In this document: positions 1 to 64,000 of the stretch, piece after piece
Layout: each line of letters starts with the position of its first letter
Position numbering within the stretch: the first letter of the stretch is position 1
Source: an uncultured Poribacteria bacterium
GTDB taxonomy: Bacteria; Poribacteria; WGA-4E; WGA-3G
Assembly: GCA_951828515.1 (NCBI GenBank)
Contig: OX639992.1
Span: 3,884,217-3,948,216 of the forward strand
DNA length: 64,000 nucleotides
Reading direction: 5' to 3'
The notes under the pieces: model-generated
Told to the model about the DNA's origin: nothing
Seen by the model: the letters and a program-made list of their open reading frames with translations, nothing else
Databases searched by the model: none
Position numbers and translations under genes: made by a program

Positions 1-189
1 CTCCTGTTTCAAGCCGACTTGACTGACAGCCTCACGAACCATATCAAACAGCAAGCCAATCGCATATTCCGGTCCCTTTTTTGAGAGTGTCGGTTTACGC
101 ACCTTGCTGAGGATATGTCCAGTCTTATCAGCGACAACAGTAGCGAGTTTCGTCCCACCGATGTCGATGCCTACAACGTGCTTTTTCAT
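1..189 (-). CDS. ROK-family sugar kinase / glucokinase-like, partial
   Basis: The minus strand opens with ATG at 187-189 and reads 63 codons without a stop to the window edge, so only the N-terminus is present. Residues 6-13 read VGIDIGGT, the phosphate-1 motif of the ROK/ASKHA kinase fold, followed by K-L-A and a short beta-hairpin as in ROK glucokinases and N-acetylhexosamine kinases. It would phosphorylate a hexose in the cytoplasm with ATP. The FGGY kinase at 265-1770 lies on the same strand just upstream, which suggests a sugar-use cluster continuing beyond the left edge. The substrate cannot be read from this fragment. Confidence 0.8.
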   Translation of the reverse strand, partial: MKKHVVGIDIGGTKLATVVADKTGHILSKVRKPTLSKKGPEYAIGLLFDMVREAVSQVGLKQE

Positions 190-264
190 ACACTTGTCTC
201 TCTAAAAAAATATAATAAAACCGAAAAACAAGGCGACTCTTTAGGGAACAGCAAATGAATTACA

Positions 265-1770
265 TTACAATTCATAGTTTAAGGCGCGCAGGGCGGGATA
301 AATCTGTGCGTATGCTTTCAATTTCTCGTCGTAACGCTGCGCGTGTTCGTCACGTGGATAATACACATTGCGTGGTGTGACCAACTGATCGACCGCCGTT
401 TCGATGGAATCATACTTGCCTATTGCTGTGCCAGAAAGGATAGCTGTGCCGAGACAGACCCCCTCCGATATATCAAGGGCAATCACCTTTTTCCCAAACA
501 TATCCGCTTTGAGTTGCAACCATTTTTCAGATTTCGCGCCGCCGCCGATGGCACGCACTTCGTTTATCACGACCCCTGCGTCTTGAAGCATAGCGAGATT
601 CTGTTTGATTTCGTAGCTAATACCTTCCAGAATCCCTTTGATGAGTTCGCCTTTTGTCGTCGAAAGCGTCAATCCGACAATGGCTCCCTTCGATTCCAAA
701 TCGAGATAAGGGGTGCCCGAACCGGTGAAGTGTGGCAGCACCATGGCTGTTCCTGGGGCATCAGGGAGTTCCTCCATCAGTAAATCATAGACATCGCGTC
801 CTTCTGCTTCTGCTTGAGCGACCTCTGCTTGCGCGAGCGTATCTCTAAACCATCGCAACACAACGCCACCACTCGATACAAACCCCAGTGTGACATACAA
901 CCCATCGACAACGTGTGGATAACAGGCGAAATTCCCGTCTATCATGTCTTCGTTGATGACGGGTTTTGTGAAAGCGGGCGCGATACATTCAACAGTGCCG
1001 GTTGCGTCCATCACCTCACCACTCCGAATAATCCCCGCACCTAAAGCACCACACGGCTGATCATGTCCACCCGTGACGCATACCACACCCTGTGGGAGAC
1101 CGAGTTCATCAGCGATCTTCGCGCGAACTTCACCGATCGGCGTACCCGATGGTGCAGTGTCTGGAAAGAGTGCCGCATCTACATCTGCCAAACCGAGCAT
1201 TTTTTCTGACCAAACCTTGTTGATAATATCAAATGCCATCGTGCGCGCAGCGAGAGAATAGTCCACTACAGGCGAAACACCGAGTTTGAAATAGACAAAA
1301 TCTTCAAAACCGAGAAATTTCCATACCTGTCGATAGAGGTCGGGTTGACGCTGCTGCATCCAGATGAGTTTCGCCAAGGTATGAATATCACTCATTGGCA
1401 TCCCGGTGATTTCCATTACCTCTAAAGGCGTTATCTGTTGCTTTAGTCTATCACAGATGCCGGTTGTCCGAGCATCGAAAGTAGTAATCGCATTCGCCAA
1501 AATCTGCCCATCGGCGGACACCGGTGTTACCGCTTCACCTTGTGAAGCGACACTGATTGCCTCAATTGGATCGGATTTCGTTTGTGATGCAACCTGTTGA
1601 ATACCAGCCGCTATGTTTTCCCAGACGACATTCGCGTCCAGTTCCGACCAGCCGGGTTGCGGATGGATCAACGGATACTCGCTGTATGCTTGTGCGAGCG
1701 TCGTCCCATCTTCGCGAAAGGCGATAACCTTACATCCTGTTGTTCCAACATCAATACCCAAAAGACTCAT
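265..1770 (-). CDS. FGGY-family carbohydrate kinase (xylulokinase-like)
   Basis: A 501-residue protein. The start chosen is the ATG at 1768-1770, which puts the LLGIDVGTTGCK phosphate motif at the N-terminus as in all FGGY kinases. The open frame extends 14 codons further upstream with no family similarity. A GGHDQPCGALG stretch in the middle matches the FGGY signature region that binds sugar and Mg-ATP, and a later GGGAKS motif fits the adenosine-binding segment. The length is usual for xylulokinase, gluconokinase or glycerol kinase relatives. FGGY specificity cannot be settled by eye, so no symbol is given. It is upstream of the partial ROK kinase on the same strand, 75 bp apart, and probably co-transcribed. 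Confidence 0.88.
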   Translation of the reverse strand: MSLLGIDVGTTGCKVIAFREDGTTLAQAYSEYPLIHPQPGWSELDANVVWENIAAGIQQVASQTKSDPIEAISVASQGEAVTPVSADGQILANAITTFDARTTGICDRLKQQITPLEVMEITGMPMSDIHTLAKLIWMQQRQPDLYRQVWKFLGFEDFVYFKLGVSPVVDYSLAARTMAFDIINKVWSEKMLGLADVDAALFPDTAPSGTPIGEVRAKIADELGLPQGVVCVTGGHDQPCGALGAGIIRSGEVMDATGTVECIAPAFTKPVINEDMIDGNFACYPHVVDGLYVTLGFVSSGGVVLRWFRDTLAQAEVAQAEAEGRDVYDLLMEELPDAPGTAMVLPHFTGSGTPYLDLESKGAIVGLTLSTTKGELIKGILEGISYEIKQNLAMLQDAGVVINEVRAIGGGAKSEKWLQLKADMFGKKVIALDISEGVCLGTAILSGTAIGKYDSIETAVDQLVTPRNVYYPRDEHAQRYDEKLKAYAQIYPALRALNYEL

Positions 1771-2410
1771 GGCTTCCTTCCTTTTCTCCTTGATACGGGA
1801 TGCGATTATCATACAATAGATTACACATTAAATCAAGAATTTGTTTTCGGTACGTCAACGTCATTCAGTTTCCTTGTAGGAGGGATCTCCGAATCCCGAC
1901 CTATTTCGTAGAAGCGACAGAAAGAGGAAATAACGAAGGCGCAGGAAACTGACCGTCTCATAGGCCGCGGTGGCACAGGTTAACAACCTATGCTACAAAA
2001 GGTAGCATCCAATCAGAAACCTTTGATTTGTTTAAAATTGTCCAAACTTTTGTATAATTGGGCAATAGGTTTAGGTTGGATTCACGTTAAAATGTTACGA
2101 TAGTGTAACATTTGGTAAGTAACGGTTATTTGCCTAAAACCCAATAGCCATGAGAGTTTATAGACCTTTTTCTTTGTTTTTTCGTTTTGAAAAAAAATAA
2201 TTTGGCGGGAAGTGTAACATTTTTCTGAATGTTCTTGCTGAGGTGATGTTATGTTGGTAGCGTCTGAATCGCGGATTGACGCGGATTTCACAGATTCCGC
2301 GGATTTTTGGGGACCTCTGTGTATCCAGTGTCCTTTGTTGGGCATTGAGTTCCCTATCCATTGCTCACGGGGCATTTCGTCTCAAAATACCGTCAGTGAA
2401 GAGAAACCCC
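1771..2410. other. Gene-free stretch with repeats
   Basis: No convincing coding region. It contains a short repeat at about 1875-1905 (TAGGAGGGATCTCCGAATCC) related to sequences near 43170-43200 and 59558-59580. A perfect 9-bp inverted repeat (AAATGTTAC/GTAACATTT) lies at 2090-2098 and 2105-2113. A reiterated GCGGATT motif runs through about 2271-2310. These look like dispersed intergenic repeats rather than a gene. Confidence 0.5.
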
Positions 2411-2521
2411 CTATTTATAAGACACGACATCCCCCTCTTCCCGAAGTGAGATGTGGAACATCCCGCGCCGCTCGGTCGCCACATACAGTCTGTCGCGGTG
2501 AACGACAAGTGAGAGCACCTT
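2411..2521 (-). pseudogene. 3'-end remnant of an ECF-sigma/beta-propeller gene
   Basis: The minus strand encodes about 36 codons, ending in TAG at 2411-2413, that match the last residues of the intact gene at 17526-20483 almost word for word. Both share the motifs SLVVHRDRLY, ATERRGMFHISL and EGD/AGD before the stop. No matching body of the gene lies upstream, so this is a detached C-terminal fragment. It shows that at least one more copy of the sigma/propeller gene once lay here. Confidence 0.8.
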
Positions 2522-2672
2522 ATTTCTCAGGGTGCTTGATTATCCTTTTCACCCTGTATTTAATTCTCGGTTTTCATTCTCCATAGCGAAAAACCTCAAA
2601 AACCTTTCCACAGTTTCACGCAACTTCGCCAACTTTTAGAGACAAATTCAGCTTTTTTCATTTTTTTTAGAA

Positions 2673-2710
2673 ATTATGCACGTTTTCTGCCTGAAAGTTA
2701 AGTCTTTAAG
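2673..2710 (+). promoter_or_regulatory. Conserved ATTATGCACG...AGTCTTTAAG motif upstream of sigma gene
   Basis: One of about seven copies in this window of a roughly 38-bp motif: (G)ATTATGCACG, then a T-rich and an A-rich spacer, then AGTCTTTAA. This copy lies about 60 bp upstream of the sigma-factor start on the same strand. Constant spacing and orientation toward genes suggest a promoter or operator. Which sigma factor or regulator reads it is unknown. Confidence 0.5.
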
Positions 2711-2770
2711 TATAGCGATGTGGATTTTCCCTATTTATCACTATAGTACACATTGCGGAAAGGAGTTGAA

Positions 2771-3307
2771 TTGTCGGATGAGAGCCGAAGAGTTGATGAT
2801 GAAATCTCAGCACTGATCATCTTTCATGAACCCTTGCTGAGACACATCATTGGTTTGAGTGATGATCCTGTTGATAGAGAGGATGTTTATCAAGAGACAG
2901 TGGTTGCAATCCTCGAACATTTGCGTAAGGGAAAGTCGGTGGAACACGCGAAAGCGTGGATGGCACGGATTGCAAAAAACAAGTGTGCTGATTTTCATCG
3001 ACGTGAGAAAAGAGACACAAACCGAGACCCTGATTTATCGCCTATTATCAATCATACTGCGTTCGGTGGCGGTGTGAGTATCGCCGATGACCAGCATCAA
3101 GCGGTTGTCGTCAAAGAGATTCGCACTGTAATTTCGGCGATGAAGTCTATTTATAGAGATGTCGGTGAGTTGCGTATCCAAGGACACACCGCCTGCGAGA
3201 TTTCAGAGCAATTAGAGATTCCCGAAGGGACGGTGCAATCAAGGCTTCGCAAGTTTCGGCAGTTGATACGGGAGTATTTGGAGATGGATACACGCCTGCC
3301 GAAATAG
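2771..3307 (+). CDS. ECF-type RNA polymerase sigma factor
   Basis: A 178-residue sigma-70-family protein. The frame is open from a TTG at 2753. The TTG at 2771 is preferred because AAAGGAG sits five bases before it. Sigma region 2 is around residues 15-80, with the DxEDVYQETVVAIL and AKAWMARIAKNKCADFHRR helices that bind core polymerase and the -10 element. Region 4 is around residues 135-170, with an EISEQLEIPEGTVQSRLRK helix-turn-helix. The family directs RNA polymerase to a specific regulon. No anti-sigma gene is adjacent. It lies before the first peptide locus and may control it, but that is only proximity. A copy of the conserved 38-bp motif lies upstream. Confidence 0.87.
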   Translation: MSDESRRVDDEISALIIFHEPLLRHIIGLSDDPVDREDVYQETVVAILEHLRKGKSVEHAKAWMARIAKNKCADFHRREKRDTNRDPDLSPIINHTAFGGGVSIADDQHQAVVVKEIRTVISAMKSIYRDVGELRIQGHTACEISEQLEIPEGTVQSRLRKFRQLIREYLEMDTRLPK

Positions 3308-3571
3308 AAGAAGTCGTAGGATTGGGAACTTGATTGTTTGTTCTAAGCCGGGGACATAGTCCCTTGCGCAATGGAGAGAAATCTGTAGGAAAAAGATAAG
3401 AAAAGTTCATTTTTCTAAAAAATTCACTTTTTTTATCCAAAAGTGACGGTTTTGCCGTAGTTATACGACTTATATAATAACACAAGTTGCACTGCCAAGA
3501 TTTTATTAGGCATTCAGATGCTGTCTTTGGCTAAAAATAATAGCAGCTTGAATTAGCATAGTTTTGTGAGA

Positions 3572-3638
3572 GGCAGTCTTCCCTATTTTTTATTGGTGCG
3601 TCGAGGGTATCGTAACTACCCATCGACGCGGCACTGCC
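3572..3638. repeat. Nested inverted repeat
   Basis: An inner stem GCGTCGA-GGGTA (3598-3609) pairs with TACCC-A-TCGACGC (3617-3629), with a single bulged A. An outer 6-bp stem GGCAGT (3572-3577) pairs with ACTGCC (3633-3638). This could be a structured RNA, a terminator without a U-tract, or a MITE-like element end. Confidence 0.55.
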
Positions 3639-3655
3639 ATAGAACCATTATGACA

Positions 3656-3714
3656 GTGCTAACTGAAATTATATCATAGAATGGATGCATTTTGTGATAT
3701 ATTTCGGTTAGCAC
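3656..3714. repeat. Near-perfect 20-bp inverted repeat
   Basis: GTGCTAACTGAAATTATATCA at 3656-3676 pairs with TGATATATTTCGGTTAGCAC at 3695-3714, leaving an 18-base loop. It lies about 90 bp before the LamG start and could form a long hairpin in the leader. There is no U-tract, so a simple terminator is unlikely. It could be a regulatory stem-loop or the relic of a small palindromic element. Confidence 0.6.
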
Positions 3715-3803
3715 CTTATATCAGAACAAGAGGATTGCCAAGAATGCAAGACCCCCTCCCTTTTGCCTTCTCATATCAATCCCCTATCGGAAAGGAATTT
3801 TCA

Positions 3804-4646
3804 ATGAGACACCAACACCTCTTTATATGTCTCTTTTTGCTTGCTTTAATGCCGCTGAGTGCCAAAGCACTCCCACCCCCTTCACCCGCAGGCGGAAACT
3901 ATTTAGCCCTTGACGGGATCGATGACTACGCCGTTTTAGATTTTGAAACCTTCGGTTTACTTTTACCCGAAGGCACGGACGAATACACCGTTGAAGCATG
4001 GATATATCCAACCACACCGCCTGCCGATGATATACACGCAATGATACTCAGCCAACAGGTGCGGATGGATGTCGTCAATGATGATCACGTTGGATGGGAG
4101 CGCATAAGGAACACTATCGATTGGCAGAAGGGAGATTTATTCCTAAGAATTCAAGCGCATGTTACGCGCAGCGGGAAGGTCTCTGAGACAGGCTACAGCC
4201 CGAAAGCACTTCCGCTGAACCAATGGCATCACATCGCTTTCCAAGCGAATGGGCATCAGACAACAACAATCGTTAACAATTGGACAGCCAGTTCACGACG
4301 AACTACAACGATTGCACACGATCTGCTAAGATTCGAGCGTCCAAAGGATTTTGTGCTTGGCGGCTTTGGAAAGAAAATTGGTTCCAAGCTTCACAATCAC
4401 TTTTGGGGTGCCTTTGCAGGATATATTGATGAGGTCCGCATCTCAACGACTGTTCGTTACAATGTCGATAAAGATGGTTTCACGCCGCACGGCAAGTTCA
4501 AGAATGACGCAAAGACAGTTGCGTTATGGCATTTTGATGAACCGGTCGGAACGCGGAAATTCTCGGATGCATCAGGCAATGCTTACCATCTGGAGGGTAA
4601 AAATGGCGCGAAGATCGGCATCCCGCTGACAGTCAAAACACAATGA
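3804..4646 (+). CDS. Secreted LamG/concanavalin-like domain protein
   Basis: A 280-residue protein. The ATG at 3804 follows AAAGGA and begins a clear Sec signal peptide (basic MRHQH, then a Leu/Phe-rich core, AKA cut site near residue 22). The rest is a LamG/pentraxin-like jelly roll. It has NYLALDG at the start, TVEAWIYPTT as the typical LamG strand, NQWHHIAFQ in the middle, and a closing FAGYIDEVRIS plus ALWHFDEP. Such domains bind glycans or proteins outside the cell. A paralogue with the same layout is at 12639-13568 on the other strand. The 3' end abuts a sigma/propeller remnant, in line with the duplication seen near 13 kb. Confidence 0.85.
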   Translation: MRHQHLFICLFLLALMPLSAKALPPPSPAGGNYLALDGIDDYAVLDFETFGLLLPEGTDEYTVEAWIYPTTPPADDIHAMILSQQVRMDVVNDDHVGWERIRNTIDWQKGDLFLRIQAHVTRSGKVSETGYSPKALPLNQWHHIAFQANGHQTTTIVNNWTASSRRTTTIAHDLLRFERPKDFVLGGFGKKIGSKLHNHFWGAFAGYIDEVRISTTVRYNVDKDGFTPHGKFKNDAKTVALWHFDEPVGTRKFSDASGNAYHLEGKNGAKIGIPLTVKTQ

Positions 4647-4684
4647 ACCTCTCAGAAGACCTCTATCAGCGGTTGTACTCGGGC

Positions 4685-4897
4685 TCATTTGTAGGAGGTA
4701 CCCTGTCCGAACTCGTTTCGTATAGATGGCTTCGATACGACATCAAGAACCATAGGCGCGTCAAAGATTTCAAGCGTCGGTTCAAATCTCGTATCGAAAT
4801 TATACAGTTTCCGAAAGCGGACAAGATATTGATGACGCACACCTAACAGCAACAGAAACAAAATTATCGCCTCGTCGAAGGATGCCCACGGCACCAA
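4685..4897 (-). pseudogene. Remnant of sigma/propeller gene (membrane-linker segment)
   Basis: The minus-strand frame matches only the transmembrane and linker part of the intact sigma/propeller protein (roughly residues 220-290). It shares FLLLLGV, QYLVRF, a PxxEI-DAP motif and KP-xx-RN. Sigma and propeller parts are missing, so it is a decayed fragment. It lies next to a LamG gene, and the fragment at 13618 also lies next to a LamG gene, which points to a duplicated LamG plus sigma/propeller pair. Confidence 0.75.
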
Positions 4898-5100
4898 CGG
4901 TTTACCAACCGGTCGGACTGTCGGGTTAATGTCGGATGAGTATGGGAAAAGAGTGTTATGAGGGAACTCTATCTCATCATTATTTTACCGAAAACCCTCT
5001 AATTTTAATAAGCGGTGTTGTTTCCTACGTTTGAGATGTTTTGTGCATCTATGGTTAAAACATTACCGTTTCTACTACAAAGTGAAGGAGATAAAATCTC
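4898..5100 (+). promoter_or_regulatory. Leader region and ribosome-binding site of peptide gene
   Basis: About 200 AT-rich bases without a gene precede the Cys-rich peptide. GAAGGAGAT at 5083-5091 is a strong Shine-Dalgarno site before the ATG at 5101, which fits high translation of a small precursor. No promoter could be assigned with confidence. Confidence 0.5.
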
Positions 5101-5361
5101 ATGCAAACTCACGTAGCACAACTGACGAAACAGCGTCTCAGCGATTTCTTCGTTAAAGAAGATGGGCATATTGCGCATAAGAACGCTTTAGTCGCTGGGG
5201 CTGTCGTAACAGGCGCAGTCCTTGGATCACTGATACTTGCACCCGAAGCCGCAGCATGTACAACGCAAGTAACGTGTGGAACTAATCAAAATTGTTTCAA
5301 GCCTCCCGGATGTTGTTGGTACACTGATATAAATGGTCATGTGTATAAGGACTGTTGTTAA
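5101..5361 (+). CDS. Cys-rich secreted peptide precursor (locus 1)
   Basis: An 86-residue precursor with three parts. Residues 1-22 are a charged leader ending in K-E-D-G. Residues 28-47 are a hydrophobic segment. The core after AAA at 50-52 has seven cysteines (53, 59, 65, 71, 72, 85, 86), ends in Cys-Cys, and has a PPGCCW turn. The G22-H23 junction before the hydrophobic stretch, with K at +5, resembles the cut site of Flp-pilin or archaeal class III signal peptides. A24 peptidases cut such sites, and one is encoded at 11001. Signal peptidase I could also cut after AAA. The core is unlike the four minus-strand peptides but the leader layout is the same. It is followed by two hairpins and then the cytochrome/thioredoxin, glycosyltransferase and A24 genes. 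I do not recognise a named family. The natural function could be a toxin, signal or structural peptide. Confidence 0.8.
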   Translation: MQTHVAQLTKQRLSDFFVKEDGHIAHKNALVAGAVVTGAVLGSLILAPEAAACTTQVTCGTNQNCFKPPGCCWYTDINGHVYKDCC

Positions 5362-5366
5362 TTAAA

Positions 5367-5401
5367 GTGGGAAGCCGTTTATAAGTAAGATGGCTTTTCA
5401 C
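5367..5401 (+). terminator. Hairpin 1 after peptide gene
   Basis: A 12-bp stem with three G-U pairs joins 5367-5378 to 5390-5401 just after the stop codon. It lacks a long U-tract. It may stabilise the peptide mRNA or cause partial termination, giving more peptide than enzyme. Confidence 0.5.
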
Positions 5402-5408
5402 ATAAAAT

Positions 5409-5459
5409 AAGCGAGGACTTATCATTTACGTAAAGTCGTATTTGCCTAAGTTCTCGCTT
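5409..5459 (+). terminator. Hairpin 2 between peptide and enzyme genes
   Basis: AAGCGAGGACTTA (5409-5421) pairs with TAAGTTCTCGCTT (5447-5459), 13 pairs with one G-U, followed by TTCATTTTCC. It fits an attenuator or weak terminator separating the precursor from the downstream enzymes. Confidence 0.6.
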
Positions 5460-5610
5460 CATTTTCCACTTGAGCTGAACCAATTGTGTTTATGAAAATG
5501 TTCACTGATACCCAAAAACATCTTGCGTTGCTCTGAAATCAGAGCGGAGTATCGAAACCAGCCTAAGAAAGGCTGACAATTGCCTAAATTTGTGGAGACT
5601 GGAAATTCTT

Positions 5611-7587
5611 GTGAAAAAGTACATATTACTTACACTGATTCTGACTGTTGTTGTTGTAGGTCCCTTTGTTTATCAGCAATGGAGTGAAGCGAAACGGTTG
5701 CGATATATTAGAGAGACAAAACAACTTGCTTCTCAGGTTCATGCGACATCTTTGGCGGACTATATCCAGCAGTTGAAACAGATTTCACCAGACAGCACGC
5801 AGCTGCTCCTATTCACAGGGAACACGCAAGCGCAGCTGGAACCGTGCGGTTGTTTCATTGGGCAATCAGGCGGACTCCCGAGACGTGCCAAAGCGATCTC
5901 CCGTATCCGAGAAACCGGGTTCTCTCCGCTGTTGATAGATCTCGGTGGTGTCCAACCTTCTCAACTCCCAAGCATGAAAACGCATTCATTTGAAGCGGAT
6001 GACCTTTCCGCTGATAATGAGGTCATTATGCAAGACCAGCATCGTATACAAACAACTCTTACAGCAATGGAAATAATGGGGTATGATGCGTTTTTTCCTT
6101 TTGATGCAGAGACTGAGATTATTCAAAATCGGGAAGTTGACCTATCTTTTACATTTTTAGATTCGGATTTGACGCAAGATTCTGACTCGTATTTAATAAA
6201 AACAGTTGGAGAGAAACGAATCGCCATGGTCACATTGGACCTTAAAGACCCAGCGGAAGTAGCACTTGTGTCTAAGAAGCTCAATTCGCTTCTCTCTGAA
6301 GTTCAAGCACAATCTGATTTCGTTGTTGGACTGAGCCATTCACCTATAGAAGTCAATAGAGTGTTGGCACAGAAGTATCCGAGTTTTTCAGCGATTTTGA
6401 GTCCATACAAAGGCGAAACCAAAAAAATTGGCGAGGTCTTGCTGGCGTATTGTAATGCCAAAGGGAAAACACTTGGCGCGTTGATGCTAACCGACACAGA
6501 GATGGACATTCAGCAAATTGCCCTAACCGAACAGGTCTCCGACGATCCAGACATTAGGAGACTCTTGGATGATTTCTATCATCAAGTCGCTACCGACCAT
6601 CAATTGCAGATTACCAGTCACCGATTGTTTTCTTCCCAACAAGAAGAACAAGATGATAAAAACAGTTATATCGGTTCTCAGACCTGCCAAGAATGCCATC
6701 AGCAGGAATTCAGCCAGTGGTCGCACTCCTCCCATGCGACAGCGTTTAACACCTTGCGCACGGTTGGTAGAGAGTATTATCCAGAATGTGTCACTTGCCA
6801 CGTCACTGGATCGGGGTATGAAAGTGGTTACCAGATAGGTAATCCCAAGCGCGAGCATCTTGTGGATGTGGGATGCGAAACCTGCCATGGTCCTGGTAAA
6901 CTACATGCCTACACACCGCTGAAAGAGAATATTCGCGGTCAAGTTCCTGAAAAAGTTTGCACGGCGTGTCACACGCCCGAACATTCTCCGGGATTCGACC
7001 AACTTATTGAATATGTTATGTCCGAAGTTGATCACAGTCGAACTCAGTTGAGCCTCAAGCAGATTCTCGAGCAGCGCATGCGTGGACCTATGAAACCAGC
7101 GGTTGAACTCTTTGTGATGTCGTATTGCCCCTATGGTGTGCAAGCGGAACAGGAATTGCTACCGTTTTTTGAAAAGTATGGGGATAGAATTGATTTCAAG
7201 TTGCGGTTTATTGTAGGTAAAGATGAGGCCTCTGAGGAAAAGCCAAGTGAACAGGTCGAGTTTACAAGTCTGCACGGTGAACCCGAACTCATTGAGAACA
7301 AGCGGCAAATGGTTATTGCTGAACTCTATCCAGATAAACTTTTTGATTATCTGCTCTGCCGGGCGGATCACCTTGAGGAAGCGTGGGTGAATTGTGCGCA
7401 GGAAGTCGAGCTGGATGTTGAGAGGATTGCCCAAGCAGTGGAATCAGAAAAAATAACGATGCAACTCCTTGAGGAAGTACAAAGGACGAAAGAACTCAGC
7501 GTCAAAGGGTCTCCGACTTTGGTGATTGATGGACGGATTATTGACGGTAGCCTTTGGCGTGGGAGGGTAAGTGAAACCTGTCGTTAA
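5611..7587 (+). CDS. UshA-like / tetraheme cytochrome c554 / thioredoxin-like fusion
   Basis: About 658 residues from the GTG at 5611; a TTG at 5590 is also open. The start matches the N-terminus of the paralogue at 26016-27872. One N-terminal membrane helix is followed by a domain like the metallophosphatase part of UshA proteins (LLLFTGNTQAQ, EPCGC, GGLPRRA), which appears to lack the usual metal-binding Asp-His set. The middle holds four CxxCH heme sites (CQECH, CVTCH, CETCH, CTACH), as in cytochrome c554 domains. The C-terminal thioredoxin-like domain has FVMSYCPYGVQAE and GSPTLVIDG (cis-Pro loop). The active site is C-P-Y-G, with one Cys only. It is probably anchored and extracytoplasmic. 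The context suggests thiol oxidation or folding of the Cys-rich peptide with electrons passed to hemes (inference). It ends 11 bp before the next gene. Confidence 0.85.
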   Translation: MKKYILLTLILTVVVVGPFVYQQWSEAKRLRYIRETKQLASQVHATSLADYIQQLKQISPDSTQLLLFTGNTQAQLEPCGCFIGQSGGLPRRAKAISRIRETGFSPLLIDLGGVQPSQLPSMKTHSFEADDLSADNEVIMQDQHRIQTTLTAMEIMGYDAFFPFDAETEIIQNREVDLSFTFLDSDLTQDSDSYLIKTVGEKRIAMVTLDLKDPAEVALVSKKLNSLLSEVQAQSDFVVGLSHSPIEVNRVLAQKYPSFSAILSPYKGETKKIGEVLLAYCNAKGKTLGALMLTDTEMDIQQIALTEQVSDDPDIRRLLDDFYHQVATDHQLQITSHRLFSSQQEEQDDKNSYIGSQTCQECHQQEFSQWSHSSHATAFNTLRTVGREYYPECVTCHVTGSGYESGYQIGNPKREHLVDVGCETCHGPGKLHAYTPLKENIRGQVPEKVCTACHTPEHSPGFDQLIEYVMSEVDHSRTQLSLKQILEQRMRGPMKPAVELFVMSYCPYGVQAEQELLPFFEKYGDRIDFKLRFIVGKDEASEEKPSEQVEFTSLHGEPELIENKRQMVIAELYPDKLFDYLLCRADHLEEAWVNCAQEVELDVERIAQAVESEKITMQLLEEVQRTKELSVKGSPTLVIDGRIIDGSLWRGRVSETCR

Positions 7588-7598
7588 CGAGGAGGTGC

Positions 7599-9299
7599 AT
7601 GATGTTCGTATGTCCGAAACCTACCACTCATCTACATAAATTCCAGCAAGGCAACCGGATGTACGTCGCTGACCTGAGCCAATGTCTTGTGTTGGAAATT
7701 GATGACATTGTCTGGGAGATTCTGGATCTGTGTCCATCCTTTTCAAGTGAAGAGATCATAGAGCGGCTTGGGAGAAAATATGACAGGGAGTTCGTCATTG
7801 CGGCATTAGATTCGCTGGCGACAATGGAGCAGCAAGGACTTCTTTTTTCAAATCTTGAAAACCGTTCACGGGCGTTAGAGACAGAAACTCCTCGGAAATT
7901 GAAGATCCTTGTCTTGCAAAGGAGTCCTTACGCGGCTGACATCACACTGGCAGCTGGAGGGGTGTCAGTGGCACATCATAATCTCATTAAATCTCTGGAA
8001 GCTTATGCGTCTCTTGACGTGGTAGGTGATCGCGATGAAAGGTTTAATGGGAGTGTACAAGGTATCAGGTTCCCAGTCAACGATAAATCTGCTCTTTTAA
8101 AGTTGATGGGTCGCAATTATGATGGCGTGCTGTTGGATAGTCATCTAAACGATAGGGCTCTTTCTCTCCTACATTGTATTAATGCCCCGTTTGTTGTTCC
8201 GATTCATGCTGCGAGGGGCCACAATAGCGATTGCATTAACACAGGGCTACTCTGGTACGCAGCGATGCGCCCTTATGATGCCTTTCTGGTTCCAACGAAC
8301 TCAGTGCGGGACCTGTATGCTCGGTTTGTCTCTGACAAGGATATTTTTCATACCATACCGTGGGGGGTTGACCATAACAAATTTCATCCATTGGACAAAC
8401 AGGAAGCCAGAAATGAAGTTGCGAAGATGCTCCACGCGCCTCAAATTGCTTCTTCACCGGTTGTTGGTTTCTTCTCAAGATTTCAGCCAGAGAAGGGTGC
8501 CGGGATTTACATAGAAATCGCAAAACGTCTCCCAAACACCTGTTTTCTGATGACTGCGCCGACACTCAATTTCTACGAACATCAGCAACTCCCTCCGAAT
8601 CTGATTTGCGCCCCACAACAACCCAGGGAGCAACTGGCACGACTGATAAATGCTTTTGATGTTTACTGCTTTCCATCAATGGTGGGTGAAGAAACGTTTG
8701 GGCTCGCGCTCTTAGAGGCGATGGCTTGTGGGATACCGCCAGTTGTGCCCCATCTTGATGGACTTCCTGAGGTTGTCGGCGATGCAGGAATTGTTGTGCC
8801 AGCACAGGCTTATGAGGATGAGATTGGGAGTTTCGCTGGAACGGTTTCACCGAAGGCAATGGCGGATGCGGTCAATACCCTTCTCACCGATGAGAAGGCA
8901 AGATTGGCATTGGGACAGAAGGCGAGAGAGAGGGCCCTGACTTTTACGTGGGATAAAACCGCACAGAATGTTATTGCCCTGTTTAGAAGACTGAAAGGAA
9001 TCCAGCAGTTAGAGAACGGATATAAACGGCATTTTGCTATCTCTTTCGCCCCGTATCTTAACAACAGGCGAAGACAGATTGAAAATCGAGCGATATTGAA
9101 CAACATTACCCTCCAAAAGGAGAGACCGCTCATGTGGGATCGCTATGCACAATCCATAGCGGAGGGACTGTCATTGACATTGCTTAGAAGACACACCCGA
9201 CATGAAGTCGAAGCCGTTTTACATCATTTATATGGTCAGGAGAGAGCCGAAGTGATTCTCGAAAAGGTCTTTGGTTTTGAAGAGGCTGTAAACCGATAG
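7599..9299 (+). CDS. GT4 glycosyltransferase with PqqD/RRE-like N-terminus, EX7E intact
   Basis: A 566-residue protein; GAGGAGG precedes the ATG at 7599. Residues about 12-85 resemble the PqqD/RiPP-recognition fold. The pattern is a short strand (MYVADLSQ), a second strand (VLEIDDIVWEIL), then helices ending in MEQQGLLF. Residues about 92-460 are a GT-B glycosyltransferase of family GT4: a VSVAHHN acceptor-side glycine loop, GFFSRFQPEKG, and GEETFGLALLEAMACG carrying an intact EX7E motif. A C-terminal helical piece of about 100 residues, with RRHTRHEVEAVL, is shared with the other three glycosyltransferases here. It probably glycosylates the Cys-rich peptide in the cytoplasm before export, guided by the leader (inference). 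The gene is 12 bp from the next. Confidence 0.82.
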   Translation: MMFVCPKPTTHLHKFQQGNRMYVADLSQCLVLEIDDIVWEILDLCPSFSSEEIIERLGRKYDREFVIAALDSLATMEQQGLLFSNLENRSRALETETPRKLKILVLQRSPYAADITLAAGGVSVAHHNLIKSLEAYASLDVVGDRDERFNGSVQGIRFPVNDKSALLKLMGRNYDGVLLDSHLNDRALSLLHCINAPFVVPIHAARGHNSDCINTGLLWYAAMRPYDAFLVPTNSVRDLYARFVSDKDIFHTIPWGVDHNKFHPLDKQEARNEVAKMLHAPQIASSPVVGFFSRFQPEKGAGIYIEIAKRLPNTCFLMTAPTLNFYEHQQLPPNLICAPQQPREQLARLINAFDVYCFPSMVGEETFGLALLEAMACGIPPVVPHLDGLPEVVGDAGIVVPAQAYEDEIGSFAGTVSPKAMADAVNTLLTDEKARLALGQKARERALTFTWDKTAQNVIALFRRLKGIQQLENGYKRHFAISFAPYLNNRRRQIENRAILNNITLQKERPLMWDRYAQSIAEGLSLTLLRRHTRHEVEAVLHHLYGQERAEVILEKVFGFEEAVNR

Positions 9300-9311
9300 A
9301 GGTAAGTTAAA

Positions 9312-10967
9312 ATGATCCAATTTCCTCGTAATTTGCATAACCTTCATCAATTCAAACGTAATGGTCAGCAATTTGTTGCCGATCTGGATGCGGGTGTTGT
9401 TGTTCCGGTGACTGAAGTTGTCTGTGATGTCTTGAATGTCTGTGGCACCTCAGAGACAGATGCCATTATTGAAACCCTTGCTGATAAATATGGTTCCCGT
9501 TTTAAGATTCTTGAGGCACTCGCTTTTCTCACTAAACTTTCGGAAATGGGGATACTGTTTTCGTCGGATCCATCTGATATTGAAACACCTCAGCGTAATG
9601 AGCGACCGAAAATCTATGTGACACCGGGTGTTTTCGAGAGCAGAGAAACGACCCCTTTCTTATTGAGCATCGCAAATCACAGTCTGATAACAGTGTTGGC
9701 ACAGCATGCGGATGTTTATCTTGCACTGCCTGAAACGGTCAACAATCAGGAAGTTGAAGAGAATTTACAGGTTCAAGGTGTTCAACCGATTTTCTTTAGA
9801 GACAATCGCACATTTTCACCAGCAAAGTTTATTCCGAAGGACTGCGATGGCATCCTCGCTTTAACGCCACTTACCGTAGGCGAACAGGTTTTCCTAAAAT
9901 TTAACACAATTCCGGTTGTCCTCCGTCTGTCTAACGCCGCTTTGATGCGTCATGCAGCGAGAAACAGATCTCTTGAGAGGTGTGCAGCGTTGAGAGATTT
10001 CGATGCCTTTGCGTGTGATGCCTCGTGGACACAGGACTTCTTTTCAGATTTCGTTCCGGATATGCGTGTTTTTCATCATATCCCTTATGGTGTTGATACG
10101 TCTTTTTTCAAACCGATGGATAAAATGAAATGTAAGCACCAGTTGTCTCAAGCACTCGGGAATGAAGAAATTTTGCAGAAACCGTTGGTGGGAGTTGTAC
10201 CAGGACTGAATCCACACGAAACGCTTCGCTTTTTGCGAAAATTACGGTCTGCAAACCCTGATCTTAACTACCTTGTTATTCATTCCAGCCTGATGGATGA
10301 TTTCACAGATGATGGTTGCGTCAACTTCTTTAATATTGCGTCTCAGCAAGACAAAGAGGCGAGTCCTTTCATCTTTAATGCTTTAGACGCATTGGTGTTT
10401 CCGACAATTCTCGGTGCATCACCGCTACTCCTACTTGAGATAGTGGCATGTGGTATTCCAACGGTTATTTGGGGGCATTCCGTCCCTAAAGAGATGTCAG
10501 GTGCTTGCCGATTCGTTCAAGTTGCCCCAAGTCTTTTTGACCCAGTTCAACTACCGGTCAAATCAATATCGCAGGAACTGAAATTTCTCTTTGAAAACCC
10601 TGACGAGCAGAGACGTTTAGGGCAGAAGGGATTAAAAGCCGTTTCAACTTACACATGGGAAGCAGCCATCCAACGAATCCTCAACTTATTTAGAGATCTT
10701 CGCAGTCGTCCGGTGCGCCAATCTAATCCTGCGAAACATCGATTGTTGTTTAAGAAACATTACAATTTGGTATCTGGTGGAATTGAGTCAGAAGCATTGG
10801 AATTATCAAAGGTCCCAAGTTTGGGACGACCTTCTCCGGTTGATGTGGAGCGGGGAATTGCCATGACCCTGCTGGAGGAACATACACCGATGGAGGTTAG
10901 AACTGTACTTCAGTCCATTTGTCAGGAACCCGAACGTGCCGAAAAAATCTTAGAAAATCTTATTTGA
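9312..10967 (+). CDS. GT4-like protein with RRE-like N-terminus, first EX7E Glu missing
   Basis: A 551-residue paralogue of the preceding gene with the same layout: a PqqD/RRE-like domain at about residues 12-85 (QQFVADLDAG to LSEMGILF), a GT-B fold, and a C-terminal helical piece with EEHTPMEVRTVL. In the catalytic segment, GASPLLLLEIVACG keeps the second Glu of EX7E, but a Gly stands where the first Glu should be. The N-terminal acceptor loop is also diverged. It may be a non-catalytic partner of the first enzyme, or use an altered mechanism. The same intact/altered pairing occurs in the second locus (33311 with 31600). The start is ATG 9312 after a GAGG site, 12 bp downstream of the previous stop, so the genes are probably one transcript. 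Confidence 0.8.
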   Translation: MIQFPRNLHNLHQFKRNGQQFVADLDAGVVVPVTEVVCDVLNVCGTSETDAIIETLADKYGSRFKILEALAFLTKLSEMGILFSSDPSDIETPQRNERPKIYVTPGVFESRETTPFLLSIANHSLITVLAQHADVYLALPETVNNQEVEENLQVQGVQPIFFRDNRTFSPAKFIPKDCDGILALTPLTVGEQVFLKFNTIPVVLRLSNAALMRHAARNRSLERCAALRDFDAFACDASWTQDFFSDFVPDMRVFHHIPYGVDTSFFKPMDKMKCKHQLSQALGNEEILQKPLVGVVPGLNPHETLRFLRKLRSANPDLNYLVIHSSLMDDFTDDGCVNFFNIASQQDKEASPFIFNALDALVFPTILGASPLLLLEIVACGIPTVIWGHSVPKEMSGACRFVQVAPSLFDPVQLPVKSISQELKFLFENPDEQRRLGQKGLKAVSTYTWEAAIQRILNLFRDLRSRPVRQSNPAKHRLLFKKHYNLVSGGIESEALELSKVPSLGRPSPVDVERGIAMTLLEEHTPMEVRTVLQSICQEPERAEKILENLI

Positions 10968-11000
10968 AATTGGGGTTTATAGACAGGTCGCAAATTTAAC

Positions 11001-12140
11001 ATGATGCTAAGTTATCAAAATCTATCTATTGTTCTTCTTCTACTCTTTTGTCTGTATGCGACTTATACAGACTTACGAGAAAGAAAAATCAAGAATTATT
11101 GTAGCTACGGTGCCATTTACGCTGGGATTCTATGTCACGTTATCTCCGTCTTGTCAGGGAATAGTCCACTTTTAGGCAGTATAGCGACGCTTCTGGGAGG
11201 TTTCTGCATTGTTCTCGCACTTTATTGGTTCGGTATCTTCGCCGCTGGAGATGCTAAACTCGTTTGGGGTGCATCGCTGCTGATGCCGGTAGGGTTATTG
11301 GGAGAAGCAAACGCGTTCGATCAGTACACACCGATCACCCTCATTATCAATATGTTCGCGCCTTACTGCCTGATTCTTGTAGTGTATCTCTTCATCAAGA
11401 CGAGGCTACAACAGAAATGGCAGGCTTTTATACTCATCTTTCAACAAGAAGACTTTCGTAAACAGATTTTTGAAATGGTATTCGGTCTCATTTTTCTGCT
11501 TGGGCTGCGGCAGCTTGTCACACTCTCACTGGGCGGGTTAGGGATTGAAACGGGGTTTTGGTATCAGTTATTGATCGTGCTGTCTTTGTATTTTACCCTC
11601 AGTTACTATGTAGCAAAATACGGTCTGGAGAAGTTCCGTAACTCTGTTGTCTGTGTAGTGCTAATTGGGTTGATGATCGTCACAACACCTTGGACGCTGA
11701 GTGCTTGGGCGGCATCTTATATCCCATTTTTGAAGATATACCTTGTTTATATTCTTATCTTCTTCTTTGGTAGAAATTTCATTTATAATTTGGATAGCAT
11801 GGTGTTGGGTCGAGAGATAGACATCTCTGATTTAAGAGAGGGAATGGTACCTGCTGAACAGATTGTTAAAACTGAAGGGGACGATGGAGAAGTAACTTAT
11901 AGTAAGGAAGGTTTCGCGCTCCCGAATGTGTTTAACTCGAATATTATTCTTGGGACGTTGCCGGGCGGTGTCTCGAAAGAGAAGGCGGCGGAATTGAAAC
12001 AACTATCAGAGGAGGGCAAATTTGAGGATTTTGAGAACAAAATCCGCATCCAACACTCTTTACGTTTTGCGCCTGTGATCTTTTTAGGTGTTATCTTGAC
12101 TATTCTATGCCGAGGTCCTTTCTTTACGTTTTTTCAGTGA
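11001..12140 (+). CDS. A24-family (prepilin / class III signal) peptidase
   Basis: A 379-residue membrane protein with many hydrophobic helices. It carries both catalytic aspartates of the A24 family: Asp24 in the YTDLRERKIKN segment and Asp84 in FAAGDAKL (GxGD-type, with Ala-Gly-Asp). No N-terminal zinc/methylase domain is present, so it is the short type, as in TadV or the archaeal PibD/EppA enzymes. After the core comes a conserved block, LREGMVPAEQIV, then a soluble part and a last helix with LRFAPVIFLGVILT. Both recall the C-terminal ends of archaeal A24 peptidases. No pilin, ATPase or secretin genes are nearby. The likely substrate is therefore the Cys-rich peptide with its KEDG leader site. 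It is 33 bp after the second glycosyltransferase. Confidence 0.87.
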   Translation: MMLSYQNLSIVLLLLFCLYATYTDLRERKIKNYCSYGAIYAGILCHVISVLSGNSPLLGSIATLLGGFCIVLALYWFGIFAAGDAKLVWGASLLMPVGLLGEANAFDQYTPITLIINMFAPYCLILVVYLFIKTRLQQKWQAFILIFQQEDFRKQIFEMVFGLIFLLGLRQLVTLSLGGLGIETGFWYQLLIVLSLYFTLSYYVAKYGLEKFRNSVVCVVLIGLMIVTTPWTLSAWAASYIPFLKIYLVYILIFFFGRNFIYNLDSMVLGREIDISDLREGMVPAEQIVKTEGDDGEVTYSKEGFALPNVFNSNIILGTLPGGVSKEKAAELKQLSEEGKFEDFENKIRIQHSLRFAPVIFLGVILTILCRGPFFTFFQ

Positions 12141-12268
12141 GTAGATGTTCTTTCATGAGGAATCATCAGAAGGGTTTTCCGGTTTCAGCGATATTATTAA
12201 CACGATTCAGAGAAGAATAAATAGCACAAGGCGTTATTCACATGAAAAAATGAAAAAGGAGTTATAGC

Positions 12269-12577
12269 ATGTCGAGATCGAGAATTTTTTATATTTTCAC
12301 AATGCGTGAGAAAAAGAAAAAGAAGGATTTGAAGAAATTCCTTGAAACGCAATGGCTTCCAGTTCTACGAAATGCCCCCGGCTGCTTAGAGGTTGAACTG
12401 CTGGATACCTATCAAGATCGAGCTGGATATTGTGTGTCAGAACTTTGGGAAAATAGGGAGGTACACCTCAAAAGCACGGCGAAGTTGTGGCGTGAGACCC
12501 ATACGGATCTCCAGCAAAAAGTTACGGATTACGCCACGATTGAATTTCTCTGGAATTGTATGATTTTAGACGTTTAA
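12269..12577 (+). CDS. ABM-type dimeric alpha/beta-barrel protein (putative)
   Basis: A 102-residue protein with AAGGAG before the ATG. The sequence APGCLEVELLDT, then SELWENREVHLKSTAKLW, follows the antibiotic-biosynthesis-monooxygenase (ABM) fold: a strand, an Asp/Tyr-rich turn, a W-x-N/S helix and a final strand. Members are small cofactor-free oxygenases, heme-degrading enzymes or simple dimers with no known reaction. It is the last plus-strand gene of this block and is about 130 bp after the A24 gene. It may belong to the peptide locus, but the second locus lacks a counterpart, so that link is weak. Confidence 0.6.
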   Translation: MSRSRIFYIFTMREKKKKKDLKKFLETQWLPVLRNAPGCLEVELLDTYQDRAGYCVSELWENREVHLKSTAKLWRETHTDLQQKVTDYATIEFLWNCMILDV

Positions 12578-12638
12578 GCGTCAGATATATTACGCTACCC
12601 ACAGAAGTCTCAGACAAGATGCGTTTCGCTTTGCTTTG

Positions 12639-13568
12639 TTAACGTTGCGTGCCAAAGTCTCGGGTATCACGGTTTCTGAGGTAACCCAACTGCTTAAGTC
12701 GCCCCCATGTGGTGGCGAGTTTTCTTGCTGCTTCGACTGCAAGTGGGAGACCAGTTTCCGCACCGCCTATACCGACCAAATGATATGCGTTGCCTGATGC
12801 ATCTGAGAATTCCCGTGTTCCGTCCGGCTCATCAAAATGCCACAACGCAACCGTCTTCGCGTCATTTTTGAACTTGTCGTCTGGCATAAAATCTTTTTTG
12901 CCGACATCGTAACGAGCCTCCGTTGAGATGCGAACCTCATCAATATATCCAGTGAAGGAATCCCAAAACCATAGTTTGTTCGGACCAACAGGCACCTCAA
13001 GTATTTTTCCAAACCCTCCAAGCACGAAGTCCAGTGGACGCGAAGGATCGTGTCCGAGAGGTAGATCTTGTTGCATTGTCTTTCCGAAATCATTGACGAT
13101 CATTGTTGTCTGAGGCCCATTTGACTGATAAGCGATGTGGTGCCATTGGTTCGGCGCAAGCGGGATCGGGAAAGATAATCTCTGAGCACCGTCTCCCCCA
13201 GTATAAGCACTCATTAGCAAGATTAGGTCCCCCTTCGGGGGCTCGATATTTCGTATATTAGCCAGATCATTTACGAACGGTTGAAACTCATCGTTCACGA
13301 TAATCATACTCACTTGTTGATGGAGTATCGTCACTAACGTGTTCCCGTTGCTGGGTGGTGTGGTGGGATATATCCATGCTTCGACGGTGAACTCTTCCGT
13401 GCCGTTCGGTAAAAGCCTACCAAAGGTTTTAAAGTCTAATACGGCGTGGTCGTCGCCCCCATCGAGGACTAAATAGTTTCCACCTGCGGGTGAAGCGGGT
13501 GGAAACGCTTTAGCACTCAGCGGAATTAATATAAGTAAAAGACATATGGGGAGGTGTCGGTATATCAT
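12639..13568 (-). CDS. Secreted LamG/concanavalin-like domain protein
   Basis: A 309-residue paralogue of the protein at 3804-4646. The signal peptide (MIYRHLP, a Leu/Ile-rich core, AKA) is followed by NYLVLDG, FTVEAWIYPTTPP, NQWHHIAYQ, TGYIDEVRIS and ALWHFDEPDGT, the usual LamG strand pattern. The C-terminal tail of about 35 residues ends in a Lys/Arg-rich stretch with no known motif. It is predicted to be extracellular and to bind glycans or proteins. GGAG precedes the start. Directly upstream lies the broken sigma gene, so the pair LamG plus sigma/propeller seems to have been copied as a unit (compare 3804-4897). Confidence 0.84.
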   Translation of the reverse strand: MIYRHLPICLLLILIPLSAKAFPPASPAGGNYLVLDGGDDHAVLDFKTFGRLLPNGTEEFTVEAWIYPTTPPSNGNTLVTILHQQVSMIIVNDEFQPFVNDLANIRNIEPPKGDLILLMSAYTGGDGAQRLSFPIPLAPNQWHHIAYQSNGPQTTMIVNDFGKTMQQDLPLGHDPSRPLDFVLGGFGKILEVPVGPNKLWFWDSFTGYIDEVRISTEARYDVGKKDFMPDDKFKNDAKTVALWHFDEPDGTREFSDASGNAYHLVGIGGAETGLPLAVEAARKLATTWGRLKQLGYLRNRDTRDFGTQR

Positions 13569-13779
13569 TTTTTCTCTCCTTTTGATCCGAAATATAGCGT
13601 TTATAAGACGTTCTCTGCATCTCTACCATGGGGACATCCTCCAGGGATCCTGTTAAAGATTTGTTGTCTTGTAACCAAGTATTGCAGAGTCGATTCGTGA
13701 TGACATAAAGCCAGCCAGAAAACTGACTGAGGTCCTTTAACTTTGGGAGGTGCTTGTATACTCGAACAAAGGTGTCCTA

Positions 13780-15019
13780 GTAGTGAGTCAAGTTTCTATT
13801 GACAGTTATTATGAAAAGTGGTATGCTGCGTGTCCCTGTCATAAATCCTTTCAGTTGGAGTCTGTGATGCCAGCGAAACGATACCCTGTTCTTCTTAACT
13901 CAGAGCAACGAGCGTCTCTGATAACTCTGACGACTTCAGGGACGGCCTCTGCGAGAAAACTCACGCACGCCCGGATCTTGTTGAAAGCAGACGCGGGCGA
14001 GTTTGGACCCGCTTTCCTCGATAAAGCGATAAAAGCAGCTCTTGATGTCTCCCTGTCTACTATTCAGCGCGTGCGTAAAACCTTTGTGCTTGAAGGTCTC
14101 GAAGCCGCCCTGCTCCCGAGAAGACCCTCTCAGGGGTCAAGACCAAAAAAGTTTGATGGCGAAAAAGAGGCACATCTCATCGCCTTGGTCTGTTCGGATC
14201 CACCAGAGGGGCATGCCTGCTGGACGCTGCGGCTGTTAGCTGAGAAAATGGTGGAGCTTGAGCATTTTTCAAGTATTTCTCATGAAAGCATCCGACAGGT
14301 GCTAAAAAAAACGAACTGCGTCCGTGGCGCAAGCAGCAGTGGTGTATCCCAGCAGAAGCTTCGGAAGCGTTCGTGACAGCGATGGAAGGCATCTTAGATC
14401 TCTATGAGCGCCCTGAAGACCCGAGGTATCCTGTGGTGTGTGTTGATGAGACGAGTAAACAACACCTTCAGGAAATGCGTCCACCGCTGCCGCTGATGCC
14501 GGGGAAACCTTACCGATATGATCCTGAATATAAACGCAATGGCGTCAGCAATCTGTTTATGATTTTCGCACCCTTTTTCGGGTTTCGACATGTCGAAGTC
14601 ACTGACCAACGCACGAGTCTGGATTTCGCACGTATCTGTCGAGATATCGTCGATGTGCATTTTCCAGACGCAGAAAAGATTCTGCTGGTTTGCGATAATC
14701 TTAATACACACAAGCCAGGTTCGTTGTATAAAGCGTTTGATACCCAAGAGGCTCAGCGGATCGCTGAAAAACTTGAGTTTCACTATACCCCGAAGCACGG
14801 GAGTTGGTTGAACATCGCCGAAATAGAGTTTTCCGTCCTCAGTCGACAGTGTCTTTGTAGGCGTATCCCGGATCAAGAGACCCTCAAACGCGAGGTTCAG
14901 GCATGGAAACCAAACCAGAGAAATCAGCAACGTGCCACGGTCAAGTGGCGGTTTACGACCGACGATGCACGGATCAAACTCAACAAACTATATCCTTCAA
15001 CAGAAGGTTGACACACTAC
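13780..15019 (+). mobile_element. IS630-family insertion sequence
   Basis: A 1240-bp element bounded by TA on both sides (13778-13779 and 15020-15021), the target duplication typical of IS630/Tc1. Its ends, GTAGTGAGTCAAG at left and the complement GTAGTGTGTCAAC at right, form imperfect inverted repeats. Comparison with the intact gene (GTGTCCTGCGTAATCTC) shows exactly where it entered. Confidence 0.9.
13867..15011 (+). CDS. IS630-family transposase, -1 frameshift
   Basis: Two overlapping frames together make about 381 residues. Frame one starts at ATG 13867 (MPAKRYPVLL; an open extension to 13750 lies outside the element). It carries the helix-turn-helix DNA-binding part. A run of eight A at 14304-14311 allows a -1 slip, joining VLKK to NELRPWRKQQW and giving the continuous DDE transposase. 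The catalytic residues are in VCVDETSKQ (first Asp), LLVCDNLNTHK (second Asp) and LNIAEIEFS (Glu). Programmed slippage on A-runs is known in IS630, so the gene is probably functional rather than broken. Without slippage the first frame ends at 14376. Confidence 0.88.
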
Positions 15020-15239
15020 TAGGTAATCTCTTCGGTATGATGAAAATTACCAATCCTCCGCCAAGCCAAAGCGTGGGCACCTTTTTGATGCTTGCGGACT
15101 AATGCAGTGAATGCTTTGCTGTTGCCTGACAAATCTTGTGGATGAGTTGAACATCACCTTCTACTATTAGAATTCTCCATCATGAACAGATTTGGGAAAA
15201 CGTCCATTGTGGGTGCCGCAAATTCCCTAGAGTTGGAAG

Positions 15240-15475
15240 TACAGTGACCTTTCGCTTTCCTCGCAAATAGTATACCAAACACAATAGCAAACCTAAACCC
15301 TTAATTGATTGTTTCTATTAAAGACTGCATTTTTTCACCAAAAACGTGCATAATCTGAAAAAATTGAAAAAATAGTTCAAGTTCAGATTTTTCAAATTCC
15401 CATTGAAATTTCGTTTCTCGCCTACCTCCACTGCTTTCAAGTTTTCCACTGATTTTCGTCATTTTTCAATGAGGA
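15240..15475 (-). repeat. Duplicated promoter region plus phosphohexomutase 3' remnant
   Basis: The minus strand matches 20600-20830: the promoter region with GGTATACT, the 38-bp motif (15318-15355), and then about 100 bp equal to the 3' end of the phosphohexomutase gene (KLES/KLKA...GxKRxTKF). It is a displaced copy fused to a glycosyltransferase remnant at about 15470. Confidence 0.75.
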
Positions 15476-15705
15476 GGTCCTCGTCCGCTAATACCTCCGT
15501 CAAAGCCGTTTCAAGTTGATCATATCTATTTCTTCCCACGCTATATACGCAGGACCGTATCGTCCCTGTGTCCGGTTCATACCGACGACAGAAAATCGGC
15601 GGGAATGGAGTTCCTTCTGTCCTAAAATCCTCAGTTTTTCGCTGAAGACTCTCTTCAAACATTTTGACGAGCTCTCGCGCAGCGTTCTTACTGTCCGAGA
15701 TATCC
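15459..15705 (-). pseudogene. C-terminal remnant of RRE-like glycosyltransferase
   Basis: The frame encodes FCRRYEPDTGTIRS and YSVGRNRYDQLETALTEVLA, matching the C-terminal region of the glycosyltransferase at 31600-33300 (FCRRYNPGSGT, YRLGIHRYDCLQAALIEMLA). After LAD the sequence jumps into the 3' end of a phosphohexomutase (DLLIEK) and stops. The matching upstream half lies at 17022-17245, beyond the CotH gene. Confidence 0.8.
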
Positions 15706-17028
15706 GATATGTGCATCTATCCACTCCAGTCGGTCCTGCAACCATGTTTTCAACTGGTGTACCTCTTGTTCATAGGTGGACGGATTGGATTGAGGATTGC
15801 CGAGAACGCTGACCCCAAGCACTGGCCATCTCTCAAAGTTCCTTGATTGTGCCTTGGATAGATATTCAGCAGTTCGATCAATCTCCTCCAGGAGCTTTGA
15901 AGTCGTAAGTTCATCTTTCCGAAGAGCTCGCCACCTCTTAACGAGTTTTCGTTTGAAGTTTTCGTCTGTTAGTAATCGATCCCACCAAAAGGGGACGGGG
16001 TTTGTATGAATCAACCACCCATCCGTTTCCCAACCGTTATTAAAATATGCATTGCCCATTGATAAGTTGAAATCCCAGATGGGTCCCATTTTCAGTTTGG
16101 TGTTTCTATCTTTGTACATATAGGTGCTGTTCCGGAATCCATCTATGTTTCTGAAAAGTTCATTGATGATGAAATGATCGATAAAAGTATCCGTATGAAT
16201 ATACTCGACATATTCACCGCGATCTGGGGCTTTTAACGACGATTCAAATGCGCTCATATAGTTCCGAATCCACGCTTTTTGGGCAGCGGATATTTGGTTT
16301 CCTTTCGGATATACATGAATCAACCGTGTGCGGTAATCCGTAAGAAAGTACCTGTCATTAAGGTCAATTTTGTCGATTTTCAGGATATAGCCCCCCGTGA
16401 TTTCCGACGGTTTCTCCTGTGTCGACTTCAGCGATTGAATATTGACCCGGTTTTTCCCGCGCTTAATCTTTTCCATCAGTAAGTAAACACCGACATAGTG
16501 CTTTTGTTTAATCTTTGTATCCCCTGAATCATTAAGAAATACTTCGACAAACTTTGTTCTGCTTGTGTACCTACCCATCCGATTACTGAACTCGTACGCC
16601 AGGTAATTCCGCATAAGGGTTTTATCCGAATAGGGACCATTCAAAATCCAGTCGGATTCCGCTGGAAGTTGCAGCAGCGATACATCTTTATCATTGCCAC
16701 TATCGTCCTGAATTTCAAAACCGTACTGCTTTTTCGGAAACGCCTGTGAAGTTTTCCCTCGGACCTCTATACCGATTTTCCCATCGAAATGGACGTGTGG
16801 GCTATTCAAGGCGTTTCTGCCGCCAGATTCATCGTAAATAATCTTCATCCGCGCAGAAATTTTGGGTTCGTCAGAAATCCATTTCCCAAAGGTATCAATA
16901 AGAACAAGCGGTAAAATCGATGTCTTCTCCTTGATGGCAAAGCAACTTGTAGGAATGGATAACAGAACACCGCTCAGAAGCAAAAGTGTGATTTTTTTTA
17001 CAGAGGCATTTATAGTAGATTTTAGCAT
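15688..17028 (-). CDS. CotH-family (spore-coat H kinase-like) secreted protein
   Basis: A 446-residue protein with an N-terminal signal or anchor (lysines, LLLLSGVLLS, then a Cys at about residue 29 that could be a lipobox). The body matches the CotH family, an atypical protein-kinase fold. It has an early VRGKTSQAFPKKQYGFE, DWILNGPYSDKTLMRNYLAYE, GGYILKIDK, and the metal-binding GPIWDFNLSMGN. Family members phosphorylate Ser on coat proteins in Bacillus; others are cell-surface proteins of unknown role. It sits inside a split glycosyltransferase gene: its start overlaps the upstream remnant by a few bases and its end overlaps the downstream remnant. It may modify a secreted protein, possibly one of the nearby peptides (speculative). 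The ribosome-binding site is weak. Confidence 0.82.
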   Translation of the reverse strand: MLKSTINASVKKITLLLLSGVLLSIPTSCFAIKEKTSILPLVLIDTFGKWISDEPKISARMKIIYDESGGRNALNSPHVHFDGKIGIEVRGKTSQAFPKKQYGFEIQDDSGNDKDVSLLQLPAESDWILNGPYSDKTLMRNYLAYEFSNRMGRYTSRTKFVEVFLNDSGDTKIKQKHYVGVYLLMEKIKRGKNRVNIQSLKSTQEKPSEITGGYILKIDKIDLNDRYFLTDYRTRLIHVYPKGNQISAAQKAWIRNYMSAFESSLKAPDRGEYVEYIHTDTFIDHFIINELFRNIDGFRNSTYMYKDRNTKLKMGPIWDFNLSMGNAYFNNGWETDGWLIHTNPVPFWWDRLLTDENFKRKLVKRWRALRKDELTTSKLLEEIDRTAEYLSKAQSRNFERWPVLGVSVLGNPQSNPSTYEQEVHQLKTWLQDRLEWIDAHIGYLGQ

Positions 17029-17245
17029 TTATCTTGCGCTTCGATTAACGTGTTAATCTGTTCTGATATGGAGTCTGTTAGAATCACAAACTTACCGGTC
17101 ATGTCCTCTCGGGTGAGCGGGACCAATATTAGATACGTCGCCAAGTCTTCAAGTAGCTCTGTGGAATTGAGAGCGAGCCCTGGAACACCGTACGCAAGTG
17201 CCTCAAGCACCATGGAAAAGGATATGCCAATAACCGTTGGAAGCT
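17022..17245 (-). pseudogene. Central remnant of RRE-like glycosyltransferase
   Basis: Minus-strand codons read SFSMVLEALAYGVPGLAL, equal to the catalytic segment of the glycosyltransferase at 31600-33300 (PLSIVLEAMAYGAP), then SEQINTLIEAQ matching its SNTINQWLKP region. The residue at the first EX7E position is Gly, so this was an altered-type enzyme. The rest of its 3' part lies at 15459-15705. Confidence 0.78.
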
Positions 17246-17249
17246 GATA

Positions 17250-17480
17250 TGGTCGCTACTGACATCCAAACACAATAACGAACCGAAACCCTTAATTGTT
17301 GATTGTTTCTCTTAAAGACTGCATTTTTCGACAAAAAACGTGCATAATCAAAAAATAGTTCAAATTCACATTTTTCAAATTCCCGCCGAAATTTCGTTTC
17401 TCTCCTACCGCCACTGCTTTCAAGTTTTTCAATGATTTTCGTCATTTTTCAATGAGGTGGATTTCGTGCATAATCTAAAA
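17250..17480 (-). repeat. Displaced phosphohexomutase 3' end and promoter motif
   Basis: A third copy of the sequence found at 20600-20830: the EKLES-GG-RRETKF coding remnant (about 17370-17450) and the 38-bp motif (17312-17350). The promoter-like GTTATTGTGTTTGG breaks off at about 17260 and joins the glycosyltransferase remnant. A partial second motif (GATTATGCACGAAATCC) is at 17463-17480. Confidence 0.7.
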
Positions 17481-17525
17481 AAATGAAAAAATCAGGAAAA
17501 AAGTCTTTCTGAATGAATAAAGCCC

Positions 17526-20483
17526 CTATCTACGAGACACGGCATCCCCCGCTTCCGCAAGTGAGATATGGAACATCCCGCGCCGCTCGGTCGCCGCATA
17601 CAGCCTGTCTCGGTGAACGACAAGCGAGAGAACTTTACCGGGAACGCCCGGCGAGACCTGTTTCCATTCGCCATGCGTATCTAAGTGGTAAATCCCTGTA
17701 TCCCCCGCACCATAAAGCGTAGCACCCTCCACAGCGAATCTGTCTATACGAACTGCATCGGTGATCACGCGCCAGTGTGAACCTGTCTGTGAAGCTAAGA
17801 CCCCTGTGTCTGTCGCGACGTAAACCGTTGACCCCGAAAAGATGATCTCCGTGAAAGCGGTAAACGAGAACGGAAGGGACGACGTGATGTCCTTCCAACT
17901 GTTCCCGTCATCCAGCGACTGAAACAACTTGCCATCCCGCTTCCCGACGTAGATGGTGTCCCCTGAAACCGCTAACTTAAACCCTTTATCCAATGTTCCA
18001 TCAGGTGGTGTACCCGTGTCTACCAATCCCGTGTCTGTCCACGCTGTATCGCCGGGGTGCCTTATGAAAAGTTTCCGTTTATATTCGGCATAAAACGTAT
18101 CGCCACTGACTGCAAACGCACCAACTTTCACATGTTCTCTATGACGCAATGTGCCTACCAAGTTATCCTCGCCTCCATGTCCTTTCTCTTCACTATGTGT
18201 TGACACCTTAATGGATGGAGCATCCACTTCAAATATGGGCACCTCTTGAACCGGGACGATCCTATTACCATCTGCTGACAAACGGAAAACGCGCAAATTG
18301 TCTTTTTCAGATGAAATTACATAAAGGGTGTTCCGGGCAACCGTTAACCTTGAATGAGAAAAAATATTGATGTGAGGCTGTCTCTTCTCCATAGGACTGA
18401 GTGCAACATCACTAACGTCAATCCGAACGGTTTTCCACGACTCGCCGCCGTCTGTTGATTGGACAAGGGCATCACTGGTATGTGCGTAGAGTCTGTTATG
18501 GAGCACAATCAAATTCAGGATTCCGGTTCCTACAATTCCATCCATGAACAGATGCCATGATTCACCAGCATCAGTCGTCCGATAAACACCGAATTTCCCG
18601 GCTTTATAAAATGTGTTCTCATTCCCTGCCACAAATGGAAAACCGCTGAGTACAAACGAATCCCCGTCAAATCCGAGGTCTATCCACGTCTGTCCACCAT
18701 TTCTTGATAGAAAGCGAGTTGCGGTTTGTGCCAAGATCGTCTTGCCAACGACCAATAAACTTATCCCAGATGGTGCTATTACAGGACGCAATCCACCTAT
18801 CGGCGTTATTTCAGTCCATGACGCTCCCAAGTCACTTGAGTGAAAAGCCCTGCCCAAACCTGAATTGTCGTCATACATCTGATGCATGACTTCCGTTGGT
18901 TCTGATCCAATCTGTTTTAAGTCCCGAAAATCAGGTCCTGTTCCAACATAGAGACTCCCTTCGGCGGCGACTAAGGAATGGACGGAGCCTGGCACATCTT
19001 CAAGTAATCGTTGCCACGTGCCTGAATCCAGTCGATAGAGACCTTTGTCCGTGCCAGCAAACACCCTGTCTCCGACCACAACCATCGCAGAAATTGTCCC
19101 ACCCATCAATCCATCGTCAAGGAGAACCCATTGACCACCTATATCTGTAGAGCGGAACACCCCTTTATCTCGGAGGGCAAGATACATCGTAGAGTGCTCG
19201 CGGGAACTGCTGTTTTGTGCTTCATTGACGATTACTAACTCAATGGCATGTCCCCCTGGACGGGAGCAGAGTGCTTCCCATGTCTCACCATCGTCGGTTG
19301 AGGCAAATACCGTATCTTTGAAGACAATATAGAGCATCCCCTCATGTGCTGCCATGGGCATCCAAGAACCTTCAATCGGTAAGCTGCTGTTTACGAGTGT
19401 CCATGGCGGTGTGTCTGGACTTAGTCTGTAGATACCTGTTGGTGAAAGCGTGTAAATCGTCCCTGCATCAGTCGCGAATATATCAAAAACAGGACCGCCT
19501 TGTGGTCCCGCTGTCTGCGCCCACTGTGATGTGGAGAGTTGAATTGCCCCAACCTCTGCATGAGAGGCTACATCCGATTCAGAGATCTGCACACCAGTTC
19601 CTCTGCTGTTACGGGTTGTGACAGCACGCCCTGCCTGATTTCGGACAGCCGGTTTTGCATCAATGTTGAGAATGACAGGTGCGTCAATAATTTCAACCAT
19701 CGGTTCGGACTGTGCCTCGAAACTATACGGTTTCTGAAATCGGACGAGGTATTGGTTGCTCACACCCAACAGGAACATTACCACTAAAATTGCCGCCGCA
19801 CCAAAACCTATCCACGGTAGGAACGGCTTCCCCGCTGAAGGAGACACGGGTTTCATATCCGCAACTTTCCGCACGATGTTCTGTGTGAGACTCTCAGGTA
19901 ATTGGACACTCCCGAGCATCTCTTGAACTAAGAGTTCCTCGTCCTGTTTTAAACGCTCTCGCGCCCGCTGTAGCCGACTCGTAATCGTATTCACCGATAC
20001 ACCCAAAAACTTGCCAATCTCTTTTGCCGTCATTTCGCCGAGATAGTAGAGCGTCATGACGGTGCGTTCGCTCTCCGGTAGTTTTGCCAGAAGCTTCTTG
20101 ACGAGTTCCTGGTGATGTGAGTGGGACTCTTCTTCGTGTTGTGTCGATACATAGTGTTCGTAAAATGCTTTTTCCACTTCTGCCATGGGGACCTCCTCCA
20201 GCGATTCCATCAAAGATTTGTTCTCTCGGAGCCAGGTATTACAGAGCCGAGCTGTAGTGACATAAAGCCACCCAGAAAACTGATTGGGATCCTTTAACTT
20301 TGAGAGGTGTTTGTAGACGCGAAGGAAAGTGTCCTGCGTAATCTCTTCAGCGATGTGAAAATCCCCAACTTTTCGCCAAGCCAGTGCATGAACACTCTTC
20401 TGATGCTTTCGGACTAATGCCGTGAATGCTTCATCATCGCCCGCCAAAATCTTATCAATGAGTTGAACATCATCTTCTACCAT
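17526..20483 (-). CDS. ECF sigma factor fused to membrane helix and extracellular beta-propeller
   Basis: A 985-residue fusion. Residues 1-185 are a full sigma factor: region 2 around 20-90 (EEITQDTFLRVYKHLSKL, SGWLYVTTARLCNTWLR) and region 4 around 130-185 (LPESERTVMTLYYLGEMTAKEIGKFLGVS and a TSRLQRARERL recognition helix). One membrane helix follows at about 222-242. The remaining ~700 residues are BNR/sortilin-like propeller repeats with the S-T-D-x-G-x-x-W signature many times (STDDGETWEAL, STDGGESWKTV, TTDAGESWHLF). The layout suggests an outside sensor directly tied to an inside transcription factor. Fusions of this kind occur in Poribacteria and Planctomycetes, but their signal is unknown. 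Remnants of related genes lie at 2411, 4685 and 13618. The upstream region has the 38-bp motif and a TATACT box. Confidence 0.85.
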   Translation of the reverse strand: MVEDDVQLIDKILAGDDEAFTALVRKHQKSVHALAWRKVGDFHIAEEITQDTFLRVYKHLSKLKDPNQFSGWLYVTTARLCNTWLRENKSLMESLEEVPMAEVEKAFYEHYVSTQHEEESHSHHQELVKKLLAKLPESERTVMTLYYLGEMTAKEIGKFLGVSVNTITSRLQRARERLKQDEELLVQEMLGSVQLPESLTQNIVRKVADMKPVSPSAGKPFLPWIGFGAAAILVVMFLLGVSNQYLVRFQKPYSFEAQSEPMVEIIDAPVILNIDAKPAVRNQAGRAVTTRNSRGTGVQISESDVASHAEVGAIQLSTSQWAQTAGPQGGPVFDIFATDAGTIYTLSPTGIYRLSPDTPPWTLVNSSLPIEGSWMPMAAHEGMLYIVFKDTVFASTDDGETWEALCSRPGGHAIELVIVNEAQNSSSREHSTMYLALRDKGVFRSTDIGGQWVLLDDGLMGGTISAMVVVGDRVFAGTDKGLYRLDSGTWQRLLEDVPGSVHSLVAAEGSLYVGTGPDFRDLKQIGSEPTEVMHQMYDDNSGLGRAFHSSDLGASWTEITPIGGLRPVIAPSGISLLVVGKTILAQTATRFLSRNGGQTWIDLGFDGDSFVLSGFPFVAGNENTFYKAGKFGVYRTTDAGESWHLFMDGIVGTGILNLIVLHNRLYAHTSDALVQSTDGGESWKTVRIDVSDVALSPMEKRQPHINIFSHSRLTVARNTLYVISSEKDNLRVFRLSADGNRIVPVQEVPIFEVDAPSIKVSTHSEEKGHGGEDNLVGTLRHREHVKVGAFAVSGDTFYAEYKRKLFIRHPGDTAWTDTGLVDTGTPPDGTLDKGFKLAVSGDTIYVGKRDGKLFQSLDDGNSWKDITSSLPFSFTAFTEIIFSGSTVYVATDTGVLASQTGSHWRVITDAVRIDRFAVEGATLYGAGDTGIYHLDTHGEWKQVSPGVPGKVLSLVVHRDRLYAATERRGMFHISLAEAGDAVSRR

Positions 20484-20657
20484 GAGAATTCTCCATCATG
20501 AATGAACAGATCGGGGCATGCTAACATCTTCTTGAATTTTGCTTGCAACGGGTTTTCACGTGTCGGCATGAGACGGAGTTTTGCACGTCTCGTAAAGAGT
20601 ATACCAGACACAATTGTAAACCGAAACCCGTAAATTTAAACTGTTTGATTGTTTCTA

Positions 20658-20695
20658 TTAAAGACTCTCTATTTCGGCAAAAAACGTGCATAATC
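20658..20695 (-). promoter_or_regulatory. Conserved 38-bp motif upstream of sigma/propeller gene
   Basis: GATTATGCACG...GAGAGTCTTTAA on the minus strand. About 60 bp further downstream, toward the gene, are TTTACA and TATACT-like boxes (about 20600-20625), which are also preserved before the broken copy at 15240-15290. This conservation beside two paralogues supports a regulatory role. Confidence 0.55.
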
Positions 20696-20721
20696 TAAAA
20701 AAAATAGTTCAAATTCATATA

Positions 20722-22194
20722 TCATGCAGATTTTTCAGATTCCCAGCGGAATTTTGTTTGGCGTTTCCCTCCGATACTCTCAAGTTTTTCGCTGATTCTC
20801 ATTGTCTTTTCAATGAGAAGGCCCTCGTCGCCAATCGTTTCAACGTTGAGCCGCAGCAACGGTTCGGTGTTCGATTCTCGGAGATTGAACCGCCAATTTC
20901 CGTGTCCGGACCTATTATCAAGTCGTCGGAGACTTGTGTGAAATCTAACCGATAAACCGTCAACGGGCATTTCCATACAGGGATGGTTCCCCAAAGCGTA
21001 TATTTCTTGTTGGACGACTCCCATAGCATTTCGCATGTGATGAGTTTCAAAAGAAAAGTTAATTTCACCTGAGACCGGATATACTGCTCGGAGACGATCC
21101 ACAGATTCGGCAAGGGATGTTCTGTTCTGGCTGAGGTATTCGAGAACAAGTAGTAGCGGGATCATTCCATTATCAGCATAGAAATTCTCTCTGAAGTAAT
21201 AGTGTCCGCTCGCCTCTCCGGCGAAGAGTGCGTCGGTCTCCTGCATGTGGGATTTGATAAACGAGTGTCCGCATCGGTTGAGAAGCGGTGTGCCATTCGC
21301 TGAGACAACAGCGTTCTCTACCGCCCAGACGGCTCTTGGATCAAAGATGACGGTCCCTTCTCCTTTCTCTCGAAGGAGTTTTTCGGCAAGTAACGCTGTA
21401 ATGTAGCATCCTTCGACGAACACTCCATTTTCATCAAAGAAGAAACATCTGTCGGCATCTGCGTCCCATGCGACTGCCAAATCTGCTTTTGTCCGTTTAA
21501 CCGCCATCGTTGTTAATTCCCGGTTCTCTGGTCTTAGCGGATCAGGTCTGCCAGCGGGAATCTTGGAGAACGTGCCATCGGGTTGGGTAAACAACCGCTC
21601 GCAGATCTGGATGAGGGTTCCCGCTAACAGACGTTCGGCAATCTGCCCAGCAAGCCCACTATTGGCATTGATGACAATCCGCTTGCTGGAGAGCTGCTGT
21701 AAGTCTGTAAATGAATTTAGGTGCTTCAGGTAGGCATCCAGAAATGGAACAGGTTCAGGGATTGCGCGACCGTGTTTTTTTTGCTTTCCAGATAGGGTGA
21801 CCTTTTCGCTGGCATTGCGAAGGTCAAGGAGACCGGTATCGGCGGATATCGGTGTGGCATGCCGGCGGACGAGTTTCATACCGTTATATTCAGCTGGATT
21901 GTGAGAGGCGGAGATGACAATGCCACCATCTGTTTGGTAGTGCACGACGGCGAAATAGAGCATGTCGGTCGAAATCTGACCGAGGTTGAGGATATTAACG
22001 CCTGAGTCTATAAGTCCTTCGGCAACTTTTTGGAACAGCATCGGTGAGCTTTTTCGGACATCGTGTCCCAAAGCAACGATTTTTGGTTGGAAGCGATCGA
22101 CAAAGGCGTGGGCGATTCTATAAAAATCAATCGCTTCAAAGTCAACACCGAAAATGCCCCGAATATCGTATGCTCTAAATATGTCAAGATTCAT
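20722..22194 (-). CDS. Phosphomannomutase / phosphoglucomutase
   Basis: A 490-residue alpha-D-phosphohexomutase. The start is ATG 22192-22194, which overlaps the end of the upstream nucleotidyltransferase by 11 bp; the longer open frame is only a shadow. Motifs in order: FRAYDIRGIFG at the N-terminus, GGIVISASHNPAEYNGMK (phosphoserine loop), DADADRCFFFDE (metal loop), GEASGHYYF (sugar loop) and a C-terminal FNLRESNTEPLLRLNVE (phosphate loop). It interconverts hexose-6- and hexose-1-phosphates, feeding NDP-sugar synthesis. With the adjacent nucleotidyltransferase it could make the sugar donor for the four RRE-like glycosyltransferases (inference). Its 3' end has been copied twice into the 15-17 kb mosaic. 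Confidence 0.92.
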   Translation of the reverse strand: MNLDIFRAYDIRGIFGVDFEAIDFYRIAHAFVDRFQPKIVALGHDVRKSSPMLFQKVAEGLIDSGVNILNLGQISTDMLYFAVVHYQTDGGIVISASHNPAEYNGMKLVRRHATPISADTGLLDLRNASEKVTLSGKQKKHGRAIPEPVPFLDAYLKHLNSFTDLQQLSSKRIVINANSGLAGQIAERLLAGTLIQICERLFTQPDGTFSKIPAGRPDPLRPENRELTTMAVKRTKADLAVAWDADADRCFFFDENGVFVEGCYITALLAEKLLREKGEGTVIFDPRAVWAVENAVVSANGTPLLNRCGHSFIKSHMQETDALFAGEASGHYYFRENFYADNGMIPLLLVLEYLSQNRTSLAESVDRLRAVYPVSGEINFSFETHHMRNAMGVVQQEIYALGNHPCMEMPVDGLSVRFHTSLRRLDNRSGHGNWRFNLRESNTEPLLRLNVETIGDEGLLIEKTMRISEKLESIGGKRQTKFRWESEKSA

Positions 22195-22888
22195 TGAGGT
22201 ACTCCATCTTGAAGTGTTGCCGCGCGTATGCCAACCGCTCCGGGACACCAATATCAATCCAATCCGCATTGGTTTGTAGTGTGTAGAGATCACGGACATT
22301 TGGGAAAACGTCCCGCTCGATTGAGAAACTGTCCTGTTCTGTAGGAAATGCGTCGGCAATCCTTTGATTGAAGAGATACACACCACCGTTGATATAACCG
22401 GCACGGCAGGCAGGTTGTTTCTCACAAAAGGTTCGGATCCTTCCGTCGGCATCCGATACGATTTGGCCGTAGGGACGTATATCATCAACACGCACACTCA
22501 ACAACAACCCCATTATGCCTCCATGAAAACGATCTAACATCTCTCCCAACGAAAAGTTGGGAAGAAGAATATCTCCGTTCAGCACGAAAAAGGGCGAGGT
22601 CTGAACCTGTTTCATCGCGTTTTGAATCGCGCCACCGGTGCCGAGTCGCTTCTCCTCTTTTGCATAGCAAATACGCATCCCTGAGCGGCAGATACCCACG
22701 CGCTCATAAAGTACATGGTGTAGGTGCCCCGACGCAAGGATGATTTCTCTGACGTTCGCATCTCTCAACAATTGAATTTGCCAATCCAACACCGTTTTAT
22801 CCGCGATATCGAGCAAAACCTTGGGAATCGTTTTCGTAGTTTCACCTAACCGCGTTGCCAACCCACCGCATAGAATGATTGCTTGCAT
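22184..22888 (-). CDS. Sugar-1-phosphate nucleotidyltransferase (mannose/heptose guanylyltransferase-like)
   Basis: A 234-residue protein starting MQAIILCGGLATRLGETTKTIPK, the nucleotide-binding loop of sugar nucleotidyltransferases. It has the middle motifs GTGGAIQNA and FFVLNGDILLP (metal-binding Asp), a short sugar-binding YINGGVYLF, and a final WIDIGVPERL. The size and these motifs fit mannose-1-phosphate or D-glycero-D-manno-heptose-1-phosphate guanylyltransferase. The base and sugar are not certain. It overlaps the phosphohexomutase, so the two are translationally coupled and should act in sequence to make an activated sugar. It is downstream of the peptide genes on the same strand. Confidence 0.88.
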   Translation of the reverse strand: MQAIILCGGLATRLGETTKTIPKVLLDIADKTVLDWQIQLLRDANVREIILASGHLHHVLYERVGICRSGMRICYAKEEKRLGTGGAIQNAMKQVQTSPFFVLNGDILLPNFSLGEMLDRFHGGIMGLLLSVRVDDIRPYGQIVSDADGRIRTFCEKQPACRAGYINGGVYLFNQRIADAFPTEQDSFSIERDVFPNVRDLYTLQTNADWIDIGVPERLAYARQHFKMEYLNES

Positions 22889-22916
22889 AAAGTTTTTTTC
22901 AGGTTCTCTGAAATCT

Positions 22917-22992
22917 TATAGACATGGCACCCCACTGGGGGCTTGATAGGAATTCCTTTGAAGTTCTCCAGCGGAGGGTTTCCATGTCTATA
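22917..22992. repeat. 76-bp intergenic element with 11-bp inverted ends
   Basis: TATAGACATGG (22917-22927) and CCATGTCTATA (22982-22992) are perfect inverted repeats. The inside starts with CACCCCACTGGGGG. Related sequence, TATAGACATAGCACTCCGCTGGAGTG, is at the right edge of the window, so this belongs to a dispersed palindromic family. Confidence 0.65.
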
Positions 22993-23064
22993 GACAGTGA
23001 AACTGCCAGAAATGGATTGTCAATACATTAACAACCCCTTAGATAACTTGATTCAGAATCAAAA

Positions 23065-23328
23065 TCATTCGCACTGACTGTGCCATTCTCCTATACAGGT
23101 TGATGCACTCCACTCGTCGCACCAAACTGCGCAATACTCACCTTCCCCACAGTCACTACCCCCAGGAGTACACAATAAATGTGCCTGAACGGGAGGCGTA
23201 ACAATTGCCTGCGCGAGCAACACACTTGCGCTTGCTACACCCAAAGTCAATGGGGATTTAACACCAACACGCCCTTCCTCGGATTTGAGGAAATGACGAA
23301 TTCTATTGCGAACTGAGTTGTTTTTCAT
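23065..23328 (-). CDS. Cys-rich secreted peptide precursor (locus 2, peptide D)
   Basis: An 87-residue precursor with AAAGGAG before the ATG. The leader has a basic start (MKNNSVRNRIRHF), S-E-E-G at 16-19, a conserved VGVKSPLTLGV, a hydrophobic stretch, and VQA as a possible signal-peptidase I site. The core has six cysteines spaced 6-5-3-7-7, unlike its neighbours. It is the last peptide gene before the nucleotidyltransferase. The conserved leader with a changed core is typical of modified peptide families. A24 cleavage is expected after Gly19. A weak trace of a glycosyltransferase 3' end lies upstream. The activity is unknown. Confidence 0.8.
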   Translation of the reverse strand: MKNNSVRNRIRHFLKSEEGRVGVKSPLTLGVASASVLLAQAIVTPPVQAHLLCTPGGSDCGEGEYCAVWCDEWSASTCIGEWHSQCE

Positions 23329-23553
23329 CTATGGATTTCTCCTTTCTGCTGGTGCTCCAGGCCAGCGGGATGAGTTTCCTTATTGCTATCAGAAAACCCA
23401 TTTTCAGCACGAGGAGAAAAAGATGAAAATCTTCGATTTTCATTGCTTTTCCTCGTATCGCTTATGGGGTAGAGCTACCCCGCTGAAAATGTAAAAATTT
23501 TCAATAACCTATTACCTATTGTACAAGAATAAGTAAAATTATTTTTATGAATC
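23329..23553. other. Intergenic sequence
   Basis: No intact gene. The part next to the peptide start (about 23335-23420) resembles, on the minus strand, the C-terminal codons of the glycosyltransferase at 31600 (LKMGFLIAIRKLI), heavily decayed. A hairpin-rich stretch at 23415-23455 pairs AAAAATCTTCGATTTTCATT-type sequences. Confidence 0.4.
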
Positions 23554-23711
23554 CTACTCCGGTTTCAGTTCGCCCCACACCGTAGTTTGCAACTGATGTA
23601 AAGGCACCCTACATCGCCGTCATAGCGTCTATAAGCGGTCTGTTTCCCATCAGGCGACCACTCAGGAGGCTGTCTCCCCTCCGATTTCCCAAATAGGGGG
23701 CGCACATGAGA
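23554..23711 (-). pseudogene. TolB-like propeller gene remnant
   Basis: Codons reading VRPLFGKSEGRQ and WSPDGKQTAYRRYDGDVG match the middle of the TolB-like proteins at 24274 and 30085. They are followed after a frame change by TTVWGELKPE and a stop at 23554, matching the common C-terminus. Most of the gene between these is deleted. It follows peptide C just as intact TolB genes follow the peptides at 25595 and 31355. Confidence 0.8.
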
Positions 23712-23895
23712 GGCACAAATGCCGGGGCGCATTGTAGCAAAAGCCACCGCGCCCTGACTTTTCCTGAGATTGCCTCAGTTTGAAATACAAGCCCCTACTC
23801 CATAATCCTAAGGAGCCTGCTCGACATTCATGCCTTGATGTTTAGCCACCAATGCACGTTCCTACGCTGCATATGTGGGGAGGATTGGGACATTG
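23705..23895. repeat. ~190-bp repeat copy A (3' region of peptide gene)
   Basis: Nearly identical to 25450-25640. It covers the last codons of the peptide gene and its downstream region, including a GGGCGC...GCGCCC hairpin and CTGAG-GCAAT-CTCAG on the minus strand, which could act as terminator or RNA stabiliser. A shorter, diverged version lies at about 31290-31360. Confidence 0.7.
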
Positions 23896-24063
23896 CCAGT
23901 CATGTTGGCATGGACATGCCGTAGCGGATGTTGGTCCGATGATTGCTTGTGCCAGGAAAATACCTCCAGTCACAACTCCAAGTGTGAGCGGAGCCTTGAC
24001 ACTTACTTTGCCATCCTCAGACGCGAGGAATTCGCGGATTTTGCCACGAAGGTTATTTTTCAT
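23842..24063 (-). CDS. Cys-rich secreted peptide precursor (locus 2, peptide C)
   Basis: A 73-residue precursor, almost the same leader as peptides A and B: MKNNLRGKIREF, S-E-D-G at 15-18, then KVSVKAPLTLGV and a hydrophobic run to about residue 43. ATA at 47-49 is a possible signal-peptidase I site. The core has Cys50 plus the shared spacing C52-x5-C58-x6-C65-x4-C70 and ends CIGG. The upstream ribosome site is weaker (GATAGGAAA) than in peptides A, B and D. The upstream 100 bp are a remnant of a glycosyltransferase 3' end, and a TolB remnant follows downstream, so this is a copied peptide module. Confidence 0.82.
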   Translation of the reverse strand: MKNNLRGKIREFLASEDGKVSVKAPLTLGVVTGGIFLAQAIIGPTSATACPCQHDWQCPNPPHICSVGTCIGG

Positions 24064-24084
24064 CTCGGTTTTTTCCTATCTGCC

Positions 24085-24192
24085 GGTGCTTTTATGCCAG
24101 CGAGATTGATTTCCCAACGCTGGTTGAGAAATCCATTTCCAAGGCGAATTATTTCACTATAGGAGTAGAGCTCTCCCTTCGGAAATGCTTGA
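24085..24192 (-). pseudogene. Glycosyltransferase 3'-end remnant upstream of peptide C
   Basis: Minus-strand sequence reads KHFRRESSTPIV, a stop, then FALEMDFSTSVGKSIS, which aligns with the C-terminus of the glycosyltransferase at 31600 (KHFQGKGFTSV, FVLEMAFPTNVGKSILSE). The in-frame stop shows it is dead coding sequence now serving as the peptide leader region. Confidence 0.75.
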
Positions 24193-24273
24193 AAACAAAT
24201 ACAACCTCAGCAGCTCTAAGATTTTGAATAACATCACTGCTAAAGTATTTTCAAGGTGATTAAATCTAAAGCC

Positions 24274-25263
24274 TTATCTCTTTTTCACCTCCCCCCATGT
24301 TGTGGGTAGCGACTGCGGTTGTGGTGAAACGGGTAAGGCATACGCCGGGTCAAACCAATCCGCCGGAACATTCCAGCTACCAATAGCTGTCAGTTGTTCT
24401 GTAGGACCGTTTCCCAACACTGCTTTGAAGATTTGTAAAGACCATTTGGCTCTTCCATCCTGCTGTGCATAAAGCAGTGCATCTTCCCGCGGAGACCAGA
24501 CAGGCGAGGTAACCTTTGGACCAACTTCCCCCACAATTTGTGTAAGGTCTGTGCCATCACGATTTACAGTATAGAGGGTCTCTTTACTCTCAAATGCCTT
24601 AAGCGGCAACTGATTTTGCCAAGAAAAGGCAAGTTTGTCGCCTTTTGGAGACCAGGCGGGAATAGACCCGATCCACGTAGACATCGCTTTCGGTGGGAAA
24701 AACACCTTCTGTTTTCGTGTGCGCACATTGAGGATATGTATTTCCCAGCGGTCCTGCCCTGCTTGGACGACATAAGCTATCTCCGTCCCATTCGGGGACC
24801 ACGCAGGACTCCCTCCAATTGCCACCCGTTCTTCGTTTTTACCATCACTTGTGGCGATGTAGATGAATCGCTCGCCGAGATCCTGGCGCTCGTAAGCGAT
24901 CTGTTTTCCCTCTGGAGACCACGTCGGACATTCCCTATGTGCAGATTTTCCGAACACCCGTCGCACATTTTTTCCATCTGCATCCATCAAATACAGGTCG
25001 TACCACTCGTCACGGTCAGAGGCAAAAAGAATCTGCTCTCCTGTGGGTGACCAAGCACCATAGATGTCATCCGCGGGGTGGTTGGTTATGTTAATCTGCT
25101 CGCTTCCATCCGAATTCATCAGATACAGTTCCCGATTTCCTTCGCGACTTGCCCCAAACAGGATTTTCGCTGTGTCGGGGGCTTTTGCCAATACAGGACA
25201 GATTCTCGTCCCTAACAGCGCGATGCTGAAAGCGAAAATAAAGATCAGCATTGACGGTCTCAT
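24274..25263 (-). CDS. Secreted TolB-like (PD40 repeat) beta-propeller protein
   Basis: A 329-residue protein; the start is ATG 25261-25263 with GGAGGGA upstream. The signal peptide (MRPSMLIFIFAFSIALLG) ends near AKA. Repeats of the WD40-like PD40 type follow, each with (A/T)WSPxGxQIxFxS: GAWSPTGEQILFASDR, TWSPEGKQIAYE, AWSPNGTEIAYV, AWSPKGDKLAFSW and VWSPREDALLYA. The first repeat has FGASREGNRELYLMNSDG. Like TolB it should be a scaffold for protein contacts in the periplasm. It lies 331 bp downstream of peptide B, on the same strand. Its paralogue at 30085 follows peptide A in the same way, which suggests that propeller and peptide act together. Confidence 0.87.
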   Translation of the reverse strand: MRPSMLIFIFAFSIALLGTRICPVLAKAPDTAKILFGASREGNRELYLMNSDGSEQINITNHPADDIYGAWSPTGEQILFASDRDEWYDLYLMDADGKNVRRVFGKSAHRECPTWSPEGKQIAYERQDLGERFIYIATSDGKNEERVAIGGSPAWSPNGTEIAYVVQAGQDRWEIHILNVRTRKQKVFFPPKAMSTWIGSIPAWSPKGDKLAFSWQNQLPLKAFESKETLYTVNRDGTDLTQIVGEVGPKVTSPVWSPREDALLYAQQDGRAKWSLQIFKAVLGNGPTEQLTAIGSWNVPADWFDPAYALPVSPQPQSLPTTWGEVKKR

Positions 25264-25594
25264 AAAAATCCCTCCGAAATTTAGGATAGATACGTTAACC
25301 CGATAATCTACCATTAAAGGGCGGATACGTTGATATTCTCATTCAATTCATCGCCCCATTCCTAATTCTTTTCAATATCTATCCCTACTCCAACATCTGA
25401 CTGAATCACTTTGCCACACCTATCTTTCAAACTTACTTTTTCTAATGTTCAAAAACACATGAGCGGCACAAATGCCAGGGCGCATTGTGGCAAAAGCCAC
25501 CACACCCTGACTTTTCCTGAGATTGCCTCAGTTTGAAATACAAGCCCCTACTTTACAATCCTAAGGAGCCTGCTCGACATTCGCGCCTTGATGT
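25264..25594. other. Intergenic stretch between peptide B and TolB
   Basis: No gene. The half nearer the peptide (25450-25594) is part of the ~190-bp repeat that also follows peptide C. The rest is AT-rich without recognisable features, apart from the TolB ribosome-binding site at its left end. Confidence 0.5.
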
Positions 25595-25640
25595 TTAGCC
25601 ACCAACGCACGTTCCTACACTGCATATGTGAGGATGATGA
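25450..25640. repeat. ~190-bp repeat copy B (3' region of peptide gene)
   Basis: Nearly identical to 23705-23895 and in the same orientation relative to its peptide gene. On the minus strand it includes the end of peptide B and two stem-loops (CTGAG/CTCAG and a GC-rich stem around 25465-25500). Confidence 0.7.
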
Positions 25641-25813
25641 TGGCATTGCCAGTTGTGCTCGCATTCCCATCCGTTGTGAGCGGGAGTGACGACTGCTTGG
25701 GCAAATAAAACACTACCCGTTGCTACACCAAGTACAAGTGGTGCCTTGAGCCCGACTTTGCCTTCCTCAGATGCAATGAACTCACGGATTTTACCGCGAA
25801 GGTTATTTTTCAT
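25595..25813 (-). CDS. Cys-rich secreted peptide precursor (locus 2, peptide B)
   Basis: A 72-residue precursor. The ATG at 25811-25813 follows AAAGGAG; an upstream in-frame ATG at 25846 lies in the glycosyltransferase remnant and is less likely. The leader MKNNLRGKIREF, S-E-E-G at 15-18, KVGLKAPLVLGV and hydrophobic segment are as in its siblings. The core is WECEHNWQC...PHICSVGTCVGG with C51-x5-C57-x6-C64-x4-C69 and a run of His. It lacks a clear AxA site, so A24 cleavage after Gly18 or another protease is more likely. A TolB-like gene is downstream. The His/Cys-rich core could also bind metal. Confidence 0.82.
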   Translation of the reverse strand: MKNNLRGKIREFIASEEGKVGLKAPLVLGVATGSVLFAQAVVTPAHNGWECEHNWQCHHHPHICSVGTCVGG

Positions 25814-25837
25814 GTAGACTTTTCTCCTTTCTACCGG

Positions 25838-25940
25838 TGCCTCCATTCCGGCGAGATTGATTTCCCAACTGAAATTGAGAAACCCATTTCCAGAGCGAAT
25901 ACTATCGCTACGGGAGTGAAGCCCTCCCCCTGGACATGCT
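25838..25940 (-). pseudogene. Glycosyltransferase 3'-end remnant upstream of peptide B
   Basis: In one open minus-strand frame the sequence reads KHVQGEGFTPVAIVF, then ALEMGFSISVGKSISPE, aligning codon by codon with the end of the glycosyltransferase at 31600. The rest of that gene is absent. Together with the remnants before peptides C and D it shows that the peptide was copied with the tail of the gene before it. Confidence 0.8.
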
Positions 25941-26015
25941 TTCTAATGGCTTTTCAAAAAGTTCATCATTCTTGTTGGTTATTTGAATGATGTTTATCCA
26001 ATTTGTGACCTGTAA

Positions 26016-27872
26016 TTACTGGCACGGCGTTCCACTCGCTCGTAAGAGTTGGTTGGCCCGGAATTGGTGGTTATCAATGAAAATCGTTGGGGAGGCGCGA
26101 ACACCGAGTTCCGCGGCACGCTTGATGTTTTCTCGAAAAAGTTGCTCCGCTTCAGGTGCATCAAACAACGACTGAATCTTCACGACATCAATGCCGAGTT
26201 TCTCTGCACAGTCCTCCCAACTCTTGTCCAATTTCTTGCCCCGACACAAAATATAGTCGAGATACTTCTCAGGATATTCTTGGGCTATCAGCAGCTGCCG
26301 GATGTTTTCCGCTACTTCGGGGTAACCGTGTAGACTGGTAAACGGCGTTATATCCTGTGGTGAAGGTGCTTCCTTCTCCTGCGCAATAAATTGAAGTTTG
26401 AAGTCAATCTTGTTACCAAACTCTTTCACAATCGGAATAATCTTCTCTTCCGCCTGAACACCGAAAGGACAATAGCTCATCACAAACAGTTCCAAGGTCG
26501 GCTTCCCAACACGTGCTATGCGGGACGTTAAGAGTTCCTCCAAGTTCATCGGTGATCGGCTGTGGTCGACATCCTTGGTATGCAGTGCCACCACATCTCT
26601 GAACCCTGGGGAATGTTTCGTGTCGTGGCATTCCAAACACAGCGATGTATCCGCAGCACTGCGGATGTTGCTCTTTTTCGGATTGCCTACGTGCTGCTTG
26701 CCGGGACCGTGGCAGGTTTCACACTGCACGCCCTTGAGTGTCGAGTCATGGTCCCCTATCTGAAAACCCGTCGGATAACCGAGTCCAGTGGTATGACAAG
26801 AGACACACCCCGCATCAAAGTAGCGTTCCTTTTTCAGAAGGGTTTCAAAGGCAAAAGCGTGCCGCGTCGCTGACCACTGGAGATATTCTTCCTGATGACA
26901 CCGCTGACACGCCATCGCTGAGACATAGCCGTTCTGCTGATCTTGCTCCAAGTGCTGGTTCGTAAAGAGAGGTGTAAAGTCAGAGGATTGAGTACCTTCT
27001 TGGTAAAAGTCAGTCAGCAGTTGACGCACCGGCTGGGATTCCTCTACATCACCTGTCAACGCCAATTGTGTGGCATAATAACGCGTGAGTTTTCTGTCTG
27101 CGTCTATCCAAAGTGCTAACACTCCTAACGTTTTGCCTTCAGGTTTGGAACCGACATGAAGGGTTCCGGATTCGGATGCTATTGTCTCGATTTCATCAGG
27201 ACGGATCACAACATCAACATCGTGCAGTTCTGTATCGGCAGGTATGCCGAGGGCGATGCGAACGTCTGCGGTCAGGGCGTGTTCGTTGCTATTCTCGCCC
27301 GTGCCGACAAACGCCACCGAGAAGTCGCCTACCTGTTTTACGATAAATGGCTCGGTTGCCGTGCGGGCTTCTGCAAGAAATGGAAAATTGGCGTGTTGGC
27401 GATGCTCTGTTAAATACGCCTCGTCGTAACTCAAATCGCTTTGACTCAGTGCCACTGCATCGTATCCCATCATTGACATCACCTTGAGGTTGACCTGACA
27501 TCGCTTGGCATCGATCGCTTCGGTGCCATCGAAGATGTCGCCTGCGTCAACCAGAAACATTGAAAATCCATGTTGACGCAGCTCCTCCACCAAGTGCGCA
27601 CGCCTCGGCAGGCCGCCAGACTGTTCTTGATAACACCCGCATGGCTCCAGATGGCTTTTGGTGCCCCCGGTATATAAGATGACTACGGAAGGCGATTCGC
27701 TGCTTTTGAGTTCCGACAGAACTGTTTCTAATCGTTCTCCGAAAACGGGACGCGCCTGTTGCTTGGCTTCTTGTATCTGATTCAGTCTTTGAGATTCTGC
27801 CCAGTGTAAATAGAATGGTGGTAAAGCTACGGCTACAGTCAAAAGAATTAAAATAAAGATCGCACGTTTCAT
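26016..27872 (-). CDS. UshA-like / tetraheme cytochrome c554 / thioredoxin-like fusion
   Basis: A 618-residue paralogue of the protein at 5611-7587 with the same order. An N-terminal helix (MKRAIFILILLTVAVALPPFY) is followed by a UshA-like part (VILYTGGTKSHLEPCGC, GGLPRRAH). Four CxxCH heme sites follow (CQRCH, CVSCH, CETCH, CLECH). The C-terminal thioredoxin-like domain has FVMSYCPFGVQAE and RASPTIFIDN. As in its partner, the active site is C-P-F-G with a single Cys. It ends in TPCQ, so a C-terminal Cys is available. It is 58 bp downstream of the A24 gene and in the same transcription unit. A role in thiol redox or folding of secreted Cys-rich peptides is inferred from the repeated gene association. 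Confidence 0.86.
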   Translation of the reverse strand: MKRAIFILILLTVAVALPPFYLHWAESQRLNQIQEAKQQARPVFGERLETVLSELKSSESPSVVILYTGGTKSHLEPCGCYQEQSGGLPRRAHLVEELRQHGFSMFLVDAGDIFDGTEAIDAKRCQVNLKVMSMMGYDAVALSQSDLSYDEAYLTEHRQHANFPFLAEARTATEPFIVKQVGDFSVAFVGTGENSNEHALTADVRIALGIPADTELHDVDVVIRPDEIETIASESGTLHVGSKPEGKTLGVLALWIDADRKLTRYYATQLALTGDVEESQPVRQLLTDFYQEGTQSSDFTPLFTNQHLEQDQQNGYVSAMACQRCHQEEYLQWSATRHAFAFETLLKKERYFDAGCVSCHTTGLGYPTGFQIGDHDSTLKGVQCETCHGPGKQHVGNPKKSNIRSAADTSLCLECHDTKHSPGFRDVVALHTKDVDHSRSPMNLEELLTSRIARVGKPTLELFVMSYCPFGVQAEEKIIPIVKEFGNKIDFKLQFIAQEKEAPSPQDITPFTSLHGYPEVAENIRQLLIAQEYPEKYLDYILCRGKKLDKSWEDCAEKLGIDVVKIQSLFDAPEAEQLFRENIKRAAELGVRASPTIFIDNHQFRANQLLRASGTPCQ

Positions 27873-27930
27873 TATAGGTAAAGTAAATCAAATCAAAGGG
27901 TGTTGATTTGCGCTCCTTTCAAGTATAAAG

Positions 27931-29070
27931 TTAAAATAACTGCATCAGTTTGAGATAAAAGGGGCCCTGGCAAAGAATCGTCAGCAGGGCACCGATAGAA
28001 ATAACAGGGGCAAAGCGAATCGAGGGTTGGACGTTTATCTGATTGCCGAATTCGGCAAATGCACCCGCCGCCGCAAGGTTTTGTAATTGATTAATCTCCT
28101 CTGTCGTTAGACCTGACGGGTCCGGTGAGATAACAATACTATCCTCCTGACCGCTTGAGAGCACAACCTGTTTCTTCTCGTATCGGACAGTGCCGTCGGG
28201 GTGTTCTACTCGAACAATTTGTTCCGCAGGAATCATACCCACCTGAAGACCGCTCACATCAACGGCAGTATCCAGTGTGATACTCGCTAAACTCAGAACC
28301 AACTGCTTCGCAATCACAAAAACCACGATATATAACCCTAAGAAAAAGGCGAGACCCGAGAGCAACATTGACACGGACGGCGTTGCTTGCACGGTTAACC
28401 AAACAGCTATGAAACTAATGACAGCATAAGAGACCGGCGTTTTCGGCAGCAGGGACAGGAGTTTCTGTATCAACGTGAATGCTACCAAAACGAAAACGAG
28501 ACTCAGGAAACGATCCAGTTCCCATCCAAAGTGTTGTAACAGATAGGTGAATACAGACCCGATCCCAATAAGCACAAGCAAGCTGAAAAACTTCTCGAGC
28601 AGTTCTTTTTTTTGGAAGTTTGATTTAAGGAAATGTCGAAGAAGGTCCAACTTATTTCGCATGAATACGAACTTGAAAAGCAGATAGCCCAGTACCCCTA
28701 TCGAGTAGGGAACAATAATATTGAGGGCGAGTATCAAAGGCGGAAAACTCAGCGCACCGCTCAGGTCCCTGAACAGGGATAGCGGGAAGATTAAGCAGAG
28801 TCCCCAAAACAGTTTGGAGTCCCCTGGCGAGAAAATACCGAACCAATAGAGACCAAACGCAATAAGCCCACCTCCGAGGAAAAGCCCCAAGATATACAGT
28901 GGCGTTGTCGTGCCAAGATACCACGCCATCAACTGGCTGAGGGTTCCTACATAGAGGAGTCCGAGAGAGCAGAAATTGCGAATCTTTTGTGTCTTCAGGT
29001 CAGTGTAACTCGCATATCCACAGAAAACGAGTGCTAAAAGAATCAGAAAATATTCATAGTATGACATCAA
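27931..29070 (-). CDS. A24-family (prepilin / class III signal) peptidase
   Basis: A 379-residue polytopic protein, the same length as the one at 11001. The catalytic Asp24 lies in YTDLKTQKIRN and Asp84 in FSPGDSKL. The C-terminal part keeps the LQVGMIPAEQIV block and SIRFAPVISIGALLTILCQGPF, both also present in the first copy. It is a short, archaeal-like A24 enzyme without the methylase domain. No pilus genes are nearby, and the only candidate substrates are the peptides with SE(E/D)G leader sites. It is 17 bp downstream of the methyltransferase and 58 bp upstream of the cytochrome/thioredoxin gene. Confidence 0.88.
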   Translation of the reverse strand: MMSYYEYFLILLALVFCGYASYTDLKTQKIRNFCSLGLLYVGTLSQLMAWYLGTTTPLYILGLFLGGGLIAFGLYWFGIFSPGDSKLFWGLCLIFPLSLFRDLSGALSFPPLILALNIIVPYSIGVLGYLLFKFVFMRNKLDLLRHFLKSNFQKKELLEKFFSLLVLIGIGSVFTYLLQHFGWELDRFLSLVFVLVAFTLIQKLLSLLPKTPVSYAVISFIAVWLTVQATPSVSMLLSGLAFFLGLYIVVFVIAKQLVLSLASITLDTAVDVSGLQVGMIPAEQIVRVEHPDGTVRYEKKQVVLSSGQEDSIVISPDPSGLTTEEINQLQNLAAAGAFAEFGNQINVQPSIRFAPVISIGALLTILCQGPFYLKLMQLF

Positions 29071-29087
29071 ATAAAAAGAGCCTTTCT

Positions 29088-29984
29088 TTAGAGTTTTACA
29101 CTTAATGCAAATGTATCGATGAAGGAACCTGCTTGACGTTGGAACTCCTTCGTCTCAAAGTCAATAACCTTGAGTCCAACTTTTTCATAGAGTGCTGAGA
29201 CTTCATCGGGAGAATCAAAATCGTAGAGGTGCATTAACAGCGGCAGCTGCACCGGTAGTGCCGTGATTGCGTATCCACCCGGTTTCAGCATACGCAATGC
29301 TTCTAACAAGCCAGTTTTTGGATATGGGATATGTTCAAGTACTTCAACAGCGATAACCCCATCGAAGGTATCGTCAGGATAGTGTAGACTGCGAACGTCT
29401 CCGACTGATAATTCGCTCCTGTCCAAAACTATCTTTCGCTCCAAAAGTCTTTGGGCATGGTGAAGGCAGTGCTGGTTAACATCAACACCGCCAACTTGCC
29501 ACGAGGCGTTCTGCTGTAGAATAAACGCTGTCAAAACCCCCGGGCCGAAGCCGAGATCACAGAAGCGAGATTTCTCTTTAAAACAATCCAAATGCTTACT
29601 GATGAATGCTTTCCGTTCCAAAGCAGGCGGAAAGGAGATATAATTCAGGTGTTCACTGATTGGGTAGTATTTCGTTTCATAAAGTTTCGTTTTTACAGCC
29701 TCGAAATCCCTGTCTGCTGTGAGTTGATTCGGGATCTCAAGGGCAAAAAGTTGTTCAACAGTTATCTCCCCACAATAGAGAATGTCACTGACAATTTCTT
29801 CAGTGTGTGCCCAACTCGTTTCCGACTGTTGAATCAGGGAGTCTGTCTGCTCCAAAATGGAGGAAAACAGATACTGAATTGTCTGGTTAAAACGAGCGCG
29901 ATGGTATTCCACAGCGTGTGGGTATGCGTCTGTATGTGTTTGAAGTCGTGCCTCAAACGTGACTTCAAATTCAGGGTAGTGCAT
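29088..29984 (-). CDS. SAM-dependent class I methyltransferase
   Basis: A 298-residue protein. The N-terminal third (about 1-140) is helical and not recognised. A Rossmann methyltransferase domain follows: CDLGFGPGVLTAF (motif I), VGGVDVNQHCL with the acidic ribose-binding residue, LSVGDVRSLHYPDDTFDGVIAVEVLEHI, and LRMLKPGGYAITALP. This is the Methyltransf_11-type pattern. The target could be a sugar, a peptide side chain or something unrelated. It lies between the TolB-like gene and the A24 gene on the same strand. Locus 1 lacks a counterpart, so it is an optional part of the pathway. Confidence 0.84.
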   Translation of the reverse strand: MHYPEFEVTFEARLQTHTDAYPHAVEYHRARFNQTIQYLFSSILEQTDSLIQQSETSWAHTEEIVSDILYCGEITVEQLFALEIPNQLTADRDFEAVKTKLYETKYYPISEHLNYISFPPALERKAFISKHLDCFKEKSRFCDLGFGPGVLTAFILQQNASWQVGGVDVNQHCLHHAQRLLERKIVLDRSELSVGDVRSLHYPDDTFDGVIAVEVLEHIPYPKTGLLEALRMLKPGGYAITALPVQLPLLMHLYDFDSPDEVSALYEKVGLKVIDFETKEFQRQAGSFIDTFALSVKL

Positions 29985-30084
29985 TCATCAGTTACCTTGT
30001 TTCATATTGGACTCGGGGTTGATTGATATTATGTTCACAGTAATTTATCAGCAGGATAGAGAAAGACTATGTTTCTGGTGGATC

Positions 30085-31080
30085 CTATTCCCGTTTCAGT
30101 TCTCCCCACATTGTCGTTAGCAGCTGGGGTTGGGGTGAAACCGGTAATGCATACGCAGGATCAAACCAGTCTTTGGGTGTATTCCATATCCCAATATCCG
30201 TGAGTTGCTCTGGTTGTTCTGCCCCCAAGACGATTTTGAAGATTTGTAAAGACCTTCTGACTTCTTCACTATCCTGGGCATAGAGGAGGGTATCTCCCTG
30301 CGGCGACCAAACAGGCGAGGTAACCTCTGGACCCGCCTCATCAACAATCTGTGTAAGCCCAGTCCCATCCCGATTCACCGTATAGATCGTCTCTGTTTTA
30401 AGGAAGTCAACAAATGGGACGCGATGAAGCCAAGAAAAGGCAAGTTTATCACCTCTGGGAGACCACCTCGGAGCCCGGAGCCATGAAGGTGTCGCCTTAG
30501 GGGGAAAGAAGGCCTTTTGCTTTCGCGTCCGCACATTGAGAATATTTATTTCCCAGCGTTTCGCCCCCGTTTTAACAACAAAGGCGATTTCGGTGCCATC
30601 GGGAGACCACGCCGGAGTACCTCCGATAGCGACTCGCTCCTCATTTTTTCCATCGCTTGTAGCGATGTAGATGTACCCTACACCAGCATCAAAGCGTGTG
30701 TAAGCGATCTGTGTGCCATCAGGCGACCACGCCGGATGCCGTCTTTCCTCCGATTTTCCGAAAACAGGTCGCACATTTTGACCATTAGGATCCATCAGAT
30801 AGAGATCCCAGCTGCCCGGAAACCGATCTCTGTCAGAGGCAAAAAGAATTTGCTCTCCTGTGGGGGACCAGGCACCAGAAATGTCATCTGCTCGATGGTT
30901 CGTTATGTTAATCTGCGCACTTCCATCTATATTCATCAGATAAAGCTCTCGATTTCCTTCTCGATTTGCCCCAAACACAATTTTGGCAGTATTCGGTGGC
31001 TTGGCAAAAACAACACAAACGCTCACACCCAAAAGCACAAGGCTAAAAAAGCAAAAAAGAATTGGCATTGTTCGTCTCAT
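30085..31080 (-). CDS. Secreted TolB-like (PD40 repeat) beta-propeller protein
   Basis: A 331-residue protein; ATG 31078-31080 follows AGGAGAG. A signal peptide (MRRTMPILFCFFSLVLLG) ends near VFAK. Five PD40 blades follow: FGANREGNRELYLMNIDG, GAWSPTGEQILFASDR, AWSPDGTQIAYTRFD, AWSPDGTEIAFV, RWSPRGDKLAFSW and VWSPQGDTLLYA. It is very similar to the protein at 24274 and also ends W-G-E-L/V-K. It is downstream of peptide A by 274 bp on the same strand. Likely a periplasmic binding scaffold; its partner could be the matured peptide. Confidence 0.87.
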   Translation of the reverse strand: MRRTMPILFCFFSLVLLGVSVCVVFAKPPNTAKIVFGANREGNRELYLMNIDGSAQINITNHRADDISGAWSPTGEQILFASDRDRFPGSWDLYLMDPNGQNVRPVFGKSEERRHPAWSPDGTQIAYTRFDAGVGYIYIATSDGKNEERVAIGGTPAWSPDGTEIAFVVKTGAKRWEINILNVRTRKQKAFFPPKATPSWLRAPRWSPRGDKLAFSWLHRVPFVDFLKTETIYTVNRDGTGLTQIVDEAGPEVTSPVWSPQGDTLLYAQDSEEVRRSLQIFKIVLGAEQPEQLTDIGIWNTPKDWFDPAYALPVSPQPQLLTTMWGELKRE

Positions 31081-31354
31081 CGAAAATCTCTCCTGGATCG
31101 GCAAGCGACGCGGCCCTGTTGTTAAGATTTATAGTTCTCACTCTCTGCAATCAATATCGCTTCCCTTGGCTATAGCAGGGATTTTCTGCACAAGTCGCTA
31201 CGCTTGTTGAAACCTACCCGCAAAACACCGAGTCTGCCCAGAGAAAAATGACTCATTTTGTCTGTTATTGGGAAGGAGAATTGTATTCAAAATCACTGAG
31301 GTGCGTCAAGGTAAAAACCACCGCACCCCAGTAATCAATGAAATTGCCTCAGTT

Positions 31355-31570
31355 TTACATGCAAGTCCCTTCACTGCATTCGTGGGGCTCAAACAGGCAA
31401 TCATCGTTATCGATGCACTGCCATGCCTCAGCCTGTGGTGTGCCAACAACGGCTTGTACCAGTAGAAGACTACCTGTTGCTACACCGAGCGTCAGTGGGG
31501 ATTTGACTCCCACCTTGCCTTCTTCGGATTGGACGAATTCGCGGATTCTACCGCGGAGATTCTTTTTCAT
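31355..31570 (-). CDS. Cys-rich secreted peptide precursor (locus 2, peptide A)
   Basis: A 71-residue precursor with AAAGGAG before the ATG, 29 bp after the stop of the glycosyltransferase at 31600. The leader MKKNLRGRIREF, S-E-E-G at 15-18, KVGVKSPLTLGV and a hydrophobic run to about residue 43 lead to AEA at 47-49, a good signal-peptidase I site. The core begins at Trp50 and has C52-x5-C58-x6-C65-x4-C70 with acidic residues. This is probably the ancestral arrangement (glycosyltransferase, peptide, TolB), because the other copies keep pieces of both neighbours. Two disulfides are possible. The activity is unknown. Confidence 0.85.
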   Translation of the reverse strand: MKKNLRGRIREFVQSEEGKVGVKSPLTLGVATGSLLLVQAVVGTPQAEAWQCIDNDDCLFEPHECSEGTCM

Positions 31571-31599
31571 TTCGGTTTTTCTCCTTTCTGCCGGTGCTT

Positions 31600-33300
31600 C
31601 TATTCCGACAAGATTGACTTCCCAACGTTGGTTGGGAAAGCCATTTCCAAGACGAATTCATTTGCTACAGAAGTGAAGCCCTTCCCTTGGAAATGCTTGA
31701 AAACTGCCTCGATTTCAGCAGGTGTGTGCCGTTCCGCTAACATTTCTATCAAAGCGGCTTGAAGGCAGTCATATCTATGAATCCCCAGGCGATACACACT
31801 GGATTCGGTGGTTCCAGATCCTGGATTATACCGACGGCAGAAGACCGACGGAGACAAATTTCTTTCTCTCCTGAAAGCATTCACGCTTTGCTGATGCCCC
31901 TCTTCAAGGCACTGAACGATTTCTTGTGCTACTTTTTCCCAAGTGAATTTTTGAGCCAAACGCTTTGCAGCGTCTTCGCATTCGATACGTGTATGAGAGG
32001 GTTTTAACCACTGATTTATCGTGTTTGACAACTCGGACATCGGGACACGGAAATTACCGAAATCATTCCCTTCCGACTCCACAACGGCACCTGCACCTGC
32101 TACTTCCGGAGGCATCCCATATTTCGTCATCGCAACACACGGCGCACCATACGCCATCGCCTCTAAAACAATCGACAGCGGGGTACCCGGCATCGCAGGG
32201 AAACACACAAGATCCAACGCTTGGAAGAATATCGGCAACACCGATCGCGTTTCTTCGTCATCGGCACTGAAAATGACGACATTCTCTGGTGGATGCCGAT
32301 ACTGTTGCTCTAACAGTGTATCATACACAAAGATCGCCAGATGTGGGTTGGCGCGCGCGAATTCAGAAATCCATACGGCACCCCGACTCGGCTCAAATCC
32401 AGAGATCAGCCCGACAACCGGTTGCTTCACAAACATCGGTTTGTCAAAGAGTGCAGCGGTATGCTGTTTTGCCAACGCCTTATCACCGATCGGCGCAACA
32501 ACGTCTATCCCATCCGGTATCACGCGCACGTTATCTGCTGGCATCCCTAATTCAGCGATCCATTCCTTCATCCACGAGGCTTTGACCACCAGTGTATCTT
32601 TTGGACTTTGGAACGCACAGAGCGTCAAGAGCGTTTTCAGCAGAACGTGTTGTAGCCGCTGGGTCGCATCTATGCAGTGAACAATCGGCACATCGGGAAC
32701 TCGATAGTATAACAGATCGTCCGTCAAGAACTGTGAGAGCAGCAGGATACCGTCATAGCCATCCATCGCATACCACGGCGACGTCAGGGCATTCCCTGCC
32801 GCTACGTCTATGTTCCGAACCCGAACCGCATCGAGATCTTGAAAGTCCTCCTTCTTTTCCTCAGGAAACGACAACGTTTCCAACTCGGCGAACGCCGCAA
32901 GGTGCGTCAAAAACTGATAACGGTTGAGATTCGTGAGGTAGTCCAACGACGACTTCTCTCCCGTAAAATGGAACGGGACCAATACTTTCGGTTTCTGATC
33001 GCGCGGCTGCCCCTGTGCAACCGTTGGTTCCACTGCCGCAACGACTCGGTGCAGAAGGGTTCCTTGTCTTCCGAGTTGTTCCAAGCGTTCGATCCCATCA
33101 AAGATAGCAGTCAATTTATAGTCTTTTCTCAGGTTCTCGACGATCTGATACCGCGTCTGCGACGCATAACATGACAGAATTTCCCATTCCACGTCATTTA
33201 TCTGAACGATGTCGCCCGTTTCGAGATCTGCGGCATATTTGCGATCGTCCTGCTCAAATGTATGATGCTGTTTTAAGCGGTAACGCCTGTGAGATACCAT
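31600..33300 (-). CDS. GT4-like protein with RRE-like N-terminus, first EX7E Glu missing
   Basis: About 566 residues from the ATG at 33298-33300, which has GAGGAG upstream; eight earlier codons overlap the previous gene. Residues about 12-85 are a PqqD/RRE-like domain (KYAADLETGDIVQINDVEWEIL to LEQLGRQGTLL). The GT-B body has VVGLISGFEPSRGAVW and FPAMPGTPLSIVLEAMAYG. The second Glu of EX7E is present and the first is Gly, as in the protein at 9312. The C-terminal helical piece has FCRRYNPGSGT and AERHTPAEIEAVFKHF. It is a likely non-catalytic or altered partner of the enzyme at 33311. Copies of its 3' end lie before the other peptides, and a broken relative is at 15459/17022. Confidence 0.82.
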   Translation of the reverse strand: MVSHRRYRLKQHHTFEQDDRKYAADLETGDIVQINDVEWEILSCYASQTRYQIVENLRKDYKLTAIFDGIERLEQLGRQGTLLHRVVAAVEPTVAQGQPRDQKPKVLVPFHFTGEKSSLDYLTNLNRYQFLTHLAAFAELETLSFPEEKKEDFQDLDAVRVRNIDVAAGNALTSPWYAMDGYDGILLLSQFLTDDLLYYRVPDVPIVHCIDATQRLQHVLLKTLLTLCAFQSPKDTLVVKASWMKEWIAELGMPADNVRVIPDGIDVVAPIGDKALAKQHTAALFDKPMFVKQPVVGLISGFEPSRGAVWISEFARANPHLAIFVYDTLLEQQYRHPPENVVIFSADDEETRSVLPIFFQALDLVCFPAMPGTPLSIVLEAMAYGAPCVAMTKYGMPPEVAGAGAVVESEGNDFGNFRVPMSELSNTINQWLKPSHTRIECEDAAKRLAQKFTWEKVAQEIVQCLEEGHQQSVNAFRRERNLSPSVFCRRYNPGSGTTESSVYRLGIHRYDCLQAALIEMLAERHTPAEIEAVFKHFQGKGFTSVANEFVLEMAFPTNVGKSILSE

Positions 33301-33310
33301 TTTGTGCTCC

Positions 33311-35044
33311 TCATGCAGTTCCATCGACTAAGCCGCGAACCCTTTTGAGAATCGCTCTTGCTTCTGTTTCGTCGGGCACCCATTCGGCAAGGATTGCTTC
33401 CGCTTCTCTGGGGGTATGCTCTTTCAAAATGCTCAGCACCAGCCCATTTTCAACACGCAGCGGATACACCGCGTCCCGTATGAGACACCGCTCGTAATGC
33501 TCGTTCATACTCAGCACAAACGATTTATACGTCGGTTCTGGGTGTTCTTCTTCTGACGGTTGTGCCGGGGTGAACACGTTTAAGAGTCTATTCGGATTGA
33601 TCAGTTTCTTTTTCCGGTGAAGTTCCTCAAATAATTGGACGATGCGGCGCGCCGTCTTATCCCACGTAAACAATACCGCACGTTCCCTTGCCTTCTTTGA
33701 AAGCGTCTGCCACAATTCAGTGTTATTCAAGAGTCCGTTAATCTTATTGGAGAAATCTATCGGACACGGATAACTCACCAACGTTGCGATGTCTTGGTCG
33801 AAACTCTCGGCATCCGCAACCAATCCAGCGGCCCCGACAACCGCCGGAACCCCATCGAAATTCGGGACGACCGGTGGGACACCGCACGCCATCGCCTCAA
33901 GCACGGTTAACCCGAACGTCTCTTCACCCGACATCGAAAGAAAACAGTAAACATCGAAGGCGTTATAGATAAGCGGGAGTTTCTCGCGCGGATGGAATCC
34001 TACATAGACAAGGTTGTCCGGGAGTTTCCGGGACGCATACCGTCCCATGTTCGGACCCGCTATCAAGAAAAGCAGATGCGGGTTCAGTGCCGCCAACTTC
34101 AAGTAGACGGATGCCCCTTTCTCCGACTGCACTCGGGAGAGATACCCGACTGTCGACGCACTCTCAATCCGATCGTCTCCGACCATTTTTGAAATTTCAC
34201 GCTTCGCTGCCGCTTTATCCATCGGTCGGAACAACGCCGAATCCACACCGTTTGGCAATGTATTGAAAAAACTCGGATCCCAGACGTAGTCAGCATAGAA
34301 CTCACGGACGTAATCTGAGGGGGCAGTGAATCCATCACACTCCCGCATCGCCGCATAATGCCGTAAAATGGAATTCATCGCTTGCCCGCCGTGTCCGCGC
34401 GGGGCATGACACTGCACCAAAATCGGAGGGAACTCCCGGTATCGGTAAAGCGGGAGTAACCACCGTTCCTGCTCTTGATGCAAGGTCAGGATACCGTAAT
34501 ACGTTTCACCGATTTTTGACCGCAGCCGTATCAGGTCCTCGATACCGATATCGATTTCATATACGCCATCTGTGATCTTCCGGTTCTGAGATCCCGCGAA
34601 ATGTAGATCCGCATACTTGGGGAGATGCTGAATCATGTAAGAAAGTGCCATGTTGGTGCCAGCCGATAGCGTTTCAATATCGAAAAGCGAATCCACAGCG
34701 ATGCTCGGGAGTACCACCAGCAGCTTTCGCCACTTGCTTTCCGTCTCGAAACTCCGCTTCAAGTTTTCGCCGCGATTGAATAGCAAGCCTTCCTTCTCAA
34801 GTTCCGCGAATGTTTCAAACGCTTCGGAGATGTCGTTCGCGTCATAAGAGGCGCGCAGTGTTCTGACAATTCCAGTTTGCGTTTGCGTTTCCGCGAGTTT
34901 TAGGATGTCTCTCATCACAGCAGAGAGTTCGACGACGCGCGCTTTCTCAAGGTCAGCGGCATACGCCACGCCCTGCTCTTCAAAGAGGTAAAGTGGGTGC
35001 AATATTCTTGGAAAATCGAGCAATTTTTGTGTGTTCCTTTCCAT
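33311..35044 (-). CDS. GT4 glycosyltransferase with PqqD/RRE-like N-terminus, EX7E intact
   Basis: A 577-residue protein and the first gene of locus 2. Residues about 12-90 form the PqqD/RRE-like domain (VAYAADLEKARVVELSAVMRDIL to LEKEGLLF). The GT4 body has a GTNMALSYM loop, VGYLSRVQSEKGAS and SGEETFGLTVLEAMACG, with EX7E complete. The C-terminal helical piece has KEHTPREAEAILAE. The closest relative here is the enzyme at 7599. It should glycosylate the peptide family, with specificity set by its RRE-like domain reading the leader (inference). The 38-bp motif lies about 30 bp before the start codon. It is directly followed by, and nearly overlaps, the altered partner gene. Confidence 0.83.
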   Translation of the reverse strand: MERNTQKLLDFPRILHPLYLFEEQGVAYAADLEKARVVELSAVMRDILKLAETQTQTGIVRTLRASYDANDISEAFETFAELEKEGLLFNRGENLKRSFETESKWRKLLVVLPSIAVDSLFDIETLSAGTNMALSYMIQHLPKYADLHFAGSQNRKITDGVYEIDIGIEDLIRLRSKIGETYYGILTLHQEQERWLLPLYRYREFPPILVQCHAPRGHGGQAMNSILRHYAAMRECDGFTAPSDYVREFYADYVWDPSFFNTLPNGVDSALFRPMDKAAAKREISKMVGDDRIESASTVGYLSRVQSEKGASVYLKLAALNPHLLFLIAGPNMGRYASRKLPDNLVYVGFHPREKLPLIYNAFDVYCFLSMSGEETFGLTVLEAMACGVPPVVPNFDGVPAVVGAAGLVADAESFDQDIATLVSYPCPIDFSNKINGLLNNTELWQTLSKKARERAVLFTWDKTARRIVQLFEELHRKKKLINPNRLLNVFTPAQPSEEEHPEPTYKSFVLSMNEHYERCLIRDAVYPLRVENGLVLSILKEHTPREAEAILAEWVPDETEARAILKRVRGLVDGTA

Positions 35045-35071
35045 TTTTTAATGAGATTCTCGGTTCCTATT

Positions 35072-35109
35072 CTTAAAGACTGCAGTTTTGGGTGGATTTC
35101 GTGCATAAA
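35072..35109 (-). promoter_or_regulatory. Conserved motif at the head of peptide locus 2
   Basis: TTTATGCACGAAATCC...TGCAGTCTTTAAG on the minus strand, about 30 bp before the ATG of the first glycosyltransferase. It is the same motif as upstream of the sigma genes. This closeness supports a promoter role and suggests shared control of the sigma/propeller gene and locus 2. Confidence 0.55.
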
Positions 35110-35569
35110 ATGAAAAAAAATGAAAATTTATTTTTTTATTAATTTATCGGGGCGGAGAATTGCAGCCTATATACGGAGAGAACCCACGTGGTATCAGGGC
35201 TCAGAGGCACTTATGTGCCAAAATTCGTTCAAGGTATGAAAAATAATTTTTTTATTTAAAACGCGAATTTGACATTTTTTTCGGATTATGCACATTTTTC
35301 GGTTAAAAAGAGAGTTTTTAAGAGCAGGATCGGATCCTATCTCGCGAATACGGTAAGATCGATTCAATTTCCGAGTGGCACAGAAGCGGAGAAAACAGAT
35401 ACTATAAGTTAAATATAATTTCACGTACGTTTTTTCACGGAGAAAGGGGATAGTGTCTTGATGACCCTAAAAGCAAGTTGACAAAATATACGGTTTTGGA
35501 GTAAAATTGAGGGCAACAACAGTTTCTGTCACGCACGCGAAACATCCAATAGCGATAAGGAGTTTGACA
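35110..35569. other. Divergent intergenic region
   Basis: No gene recognised between the minus-strand glycosyltransferase and the plus-strand PhyH gene. It is AT-rich, with a plus-strand copy of the 38-bp motif at 35283-35322 (GATTATGCACATTTTT...GAGTTTTTAAG), and AAGGAG before the PhyH start. Confidence 0.5.
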
Positions 35570-36352
35570 ATGCTAACGCAAGAACAGGTCGAATTTTACC
35601 ATGAGAACGGATATCTCAAGGTAGACCAACTCTTCAAACCAACGGAAACGAAAGAACTGGCATCTGAAATGGTGCGGATTATCAACAATTGGGGGCAGGA
35701 GACAATCGGTTGGCCCGGGCCTTGGCGCACACGCTACCTCAAAGATGAGGACCAGCAAACGACGAAAGCCGTGTTTATGCACAACCCCCATTTCTACTCC
35801 GCCGCATGGGGGCGGGTGATTTTCCACGAACGGCTGACAGGCGCGGTGCAATCACTCATCGGTGATACCATTCAATGGCACCATACTGTTTTACACGCAA
35901 AGCCGCCGGAAAAAGGGACACCCTTCCCGATGCACCAGGACTACCCGTTCTATCCACACGATGGACTCGATTTCGTTGATTGCCTCGTTCATCTTGACGA
36001 TGCTCCCTTTGAGAGTGGTGCCCTACGAGTCGTCCCCGGCAGCCATAAGGAGGGACCGCGGGAACACATCACGGGTGAAGGGACAGCACCGCATCTACCA
36101 ACCGATAAATTCCACCCGGATTTCATTGACTCGATTCCGATCCCAGCGCAGGCAGGGGATGTCATTTTCTTCAGTTATTGCCTTATCCACTGGTCTGAAG
36201 TCAATCGGACAGAGCAGTGGCGGAAAGCCGTTCGGTTCGGATACCACAAGCCGGACATGCGTCCCGTCGGACGCGCCCCAGAAGAACCTTACAACAACAT
36301 TATGGCGGGCGGGTTCAAATTGAATCCGACCTCGGAAGAAATAATGGCTTAA
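35570..36352 (+). CDS. Phytanoyl-CoA dioxygenase (PhyH) family protein
   Basis: A 260-residue protein; the ATG at 35570 follows AAGGAG, and an upstream extension to 35507 lacks similarity. It has the N-terminal LTQEQVEFYHENGYLKV of PhyH proteins, then MHQDYPF (metal-binding His-x-Asp, about residues 121-123), SGALRVVPGSH, and a distal IHWSEVN His near residue 206 with a following Arg for 2-oxoglutarate. All iron ligands are visible. These Fe(II)/2-oxoglutarate enzymes hydroxylate small molecules or lipids. They are greatly expanded in Poribacteria, and their substrates are mostly unknown. It is on the plus strand, away from locus 2. Confidence 0.9.
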   Translation: MLTQEQVEFYHENGYLKVDQLFKPTETKELASEMVRIINNWGQETIGWPGPWRTRYLKDEDQQTTKAVFMHNPHFYSAAWGRVIFHERLTGAVQSLIGDTIQWHHTVLHAKPPEKGTPFPMHQDYPFYPHDGLDFVDCLVHLDDAPFESGALRVVPGSHKEGPREHITGEGTAPHLPTDKFHPDFIDSIPIPAQAGDVIFFSYCLIHWSEVNRTEQWRKAVRFGYHKPDMRPVGRAPEEPYNNIMAGGFKLNPTSEEIMA

Positions 36353-36545
36353 CCGGAACAGGACGCGTCTTTTTGGCTGGGCACGGTCCAAAGTCTTTTG
36401 TTTGTACATCTGGTCGTGGCTTATGGGTTCCCTATGAGCCGCGACACACTTATAGTAGTGCCTGCAAAAATGATACACCAGCGGGGTTACAAATCCCATT
36501 AGCGATAGAGGGGCGGGTCTGCTACCGCTCGAAATACCTATTTAT

Positions 36546-38192
36546 ATGAAGTCTCGTATTTTCTCAAAACACCTTTTATTTCTTTTCACCTTAAGCACGT
36601 GCTTAGTCTTCGTAATGAAGACTGATGCCCAAAGTCCATCACTCGCTGAGCAGGTATTTCAAAAACACCGAACAATCCTGCTGAGTGAAGATGTTCAAGC
36701 AGTCCTACCAGCAGTTCTCGTTGAACTCAAGAAACCGGAGAATCAAGAGATCCTAACACCTGTTCTTATTGAGGCTGTTCTGGAGAATCCTGACCTCCTC
36801 AAAAGAATCGTTCCAGAGATCAGCGATGAATTCATAACGTTATTAAAACAAGAGGACTCCGATATCCGAACCTTACTCAGCGATCCGGACGTTCAAACCT
36901 TACTCCAGATGCCAGAAGCAATTGATGAACTCACACATCTCCTTGAAGTCGCAAAGACCCCTCTCGCAACACGGATATTTGAAAGGTACGAACTCCTTTT
37001 CCAGCGCGAAGACATTCGGGAACTACTCCCCGGTGTCCTCGCAAAACTCAAGCAACCCGACACACAAGCACTCTTACGACCCTCGATGATAAAATTGGTG
37101 GCTGAAAATCCAGATCTGCTTAAAGTAATTGTTCCAGAAATTGATGATAGATTCATAAGACTCCTCAAGGAAGATCCTGAAGTTAATACCTTTATTAACG
37201 ATCCGGATCTGCACGTTCTTCTTCAGAATCCTGCTGAGATTGATGAACTCGCTGTGTTGCTGGACCTCCAAACTGTAGCAATCGTCGGCATTGTGCCTGT
37301 GTCAATCGAGTCACCTAATGTTGGGGAACAGTTTGCTATCGCTGTTGTTACCACTAACGCGCAAAATGTACGGGGTTATCGGTTATCAGTCCAATTTGAT
37401 CCAGAGGCACTTCGCTATGTTTCGTCGCAGCAGGGGACCTATCTTTCCGGTGATGTTTTTGTTGCTCCCGCAACTATTAAGGCAGATCGGGTGTCCTTCG
37501 TCGTGACTGCGCCTATGGAAGCGGAGAGCACACAGGGCATTCTCCTGACGATAACGTTTGAAGTGGTTGCCACAAAAGCGTCAATGTTGTCACTAAGTGA
37601 CGTGATGCTTGTGAATGGTGAAGGGATAGGGCTGCCTGTGAAGACCGAAGATAGTGAGGTAGTTGAACCGATACCTACAGAAATTGAAGAGACTGAGGTA
37701 GTTGAACCGATACCTACAGAAACTGAAGAGACTGGGGTAGCCGAACCGACACCTGCGGAAACTGTGGAAACTGAAGAGACTGAGACAGTTGAACCGACAC
37801 CCGCAGAAACTGTGGAAACTGAAGAGACTGAGGTAGTTGAACCGACACCTACAGAAATTGAAGAGACTGAGGTAGCCGAACCGACACCTGCGGAAACTGT
37901 GGAAACTGAAGAGACTGAGACAGTTGAACCGACACCTACGGATACCGAAAATGGTGAGGTAGTTGAACCGACGCCTGCAGAAACTGAAGAGACTGAGACA
38001 GTTGAACGCTTGACCCCGGTATGGGATGTCAACGAAGATGGTTTCGTTAATATTTTAGATTTGGTGTTGGTATCATCGAATTTCGGAGAGGAAGGATCCG
38101 TACCCGCTGATGTTAACGGCGATAACGTAGTAAATATCTTAGACTTAACACTGGTTGCGAGCCATCTCGGTGAGTACTACGAGCAACCCTGA
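36546..38192 (+). CDS. Secreted cohesin-like / Glu-Thr linker / dockerin protein
   Basis: A 548-residue protein with a signal peptide ending near DAQ (residue 29). Residues about 32-235 hold two copies of an ~95-residue unit (VxxxHRTILLSEDVQAVLP in the first and the corresponding ERYELLFQREDIRELLP in the second, each with LLxDPDVxxLLQ). Residues about 240-360 resemble a cohesin domain (VSIESPNVGEQFAIAVV, VRGYRLSVQFDPEALRYVS, LTITFEVV). A roughly 120-residue Glu/Thr/Pro repeat linker follows (VEPTPAETVETEETE units). The end is a dockerin with two Ca-binding loops, DVNEDGFVNILDLVL and DVNGDNVVNILDLTL. Cohesin and dockerin together suggest self-assembly or a cell-surface scaffold. A strong terminator follows. 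Confidence 0.86.
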   Translation: MKSRIFSKHLLFLFTLSTCLVFVMKTDAQSPSLAEQVFQKHRTILLSEDVQAVLPAVLVELKKPENQEILTPVLIEAVLENPDLLKRIVPEISDEFITLLKQEDSDIRTLLSDPDVQTLLQMPEAIDELTHLLEVAKTPLATRIFERYELLFQREDIRELLPGVLAKLKQPDTQALLRPSMIKLVAENPDLLKVIVPEIDDRFIRLLKEDPEVNTFINDPDLHVLLQNPAEIDELAVLLDLQTVAIVGIVPVSIESPNVGEQFAIAVVTTNAQNVRGYRLSVQFDPEALRYVSSQQGTYLSGDVFVAPATIKADRVSFVVTAPMEAESTQGILLTITFEVVATKASMLSLSDVMLVNGEGIGLPVKTEDSEVVEPIPTEIEETEVVEPIPTETEETGVAEPTPAETVETEETETVEPTPAETVETEETEVVEPTPTEIEETEVAEPTPAETVETEETETVEPTPTDTENGEVVEPTPAETEETETVERLTPVWDVNEDGFVNILDLVLVSSNFGEEGSVPADVNGDNVVNILDLTLVASHLGEYYEQP

Positions 38193-38206
38193 AGAAAGAA
38201 AAACGT

Positions 38207-38232
38207 AAGGGGCGGTTTTTCAACCGCCCCTT
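38207..38232 (+). terminator. Rho-independent type hairpin
   Basis: An 11-bp perfect stem AAGGGGCGGTT / AACCGCCCCTT with a TTTC loop at 38218-38221 lies between the convergent dockerin and LamG genes. It could terminate transcription from both sides. Confidence 0.8.
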
Positions 38233-38240
38233 CAAAACCG

Positions 38241-39065
38241 TCAACGACGTTTTATGTTGCCCCAGGTGGTTGACAGTTTCCCTCCCGGTTGAACCGCCAA
38301 TCCGCCAATTGTATTCATGGCGAGATTCATCTCATCAACACTAATTACCCGATCCCATATAAAGACTTCCGCGATGACGGCATTTAACCACTGTCCATCT
38401 TCGCGGTGAGCAATGAATACAGGACGAGTGCCTGTCTCACAGGGACCGTTGCCGCCATCTGCTGCTTCCGCGACTGGACCTTTTGCCCCATCCACGTAAA
38501 CGCGGACACCTTCCTTCAATTTAAATGTGCCGCATTGGTGAATCCACTTGCCTTGTGGCGCGGTGCCTGCAGTGTGTGGCTCTGAAACCCCTGAACCGGG
38601 ACACGTCCAAACAGACATGCCGGCACCGAAGTCGTCGTAGACATAAAGCGCGAATTCCCACTGTCCACCTGCACCTTTCATGACGATAGGTTGACGGGTT
38701 TGCCCGTGTCCATCAGTCCCGACTTTTAAGGGCTTTACCCATGAACAGATAGTGATACCTTCCTTACCAAAGTGAGAATCGATGTCTTTCTTCTGAGCTT
38801 CCATGTCAATTTTGACGTAGGTTGACTTGCCGTCAAATTCCAACGCTTTTCTGAGATCATCGTGCTTTGCATCCACCGATTTTGGTGTGGCTTTACTCAG
38901 TTCTGTATCGAAAGCGTGGGGTCCGTGGTCAGTGACCGGTTCACCTGTTCCTTCGTTCAGTGGTAGATACAGCCAAAGTCCATCCTCAATGTCGGCAGCA
39001 TTCACAAGAAAAGTTGGAGCGGAGCATACCGCTATCAATATCGTAAAGAGCATAACTTGACGCAT
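38241..39065 (-). CDS. Secreted LamG-domain protein
   Basis: A 274-residue protein. The start is ATG 39063-39065 with GGAGG upstream; the longer frame has no similarity. The signal peptide is MRQVMLFTILIAVCSAP... with NAA near residue 22. The body is a LamG jelly roll: WLYLPLNEGTG, ALEFDGKSTYVKI, ITICSWVKPL, a central WEFALYVYDDFG, KWIHQCGTFKLKEGVRVYVDG and IAEVFIWDRVISVDEMN. The end is LSTTWGNIKRR. It is only distantly similar to the two LamG proteins at 3804 and 12639. It is expected outside the membrane, binding carbohydrate. Genes with this architecture are abundant in Poribacteria. Confidence 0.85.
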   Translation of the reverse strand: MRQVMLFTILIAVCSAPTFLVNAADIEDGLWLYLPLNEGTGEPVTDHGPHAFDTELSKATPKSVDAKHDDLRKALEFDGKSTYVKIDMEAQKKDIDSHFGKEGITICSWVKPLKVGTDGHGQTRQPIVMKGAGGQWEFALYVYDDFGAGMSVWTCPGSGVSEPHTAGTAPQGKWIHQCGTFKLKEGVRVYVDGAKGPVAEAADGGNGPCETGTRPVFIAHREDGQWLNAVIAEVFIWDRVISVDEMNLAMNTIGGLAVQPGGKLSTTWGNIKRR

Positions 39066-39349
39066 TTTTCCTCCTTTGGAATCCCTATGAATTCCATAGA
39101 TACCCTTCATCCTTCGCTGGAAAATCTCTGTTCCAAGTGGGGATTCCGGAAATTGTGGCACGTCCGTCCTCATCATAAAGGAACAACTGGTGCCAGTAAA
39201 TTAATACACTTAACTATCGTATTAGGCAAATTGCCAATGAATAGGTTAGAATTTTCTATGGAAGCCTTTGGAATCCTACAAATTAGGTTCAAAAACTCCG
39301 AAGGAAACAAGCAAGATCCGTGGGTGCTATCACAAGATCGTTCGAGAGG

Positions 39350-40177
39350 CTACCTGTGCCGCGCGACACGTGCTTGGGCAACCCGCAAAAGATTTTGTGT
39401 TTCAACAACATCCGGATTCAGTTGTAAGGCTCTTTCAAAAGCCTTGATAGCTTCTGAATACGCGTCCGTCTTTGTATGGCAAACACCGAGTTCATGGTAC
39501 GCTGTAGCGTTTGTCGGATAAATTCGAGTAACCCTGGTGAAGGCTTCCACGGCGTGGGTGAACTGTTCTGTTTCTCGATAGATATAACCGAGTTGCATGA
39601 GTGCCTCAACGAAGTCAGGGTGCCGGGTTATCGCCTTCTCAAATGCGGCGATGGCTTCAGGGAACATGCCTTTATGTCTGTAAGCGACACCGATGCCATA
39701 GTGGGCGTGGACGAGGGTAGCATCGCGGGTAAGTGCTTTCTGATATTCAGCAATCGCTTCATCAAGTTGCCCCGCGAATCCATAGGCTCTCCCTAAATCA
39801 ACATACGCTTCTGCCATATCGGGTCGTAACTGAATAACGCGCTTATACGCAACAATCGCCTCGGCGAGTTTTCCCTGCATCACGTACACCGTACCTAAGT
39901 TATGGTGTGCTTCAATCAACGTCGGTCTTATCTCAATGGCTCGTTGATAAGCCGTCGCTGCCTCTGGCAGTCTCCCGGCACGTTGGTAAGCAGTCCCACT
40001 GTTATTATAGTCCTGGGCAGATGGTGCAGCCGATGCCTTCGTGGATGTTGTGGATTCGGACTTTTTTTTCGTCGAAATTTGCTCGTTGTTTTGACACCCA
40101 ATAATTAGTCCTAAGCTTATTAGAAAGAGGCACCCATACATCCATATTTTTAATTTTCCTTGCGGGGTAATAAGCAT
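39350..40177 (-). CDS. TPR-repeat lipoprotein
   Basis: A 275-residue protein with a lipoprotein signal: a membrane stretch ending LGLIIGC, with Cys at about residue 28. A Lys/Ser/Thr linker follows, then six tetratricopeptide repeats of 34 residues, with the usual NxGTAYxxxGRLPEAATAYQRAIEIRP pattern. Tetratricopeptide lipoproteins act as assembly scaffolds in the periplasm or outer membrane. The ASPIC/UnbV protein is upstream on the same strand and might share a transcript. No specific partner can be named. Confidence 0.87.
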   Translation of the reverse strand: MLITPQGKLKIWMYGCLFLISLGLIIGCQNNEQISTKKKSESTTSTKASAAPSAQDYNNSGTAYQRAGRLPEAATAYQRAIEIRPTLIEAHHNLGTVYVMQGKLAEAIVAYKRVIQLRPDMAEAYVDLGRAYGFAGQLDEAIAEYQKALTRDATLVHAHYGIGVAYRHKGMFPEAIAAFEKAITRHPDFVEALMQLGYIYRETEQFTHAVEAFTRVTRIYPTNATAYHELGVCHTKTDAYSEAIKAFERALQLNPDVVETQNLLRVAQARVARHR

Positions 40178-40299
40178 GGTTTTGTAATTGAAGTGCGTTC
40201 CCTCTATTCGTCCACCCCTTCGTTACGGGCTTACGGTTTAGGAACATCGAAAAAGGATAGCGTAAGCGAAGCGGAGCGGAGCGGTGTTAAGTCCATAAA

Positions 40300-41952
40300 T
40301 TAAAAACCTTCGACGGCCTCTATAAGTTGGTTCGCCTCAAGTTCTGTGTACTGGTCTATCTCACCAGAGGGCCATAGGATTTCAAGTTGCGTGACCGTTG
40401 CGCTTCTCCCCAATCCGAAGGTCACCGTCATTTCGCTTTGGGAACAGTAACTGCCACCGGTACGGACAATTTGCTGTTGCACGCTATTTGGCAAAGTTAG
40501 CCGAACACTTGCCCCGATTCCATCGCGATTACTACGGGTACCAGTAACCTTCACTCGGAGATAATTAAACGAGGGTTTACTATCGTTGCGCAGGAGCCAC
40601 ACGCCGTCGTGATCTTCGGTAACACCATTATTACTTACAAGCAGGTCCAAATCACCATCATTATCGTAATCGCCGTAGGCACACCCGCGCCCAACACCTA
40701 CGCGATTAAGTCCAGCAGCCTTGGTGATGTCACGAAACGCCCCGTCTCTCTGGTTTCGGAAGAGTGAAGGGGATTGTGCATAAGGGGTATGCTGTTGATA
40801 GCGCAGTACCTCTGGTTCAATATGTCCATTGACACAAAACAGATCGAGTGTTCCATCCAAATCGCAGTCGAAAAACAGGAGTCCAAACGTCAAAGAACGG
40901 TAACTTACCTTACCAATTTCTGCTGTGTCCGTTCTATCGGTGAAATAAGCCGCACCCGGTTCTGCATAAAAAAATCCAGACTTCTCGTTGCTAAAATTAC
41001 CGATGACGATCGCAGTGCCGCCATTGTTATAGACATCCGCCGCGTCAATCCCCATACTACCGCGCGCTTTCCCTGTTTCACTGAAAGCAACCCCCATTAC
41101 CACGGCTTCGTCGGTAAATGTGCCATCGCCGTTATTGCGATACAAAAAATTAGGCTCAGTATCGTTCGCCACCGCGAGGTCGATCCATCCGTCATGATTG
41201 TAATCCAAAAGGGTTACACCGAGTGATTTCCCTATCGGATTATACAATCCCACCTGTGATGTCATATCGGCGAATGTGCCGTTGCCTTGGTTGCGATAGA
41301 AACGGCATGATTGTCCCGGATAGACAGTTGGGGTACAATAGGTCCGGTATTGTTTCTCGCCAGTTAGGTTTACCGTACACGGGAGGTCTGTTTCCGGTGT
41401 CCATTCAACATAGTTGCAAACGAACAGATCCAACTGCCCGTCTTTGTCGGCATCGAAGAAAACGGCACTTGTAGACCAACCGGTATCGCCTACCTTTGCA
41501 AATTCGGTGGCATCTGTGAAAGTCTCATCGCCGTTATTGCGGAAAAGCCGGTTTTCCCCTACATTGGTAAAGTAGATATCGAGATCGGCATCGTTATCGT
41601 AATCGGCAGCAGTTATACCCATACCGTACATCGGCATGTCGAGTCCTGCTGCCTCAGTAACGTCAACAAACTGTCCGTTCCCAACGTTGCGGTAGAGTTT
41701 CGGGGTATCCGCTGGACCTGTAGGTATCAAACTCGTTCCATTCGCAAGCAGAATGTCCAACTGACCGTCTGCATCGTAGTCCAAAAAAGCGCAACCTATC
41801 CCCATTGTTTCGGGCATGTAACGTTCACCGGTTGCACCCGTAAAGTGTCGAAAGTCGATGCCGGATGCATCAGTGACATCCGTAAATTCAACATCCGCCC
41901 CGGCACGACTACATAGAGAAATAAGGACACATAAGAGAACAAAAGTCCGCAT
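40300..41952 (-). CDS. ASPIC/UnbV-type FG-GAP repeat secreted protein
   Basis: A 550-residue protein with a signal peptide (MRTFVLLCVLISLCSRAGA). Then come many FG-GAP/VCBS blades with a calcium-binding DYDxDGxLDI pattern: LDYDADGQLDILLAN, ADYDNDADLDIYFTN, FDADKDGQLDLFVCN, LDYNHDGWIDLAVAN and GDYDNDGDLDLLVSN. The C-terminal ~70 residues are the ASPIC/UnbV domain (GASVRLTL, QSEMTVTFGLG, ILWPSG). This is the CRTAC1-like architecture, common as surface protein in marine bacteria. It is expected to be extracellular with a propeller fold. Its ligand is unknown. Confidence 0.9.
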   Translation of the reverse strand: MRTFVLLCVLISLCSRAGADVEFTDVTDASGIDFRHFTGATGERYMPETMGIGCAFLDYDADGQLDILLANGTSLIPTGPADTPKLYRNVGNGQFVDVTEAAGLDMPMYGMGITAADYDNDADLDIYFTNVGENRLFRNNGDETFTDATEFAKVGDTGWSTSAVFFDADKDGQLDLFVCNYVEWTPETDLPCTVNLTGEKQYRTYCTPTVYPGQSCRFYRNQGNGTFADMTSQVGLYNPIGKSLGVTLLDYNHDGWIDLAVANDTEPNFLYRNNGDGTFTDEAVVMGVAFSETGKARGSMGIDAADVYNNGGTAIVIGNFSNEKSGFFYAEPGAAYFTDRTDTAEIGKVSYRSLTFGLLFFDCDLDGTLDLFCVNGHIEPEVLRYQQHTPYAQSPSLFRNQRDGAFRDITKAAGLNRVGVGRGCAYGDYDNDGDLDLLVSNNGVTEDHDGVWLLRNDSKPSFNYLRVKVTGTRSNRDGIGASVRLTLPNSVQQQIVRTGGSYCSQSEMTVTFGLGRSATVTQLEILWPSGEIDQYTELEANQLIEAVEGF

Positions 41953-41989
41953 GACATGTTTTTAGAAACATCGCTCCGACAGGTGAGCA

Positions 41990-42982
41990 TCAAGCTTTGT
42001 AAAATTCAACGGTTGCCCCTGCCATATCTTCGACCTTCTCTATTAATTCGTTCCGTTCGTCGTCGCCCATGCCTGTGAAGGTCTTGGCAATGTCAATTTT
42101 CTCTTGCATCTGCTTTGCGTTGTCTGGACCGGTAACGAGTGTACTCACTGGCAATGACCAAACGAACCGAATCGCTTCGGAGACACTGACACGATTTGGA
42201 ACAACTTTCGGATTCGTACCGTGTTTACCGTGCTGTGAACCCCCGAAGAAACCACCGTTTGCTAACGCTTTCATTCCAATCACGCCAATGTTTCGCTCAA
42301 CGAGCGTCGGCACCACTCTCTCAATGAAACTTTCGTAACTGACGTCAACGAGATTCATTGATAATTGACACGTGTCAAAAATATCGGTCTGCTCAAGGAC
42401 GCGTTCATGCGCGGCTGGACTTGAATGTCCAGTGAACCCGATATAGCGGGTTTTGCCGGTCGCCTTTGCTTCTAACATAACGTCCAGAATGCCGTTATCA
42501 ATCCGTTCATCAACATCTGCCGGATTCCGTACGGAGTGCATCTGCCAGAGGTCGAGTTGATCAGTATTCAAGCGTGTCAGTGAACCTTCAAGGTGTTCCC
42601 ATGCTTTCGTCGCGTTTGGTGCTGTTGTCTTCGTCATGAGAAACACATCATCGCGATATTTTGGAACAAGCAGTTTTCCGAGACGGCTCTCGCTCCCACC
42701 GGCTTGATAGGATTCAGCACTATCAAAGAAACGGACACCGCCCTCAAGTGCGGTCTCGATCGTTTTCTGAGCTTCCGCTTCGCTCATCTCTCCGATGTGC
42801 CACCCACCTACACCGAGCATCGTCACAGCCTCTCCGGTGCGTCCAAACTTCCGTGTCGGTAAAAGAGTACCCAACCCATCACTTACAGTCTCTTCTTCGC
42901 CACTCTCTGCACACGCGGATGACAAGAGAATGCCTGTTGTCAGACTTGCCATCGATTTTAGAAATGCACGTCGGTCAATCAT
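41990..42982 (-). CDS. Aldo/keto reductase with Tat-like signal
   Basis: A 330-residue protein. It begins MIDRRAFLKSMASLTTG, a twin-arginine motif before a hydrophobic stretch, then a lipobox-like SSACA. The body is an aldo/keto reductase: GVGGWHIGEM, FFDSAESYQAG (Asp-Tyr pair), LMTKTT (catalytic Lys), LWQMHSV with His, IGFTGHSSP and VWSLPVSTLVTG, completing the TIM-barrel order. It reduces carbonyl compounds with NADPH. Tat export of a folded reductase is common in planctomycete-like bacteria. Its substrate is unknown. It lies just upstream of the ASPIC/UnbV gene on the same strand, 37 bp apart. Confidence 0.88.
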   Translation of the reverse strand: MIDRRAFLKSMASLTTGILLSSACAESGEEETVSDGLGTLLPTRKFGRTGEAVTMLGVGGWHIGEMSEAEAQKTIETALEGGVRFFDSAESYQAGGSESRLGKLLVPKYRDDVFLMTKTTAPNATKAWEHLEGSLTRLNTDQLDLWQMHSVRNPADVDERIDNGILDVMLEAKATGKTRYIGFTGHSSPAAHERVLEQTDIFDTCQLSMNLVDVSYESFIERVVPTLVERNIGVIGMKALANGGFFGGSQHGKHGTNPKVVPNRVSVSEAIRFVWSLPVSTLVTGPDNAKQMQEKIDIAKTFTGMGDDERNELIEKVEDMAGATVEFYKA

Positions 42983-43323
42983 GGTTCTACCTCCATTAAT
43001 TTCCTGTACACATTCTAAATCAGTTCTGAATTTTTGTCAACTCTTTTTCAACTGGCAGTCAGCAATCAGCGGTCAGAAGAATAATTGTCAGTACGGGGCT
43101 GCGTCCCTTTCAGCCATCAGAACCCCTAAATCCCTTTATTCGTGGGACTTCAAGGGCGTTTTTGTTTGGGAGTTTCCCTCAGGAATCGGAGTTCGGTCCT
43201 ACAAAGAAATTGGATGTCTCTCCAATACCAGATTTTTTCCTTGATTTAAATAGCGTTGTGCGCTTTAATTAAGAGTCCGACACGGTATCAATTGATTTTA
43301 ATCTGTCATAATAGATACAAAAT
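42983..43323. other. Divergent intergenic region with dispersed repeat
   Basis: No gene. It contains GGAATCGGAGTTCGGTCCTAC at about 43183-43203, related to repeats near 1875 and 59560. The first half carries CAGTCAGCAATCAGCGGTCAG, a short reiterated sequence. Confidence 0.45.
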
Positions 43324-44067
43324 TTGAGGCATGAAAACGTTTTGCAGAAGACAATTCCCGATAAACTTGTTGTGCTAACCTTCGACGATGGGTGCAAATC
43401 ACAGGCGACTTTCGCCGCCCCGGTTCTCAAGGCTTATGGCTTTGGTGCAACCTTCTATATCACTGAAGGACTCAACTTTCTCACGAATAAAGATGCCTAT
43501 ATGACGTGGGAGGAAGTACGAGGACTACACGACGATGGTTTCGAGATTGGTAATCACACGCGCCATCACCGAAACGTCACGCAGCAACCCGCCGAGGAAC
43601 TCAGCGCGGATTTAGTGCATATTGACGCATGTTGTGAGACTTACGGGATTTCAAAACCGACAACGTTTTGTTACCCGGGTTATAGCCATGGGGAAGCGGC
43701 TGTCGAAGTGCTCGCTGAACACGGTTTTCATTTTGCCCGACGCGGCGTTGATCCAGAGTTCCCTTACAGCGGAGAAGGCGACCGCGGACCTGCTTACGAT
43801 CCAACCTTGCATCATCCCCTCTTGGTTCCGACGACAGGAGCCTCCGGTCCCAATTGGAATTTTGACGACTTCATGTGGGCACTCGCCCAAGCAAAAGATG
43901 GAAATATCACGATCCTTACGTTCCACGGTGTGCCGGATATTGAGCATCCGTGGGTTCATACAGAGCCAAAGCAATTTGAAGATTATATGGCGTATCTCTA
44001 TGAAAACGATTATAAAGTTATCGCACTCCGAGACCTCGTGGATTATGTAAATCCACATTCTCTGTAA
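43324..44067 (+). CDS. NodB-type polysaccharide deacetylase
   Basis: A 247-residue protein from the TTG at 43324, the first start in frame; another TTG is at 43342. No ATG is available and no strong ribosome site is seen, so the start is uncertain. Motifs: VVLTFDDGCKSQ (catalytic Asp pair), FEIGNHTRHHRN (zinc His pair), FCYPGYSHG, and LTFHGVPD near the end. These form the NodB/CE4 deacetylase core. It would remove acetyl groups from a polysaccharide amino sugar such as chitin or peptidoglycan. No signal peptide is visible, so it may be cytoplasmic or the true start may be further upstream. Confidence 0.85.
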   Translation: MRHENVLQKTIPDKLVVLTFDDGCKSQATFAAPVLKAYGFGATFYITEGLNFLTNKDAYMTWEEVRGLHDDGFEIGNHTRHHRNVTQQPAEELSADLVHIDACCETYGISKPTTFCYPGYSHGEAAVEVLAEHGFHFARRGVDPEFPYSGEGDRGPAYDPTLHHPLLVPTTGASGPNWNFDDFMWALAQAKDGNITILTFHGVPDIEHPWVHTEPKQFEDYMAYLYENDYKVIALRDLVDYVNPHSL

Positions 44068-44155
44068 GGAGTTACGCAATTGACCGGTACAAACGAATGG
44101 AGATAAAAGATACAGCGGGTTTGTGTTGTAAGCCTGCCTGCTCACTTTATAAACT

Positions 44156-44689
44156 ATGCTTAGAGAATTTACAAATAGCCTGACCCGATGGGATACGTTA
44201 CTGTTTAACCGTATTTTTGGTTGGGGTGATAAAAGAATTCTGAATTGCTCATTTCGCGTCATCTCTTGGAGTGCTAACGGGTGTCTATATCCATTTCTGG
44301 TATTATACGTGCACATGACGTTAGGTTCAACCACCAGCAAGCCGCTCCTTCTATCAGCGATACTTGCGTTTCCGCTTGAAAGACTCCTATATCACTTTCT
44401 CAAACAGTCAATGAAGCGCGACCGACCCTATGAGCGGATTGTCGATGTCCAATTTCGGGTGCGTCCACCGGATCGTTTTAGTTTTCCATCCGGACACACT
44501 GCCTCTGCTTTTCTGATGGTGGTATTGTTATCGAATACCTTTCCAACTTTACAAATTCCGACACTTTGTTGGGGAACTATGGTCGGTGTTGCGCGCGTAT
44601 ATCTCGGTGTCCACTATCCGACGGATGTGCTCGCCGGGGCACTCCTTGGGATATTTGCAGGGCAGATGGGTATGTGGTTTATGATGTAG
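44156..44689 (+). CDS. PAP2-family membrane phosphatase
   Basis: A 177-residue membrane protein with about five helices. The three conserved motifs of the PAP2/BacA-independent phosphatase family are present: KQSMKRDRP (Lys and Arg-Pro), FPSGHTASAF, and ARVYLGVHYPTDV with the catalytic His. Members dephosphorylate undecaprenyl pyrophosphate, phosphatidic acid or phosphatidylglycerol phosphate at the membrane. The length suits an undecaprenyl-pyrophosphate phosphatase-like enzyme. It is downstream of the polysaccharide deacetylase by about 90 bp, which fits an envelope polysaccharide function. Confidence 0.88.
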   Translation: MLREFTNSLTRWDTLLFNRIFGWGDKRILNCSFRVISWSANGCLYPFLVLYVHMTLGSTTSKPLLLSAILAFPLERLLYHFLKQSMKRDRPYERIVDVQFRVRPPDRFSFPSGHTASAFLMVVLLSNTFPTLQIPTLCWGTMVGVARVYLGVHYPTDVLAGALLGIFAGQMGMWFMM

Positions 44690-45061
44690 AAGGTGGGTTC
44701 GGAAGTGCATACACACCCACCGCCCCTTTATAATCTCACCGGTCTTGGCGAGTCTCACGAGTTCATGGATCTCTGGGCGGCGTGCCGACGATCCAGATAA
44801 CATCTGCGGCTTCAATAATGGTGTCAATTCCTGTCATTTTTCCTCTAAGCTGTGTTTACCATTTTTTTTAGATTATGCAAGATTTTCACGAAAAAGAGGT
44901 ATCTTTAAAATGTAGATACGTGGTAGTCTAAATCTAACCATCCAGTCATACCTGTTCGGTTAACACGTTATTGTCCTGCAAATCATTCTTTTTCCAACGC
45001 GGAATGTTTTCCTTGCTTGACTAATCTTGTTTGAGAAAACTTTCGGGAAGGGAGTTGTGGC
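44690..45061. other. Intergenic region with possible gene remnant
   Basis: On the minus strand from ATG 44836-44838 a frame reads TGIDTIIEAADVIWIVGTPP and soon hits a stop; a second frame continues IHELVRLAKTGEIIKGR. This looks like a frameshifted relic of a gene I do not recognise, roughly 44715-44838. The 38-bp motif lies at 44871-44910 on the plus strand, about 150 bp before the radical SAM gene. Confidence 0.4.
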
Positions 45062-46612
45062 ATGCGAAAACTCAAAATTGGTGTTATAGATCTTGTTGCT
45101 AAAGGGCCGACGCGAAATCTGTGGGCACGGACGATGCACGCGAATCTGGCAAGCATCATGCCTCAAACTATCGCCGTATGGTGCGAAGAAGAGGGGCATG
45201 ATGTCACCTTCGTCTGTTATACGGGTCTTGAAAATCCCATTGAGGAATTCCCCGAAACGCTGGACCTCGTTGTGATAGGGACGTTCTCGCAGGGAGCACA
45301 ACTGGCATACGCCTTGAGCAATCTCTTTCGATCCAGAGGGGCAGTCACTGTACTTGGGGGACCTCATGCCCGGTGCTACCCTCAAGATGCGCAGAAGTAT
45401 TTCGATTACGTTCTCGGTTTCACGGGCAAAGATGTCATCAGAGACCTTTTGCACGATTGTTCTCCCCATCGCCCGATCGGCGTTCACCTCTCGGCAAATG
45501 GTCAACCGATGACACTCCCCAGTGTGCAAGAGCGTTGGAAATTTATAGAACTCAGCCATCGTAAAGCCCCCTGGATTAAAGTGGTTCCGATGCTCGGTAG
45601 CATGGGGTGTCCATACACGTGTAGTTTTTGTATCGATTCGGTTGTTCCGTATCAACCTCTGGAATTTGACGTTATGAAGGCAGATTTGCGTTTCCTCTTA
45701 GGAAAGTTTAAACGCCCAATTGTCGGTTGGCACGATCCCAACTTCGGTATCCGATTCGATGATTACCTGTCTGCGATCGAAGACGCAGTGCCCCCTGATA
45801 GCGTAGACTTCATCGCCGAGAGCAGTTTGTCAATCCTCTCGGAACCGCACATGAAACGGCTGAAGCGAAACGGGTTTAAGATGATGTTGCCCGGGATTGA
45901 GTCGTGGCAAGACTTCGGGAACAAATCGAAAACAGGGAAACATAGCGGTATCGACAAAGTCCAACAGATCTCAGAGCAGGTGAACATGATTCTGAGATAC
46001 GTGCCGTACGTCCAAACCAACTTCGTGTTCGGACTCGATATTGACGAAGGGACAGAACCCTTTGGACTCACGAAACACTTCCTTGATATAACCCCGGGTG
46101 CCTATCCTGCTTATTTGTTATTGACAGCATACGGGCAGGCAGCACCCTTGAACCTTGAATATCAACGAGAGGGACGTGTCCTCCCTATTCCGTTTTACTT
46201 TCTTGACAGCAAGCGTGGGATGAATATGAAGCCGAAGAACTATACGTGGGAGACCTTTTACGATAATGTCATTGATCTGATTAAACATAATATTTCATGG
46301 CAATCCCTCTTTAACGGTTACAAGGCGATTCCCCATTCCACCGCCCGGTGGCTGAACGTTATCCGGGTTTTGCCATGGTTTGAGCAGCTCAAGTACTACC
46401 GTGAAATACGGAGACGGTTGGATGTAGATCCACAGTTCCGACCTTTTCTTGAGGGGGAAACCACAGAAATTCCACAGTTCTATGTGGAGCGGATACGGAA
46501 GAGCTTGGGGACGTTATGGGAGTGGCTTCCGGAGGGAGCATTGTATCATGACCCGAACGCCTATCTCAAGTCAGAAGAGAATTCGTTAACGCAGTTGGAG
46601 AAGTCGCCTTGA
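45062..46612 (+). CDS. B12-binding-domain radical SAM protein
   Basis: A 516-residue protein with GGGAGTTG before the ATG. The N-terminal ~150 residues resemble the cobalamin-binding fold of this family (LDLVVIGTFSQGAQLAYALS, VLGGPHARCYPQD). The radical SAM domain follows with MLGSMGCPYTCSFCIDS, giving the CX3CX2C iron-sulfur motif, and then MMLPGIESWQDFGNKS typical of HemN/Elp3-like barrels. Members use a 5'-deoxyadenosyl radical, often with methylcobalamin, for methyl transfer or ring reactions on lipids or secondary metabolites. The C-terminal ~150 residues are not recognised. No partner enzyme lies adjacent. Confidence 0.87.
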   Translation: MRKLKIGVIDLVAKGPTRNLWARTMHANLASIMPQTIAVWCEEEGHDVTFVCYTGLENPIEEFPETLDLVVIGTFSQGAQLAYALSNLFRSRGAVTVLGGPHARCYPQDAQKYFDYVLGFTGKDVIRDLLHDCSPHRPIGVHLSANGQPMTLPSVQERWKFIELSHRKAPWIKVVPMLGSMGCPYTCSFCIDSVVPYQPLEFDVMKADLRFLLGKFKRPIVGWHDPNFGIRFDDYLSAIEDAVPPDSVDFIAESSLSILSEPHMKRLKRNGFKMMLPGIESWQDFGNKSKTGKHSGIDKVQQISEQVNMILRYVPYVQTNFVFGLDIDEGTEPFGLTKHFLDITPGAYPAYLLLTAYGQAAPLNLEYQREGRVLPIPFYFLDSKRGMNMKPKNYTWETFYDNVIDLIKHNISWQSLFNGYKAIPHSTARWLNVIRVLPWFEQLKYYREIRRRLDVDPQFRPFLEGETTEIPQFYVERIRKSLGTLWEWLPEGALYHDPNAYLKSEENSLTQLEKSP

Positions 46613-46709
46613 ACGACGATGATACGTTTGATAAGGCGGATACTTTTCTGGTAAATTCCGTGCGGGTGTTAGAACTAACGATATGCTGTGAGATAATTGT
46701 CAGTGGGCA

Positions 46710-46745
46710 GTAGGCGAGGTTTCCCAGCCTCGCCTACCAATTTTT
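46710..46745 (+). terminator. Rho-independent terminator
   Basis: A 10-bp perfect stem GTAGGCGAGG (46710-46719) / CCTCGCCTAC (46728-46737) with an 8-base loop, then CAATTTTTAA. It lies between convergent genes after the radical SAM gene. Confidence 0.8.
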
Positions 46746-46759
46746 AATCCACGTTTTCG

Positions 46760-48166
46760 CTAAAAAGGCGTGTCGCTTGTTGTCAGAGCACACCAGCGCG
46801 AAATAAAGAGGTAATTGAAGAGCGCGTCCTGTGCCTCCGGAGTTTGAATCTGCTTCAGTGCCAAAGCGGCGTGGAAGCGGACATACCGGTCCTCATCTTC
46901 CAACTGTGTGATAAGCGTAGAAACTGCCGGTTCAGCGGGTGCGCCCAATTTTGCTAAAGAGCGAGCGGCGTTATCACGGACCGCATAATGCTCATCCTGC
47001 AATCCAGCAGTCAAGACCTGTACCGTCTCGGATAAATCCATATCCTCGGACACCAACTGTCCAATAAGACCGAGTCCCTCTGCTGCGTGTCGTCGGACCC
47101 GTTCGTCAGGATCCTGTGCGGCACGTGTCAACGCAGGGAGTGCTTCCTGTGCGCCCTTCCCCATATCCGCCAAGGCAAATGCTGCGCTTGCCCGAATAGC
47201 ATTGTCTGTTGCTTGCAATGCGTCAATGAGCGTTGGAACAGCGGGTGCGCCGGTAAGGCTTAGAGCGTATCCAGCATATTCACGGATAGCATCAGATGTG
47301 CAATGCAACGCTTGATTCAGGGCAGGCACAGCAGCAGCACCGACTCTCCCTAAGCGATACGCCGCATTTAGCCTCTCTTTTTCGTTATCGCTATCCAAGG
47401 TTTCAATGAGGGTATCCACCTGAGTACGAGAAACGCCATTGCTTGTCCCATTCTGTTTCCCGTTATACCAGTCCCACATCGATTCCCACAATTCTGGATG
47501 CTCGGATTCTTTGCCGTTGCCGAGGGATGACCAGTCATCGGTATCATTCTTCCATAAAGGTGCTTGTGGTTCATCGAGTCGGATGAAGAGGAACTTCAAC
47601 ATATACCGCTTTTTGTCACTCAGATTCGGCATTGCGCGATGCCATAAATCATAATGGACAATCGTCACAGTCCCTGCTTCACCGGTGAGTGCGATTTCGG
47701 GTTGTTCGTGTGCGCTCTCACCCGTCTCGTAATATTGGGATCCGGGCAGGACGGCGGTGGGTCCCATATCTTCGGTGACATCCTGAGGGTAATAGAATGC
47801 CATCGTCCAACGACATCGGTGTCGACGGATCTGTTCATCTCCTGCGTAGCTATCTTTATGAAAATTCTGACCTTTACTGCCCTGTTGGTTGAAATGGCAG
47901 TATCGGTGTGGATGCATGACGTAGTCTGAACCGAGCACGCTTTGCATCGCACCGTGAACAACAGGCTGATCAAAAACCTCTTGGATTTCAGGGATAGTTG
48001 GCAGTAGATTATTCCCCAAATTCCCAGTTTCCTCAAACATTGAGTCCAACTGTTGACAAATTTTCTCATGGAAACTCGATGAGAAATCAGTTTTCACCTT
48101 GACGTATCCGTTGGTGATGAAATCCCGCATCTCTTCATCGGTGAGTTGCAGTGCTGGTCTGTTCAT
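46760..48166 (-). CDS. PhyH dioxygenase with C-terminal HEAT repeats (copy 2)
   Basis: A 468-residue protein. The ATG at 48164-48166 has GGAG upstream; 13 further codons upstream are unlikely. Residues about 1-235 are a PhyH dioxygenase: LTDEEMRDFITNGYVKV, NFHKDSYAGDEQIRRHR with the His-x-Asp metal pair, TAVLPGSQYYETG, and LWHRAMPNLSDKKRYMLKF with the distal His and Arg. The C-terminal half (about 260-450) consists of HEAT/PBS-lyase repeats (IREYAGYALSLTGAPAVPTLIDALQ and similar units). The repeats may recruit a protein substrate. It is a tandem duplicate of the gene at 48272, about 105 bp apart, on the same strand. Confidence 0.88.
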   Translation of the reverse strand: MNRPALQLTDEEMRDFITNGYVKVKTDFSSSFHEKICQQLDSMFEETGNLGNNLLPTIPEIQEVFDQPVVHGAMQSVLGSDYVMHPHRYCHFNQQGSKGQNFHKDSYAGDEQIRRHRCRWTMAFYYPQDVTEDMGPTAVLPGSQYYETGESAHEQPEIALTGEAGTVTIVHYDLWHRAMPNLSDKKRYMLKFLFIRLDEPQAPLWKNDTDDWSSLGNGKESEHPELWESMWDWYNGKQNGTSNGVSRTQVDTLIETLDSDNEKERLNAAYRLGRVGAAAVPALNQALHCTSDAIREYAGYALSLTGAPAVPTLIDALQATDNAIRASAAFALADMGKGAQEALPALTRAAQDPDERVRRHAAEGLGLIGQLVSEDMDLSETVQVLTAGLQDEHYAVRDNAARSLAKLGAPAEPAVSTLITQLEDEDRYVRFHAALALKQIQTPEAQDALFNYLFISRWCALTTSDTPF

Positions 48167-48271
48167 TTCGCGCGTTCTCCTGTATTTCATGAGACAGAAA
48201 ATCAAATTCCATTTCTACTGATAGTCAGTTTCAGTGCTTTGTACCGAGCGCGCTTAGAATAAAGATGCTCT

Positions 48272-49678
48272 CTAATACGGCGTTCCACGTGTTGTTAGGG
48301 CACACCACCGCGAAGCGAACAGGTGATTGAAGAGCGCGTTCTGTGCTTCGGGGGTCTGAATCTGCTTCAGTGCCAAAGCGGCATGGAAACGGACATATCG
48401 GTTCTCGTCTTCAAGTTGTGCGACAAGGGTTGGAATTGCGGGTTCAGCAAGGGTGCCCAATTTCGCTAAAGAGCGAGCGGCGTTATCACGAACCGCATAA
48501 TGCTCATCCTGCAATCGGGTTGTCAATACCTGTACCGTCTCGGATAAATCCATGTTTTCAGAAACCTGTTGTCCGATGAGTCCCAACCCTTCTATGGCGT
48601 TTCGTCGGACACGTTCGTCGGGATCCTGTACGGCACGCGTCAACGCTGGTATCGCCTCCTGTGCGGTTTTCCCCATATCCGCCAAGGCAAATGCTGCGCT
48701 TGCCCGCACCGAATCATCAGTCGCCTGCAGCGCGTCAATGAGCGTCGGAATCGCGGATGCGCCGGTGAGGCTTAAAGCGTATCCCGCATACTCGCGGATA
48801 ACATCAGATCGACTATACAACGCTTGCTTCAAGACAGACACGGCAGTCGTACCAACCCGCCCCATGCGATACGCGGCATTTAACCTCTCTCTCTCATTAT
48901 CACTGTTCAAGGCTTCGATGAGGGTATCGATCTCAGTACGTGAAACACCGTTGGCAGCCCCGTTCTGTTTTCCGCTATACCAGTCCCATAGTGATTCCCA
49001 TAATTCCGGATGTTCGGATGTTTCTTCATTGCCGAGAGTGTGCCAGTCAGCAGTATCGCTTTTCCATGCGGGTGTTTGTGGCTCACCGAGTCGGATAAAG
49101 AGAAACTTCAACATGTAGCGTTTCTTATCACTCAGATTCGGCATTGCGCGATGCCATAAGTCGTAGTGGACAATGGTCACAGTCCCTGCTTCGCCAGTGA
49201 GTGCGAGATCAGGCTGTTGGTGTGCGCTTTCGCCCGTCTCGTAATACTGAGATCCGGGTAACACAGCGGTGGATCCCATATTTTCGGTGACATCCTGCGG
49301 ATAGTAGAACGCCATCGTCCAACGACATCGGTGGCGTCGGATCTGCTCGTCCCCTTCATAACTATCTTTATGAAAATTCTGACCTTCGCTGCCCTGTTGG
49401 TTGAAATGGCAGTATCGGTGTGAGTGCATCGCGTAATCTTCACCGAGCACGCTTTGCATCGCGCCATGAACGACAGGATGATCAAAGACCTCCTGAATTT
49501 CAGGGATGAGGGGTAGGACATTGTTGCCCAAATTACCTGTCCCTTCAAACATTTCGTCGAGTTGTTGGTAAACGTTCTCGTGAAAACTCGGCGGGAAATC
49601 GACTTTTACCTTGACGTACCCGTTGATGATGAAATCCCGCATTTCTTCATCGGTGAGTTTTAGTGCGTGGTTGCTCAT
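48272..49678 (-). CDS. PhyH dioxygenase with C-terminal HEAT repeats (copy 1)
   Basis: A 468-residue protein with GAGGAGG before the ATG. It is almost colinear with the gene at 46760, clearly a recent tandem duplicate. Iron ligands are visible in NFHKDSYEGDEQ (His and Asp) and LWHRAMPN (His), and the Arg is in KKRYMLKFLF. HEAT/PBS repeats fill the C-terminal half. It is a 2-oxoglutarate- and Fe(II)-dependent oxygenase by family; the substrate is unknown. The sugar ABC importer genes lie upstream on the same strand. The gap of about 100 bp to the permease gene holds only the ribosome-binding site. Confidence 0.88.
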   Translation of the reverse strand: MSNHALKLTDEEMRDFIINGYVKVKVDFPPSFHENVYQQLDEMFEGTGNLGNNVLPLIPEIQEVFDHPVVHGAMQSVLGEDYAMHSHRYCHFNQQGSEGQNFHKDSYEGDEQIRRHRCRWTMAFYYPQDVTENMGSTAVLPGSQYYETGESAHQQPDLALTGEAGTVTIVHYDLWHRAMPNLSDKKRYMLKFLFIRLGEPQTPAWKSDTADWHTLGNEETSEHPELWESLWDWYSGKQNGAANGVSRTEIDTLIEALNSDNERERLNAAYRMGRVGTTAVSVLKQALYSRSDVIREYAGYALSLTGASAIPTLIDALQATDDSVRASAAFALADMGKTAQEAIPALTRAVQDPDERVRRNAIEGLGLIGQQVSENMDLSETVQVLTTRLQDEHYAVRDNAARSLAKLGTLAEPAIPTLVAQLEDENRYVRFHAALALKQIQTPEAQNALFNHLFASRWCALTTRGTPY

Positions 49679-49779
49679 TTCGCGTGCCCTCCTCTATTTC
49701 TTCCGATAAGTATAACAGAAATCGATCGTGGAAGTCAAATTCTATTAGGAGCATTCGGTTGTCAGAATTCAGAACAGTC

Positions 49780-50997
49780 TTACTTCTTCACGGCACCGAA
49801 TGTGACACCGCGTAGCAGATGGCTCCGCATCAGGAAGGTGAAAACGGCAACGGGTAGGAGGAACACAAAGGTTCCCGCAGCGATTTTCCCCCAATCCATA
49901 CCGGTGGAACCGGTCGCGCTCGTAATTGAGGGGGGTGCGGTCACGGCTCTACCGCCGACCTCTGTGAGGACCAAGGCGAAAGCGAACTCGTTCCACGCTG
50001 TAATGAGGCAGAACACAGCAGTCGCAGCAATACCTGTGACAGACTGCGGCAAAATGACCTTTAGGAAAGTTTGGAATCGCGAGTAGCCATCAACAAGCGC
50101 GGCATCCTCATACTCCTTCGGAATTTCATCAATGAAGCCCTTCATGAGCCATACCGCAAATGAAACATTAAAGGTGGTATAGAGCAAAATCAATCCAAAG
50201 TGCGTATCACGTAACCCAAGTGCGCTATACATCAGATAGATTGGGATAACAACGACGACAGGCGGGAGCATTCGTGTGCTGAGGATAAAAAAGAGTAGAT
50301 CGTCCTTTCCGGCGATGTCGAATCGAGAGAAAGCGTAAGCCGCAAGTGTTCCAAGTCCTACAGCAAGGATCGTGCTACCACCACCGATGATAATGCTATT
50401 GAGCAGTTGGTAAAAATACTTGGATCCACCGTTTGCCAAGACAGCGCAGATCGCTACTGTTCCAAAAATGCTTGGCAACACAAAGGTAAGTCGCTGTTTT
50501 TTTAGAGTTTGCGATGTCAGCCCTCCCGTTTTCCTCCATGGGGCAATCAGAAGATACGCTATAATTGTGCAAACGATGAGTAGCAGGAAGTTGAAACGGG
50601 CATCGGTCTGGAGGCGGCTCTGCATCGGCGGCAAGCTCAGGAAACTATAGAGACACGTTAAAACGAAAACACTGTTCCAGATTAAGCCGAGGTTTCGGAG
50701 GGATAAGGCGCGAGGTAATCTCACATTAAATAGGGAGAAGAAACCGAACAGCAATAATCCGACAAGCACCTCTCCTAAGAACAGATATGTTACATCTGCC
50801 ACACCTTCTGGTGGCATCAACTTCTGGTAGTTCTCTAACGATATATCAAAAACAAATTTCGGAAGTCTTGTGGTAATGTCTGAGAGTCTCTTCAGAGAGG
50901 TCGCCAAAATCCAGTAAATCGGAGTGATATAGACGATCACAGCGATGGCAACAAACGCTAATATGAGATAGTGAACAAAGTTTTTCCGGCTCCCCAT
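49780..50997 (-). CDS. Sugar ABC transporter permease (MalG-type)
   Basis: A 405-residue inner-membrane permease, longer than the usual 270-300 because of an extra helical block (about residues 75-175) between the first helix and the BPD_transp_1 domain. The EAA loop is EYEDAALVDGYSRFQTFLKVILP, which contacts the ATPase subunit. Six or more helices are visible. It overlaps the stop/start of the MalF-type permease by one base at 50997. Together with the binding protein at 52100 it imports an oligosaccharide or sugar alcohol. The ATPase gene is not in this window and may be shared with other systems. Confidence 0.89.
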   Translation of the reverse strand: MGSRKNFVHYLILAFVAIAVIVYITPIYWILATSLKRLSDITTRLPKFVFDISLENYQKLMPPEGVADVTYLFLGEVLVGLLLFGFFSLFNVRLPRALSLRNLGLIWNSVFVLTCLYSFLSLPPMQSRLQTDARFNFLLLIVCTIIAYLLIAPWRKTGGLTSQTLKKQRLTFVLPSIFGTVAICAVLANGGSKYFYQLLNSIIIGGGSTILAVGLGTLAAYAFSRFDIAGKDDLLFFILSTRMLPPVVVVIPIYLMYSALGLRDTHFGLILLYTTFNVSFAVWLMKGFIDEIPKEYEDAALVDGYSRFQTFLKVILPQSVTGIAATAVFCLITAWNEFAFALVLTEVGGRAVTAPPSITSATGSTGMDWGKIAAGTFVFLLPVAVFTFLMRSHLLRGVTFGAVKK

Positions 50998-51917
50998 TAG
51001 GTCTCCTGTGCCTCTCCCTTAACGCGATTAAGGTACTTTACGTAAATATTGCTCAAGGCAACGATAATAATGAGCAGAATATACGCCATCGCACACGCTT
51101 TACCGGTATTATAGTTCCGAAAAGCGAGTTTATAGAGGTTCATCGATACGGTTTCCGTGGCAGTGCCAGGGCCTCCCTCACGTGTGAGCACATAAACGAT
51201 GTCAAACATCTTGAAGGCATCCATTGTTCTGAACAGAAGGGCAATCAGTAAAAGTGGGGATACTAACGGGAGTGTAATTTCTCGGAACTTGAACCAAGCG
51301 GAGGCTCTATCGACATCAGCCGCTTCGTAGAGGGATTTCGGAACCGCACTCAGTCCTGCCAATGCAATCAACATCATGAATGGCGACCACATCCATGTAT
51401 CCACAATAACAACGGCTAACATCGCTACCTTCGGATTGGTGGTCCAACCGATCGGTGACTTTAAAAAGGGACTGAGAAAAAAATTCAGTAAACCGGCGTT
51501 GTCTGAGGAGAGGATAAAACGCCAAAAGAGCCCTACTACCACGGGCGATAGCATCATCGGTAGCAAAAGTAGCGTTGTAACGAAGCCTTTGTACCGGAAG
51601 TCTCGATTCAGGAGCAACGCCAATCCGAATCCGATAAAGAATTGTGCGGCTACTGCGAGGATCACAAAATAAGCGGTGGTTTGAAAATAACCCCAGATCT
51701 CTGGATCGGCGAGGAGACGTGAATAATTACGAACACCGATAAATCTTGGAGCTGCAGGCATTGAGGCTTTGTAGCGATGGAAACTCAGATACAGCGACCA
51801 CAATAACGGGAAGATGTTCATCAAGATGAGCAAAATCATGGTGGGCATGATAAATGCCATCTTCAACTGGTAATCGCTCATCCCGCGCGACGTTCGATGG
51901 GAGTGGTTGGTTAGCAT
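50997..51917 (-). CDS. Sugar ABC transporter permease (MalF-type)
   Basis: A 306-residue permease with about six helices. The EAA loop is LYEAADVDRASAWFKFREITLP. A second ATG at 51881 (MSDYQLKMAF) is possible. The GGPGTATETVSMNLYKLAF stretch is typical of MalF-like sugar permeases. It follows the substrate-binding protein gene on the same strand, and its end overlaps the start of the MalG-type gene, so the two are translationally coupled. Confidence 0.89.
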   Translation of the reverse strand: MLTNHSHRTSRGMSDYQLKMAFIMPTMILLILMNIFPLLWSLYLSFHRYKASMPAAPRFIGVRNYSRLLADPEIWGYFQTTAYFVILAVAAQFFIGFGLALLLNRDFRYKGFVTTLLLLPMMLSPVVVGLFWRFILSSDNAGLLNFFLSPFLKSPIGWTTNPKVAMLAVVIVDTWMWSPFMMLIALAGLSAVPKSLYEAADVDRASAWFKFREITLPLVSPLLLIALLFRTMDAFKMFDIVYVLTREGGPGTATETVSMNLYKLAFRNYNTGKACAMAYILLIIIVALSNIYVKYLNRVKGEAQET

Positions 51918-51954
51918 ATTTGTTATGAAGTTTCAGTAGCAATCTGAAAGCGCG

Positions 51955-52099
51955 CCGCTGGACAAAAAGGTGGAAGGATTTGGAGGGAAGGATGGAAGGA
52001 CTTGGGTGGAAGGACGGACGGGTAGAAGGTGGGGTACCCACTCTTCCATTCTTCCGTTCTTCCATTCCGGGCTCTTCCACTCTTCCAATCCTCCAATTT
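51955..52099. repeat. Purine-rich then pyrimidine-rich intergenic sequence
   Basis: The plus strand is a run of GGAAGGA/GGTGGAAGGA units to about 52040, then a mirror set of CTTCCA units to 52099. The two halves could fold as a long imperfect hairpin of GGAAG/CTTCC units between the binding-protein and permease genes. Such hairpins can lower expression of downstream permeases relative to the binding protein. Confidence 0.6.
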
Positions 52100-53425
52100 C
52101 TACTCGTCGTAGTAGCCTGCGTCCTCGAAGATTTCCTCGTGTTTCCGCGCGATAGCGTCCAGTGCTTCCTTGGCAGACTTGATTTTGGAGATGGCTTGAC
52201 TCCAATTCGTCTGGCAAACTTCTAAGAGTTCTGCGTATTCCGGCACCGCCCAGAAATCGCGTAGATACGGGAAACTCGCGGCGAAAGCTTCGTTAAAGGG
52301 GCTCGCTGTCTTAAATGTATCCGACTGCAACACCTCTTTGTGTGGCGTAAACCCACCGAGTGCCGCCCATTTCTCTTGAACAGGTTTCTGCATAAACCAT
52401 TTCATGTATTGCTTAGCAAGATCCTTGTTTTTAGAATAGGAAGAAATAGACATGCCCTGTCCACCGATGCTGATATAATGCCCTTTCGGACCAGACGGTG
52501 CTATAAAGAAACCGCTCTTGTCATGAGAAATTGCATTCGATTTGGGGTCTACTACACCGGGAAAAAAGGCGAAGTAATTCATCGCCATTGCAACCTTGCC
52601 TGAGTTATAGGCATTCAGTGTCTCTGCCCAATAGTAGTTCGGCGCATCTGGAGGGGCAAACTGGAGCAGGCTCGTGTAAAATTCAAGGGCTTTAACAGCA
52701 TCATCTGTGTTAATGTGTCCGGCAACTTTATGACTTTCTGCATCGCCATAAGCACCGCCAAAACTCCACATCACCTGCTGGAAGCCCATCGTGATACCGT
52801 CGTATTCCTTACTATACCATGTCGCGATACCGTAGAGGTCTTGATCCGGACGCGTGAAGAATTCGGCAATATCGCGAAGTTGGTCGTAAGTTTTCGGCGG
52901 AGCGAGTGCGTAACCATACTTTGCTTGGAATGCCTTCATTTCGTTCGGGTCTTCAAATAGGTCTTTCCGATAGACATATCCAGCGGCATCTACCTCTGCA
53001 GGTAATGCCCAGTATGTTCCACTGCCTTTTGGATACTCAGCAAACGCTGTCATCGCGGGTCCATAGATAGAATCAACGTCTATATTCTCGTTAATCCAAT
53101 CCGTTAGATTGATATAGTTCTGACCTTGAGAGTTCCTACCGAGCCATTGACTATCGCCAATGACGATGTCGTAAAGATCGCTTTTTCCGACAAAAGCCGT
53201 GAAGACCTTATCTTGGAAATTCGGCCATGGAATCTGGATAACATCGACAGCAATGCCTGTTTCGGCGGTAAAATCCTTCGAGAGTTCCTGCAAATAATTC
53301 GCCGGATCCCATTCTGCCCAGACGATGGTTAAGGATTGGGATTGGTGGTTATCCGCTTTCGGAGCACTCACGAACGCAAGTGCAAGTATTATCGCTAAGA
53401 CAAGACTTATGCGAACACTTTTCAT
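52100..53425 (-). CDS. Extracellular sugar-binding protein of ABC transporter
   Basis: A 441-residue protein starting with a Sec signal (MKSVRISLVLAIILALAFVSA), then the SBP_bac_1-type fold: LTIVWAEWDPANYLQELSKDFTAETGIAV, the DIVIGDSQWLG motif, and YWALPAEVDAAGYVYRKDLFEDP. GGQGMSISSYSKNKDLAKQYMKWFM lies near the end. It delivers a sugar to the two permeases downstream. Its family covers oligosaccharides, glycerol-phosphate derivatives and others, so no specific ligand is assigned. It leads the transporter genes, followed by the GGAAG/CTTCC hairpin. Confidence 0.9.
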   Translation of the reverse strand: MKSVRISLVLAIILALAFVSAPKADNHQSQSLTIVWAEWDPANYLQELSKDFTAETGIAVDVIQIPWPNFQDKVFTAFVGKSDLYDIVIGDSQWLGRNSQGQNYINLTDWINENIDVDSIYGPAMTAFAEYPKGSGTYWALPAEVDAAGYVYRKDLFEDPNEMKAFQAKYGYALAPPKTYDQLRDIAEFFTRPDQDLYGIATWYSKEYDGITMGFQQVMWSFGGAYGDAESHKVAGHINTDDAVKALEFYTSLLQFAPPDAPNYYWAETLNAYNSGKVAMAMNYFAFFPGVVDPKSNAISHDKSGFFIAPSGPKGHYISIGGQGMSISSYSKNKDLAKQYMKWFMQKPVQEKWAALGGFTPHKEVLQSDTFKTASPFNEAFAASFPYLRDFWAVPEYAELLEVCQTNWSQAISKIKSAKEALDAIARKHEEIFEDAGYYDE

Positions 53426-53546
53426 GTTTTTTCTCCTCCGTATAAAAGATCGTGCGAGTTGTTATCAGCGCCGGTTAACATCTGATGTCCGGTTCGCTGC
53501 TATAATCCCGCATTATAAACGGAGCCTAAAATTTTTTCAAGAAAAT

Positions 53547-54269
53547 TTATAGTTCACCGATGCAGAACACAGTATTCTTGGCTTCTAAACTCCGAATTTC
53601 GGAATAGTGGTAAACTTGGGTAACTTCCACGCCATTTTCAATGATGGCAGTGGGACGTTCGATAACAAAGTCAGCGAAGTGCGGTGCGTTGAAGGCAACG
53701 TAAGCGAGGCTGAACGCCTCAATCTGCCGATCGTATCGCTTTGACAGATCTGGAAGTAGAACAATTCCTGTATCAACTTGGTAGATGCCTGCATTTTCAT
53801 CTATATTCATCGTTTTAACCGGACACTCGATAATCGCCCGCTGCTGTGTGTGGGTATCCCATATTTCTGTGTGTGTTACGATGGGTAGACATTTTTGTGT
53901 CGCCTCAAAAATGGCTGTATTGCTATCGAGTACCTGGACCGGCGATGCCTCTTGAACATCAAACAGGGCACCTCCCCAATAATCCTGCACAGGTCTATAC
54001 TCGACGTAATTATCGTTGCAGTAAGCGTGCCTTCTGAAGACCGCGATATGTTCTTCACCAAAAACGGGGAGGAAGTCATAGTTTGGATTTATGAAGAGAT
54101 TTTTCTCTGCAAAGGTGTGTTCACTCTTACATGAACCACATTGGTAATAATCGCTGAAACTTCCATCTGTGTCATCTATGATTCGGCATCGAGATTCGAC
54201 CCAAAAGCGGGGAGCATTCCCGTTCCCAACAGAGTTAATAAAAGAAAGCCCATAATCAAGGCAGTTCAT
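53547..54269 (-). CDS. Protein of unknown function
   Basis: A 240-residue protein from ATG 54267-54269, chosen because AAAGGAAA precedes it; the frame extends to 54338 but without support. I do not recognise the family. Visible features are a YYQCGSCKSEHTF region with two cysteines that could bind metal, then VFGEEHIAVFRRHAYCNDNY, ALFDVQEASPVQVL and a C-terminal VIERPTAIIENGVEV. No membrane helix or signal. It has a mixed alpha/beta look. It stands between the ABC importer and the Uma2-like gene, both on the opposite side of short gaps. Confidence 0.6.
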   Translation of the reverse strand: MNCLDYGLSFINSVGNGNAPRFWVESRCRIIDDTDGSFSDYYQCGSCKSEHTFAEKNLFINPNYDFLPVFGEEHIAVFRRHAYCNDNYVEYRPVQDYWGGALFDVQEASPVQVLDSNTAIFEATQKCLPIVTHTEIWDTHTQQRAIIECPVKTMNIDENAGIYQVDTGIVLLPDLSKRYDRQIEAFSLAYVAFNAPHFADFVIERPTAIIENGVEVTQVYHYSEIRSLEAKNTVFCIGEL

Positions 54270-54403
54270 TGATTTTTCCTTTCGGTGCGGTATATGATTC
54301 ATTGTACCCATTTTATCGCAGCAGTGCTCATCTGTCAAGGAGTCTTGATTTTCGCCCGTAACTACGCTATAATAGAATTACTAAAAGTTCTTGGAGGGAC
54401 ATC

Positions 54404-54994
54404 ATGGCAACAAGAGGGGCCCAAACATATCTCACACCAGAAGAATACATCACTTTAGAACGCAAGGCGGGGCCTAACGCTGACACCGTTAGAAGCGAAT
54501 ATATTAATGGGGAAATTATCAATATGCCCGGAGCAAGTTTTCCGCATAATCTGATAACGATGAACATTTCTGCAAGATTGCATGCGAACTTGCAAGGCAC
54601 GGGGTGTGCTGTTTTCGCGAATGACATGCGTATCAGCATTCCCACAGCAAAATCCTATTTTTATCCCGATGTCGGTGTCGTTTGTGAGGAACCTCGTTTT
54701 GAAGACGATATCTTTGACACGCTCCTGAACCCGATTGTCGTTATAGAGGTGCTTTCACCCTCAACCGAAGTGTATGATAGAGGTGAAAAATTCGCCCACT
54801 ATCGCCAACTCCCATCATTGCAGGAATACGTTCTCGTCGCCCAAGACCAGATTTTTGTGGAACACTACCGCCGCCAAGAAAAGCAGTGGATTTTTACCGA
54901 TTTTGAAAAACATAACGAGATTCTGCCACTTCCTTCCATCCAGTGCGAATTACCCTTGCAGGAAATTTACGAACGCGTTACATTCCCTGATTAA
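54404..54994 (+). CDS. Uma2-family (DUF820) restriction-endonuclease-like protein
   Basis: A 196-residue protein with TTGGAGGGACATC before the ATG. The Uma2/DUF820 fold is recognisable: LTPEEYITLERKA, EYINGEIINMPGAS, YFYPDVGVVC, IVVIEVLSPSTEVYDRGEKFAHYRQLPSLQEYVLV. The Asp in YPDVGV, the Glu of IEVLS and the following YDRGEK Lys are PD-(D/E)XK-type catalytic residues. The family is very frequent in cyanobacteria and Poribacteria and its biological role is uncertain (nuclease or mobile-element relative). It is the first gene of the defence block. Confidence 0.85.
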   Translation: MATRGAQTYLTPEEYITLERKAGPNADTVRSEYINGEIINMPGASFPHNLITMNISARLHANLQGTGCAVFANDMRISIPTAKSYFYPDVGVVCEEPRFEDDIFDTLLNPIVVIEVLSPSTEVYDRGEKFAHYRQLPSLQEYVLVAQDQIFVEHYRRQEKQWIFTDFEKHNEILPLPSIQCELPLQEIYERVTFPD

Positions 54995-55048
54995 TGTTGG
55001 AACGACCTCTAAAAGAAAATCAAAAGCAACTTAAATTGAACTTACGTT

Positions 55049-56836
55049 ATGATGAATAGATATCCGGTAAAGCAGTTAACACTCGGAAATATGAACATAT
55101 CGCCTGTTCTCACAGCGAATGAACTTGGTTATACGGAATCACCAGAAGAGTTAACACAGATCCTGTCCAAATTCAATTATAAAGATATTTTGATACAACT
55201 TGCCAGAATCAATCTCTTACTTCAGCGAAGTAAGGATTTTCAAGATGGCGAAAGGATTCTTAAGGAGAATTTTTGTAATCCCGTTATACTAAATGGAATT
55301 GACGCTTCTCCTTCTCTAAGAGGTCGTTTCATCTTCAGTAGGCAATCTACTCTGCGCTTGTTGAGTGAATGTGTCCAGGTTTCTGACCCACACTCCATCT
55401 ACATTCTTGATAGGCGCGATGCGCGGAACGACTTGGTAAAATGCTATCTGATTGCCAATGGGATGCTTGATGATGGTAGTTCTGGTTCTGACGCAACTTC
55501 TGAAGAGGAACTTAGTAAACAGATAATAGCTGGCTCTATTCCAACTGTAGATTACGCTATAAACACTTCTCCCGAATACCGAACTAAGTTTTTAATGGTT
55601 AGATCTGAAGAATTTTTGCGCAGTCTCGTTGAGATTGAAGAGGGGCGTTTGAGGATTGACGCAAACCAAATTTTCTTTCAGGCTACAGGATTAACACTAC
55701 AAGATTACCAACATCTTGTTTTTAGCATTTTTGCGGTGTACTGGAATTGTTCACCACAGGAAATTGTTAGACCGGATCCTTTTACGAACCGATCACTGTT
55801 CTTTGGTCCTAATTTAGTTCGTGATCTTACACCACTGTACGAAAAACTATTACCACATATCTGCATTTCGATAGATGATTTGAAGAGCAAAGCAGAAAGT
55901 TTTACTGGATCTAAAAACGAGTTTCTACTATGGCGGAAGTACCCATTGATAAAAATAAATGAAAACCGGATCCTTTGCATTGACTTCGGTTTCCTTTTAG
56001 AGAAATTTCAAACCGGGGTATTATGGATAATTCGCGACCAATTAGAAAAACAACGCCGTGGGGACGGTCAAAAAATTATTAGTTTATGGGGGGATATTTT
56101 TGAGAATTACGCAGCTTCAGTTATTACACGAGGAATAGACGCTCAAGTACCACCTATTGAACAATGCGTTACGGGCCTCAAATACGATCAGAAACAAAAT
56201 CAAGAATGCACCGATATTGCAGTTTGTAGTAAAAATACCCTCATCTTATTGGAATGCAAATCTCCTATGTTACGCGCGGAAACCAAATTTAGCGGTGATT
56301 TTGGTAAATTTGATACGGAGCTTAAGGACAAAATCATTGAAGGTGAAAGACCCGAAAAAGCAAGAGGTGTAAAGCAACTGTGCAATGCGATTCAGTCCTT
56401 GTTTCACACAGACGAGGTACAAAGAAAGAACATCAAAGAGATAGACATTTCAAAAGTCAGTAAAATCTATCCCGTTCTAATCCTTTCTGACCGAACGTTT
56501 TCAGTTCCACTGATGAATAGATATTTGGGTTCAGAATTTGAACGGTTGGTGAAGTACACCGACCTGAAGGAAGGCCTGGATATTAAATCACTGACGGTAT
56601 TAACGATAGAGGATCTTGAATCTCTAGAACCGTACTTCAGCGATACCCCTTTTCATGTCCATCTGGACAAATGGATCAAATGGAAAGCAGTTAGAACTAA
56701 CGATAAACTTTCGTTTAGTGCTTATCTGTATTTTTTACTCACGGAAAACCCACGTGATAACCCTTTTTATGATCAGGAGTTTAATCGGATTCAAACTGAC
56801 TTGATGAATTACTTTACTGAACGAGGGGTTGAGTGA
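55049..56836 (+). CDS. PD-(D/E)XK-nuclease-like protein of the defence block
   Basis: A 595-residue protein, not matched to a named family by eye. The N-terminal ~330 residues are helical with no clear motif. Around residues 385-430 a nuclease-like core can be seen: an Asp in ECTDIAV followed 12 residues later by LLECKSP, the spacing of the Asp and ExK in PD-(D/E)XK folds, then a Lys/Glu-rich helix. It starts 55 bp after the Uma2 gene and its end is 57 bp before the type III Res gene. It may be an extra nuclease or accessory factor in this restriction locus. The nuclease assignment is an inference from one motif. Confidence 0.6.
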   Translation: MMNRYPVKQLTLGNMNISPVLTANELGYTESPEELTQILSKFNYKDILIQLARINLLLQRSKDFQDGERILKENFCNPVILNGIDASPSLRGRFIFSRQSTLRLLSECVQVSDPHSIYILDRRDARNDLVKCYLIANGMLDDGSSGSDATSEEELSKQIIAGSIPTVDYAINTSPEYRTKFLMVRSEEFLRSLVEIEEGRLRIDANQIFFQATGLTLQDYQHLVFSIFAVYWNCSPQEIVRPDPFTNRSLFFGPNLVRDLTPLYEKLLPHICISIDDLKSKAESFTGSKNEFLLWRKYPLIKINENRILCIDFGFLLEKFQTGVLWIIRDQLEKQRRGDGQKIISLWGDIFENYAASVITRGIDAQVPPIEQCVTGLKYDQKQNQECTDIAVCSKNTLILLECKSPMLRAETKFSGDFGKFDTELKDKIIEGERPEKARGVKQLCNAIQSLFHTDEVQRKNIKEIDISKVSKIYPVLILSDRTFSVPLMNRYLGSEFERLVKYTDLKEGLDIKSLTVLTIEDLESLEPYFSDTPFHVHLDKWIKWKAVRTNDKLSFSAYLYFLLTENPRDNPFYDQEFNRIQTDLMNYFTERGVE

Positions 56837-56892
56837 AAATTGCGCTCTGTAGAAATCCCTTATACGAATGACAAGGAACGTAAGGAAGATAT

Positions 56893-59559
56893 ATGGAACA
56901 CCTTTTTGAAAAACTACGTGACGACACACTAAACTGGCGCAACGAAGGATACCCCTGTCCAGATTATCCCCTCATCGGTGAGGTGCTACGCTATCAATTT
57001 GAAGGCGAACCACCAGAGCATATCTCCCTCAAATACCTCCGTGAACCGCAATTCCAATCATTGGAACTTTACTGGTTTCTGAGACTTGTAAGAAAAACCC
57101 CGCACATCGTTGACCTCTACAAGCACTACTACAGCGACGATAAACGAGATTTCTTTGATGCGTTCGGTATTCCAGTGGATCCAACCGAACTCCAATGGAT
57201 CCCAGATATTGATGCAGTTATCGAGAGGGTAAAAAGTGACCCAGAATTCGTCAAACAAAAGCGCATTGATCCCGTTCACGAGGCGGTAACACTTCCGTAT
57301 CCGAGTTATATTTTCGCGCTTGCAATGGGCACCGGCAAGACGATTCTCATCGGCACTATTATTGCGACTGAATTCGCGATGGCACTGCGTTATCCTGAAG
57401 GCGATTTTATGAAAAATGCCCTCGTCTTTGCTCCGGGTACAACGATTATTGAGAGCCTACGGGAGATTAGCGATATTCCTTTTGAGAAAATTTTGCCCCC
57501 CAGCCTACACCGTGATTTTCTTGCCAACCTCAAGATTACTTACCCACAGGCAGGTGCGAAAGAAATCCAAGTTCAAATCGGCAGCATTTACAACGTCATT
57601 GTAACAAACACTGAGAAAATTTCGCTCCGAGCAAACGTGAAGAAGCGAAGCAATCAGACGGAATTGGAATTTGCGGAAAAAGAGAAACAGGCGACATTAG
57701 AGGCGAACCTCCGACTGCAAAAAATCACAAGCCTGCCGAATTTAGGGGTTTTTTCAGACGAAGCACACCATACTTACGGCAATAGGATGGACAAAGAACT
57801 CAAACGGGTTCGCGAAACAGTCAACTACATCAAAGAGCAAAAAGGCGTGATTGCTGTAATCAATACCACTGGCACCCCTTACTACAAACGACAGATGCTC
57901 CGAGAAGTCGTCGCATGGTATAGCCTTGGTGAGGGTATAAAAGACAATATCCTGAAAAGTCTCCATCGCGGGATTGTTCATTACCATATCGGAGATGGTC
58001 CTGAGGAAGAAGTTATTGGAAACGTGATAGACCTGTTTTTTGAAAACTATGGGGATGTGACCCTGCCCAACGGTGCGAAAGCGAAGATCGCCTTCTATTT
58101 CAAGACCCAAGAACATTTAGAAACTTCGCGACTGCATATTGAAAGCGCACTGGCAGAAAGAAATTGGGGAAGCCCAGGACTGATACTCGTCAATACACAG
58201 AAATCAAGTCAAGCCGAGATTGACGAGTTCAACCAACTTAACGATCCAAAGAGTCAAAAGCGTATCCTGTTACTCATCGGCAAAGGCGTGGAAGGTTGGA
58301 ATTGTCCAAGTCTCTTTGCTTGTGCGTTGATTAAGGAACAGACAACGAGCAGCAACTTCGTCCTGCAAGCCTCAACACGATGCTTGCGTCAAGTGGAAGG
58401 CAATACTTATCCCGCAAAAATCTTTTTGGACACAAAGAACAGATTAATTTTGGATAAAGAGTTGGAAGAAAACTTCGGCACGACTCTCGGCAGACTAAGT
58501 GGACATACCGCCGAGACCGAGGAAGTCGAAATCCGTATTCGCAAGATGGAATTGCCTAAACTTGAAATTTCTCGGTTAGTGTCCCGTGTTGTTCGTGATG
58601 AACATGCCCCTACGGAGATTGAGTTACACGTTCCTGCTGATGTAGAAGATCCGTCCCCGATTGTTCGCAATTTACTGACTCCTAATTTTACGCGAGGAGG
58701 TAGTACTTCCCCGCTTACCGGTATTGAAGAGTCGGAGAAAATACAGGTGACTAACGGAACAACCGATTGCTATACACTGGCAAGACGTATTGCAACAAAC
58801 TACCATCTCCCGTTTATGGAGACGCTCAAACAACTCAAACACCTCTATCCAGAAGGTGAGGTTCCGAACGGACACCTTTATCCCTTGTTCCAGCAAGTGG
58901 AAAGCCAGTTGCAAAATTATAAAGTGATTGAAGATGAGGTGTCCGAAGTCCTCGCGCTTATCCATACGCACGATGATGAAGGAAATCTGCTTTTTGAAAA
59001 AGATGCCGATGGCGGTTACATCCACCAATTACGGATACAAAAGCGGAACGCCGAACGGATGAGAGACGATAGGCTCCTGTTCAACGAAGAAGATCTGCCC
59101 GATGAACACGATCTCAGTTTTCACTATACACCCTACAACTTTGATACCAAACCAGAGCGGGAGTTTTTTGAGGTCATCTTGGATTCCCTAAATACATCGG
59201 TAGAAGACGTAGAGGTGTTTCTGTTTACCGGCGGCTTGACGGATCCTAAAAAGACGGATTTCCACTTTGAATACAAAGGTGTTGACGACAATTACCACCG
59301 CTATTTCCCAGATTTTGTGATTGTCAAGAACAGCGGTGAATTCTACATCGTCGAGATAAAGTCTGAGAGAGACCGCATGAACCCAACCGTCGAAGCGAAA
59401 AGGAAAGCGGTCGAACGTTTGGAAGAGTTGCAATCCAATGCTCGTTTCAAATACCACGTCATCTATACCGGTACTGAATTTATGAGAGAAAACATTACTG
59501 AAATAGACACCGTCCTTGAATGGATCCGCAACGATAGAACGACCGCACAGCCTTCGTAG
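56893..59559 (+). CDS. Type III restriction enzyme Res-like helicase-nuclease
   Basis: An 888-residue protein, length typical for type III Res. The start ATG has AAGGAAG upstream. Helicase superfamily 2 motifs: Walker A AMGTGKTILIG near residue 145, the DEAHH box (VFSDEAHHTYG) near residue 290, and LIGKGVEGWNCPSLFACALI further on. The C-terminal PD-(D/E)XK site reads RYFPDFVIVKNSGEFYIVEIKSE, so cleavage activity is expected. It would translocate on or scan DNA and cut it when Mod finds two unmodified sites. The Mod partner is at 61998, but a TIR-TPR gene stands between them, an unusual arrangement. Confidence 0.88.
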   Translation: MEHLFEKLRDDTLNWRNEGYPCPDYPLIGEVLRYQFEGEPPEHISLKYLREPQFQSLELYWFLRLVRKTPHIVDLYKHYYSDDKRDFFDAFGIPVDPTELQWIPDIDAVIERVKSDPEFVKQKRIDPVHEAVTLPYPSYIFALAMGTGKTILIGTIIATEFAMALRYPEGDFMKNALVFAPGTTIIESLREISDIPFEKILPPSLHRDFLANLKITYPQAGAKEIQVQIGSIYNVIVTNTEKISLRANVKKRSNQTELEFAEKEKQATLEANLRLQKITSLPNLGVFSDEAHHTYGNRMDKELKRVRETVNYIKEQKGVIAVINTTGTPYYKRQMLREVVAWYSLGEGIKDNILKSLHRGIVHYHIGDGPEEEVIGNVIDLFFENYGDVTLPNGAKAKIAFYFKTQEHLETSRLHIESALAERNWGSPGLILVNTQKSSQAEIDEFNQLNDPKSQKRILLLIGKGVEGWNCPSLFACALIKEQTTSSNFVLQASTRCLRQVEGNTYPAKIFLDTKNRLILDKELEENFGTTLGRLSGHTAETEEVEIRIRKMELPKLEISRLVSRVVRDEHAPTEIELHVPADVEDPSPIVRNLLTPNFTRGGSTSPLTGIEESEKIQVTNGTTDCYTLARRIATNYHLPFMETLKQLKHLYPEGEVPNGHLYPLFQQVESQLQNYKVIEDEVSEVLALIHTHDDEGNLLFEKDADGGYIHQLRIQKRNAERMRDDRLLFNEEDLPDEHDLSFHYTPYNFDTKPEREFFEVILDSLNTSVEDVEVFLFTGGLTDPKKTDFHFEYKGVDDNYHRYFPDFVIVKNSGEFYIVEIKSERDRMNPTVEAKRKAVERLEELQSNARFKYHVIYTGTEFMRENITEIDTVLEWIRNDRTTAQPS

Positions 59560-59661
59560 GAGCGATCTCCTAATAGCGATTCTGACACTTGATTGGCATC
59601 TGTTTACCAGAGGTATTATCATTACTCTTAACCAATCTATATTGTGGGAGGAGAGCAAACC

Positions 59662-61869
59662 GTGAGCAAACCCTTAAAAGGATTCATTACCTATTCACAC
59701 GAGGATACAGAGCAAAAAGACGAACTACGAAAACGTCTTACTGTAATGGAGCAGCAAAACGAGTTAGTCACTTGGGATGATGGTCAACTCACCCCAGGTG
59801 ACAAAGCACTTCAAGAGGATATCCTCGAAAAGGTTGCTGATTCAGACCTACTGCTCTACCTCGTCTCTGCTGCAAGCCTTGCCTCCAAAAACTGCAACAG
59901 GGAATTAGCAGAAGCATTAAAGCAGGACATAAGGGTTATCTCAATTATCATTGAGCATTGCGATTGGTTACGTCATGAAGTTAAGCGCTTTGAAGTGCTT
60001 CCAGCCAAAGGCATACCTATTAACGAATGGAAACCTGAGAGTAAAGGTTGGCAAAATGTGGTTGATGGTATCTGGAAAGCTGTTGATGAAATGCGGGCTC
60101 AGGCAAACCTCTCATCAGAGAGTGTTCAGAACAATCAACTAGTTGAGTGGGTGTTCCAACAAGGTAACTTCTTGGTAATGTTGAAGCAATTCAATAGGGC
60201 AATTGAGGCATATTCACATGCAATCAATCTCAAATCTGATGATGCCGATGCCTATAACAATCGCGGTGCTGCTTACGCGGAAACAGACGCTGTTGATCTT
60301 GCTACCCAAGACTTTAACATGGCAATAAAACTTAAACCTGATGAAGGAGGTTTTTACAACAACCTTGGTATCGCTTACGACAAAAAGGGCAAAGTTGATA
60401 AAGCCATAGAAAACTATAGTAAAGCAATCAATCTCAAATCTGATTATCCTTGTGCCTATTACAATCGCGGTTTTACTTACGAAAGAGAAAGAAAGTTTGA
60501 TAAACGTGAGTTTGATAAAAGTGGAATGTCGGGTTTCGCTACCGGTATTGAGGCAGAAAGTGCCTTGAAAAGCGGCATATTCGTCCTAATACTAAGGCTT
60601 TTGGTGTGTATTTACCACTCTACCCGACCTACAGATTTATTTTCAAACTGGCGTTTTGATAAAGCTATCAAAGACTATAGCACGGCGATACACCTCAAAC
60701 CCGATTATATAGAAGCCTATAATAACCGCGGGGCAGCTTACATGGAAAAACGAGACTTTGACCGTGCTATTGAAGATTATAACACAGCGATACACCTCAA
60801 ACCTGATAATGCCATAGCCTATAACAATCGCGGAATGGCTTATAACGAAAAAGGCGATCACGACCAAGCCATCAAAGATTGTAGCAAAGCGATAGATATC
60901 AAACATGATTTTGCCGAGGCACATTACAATCGTGGCATTGCCTACTTCGGAAAAGACGAATATGATTTTGCTATTCAAGACTATAATACTGCTATAAAAC
61001 TCAAGCCTGATTACGCGGACGCTTATACTAATCGTGGTGCAACCCATAAGATAAAAGAGGTCTTTGACCTTGCTATCAGAGACTGTACCAGAGCAATACA
61101 ACTCAAACCGAACAACGCCAATGCTTATACTGTTCGAGGTGATGTTTACACAGAACAAAACAATTTTGAGTCTGCCCTGCAGGACTATGACACAGCAATA
61201 CGCCTGAATTCCAATAATCATATAGTTTTTAATAATCGGGGTATTCTTTACGGCAAAAAAGGCAATTATAACCGTGCTATTATGGATTTTGACCAAGCAA
61301 TACGACTTGATCCTAATTATGCCGATGCGTATGGCAATCGTGGTAATGCTTACAACCAAAAAGGTGAGATTGATAAAGCCATTGCAGACTTTACTAAAAG
61401 AATACAACTCAAACCAAATGATGCCAGCACCTATTATTACCTTCGGGGATTAGCTTACAGTAAAAAAGGATATGATTATAAGAAAAGAGATATTGTTAAA
61501 CTTGCTATTCAAGACTTCAGTAAGGCGATACAACTTAAACCCGACTATACTGAGGTCTATACCTGTCGCGGCTCTACCTATTGGCATATCGGCTTTGATT
61601 ACAATGAAAAAGAGGCTCTTGAACTTGCTATCCAAGACTATAATATGGTAATAGAATTCAAACCCAATGATGCCAATACTTACTACAAACGGGGATTGGC
61701 ATGGTTACGCCTTGGAGAGCGAGAAAAAGCTGAGTCAGACTTGGTAACTGCCAGGAACATGGGAATGAAAGTTATTCCGGACTCAGATAAAATACTACGA
61801 GATTGGAAAAATCTGGATATCCTTGAGAAAATTCTAAATGCTGTCAAAAGGAATGTTGAAAAAAAATAA
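59662..61869 (+). CDS. TIR-domain protein with TPR repeats
   Basis: About 735 residues from the GTG at 59662, chosen because GGGAGGAG lies just upstream; another GTG at 59644 is in frame. Residues about 6-140 are a TIR-2-type domain: GFITYSHEDTEQ, then LVTWDDGQLTPGD, LYLVSAASLASKNCNRELAEALK with candidate catalytic Glu81. Then follow about fourteen tetratricopeptide repeats (NRGAAY, EKGDHDQAIKDCSKAI). TIR domains in bacterial defence degrade NAD+ or make a nucleotide signal after phage sensing, and TPR parts serve as sensor or scaffold. It lies inside the type III-like restriction locus and probably acts as its back-up or abortive effector (inference). An in-frame insertion disrupts repeat 4 (see 60528-60628). 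Confidence 0.85.
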   Translation: MSKPLKGFITYSHEDTEQKDELRKRLTVMEQQNELVTWDDGQLTPGDKALQEDILEKVADSDLLLYLVSAASLASKNCNRELAEALKQDIRVISIIIEHCDWLRHEVKRFEVLPAKGIPINEWKPESKGWQNVVDGIWKAVDEMRAQANLSSESVQNNQLVEWVFQQGNFLVMLKQFNRAIEAYSHAINLKSDDADAYNNRGAAYAETDAVDLATQDFNMAIKLKPDEGGFYNNLGIAYDKKGKVDKAIENYSKAINLKSDYPCAYYNRGFTYERERKFDKREFDKSGMSGFATGIEAESALKSGIFVLILRLLVCIYHSTRPTDLFSNWRFDKAIKDYSTAIHLKPDYIEAYNNRGAAYMEKRDFDRAIEDYNTAIHLKPDNAIAYNNRGMAYNEKGDHDQAIKDCSKAIDIKHDFAEAHYNRGIAYFGKDEYDFAIQDYNTAIKLKPDYADAYTNRGATHKIKEVFDLAIRDCTRAIQLKPNNANAYTVRGDVYTEQNNFESALQDYDTAIRLNSNNHIVFNNRGILYGKKGNYNRAIMDFDQAIRLDPNYADAYGNRGNAYNQKGEIDKAIADFTKRIQLKPNDASTYYYLRGLAYSKKGYDYKKRDIVKLAIQDFSKAIQLKPDYTEVYTCRGSTYWHIGFDYNEKEALELAIQDYNMVIEFKPNDANTYYKRGLAWLRLGEREKAESDLVTARNMGMKVIPDSDKILRDWKNLDILEKILNAVKRNVEKK
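60528..60628. repeat. 101-bp palindromic-ended insertion inside TIR-TPR gene
   Basis: GTCGGGT at 60528-60534 and ACCCGAC at 60622-60628 are inverted repeats bounding a stretch that codes a hydrophobic block unlike a TPR (KSGIFVLILRLLVCIYH). TTTGATAAA occurs on both sides, like a target duplication. The reading frame is kept. It resembles intergenic palindromic elements that inserted into genes in frame. Confidence 0.6.
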
Positions 61870-61997
61870 TCATGGATTGGTAACAAACAGATACCAAATT
61901 AGGAAAGCGGTACGAAAAGGAGTAAATGTGTTAGTTGTTAAAATTTTTGCACTGCGACAGATAATTATTCCGAAGCAAATCTGAGAAAGGAAACACA

Positions 61998-63761
61998 ATG
62001 AAAATCACCCCTGTTAAAGGGAGACCCCTGCTCCACTGGGTAGGTAAACGTCCGGTTGACACAGTAAACGCCTATCCCGCCCAATTGGTAGAAACCTATA
62101 ACGTCGAAAACCCAGAAAAAGAACCAACATACAACAGATTTATGGACGGTCCGAATCTCCTTTTTCACGGCGACAACAAGGAAATTCTCTCCACACTCCT
62201 TGTGCAAGGTTTTCGCGGGAAAATAGACCTCATCTACATTGATCCACCGTTTGACAGCGGTGCCGATTATGTGCGGAAGGTGAAATTACGCGGTAAAAAA
62301 GAGGATTTGGAGGCTGAAGGACACTCGATTATTGAACAAACACAATACAGCGATATCTGGGCAAATGACAACTACCTCCAATTCATGTATGAACGGCTGA
62401 TTTTGTTGCGGGAGTTATTGGCAGATGACGGGTCAATCTACGTGCATTGTGACTGGCGGATGAATAGTTGTCTTAGGTTGGTGTTGGACGAGATTTTCAG
62501 TAAGAATAGTTATAGAAATGAAATCATTTGGTGTTATCGGGACATTGGCAGCCGGACAACACCATACTTCAAAAGAAAACATGAGACCCTGCTTGTGTAT
62601 TCAAAGTCGGAAACTTGGATTCACAATGTCCAAAGAGGTGAGATTGCTGATAGCACTCGAAAACGATATGAAGAATATTTCAATGAAAATGATCAGATAA
62701 CATACGCTGCCTTAAAAGAATCCAACCCTGGTGTGTTTGCAAAACTAAAGGGGATACCACAGGATTTAAATGACATTTGGTTGGATGCAAAGCAAGGGGC
62801 ACAGTTAACGGATTGGTGGACTGATATATCACCTTTGAAGCATGGCTTCACTGAAAGCATTGGTTATCCCACTCAAAAACCTGAAGCACTGATAGAACGT
62901 ATCATCAAGACATCAAGCAACGAAGATTCTATTATCCTCGATTGCTTTGTAGGAAGCGGGACAGCCGCCGCCGTAGCAGAAAAGCTCAGCAGACGCTGGA
63001 TTGCTGCAGACCTCAACAAAGGTGCAATTCAAACGACCATGAAACGGGTACAGACCTGCATTGACGAACCACGGGGCATCGCCCACTACCGCGTCAACAA
63101 CTATGACTTCCAGACCGAGCATGAACTCAAAGAAATTGTCGTCTCTAAATACGGTGTCGAAACTGATCGGAAAGCCGCCTTTTTTGATGGCACGCTAAAC
63201 GGAACTCTCGTCAAGATCGCTGATCTGACGAAACCGCTCACCCGCTTGGATGTCCAAATCATTAAAGACGAACTCCAAAACCGTCCGAACGAGACGCGGG
63301 ACATTACAGTTCTGTGCAACGGTAGCGAAGTTGGAATGCAAGAGGAACTTGATAAGGATAATCGAATTCACCCAATCAACAAAATCATTGTGCAAGATAT
63401 TCAACGCGACGGTGTTACCACCTACTCACCTGCCGAAGCAGATGTTGAATTCCAAAGAGAGGGTCAAAACGTCATAATTACCATTGCAGATTATATGAGT
63501 CCGACCATCTTAGCACGTTTAGAAATAGACCGAACAGAACTATTTGATGAACACATTGACGATTTCCGCGCACAGATTGATTGCATCCTGATTGATACTG
63601 ATTACACAGGGGAGCATTTCACAATCGTTGAGAGCGATATGCCAGAGAAAAAGGAAGATTTTGTTGAGGAAGAATACACAGTATCACTGCCGCGCTCTGG
63701 TGCCCGCGTCGCGGTGAAGATTATTGATATGCTCGGTGAGGAAACGGTTGTCACAGAATAA
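61998..63761 (+). CDS. Type III DNA methyltransferase Mod-like
   Basis: A 587-residue protein with AGGAAAC before the ATG. DNA N6-adenine/N4-cytosine methyltransferase motifs occur in beta-class order. Motif IV is [15 protein letters not shown] near residue 82. A target region of several hundred residues follows. Motif [17 protein letters not shown], comes after it near residue 315. The conserved IHVHCD-type motif ([10 protein letters not shown]) is present. The 200-residue C-terminal part has no further catalytic site and probably holds specificity. With Res at 56893 it forms a type III-like restriction-modification pair. The TIR-TPR gene separates the two by about 2.3 kb. Confidence 0.89.
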
Positions 63762-63821
63762 TACCGAATTCCTTGAAGTGTTACTACGCTTTGGACAATT
63801 TTCTGTTTGTTTTATGACGGC

Positions 63822-63893
63822 ACATAGCACTCCGCTGGAGTGCGTTCCCTTTAATGATCGCCTTCTATAGACATAGCACTCCGCTGGAGTGCG
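63822..63893. repeat. Two copies of a palindromic 23-bp repeat
   Basis: ACATAGCACTCCGCTGGAGTGCG occurs at 63822-63844 and again at 63871-63893. The inner GCACTCCGCTGGAGTGC is a perfect palindrome. TATAG precedes the second copy, as in the element at 22917. This is a REP-like intergenic family. Confidence 0.75.
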
Positions 63894-63930
63894 GAGAGAA
63901 TTTGAATAACGCTGTTACAGGAATGGCATC

Positions 63931-64000
63931 TTAGAAAATTCCGAAGCCTAAAACGAGTCGGATCGCTCCCAAGAAAATCGCTACGCCACAAAGAACACAG
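63931..64000 (-). CDS. Possible C-terminus of a membrane protein, partial
   Basis: On the minus strand the frame ending in TAA at 63931-63933 reads CVLCGVAIFLGAIRLVLGFGIF, a hydrophobic run with two cysteines that looks like the last membrane helix of a protein starting beyond the right edge. Only 22 codons are visible, so this is tentative. Confidence 0.3.
   Translation of the reverse strand, partial: CVLCGVAIFLGAIRLVLGFGIF

Follow-up and report, generated by a model that had tools for sequence, protein, structure and literature searches.

A CotH-family gene, probably relocated, in a mosaic of broken genes at the end of a glycosyltransferase/peptide cluster of Poribacteria

Introduction

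An intact gene of the CotH family stands between two pieces of glycosyltransferase (GT) sequence in the genome of an uncultured Poribacteria bacterium, immediately behind a cluster of GT and small-peptide genes. This arrangement raises the question of whether a kinase gene was inserted into one peptide-modifying GT gene, a tempting reading that our results remove, or whether it arrived there by another route. In this work, we examined the window, i.e., the whole stretch of 64,000 nucleotides analysed (genome G000), and compared it with relatives, including a second species that shares the same location of CotH (G030). A literature search found no paper on this locus, judged by title and abstract opening. 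Taken together, the comparisons document a case in Poribacteria of a gene that has probably relocated and left its ancestral site vacant.

Results

Structure of the CotH gene and its junctions

The features on which the analysis is based are the following, in window coordinates:

265-1812 (264-2059 in the comparison with G034): FGGY-kinase gene
2393..2522, minus strand: sigma-BNR 3' end lying close to the FGGY-kinase gene, 94.7% identical (108/114) to the 3' end of the G034 sigma-BNR gene
13587..13771, minus strand: further piece of the broken sigma-BNR gene, beyond the IS element
13777..15012, plus strand: IS630-type element inside the broken sigma-BNR gene, with ORFs 13750-14376 and 14373-15011 and HTH and DDE_3 domains
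15019..15275, minus strand: intergenic region and 5' piece of the broken second sigma-BNR gene
15275..15486, minus strand: second copy of the manB 3' end with the intergenic region, likewise decayed
15483..15698, minus strand: GT_B fragment (~residues 454-522 of the 565-aa G069 protein), its end fused to manB 3'-end sequence
15688..17028, minus strand: intact CotH-family ORF of 446 aa (ORF list, Pfam PF08757, DNA comparison with orthologues)
17025..17249, minus strand: GT_A fragment (~residues 370-440 of the 554-aa G018 protein) with a reading frame that stops at 17022
17266..17460, minus strand: upstream of the GT_A fragment, a decayed copy comprising the manB 3' end and the intergenic region between manB and sigma-BNR
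17526..20483, minus strand: intact sigma-BNR gene (sigma-70 domains and BNR-like repeats), the last of the GT/peptide cluster, behind which the mosaic begins

In the Pfam scan the CotH ORF belonged clearly to PF08757, with residues 87-437 covering profile positions 1-322 of 322 (E 1.8e-61; 208.9 bits against a curated cut-off of 23.8). On its upstream side the GT-like frame reaches its stop at 17022, 7 nt inside the CotH ORF, while downstream GT-like sequence restarts at ~15704-15698 and stops near 15483; by ORF coordinates, the overlaps with the flanking ORFs amount to 7 nt upstream and 29 nt downstream. The first-pass annotation, made from the sequence alone, had described an intact CotH-like gene that fits the gap and overlaps both GT pieces, and this description was confirmed.

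At the DNA level, similarity to orthologues extends at most from ~17000 to 15702-15689, so that the first ~10 CotH codons would be new or junction sequence. Similarity began at orthologue codon 5-6 in two of the seven orthologue rows tried (G028 and G031) and only at nt 153-167 in the other five; it ends 0-5 nt short of the stop codon in three orthologues with short tails. The comparison with these seven rows revealed none of the former intergenic sequence beside the moved gene, and no promoter for CotH stands out (5 sites on both strands vs 4.7 in shuffles).

Properties of the predicted CotH protein

The AlphaFold2 model of the protein (mean pLDDT 72.7; less reliable near the active site, at residues 294-300 and 320-334) found its best PDB matches in the Bacillus cereus CotH kinase structures 5jda and 5jd9 (E 1e-14; TM 0.66 and 0.64 by target length), followed by HipA-type kinases at E 2e-4 and weaker; the predicted fold is that of a CotH kinase. 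Residues D296 and D319 show a spacing of 23, as do D228 and D251, the key aspartates of B. subtilis CotH named in PMC7821199. Their equivalence was drawn by combining the residues named there with an alignment to 5jd9 (sequence-based E 0.32), and the aspartate pattern is kept in 30 of 31 rows, G071 being the exception.

The CotH copies of G000 and G030 are 99% identical and differ by 9 silent codon changes and 4 replacements (dN 0.004 and dS 0.032, a ratio that rests on 13 changed codons). Further, G000 departs from 4 of the 143 columns that do not vary across 29 other rows, and when five other rows were left out in turn between 1 and 15 columns deviated. These are weak signs of purifying selection in the aligned sequences; with a low dN relative to dS and few deviating columns, CotH is probably still a working protein.

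The usual CotH site and its loss

A CotH orthologue was found in 22 of the 38 genomes of the genus, G000 included. Of the 45 genomes that gave a match, 18 contributed long CotH neighbourhoods; among the 17 other than that of the window, moxR lies immediately or one gene downstream of CotH in 12, a sulfatase lies directly upstream in 3 more, and the remaining two (G047 and G071) differ. The usual site is sulfatase - CotH - moxR - DUF58. Both flanks of this site are present in G000 and G030 at ~75-85% DNA identity, and CotH is missing between them; a CotH remnant was sought there and rejected, with only short chance-level matches. The copy in the mosaic is the only one of this orthologue in G000, and its location is common to G030. 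The first-pass suggestion that a gene was captured by the locus is thereby borne out, as CotH is gone from between sulfatase and moxR and stands in the mosaic at the end of the GT/peptide cluster. Two longer frames with CotH domains (849 and 773 aa) are located elsewhere, at G000:C1:4849452-4850456 and 4184637-4185566. Among the matches listed in genome_contigs, the six nearest named orthologues belong to Candidatus Poribacteria MAGs (65-68%).

A moxR-DUF58 DNA tree of 28 genomes placed G000 and G030 within a seven-species clade (100/100). In six of these seven species the sulfatase is followed by moxR after ~270-830 bp with no CotH match; the contig of G012, another member of the clade with an incomplete assembly, ends 225 bp upstream of moxR. 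Apart from G000 and G030, the five species of the clade gave no CotH match anywhere in their genomes, that of G012 being incomplete. Outside the clade, G009 retains ~16 CotH codons at the usual site.

We take from this distribution that CotH probably disappeared from its old site in the clade's common ancestor. A later lateral regain by G000 and G030 appears, on the sequence comparisons, to be modestly favoured over relocation inside the lineage. The latter, in which CotH was copied to a new site and lost at the old one without lateral transfer, is a real possibility to which we assign clearly less than even chances. It agrees with the CotH divergence within the genus (71-75%), which is also expected under vertical descent, and with a topology test in which a clade of all genus rows was not rejected (p 0.33). 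Against it, the same test rejected (p 0.022) the grouping with G021, G024 and G035 that the moxR-DUF58 tree predicts, a group chosen after both trees had been seen, and the other five clade species have no CotH match. The block is also ~99% identical between G000 and G030, yet other patches of the region are equally so. The CotH protein tree places both genomes, weakly supported (89/92), between G071 and all remaining rows. With respect to viral carriage, no relative was found in viral_contigs.

Origin of the two GT fragments

Each fragment covers only ~70-75 of the ~545-600 residues of a complete GT, and on its outer side each forms a junction with manB 3'-end sequence. Sixty relatives were searched with each fragment, and both were compared with the full proteins of 6 GT_A, 10 GT_B and 13 other loci, as well as with the window's own GTs. 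The upstream fragment displayed 54-73% identity to all six GT_A proteins, against which the downstream fragment gave nothing meaningful (a single match at E 37). Conversely, the downstream fragment displayed 59-70% identity to all ten GT_B proteins, which matched the upstream fragment at just 25-44% over 25-70 residues. No listed gene among the 60 genomes matches both fragments well, the matches of the downstream fragment showing 24-45% to the upstream one; one exception-like stretch, 24 residues at 62.5% in a G026 protein, was observed in the full-protein comparison.

A survey of 14 loci from 12 genomes (6 GT_A, 8 GT_B) revealed the two subfamilies in separate loci. All eight GT_B loci carry an A24-like peptidase, a cytochrome/DsbA-like protein and a precursor-like peptide, with manB and sigma-BNR each present in six of the eight over the length extracted. 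The gene following GT_A encodes ~540 aa in all six GT_A loci (transglutaminase-like in G018); three of these loci also carry a methyltransferase, manC and manB at ~68-73%, and GT_A and GT_B loci share related genes. A residual GT_A operon in G000 was discarded as a candidate, the transglutaminase-like GT_A neighbour giving one weak partial match in G000 and none in G030.

By sequence comparison, the two fragments derive from two different genes of two GT subfamilies. The first-pass annotation had seen a single GT remnant, split, with CotH lodged inside, and had itself named an origin of the pieces from different genes as the observation that would overturn this view; the subfamily assignment, with separate loci in relatives, is that observation. 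The insertion of CotH into a single GT gene, perhaps an A/B hybrid from an earlier recombination between paralogues, is accordingly unlikely. The fragments do point in one direction, and in the GT family only ~14 codons separate their aligned ends, a closeness that by our own estimate would arise by chance in roughly 3-5% of cases and that leaves room for a hybrid GT interrupted by CotH; nevertheless, the two differ in subfamily and locus, none of the listed genes is a good match to both, and their outer ends are likewise broken. A further reading, which we consider very unlikely as a whole, is that CotH travelled nearly bare, from its first few codons to its last few, and was placed between segments of two GT paralogues that correspond closely in position, through a repeat-driven exchange at these GT clusters that swaps ORFs as cassettes; if so, the clusters would offer a system for studying gene swaps. 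Rather than an insertion into one gene, the fragments of two different GT genes and the presence of CotH elsewhere in relatives point to a moved gene, and CotH is probably a relocated copy of a genus-common gene captured in a mosaic of broken genes.

Relationship with the GT/peptide cluster

The co-occurrence of CotH and GT genes was assessed by tblastn, with cut-offs of E 1e-5 (long CotH neighbourhoods), E 1e-8 (genome_contigs) and E 1e-3 (GT loci). GTs of this family were found in none of the 17 other long CotH neighbourhoods and in none of 80 CotH loci of genome_contigs (best 80 of 224), and were absent from 28 of 29 short CotH loci, partly from the same genomes as the long set, with G030 as the sole exception. 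CotH, in turn, was found in none of 17 GT loci, which discards it as a native neighbour of GT_A or GT_B. Across the loci examined, the two co-occur in G000 and G030 only, and a peptide-modifying role is therefore unsupported beyond position. The proposal of a new modifying enzyme for a secreted peptide, advanced in the first-pass annotation together with a search for CotH next to such GTs elsewhere, finds no recurrent pairing to stand on, since that search returned none but G030; the "RRE" label given to the GTs is that annotation's own, and a Pfam scan of four intact GTs returned GT domains only.

The recruitment of CotH to the cluster as a kinase phosphorylating secreted peptides would suit its position, which adjoins the cluster and shares the strand of sigma-BNR, its intactness and its predicted kinase fold, but is highly improbable given this restricted co-occurrence and the decayed sequence that separates CotH from the cluster. 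Most likely, CotH works as a putative CotH-type protein kinase, exported by an N-terminal signal and independent of the GT/peptide cluster.

Several observations were made on the cluster itself. Small Cys-containing peptides with a shared leader-like N-terminus are encoded in the intact GT cluster at 23065-23328 and 23842-24063, and a similar peptide occurs in all eight GT_B loci of relatives. Two further places carry sequence resembling the C-terminal tail of the GT encoded at 31600-33324: 25846-25953, upstream of a TolB-like gene (24274-25314), and 24104-24211, upstream of the precursor-like peptide gene (23842-24063). Elsewhere in the genome, the GT/peptide cluster is duplicated in tandem at G000:C1:558000-597000 (L015 and L016), and both copies of the first GT seem to share the same frameshift near residue 460. 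The C-terminal 400 residues of sigma-BNR gave 16 matches in G000 and 8-19 in seven relatives, some of these being two pieces of one gene; several of the sigma-70/BNR paralogues close GT/peptide clusters.

The surrounding region in other genomes

An additional sigma-BNR piece perhaps lies at 4746-4906. In G034 the orthologous cluster adjoins the FGGY-kinase gene, and the ~15-kb segment found in between in the window is not there apart from short matches; this genome is the only example without the segment, and its interval holds a run of 83 N, a gap that may hide sequence, so the comparison is not clean. The FGGY match was absent from the stretch of G016 that was compared. The IS630-type element of the window is absent from the equivalent spot in G030; its transposase consists of two overlapping ORFs in both genomes (window 13750-15011; L046 7757-8913), at different insertion points, and may use a frameshift. 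A short intergenic element (~ATTATGCAC...ATGC(G/A)GTC..TAATA) recurs, by eye, before several genes; it was noted before moxR (L143 and L144) and in the manB - sigma-BNR intergenic copies of the window.

When positions 8844-21468 were compared with the corresponding G030 locus (L046), identity alternated in patches of ~82-95% and 99-100%, as if the two species had exchanged DNA by recombination. An exchange confined to the CotH block was ruled out by this patchiness, which extends across the whole region (82-100%). Each of four features, from the sigma-BNR piece through the GT_A fragment, is 99.0-99.6% identical between both genomes. That the junctions are an assembly artefact, which the repetitive surroundings might suggest, can practically be dismissed, as the G000 genome is one contig of 5.85 Mb and the separate assembly of G030 has identical junctions around CotH (97.8% over 2,385 aligned columns), the same structure there making an assembly error unlikely.

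Discussion

Our results are best explained by an unremarkable relocation of a gene, in which lateral transfer probably took part. The mosaic would have arisen as copies of the cluster recombined repeatedly with one another and with parts of other operons. CotH, which stands in it as an almost bare ORF stripped of its former flanking sequence, would have been captured there, and selection would have preserved this ORF while its neighbours decayed. The locus also illustrates that the GT/peptide clusters of Poribacteria have been visibly reshuffled.

With respect to known systems, both GT fragments of the window are pieces of the same GT family as the GTs of neighbouring peptide clusters, but are short and come from two subfamilies. 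Compared with the genus orthologue beside sulfatase and moxR-DUF58, the window CotH is 71-75% identical and of similar length; in contrast, it stands in a mosaic of broken genes, while the usual site has no CotH. Finally, CotH of Bacillus cereus (PF08757; PDB 5JD9, 5JDA) resembles the window protein in family model, predicted fold and spacing of the two key aspartates, with 15% identity over the structural alignment; the window CotH differs in its N-terminal signal (lipoprotein-like in orthologues by eye), in having no spore-coat context, and in displaying WDFN where B. cereus has WDYD.

Follow-up and report, generated by a model that had tools for sequence, protein, structure and literature searches.

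A predicted membrane-held ECF sigma factor with a beta-propeller ectodomain, one of many related copies in Poribacteria

An ECF sigma factor joined to a membrane helix and a propeller

How can a sigma factor act in transcription when the same polypeptide continues through a membrane helix into a large domain that appears to lie outside the cell? The question is raised by a gene in a 64,000-nucleotide stretch of DNA from an uncultured Poribacteria bacterium (contig OX639992.1), which we call the window and whose numbering we use throughout. The gene and its parts are as follows.

17526..20483, minus strand: sigma-TM-propeller gene, an intact open reading frame of 985 aa with an ATG start
20217..20417, minus strand: sigma region 2 (aa 23-89; Pfam PF04542; solved relatives SigW, AlgU and RpoE)
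19938..20105, minus strand: sigma region 4 (aa 127-182; Pfam PF08281/PF04545; dN/dS 0.10)
19854..19895, minus strand: helix after sigma region 4 (aa 197-210), a candidate built-in inhibitor (conserved; AF2 pLDDT about 88-92)
19767..19823, minus strand: single transmembrane helix (aa 221-239; hydropathy 2.37)
19626..19754, minus strand: juxtamembrane ectodomain motif (aa 244-286, QYLVRFQKPYSFEAQSEPMVEIIDAPVIL...KPAVRNQAGR), conserved across ectodomain types
17559..19508, minus strand: GH74-like beta-propeller ectodomain (aa 326-975; Foldseek)

Residues 1-182 form a complete ECF sigma factor according to Pfam and PDB matches, with Sigma70_r2 at 23-89 (2e-13) and Sigma70_r4_2 at 127-178 (7e-15). 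The protein scores 99 bits against TIGR02937, for which the cut-off is 42.9, and the presence of sigma2 and sigma4 with the absence of regions 1 and 3 places it among the ECF (group IV) sigma70 factors. Sortilin/BNR-type repeats span about 390-975 (Pfam), and the sole strong hydrophobic segment of the protein lies at 221-239 (Kyte-Doolittle 2.37). These Pfam domains and the one hydrophobic segment uphold the initial annotation, which had described an ECF sigma factor and a large propeller linked by one membrane helix. In a structure model built from 61 relatives (mean pLDDT 72), the sigma and propeller parts are folded and residues 213-318 are unfolded. The closest relative, found in another Poribacteria assembly (L061), is 80% identical, with an overall dN/dS of 0.26; because this relative is under purifying selection and profile matches occur in 68 of 85 genomes (below), the open reading frame is not a chance one.

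On sequence features, the propeller appears to lie outside the cell. Cysteine makes up 0.21% of the ectodomains of copies with the helix, compared with 1.08% of the C-terminal parts of copies without it, a depletion that fits an outside location. The charge flanking the helix is mostly +1 to +2 on both sides, and the positive-inside signal is ambiguous. An external propeller of about 700 residues had been proposed at first; its location agrees with the cysteine depletion, but its size comes to about 650 residues.

The best PDB fold matches of the ectodomain were GH74 xyloglucanases (Foldseek, E about 2e-21 with TMt 0.59; TMt 0.57-0.60 across GH74 matches), which are the nearest solved fold at about 15% identity, although here the propeller is attached to a membrane sigma factor. 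As far as the modelled fold can guide, GH74-like propellers perhaps bind polysaccharide or glycoprotein. Lower-ranked matches included BT4663, a heparin sensor, and BT4673, which are periplasmic sensors of Bacteroides hybrid two-component systems. By this fold match, these proteins resemble ours in combining a regulator and a periplasmic propeller sensor in one piece, but their signal passes via a histidine kinase and a DNA-binding regulator, not a sigma factor.

Many copies with exchanged C-terminal domains

The genome, a single contig of 5.85 Mb, contains 38 family sigma copies longer than 200 aa, 30 with the helix and eight without. In all 30 copies the helix sits at the identical position, about 221-239. 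Their ectodomains are BNR propellers in 17, LRR in three and WD40 in two; three have no assignment, and Kelch, PD40, C-type lectin with CarboxypepD, redoxin and M16 peptidase occur in one copy each. The eight helix-less copies carry M61 peptidase, redoxin, a DnaN clamp and C-terminal parts without assignment. The clamp fusion (L046:4096-5808, minus strand) joins an ECF sigma factor to a complete DnaN sliding clamp with all three clamp domains, and it is one of three DnaN genes in this genome. On a tree of the sigma parts, the 17 C-terminal types need 18 changes, where the minimum possible is 16, and the BNR type alone requires at least three changes on well-supported branches.

A profile of the helix and juxtamembrane region gave 1,592 matches in 68 of 85 Poribacteria genomes, two genera reaching as many as 57 per genome and several others having one to three; this profile had no matches outside the order. 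In a scan of a genome collection, only Poribacteria were among the best 79 loci.

Family members have recurrent same-strand neighbours, namely other family copies, PD40 propellers, LamG proteins and ABC-2-like permeases, the last assigned by eye. Tandem ABC-2-like permease genes (at L024, L022, L038, L041 and others) lie beside family members at 28 of 120 loci, always on the same strand. For eight of the 11 non-BNR TM copies that had matches, a separate gene for a relative of the ectodomain lay on the same strand no more than 6 kb away, in a search that covered family loci only and favours near matches. These nearby relatives suggest that a fixed module acquires domains from secreted genes in its vicinity.

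The window itself holds remnants of further copies.

2417..2545, minus strand: sigma-TM remnant, last propeller residues (matches aa 942-984; also repeat D13, 87%)
4679..4939, minus strand: sigma-TM remnant, TM and juxtamembrane region (matches aa 207-294)
13570..13779, minus strand: sigma-TM remnant, second half (matches aa 50-119)
13750..15011, plus strand: IS630-type transposase region, splitting the copy at 13.6 kb
15016..15132, minus strand: sigma-TM remnant, first half (matches aa 13-51)

The remnants at 15016-15132 and 13570-13779 are the two halves of a single copy with the IS630 element between them. Three related fragments had been read as signs of copying and loss; all three exist, on the minus strand, a fourth can now be added, and the many paralogues, truncated copies and IS-split copies agree with that reading.

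A constrained strip outside the membrane and a conserved helix inside

Between the membrane helix and the variable domain runs a strip, QYLxRFQKPYSFEAxSEPTIEIIDAPIVL...KPxVRNQxGR, that is kept whichever ectodomain follows. Its core is FQKPYSFEAxSEPTIEIIDAP, and the complete motif is present in 29 of the 30 TM copies of this genome. Measured against L061, dN/dS is 0.13 for sigma2, 0.10 for sigma4, 0.36 for the membrane helix, 0.09 for the strip and 0.30 for the propeller; constraint on the strip thus matches that on sigma region 4. We rejected the idea that the strip is a folded domain, as it is disordered in both structure models. It may instead be a docking or cleavage site for a partner common to all copies.

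The initial annotation had advised looking for a protease site near the helix; neither such a site nor any cleavage or signal came to light. A gene for a site-2-type protease is present in this genome, which proves little, since such genes are ubiquitous and members of the site-2 protease family occur in 14 of 14 control genomes. A trypsin-TPR protein encoded beside one copy was considered as a site-1 protease and rejected, being absent among the recurrent neighbours.

On the other side of the membrane, the helix at 197-210 is confidently modelled in a second structure model, built on a 132-sequence alignment, and is conserved within the order, including in distant relatives. The modelled sigma fold is nearest to chains bound by anti-sigma factors (TMt 0.67 for CnrH-CnrY and 0.62 for SigW-RsiW), compared with about 0.3-0.44 for RNAP-bound chains; however, two other anti-sigma complexes, AlgU-MucA and sigmaE-RseA, score 0.45, no better than RNAP-bound chains. 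The compact model may possibly be the AF2 default for a free ECF sigma factor. The case for self-inhibition of the sigma factor by the 197-210 helix is suggestive only.

A putative ECF-type promoter precedes many family genes

Many family genes share a putative upstream ECF-type promoter with the consensus ATTATGCACCCTTTC-N10/11-gCGTCTTTAAT. A PWM site precedes 71 of 120 family genes and about 2% of controls, with a PWM that was refined from simple matches and trained on the genes it scores, shuffled and antisense controls being scored likewise. The repeated 38-bp motif, for which a promoter role had been suggested, behaves like a promoter of ECF type for the family. Within 400 bp of the gene, the promoter is missing in about 40% of the family, and some of these genes sit in longer operons. 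The simple pattern TGCAC-N18/20-GTC precedes 28 of 120 family genes and occurs in none of three controls. Pattern scanning for TGCAC-N18/20-GTCTTTA gave 30 occurrences genome-wide against four for the reversed pattern, and the PWM gave 45 sites over 604 kb against none in the reversed sequence. In this genome, a promoter lies within 3 kb upstream of 25 of 38 copies on the coding strand and of 0 of 38 on the other strand. The window has six PWM matches, against none when reversed. These matches, the gene that we regard as a candidate target and one variant site are as follows.

20657..20698, minus strand: ECF-type promoter of the sigma-TM gene, starting 215 bp before its ATG (PWM 36.9; kept in L061)
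17311..17352, minus strand: promoter of the same type before the CotH gene (PWM match)
15688..17028, minus strand: CotH-family gene, candidate target (Pfam CotH 1.8e-61)
15317..15358, minus strand: promoter of the same type before the IS-split sigma-TM copy (PWM 31.6)
2669..2710, plus strand: promoter of the same type before a small ECF-like gene (2753-3307; PWM 27.0; gene by Pfam)
35281..35322, plus strand: motif of the same type upstream of a PhyH gene (35507-36352; PWM 23.8; gene by Pfam)
44868..44909, plus strand: motif of the same type upstream of a B12-binding/radical-SAM-like gene (45062-46612; PWM 29.0; weak Pfam matches)
35074..35105, minus strand: GAAAT-variant promoter before a glycosyltransferase-like gene (33311-35044; motif match)

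Among the other candidate targets, the PD40, Kelch and LamG genes begin with signal-like sequences, and there are also a trypsin-TPR gene and an ABC transporter. The small ECF-like sigma gene (2753-3307, plus strand) has matches in 21 of 85 Poribacteria genomes; we rejected it as a general reader of the motif on account of its patchy occurrence.

The GAAAT variant (TGCACGAAAT...GTCTTTA) stands ahead of sigma54-activator and glycosyltransferase-like genes at L200, L207, L208 and window positions 35074-35105, and is possibly read by a different sigma factor. Under the variant promoter, window positions 31600-35044 encode two glycosyltransferase-like proteins that have their N-terminal part in common (AADLETGDIVQINDVEWEIL); similar pairs lie at 562.9 kb and 577.7 kb of the genome. 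Elsewhere in the window, a cohesin/dockerin gene (36546-38192) contains seven overlapping direct repeats with alternating 39/48 bp spacing (37641-38032).

The -10 element differs by sigma clade, being GTCTTTAAT in one and GTCACTATA in the second. Family relatives in other Poribacteria genera have an ECF-like upstream motif of their own with a different -35, and the strict TGCAC/GTCTTTA pattern, tried as a general one across Poribacteria, fails in those genera. Across genomes, the number of motifs follows the number of family copies (overall Spearman 0.74, against 0.38 for a control pattern; within two genera 0.49 and 0.55, against 0.20 and -0.13), a correlation that we count as weak support, since it is partly circular in that family genes carry the site themselves.

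Proposed mechanism and alternative readings

We favour, with a probability of roughly 60%, a membrane-held receptor and sigma factor in one protein, which would be triggered through the common strip, probably released by proteolysis, and would activate its own gene together with genes for surface proteins nearby. Inside the cell, the conserved helix after region 4 may fold back on the complete ECF sigma factor and hold sigma2 and sigma4 closed, acting as a putative built-in anti-sigma element. An outside ligand would be met by the sensor ectodomain, which differs among paralogues, and its signal relayed via the juxtamembrane strip to one activation step. By analogy with IutY and SCO4117 (PMC8999054, PMC5826349), this step would most likely be proteolysis in two stages, releasing the sigma domain. 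Once free, the sigma factor would transcribe its own gene and its neighbours, which mostly encode secreted or surface proteins, from promoters of the TGCAC-N18/20-GTCTTTA type; we infer that sigma-TM itself is their reader. More tentatively, and at somewhat less than even odds, the family could be a plug-in receptor of Poribacteria, in which a fixed module of self-inhibited sigma factor, helix and universal trigger is copied onto the domain of a neighbouring secreted gene, giving dozens of outside-in channels that use one activation machine.

The leading alternative concerns the release step. The sigma factor might never be released and might recruit RNA polymerase to the membrane to transcribe nearby loci, with the strip as a dimer or partner interface; ToxR and CadC, for example, act while membrane-bound. 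The stretch between sigma4 and the membrane helix is about 40 residues long, promoters often adjoin the sigma gene itself and the cleavage site was not found, all of which would suit such tethered action. We nevertheless consider it unlikely, given that known fused membrane ECF sigma factors are cleaved, as is IutY, or proposed to be, as is SCO4117 (PMC8999054, PMC5826349). A separate doubt concerns the reader of the promoter. If a different sigma factor read the motif, the sigma-TM genes would be mere targets, and the motif before the small ECF gene (2753-3307), in a genome with more than 12 ordinary ECF sigma factors, is compatible with this. That small ECF is absent from many motif-rich genomes (G072, G077 and G082), however, and the -10 element differs between sigma clades, though this difference follows one or few tree splits; we regard another reader as distinctly improbable.

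Two further readings dispense with the receptor. The hydrophobic segment might not be inserted, leaving the C-terminal part in the cytoplasm and the protein a soluble ECF sigma factor with a protein-binding extension, like ECF57 (WD40) or ECF42 (TPR). WD40 extensions are indeed known in ECF57 (PMC8999054), and eight paralogues are without the helix, some with plainly cytoplasmic partners such as the DnaN clamp. This reading is very unlikely: every TM copy has the helix at about 221-239, the ectodomains are depleted in cysteine and include GH74-like, C-type lectin and LRR types, and secreted-looking relatives are encoded next door. It is harder still to believe that the sigma part has lost its function and survives as an N-terminal leader that just anchors surface proteins: the copying of the module onto many unrelated domains would be expected of such a leader, but purifying selection on sigma2 (dN/dS 0.13) and sigma4 (0.10) and the conservation of the copies' own promoters speak against it.

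Relation to known systems and implications

The nearest known design is that of SCO4117/ECF52, in which an ECF sigma factor, a membrane helix and an outside carbohydrate-binding domain form one protein and for which positive autoregulation and proteolytic release have been proposed (PMC5826349, PMC8999054). The actinobacterial groups ECF52, ECF53 and ECF48 resemble the Poribacteria family in the fusion of an ECF sigma factor to a membrane helix, predicted in the latter, but they carry a zinc-finger anti-sigma domain that the Poribacteria protein is without (no Pfam match between aa 183 and 390 of the 985 aa). The Poribacteria family also differs from them in its conserved linker and juxtamembrane motif, its dozens of copies and its swapped ectodomains. 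IutY (ECF243), a one-piece membrane sigma factor released by Prc and RseP (PMC8999054), belongs to FecI/FecR-type iron cell-surface signalling, whereas the Poribacteria protein has no FecR match in Pfam. ECF57 resembles the family in joining an ECF sigma factor to a beta-propeller extension; its regulation is proposed to work through protein contact, and its sigma2 and sigma4 are joined by two cysteines (PMC8999054). In contrast, the 132 aligned Poribacteria sequences have one conserved cysteine, C81 in sigma2, and none conserved in sigma4. Judged by its domains, the Poribacteria family is thus predicted to work like fused membrane ECF sigma factors while being without the zinc finger that defines ECF52/53/48, IutY's FecR domain or ECF57's pair of cysteines.

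We found no paper in the openly licensed literature that pairs Poribacteria with ECF sigma factors. A 2014 paper on Poribacteria single-cell genomes described WD40 and LRR repeats with membrane helices and left sigma factors unmentioned.

The known membrane-fused ECF sigma factors are few and of fixed design, whereas the Poribacteria design is modular, with as many as 57 copies in one genome and a short motif whose constraint suggests a trigger common to all copies. If the proposed mechanism is true, a sponge symbiont would read many outside cues via a one-gene pathway. It would also provide predicted regulons for an uncultivated organism and a blueprint for membrane receptors that work directly as sigma factors.
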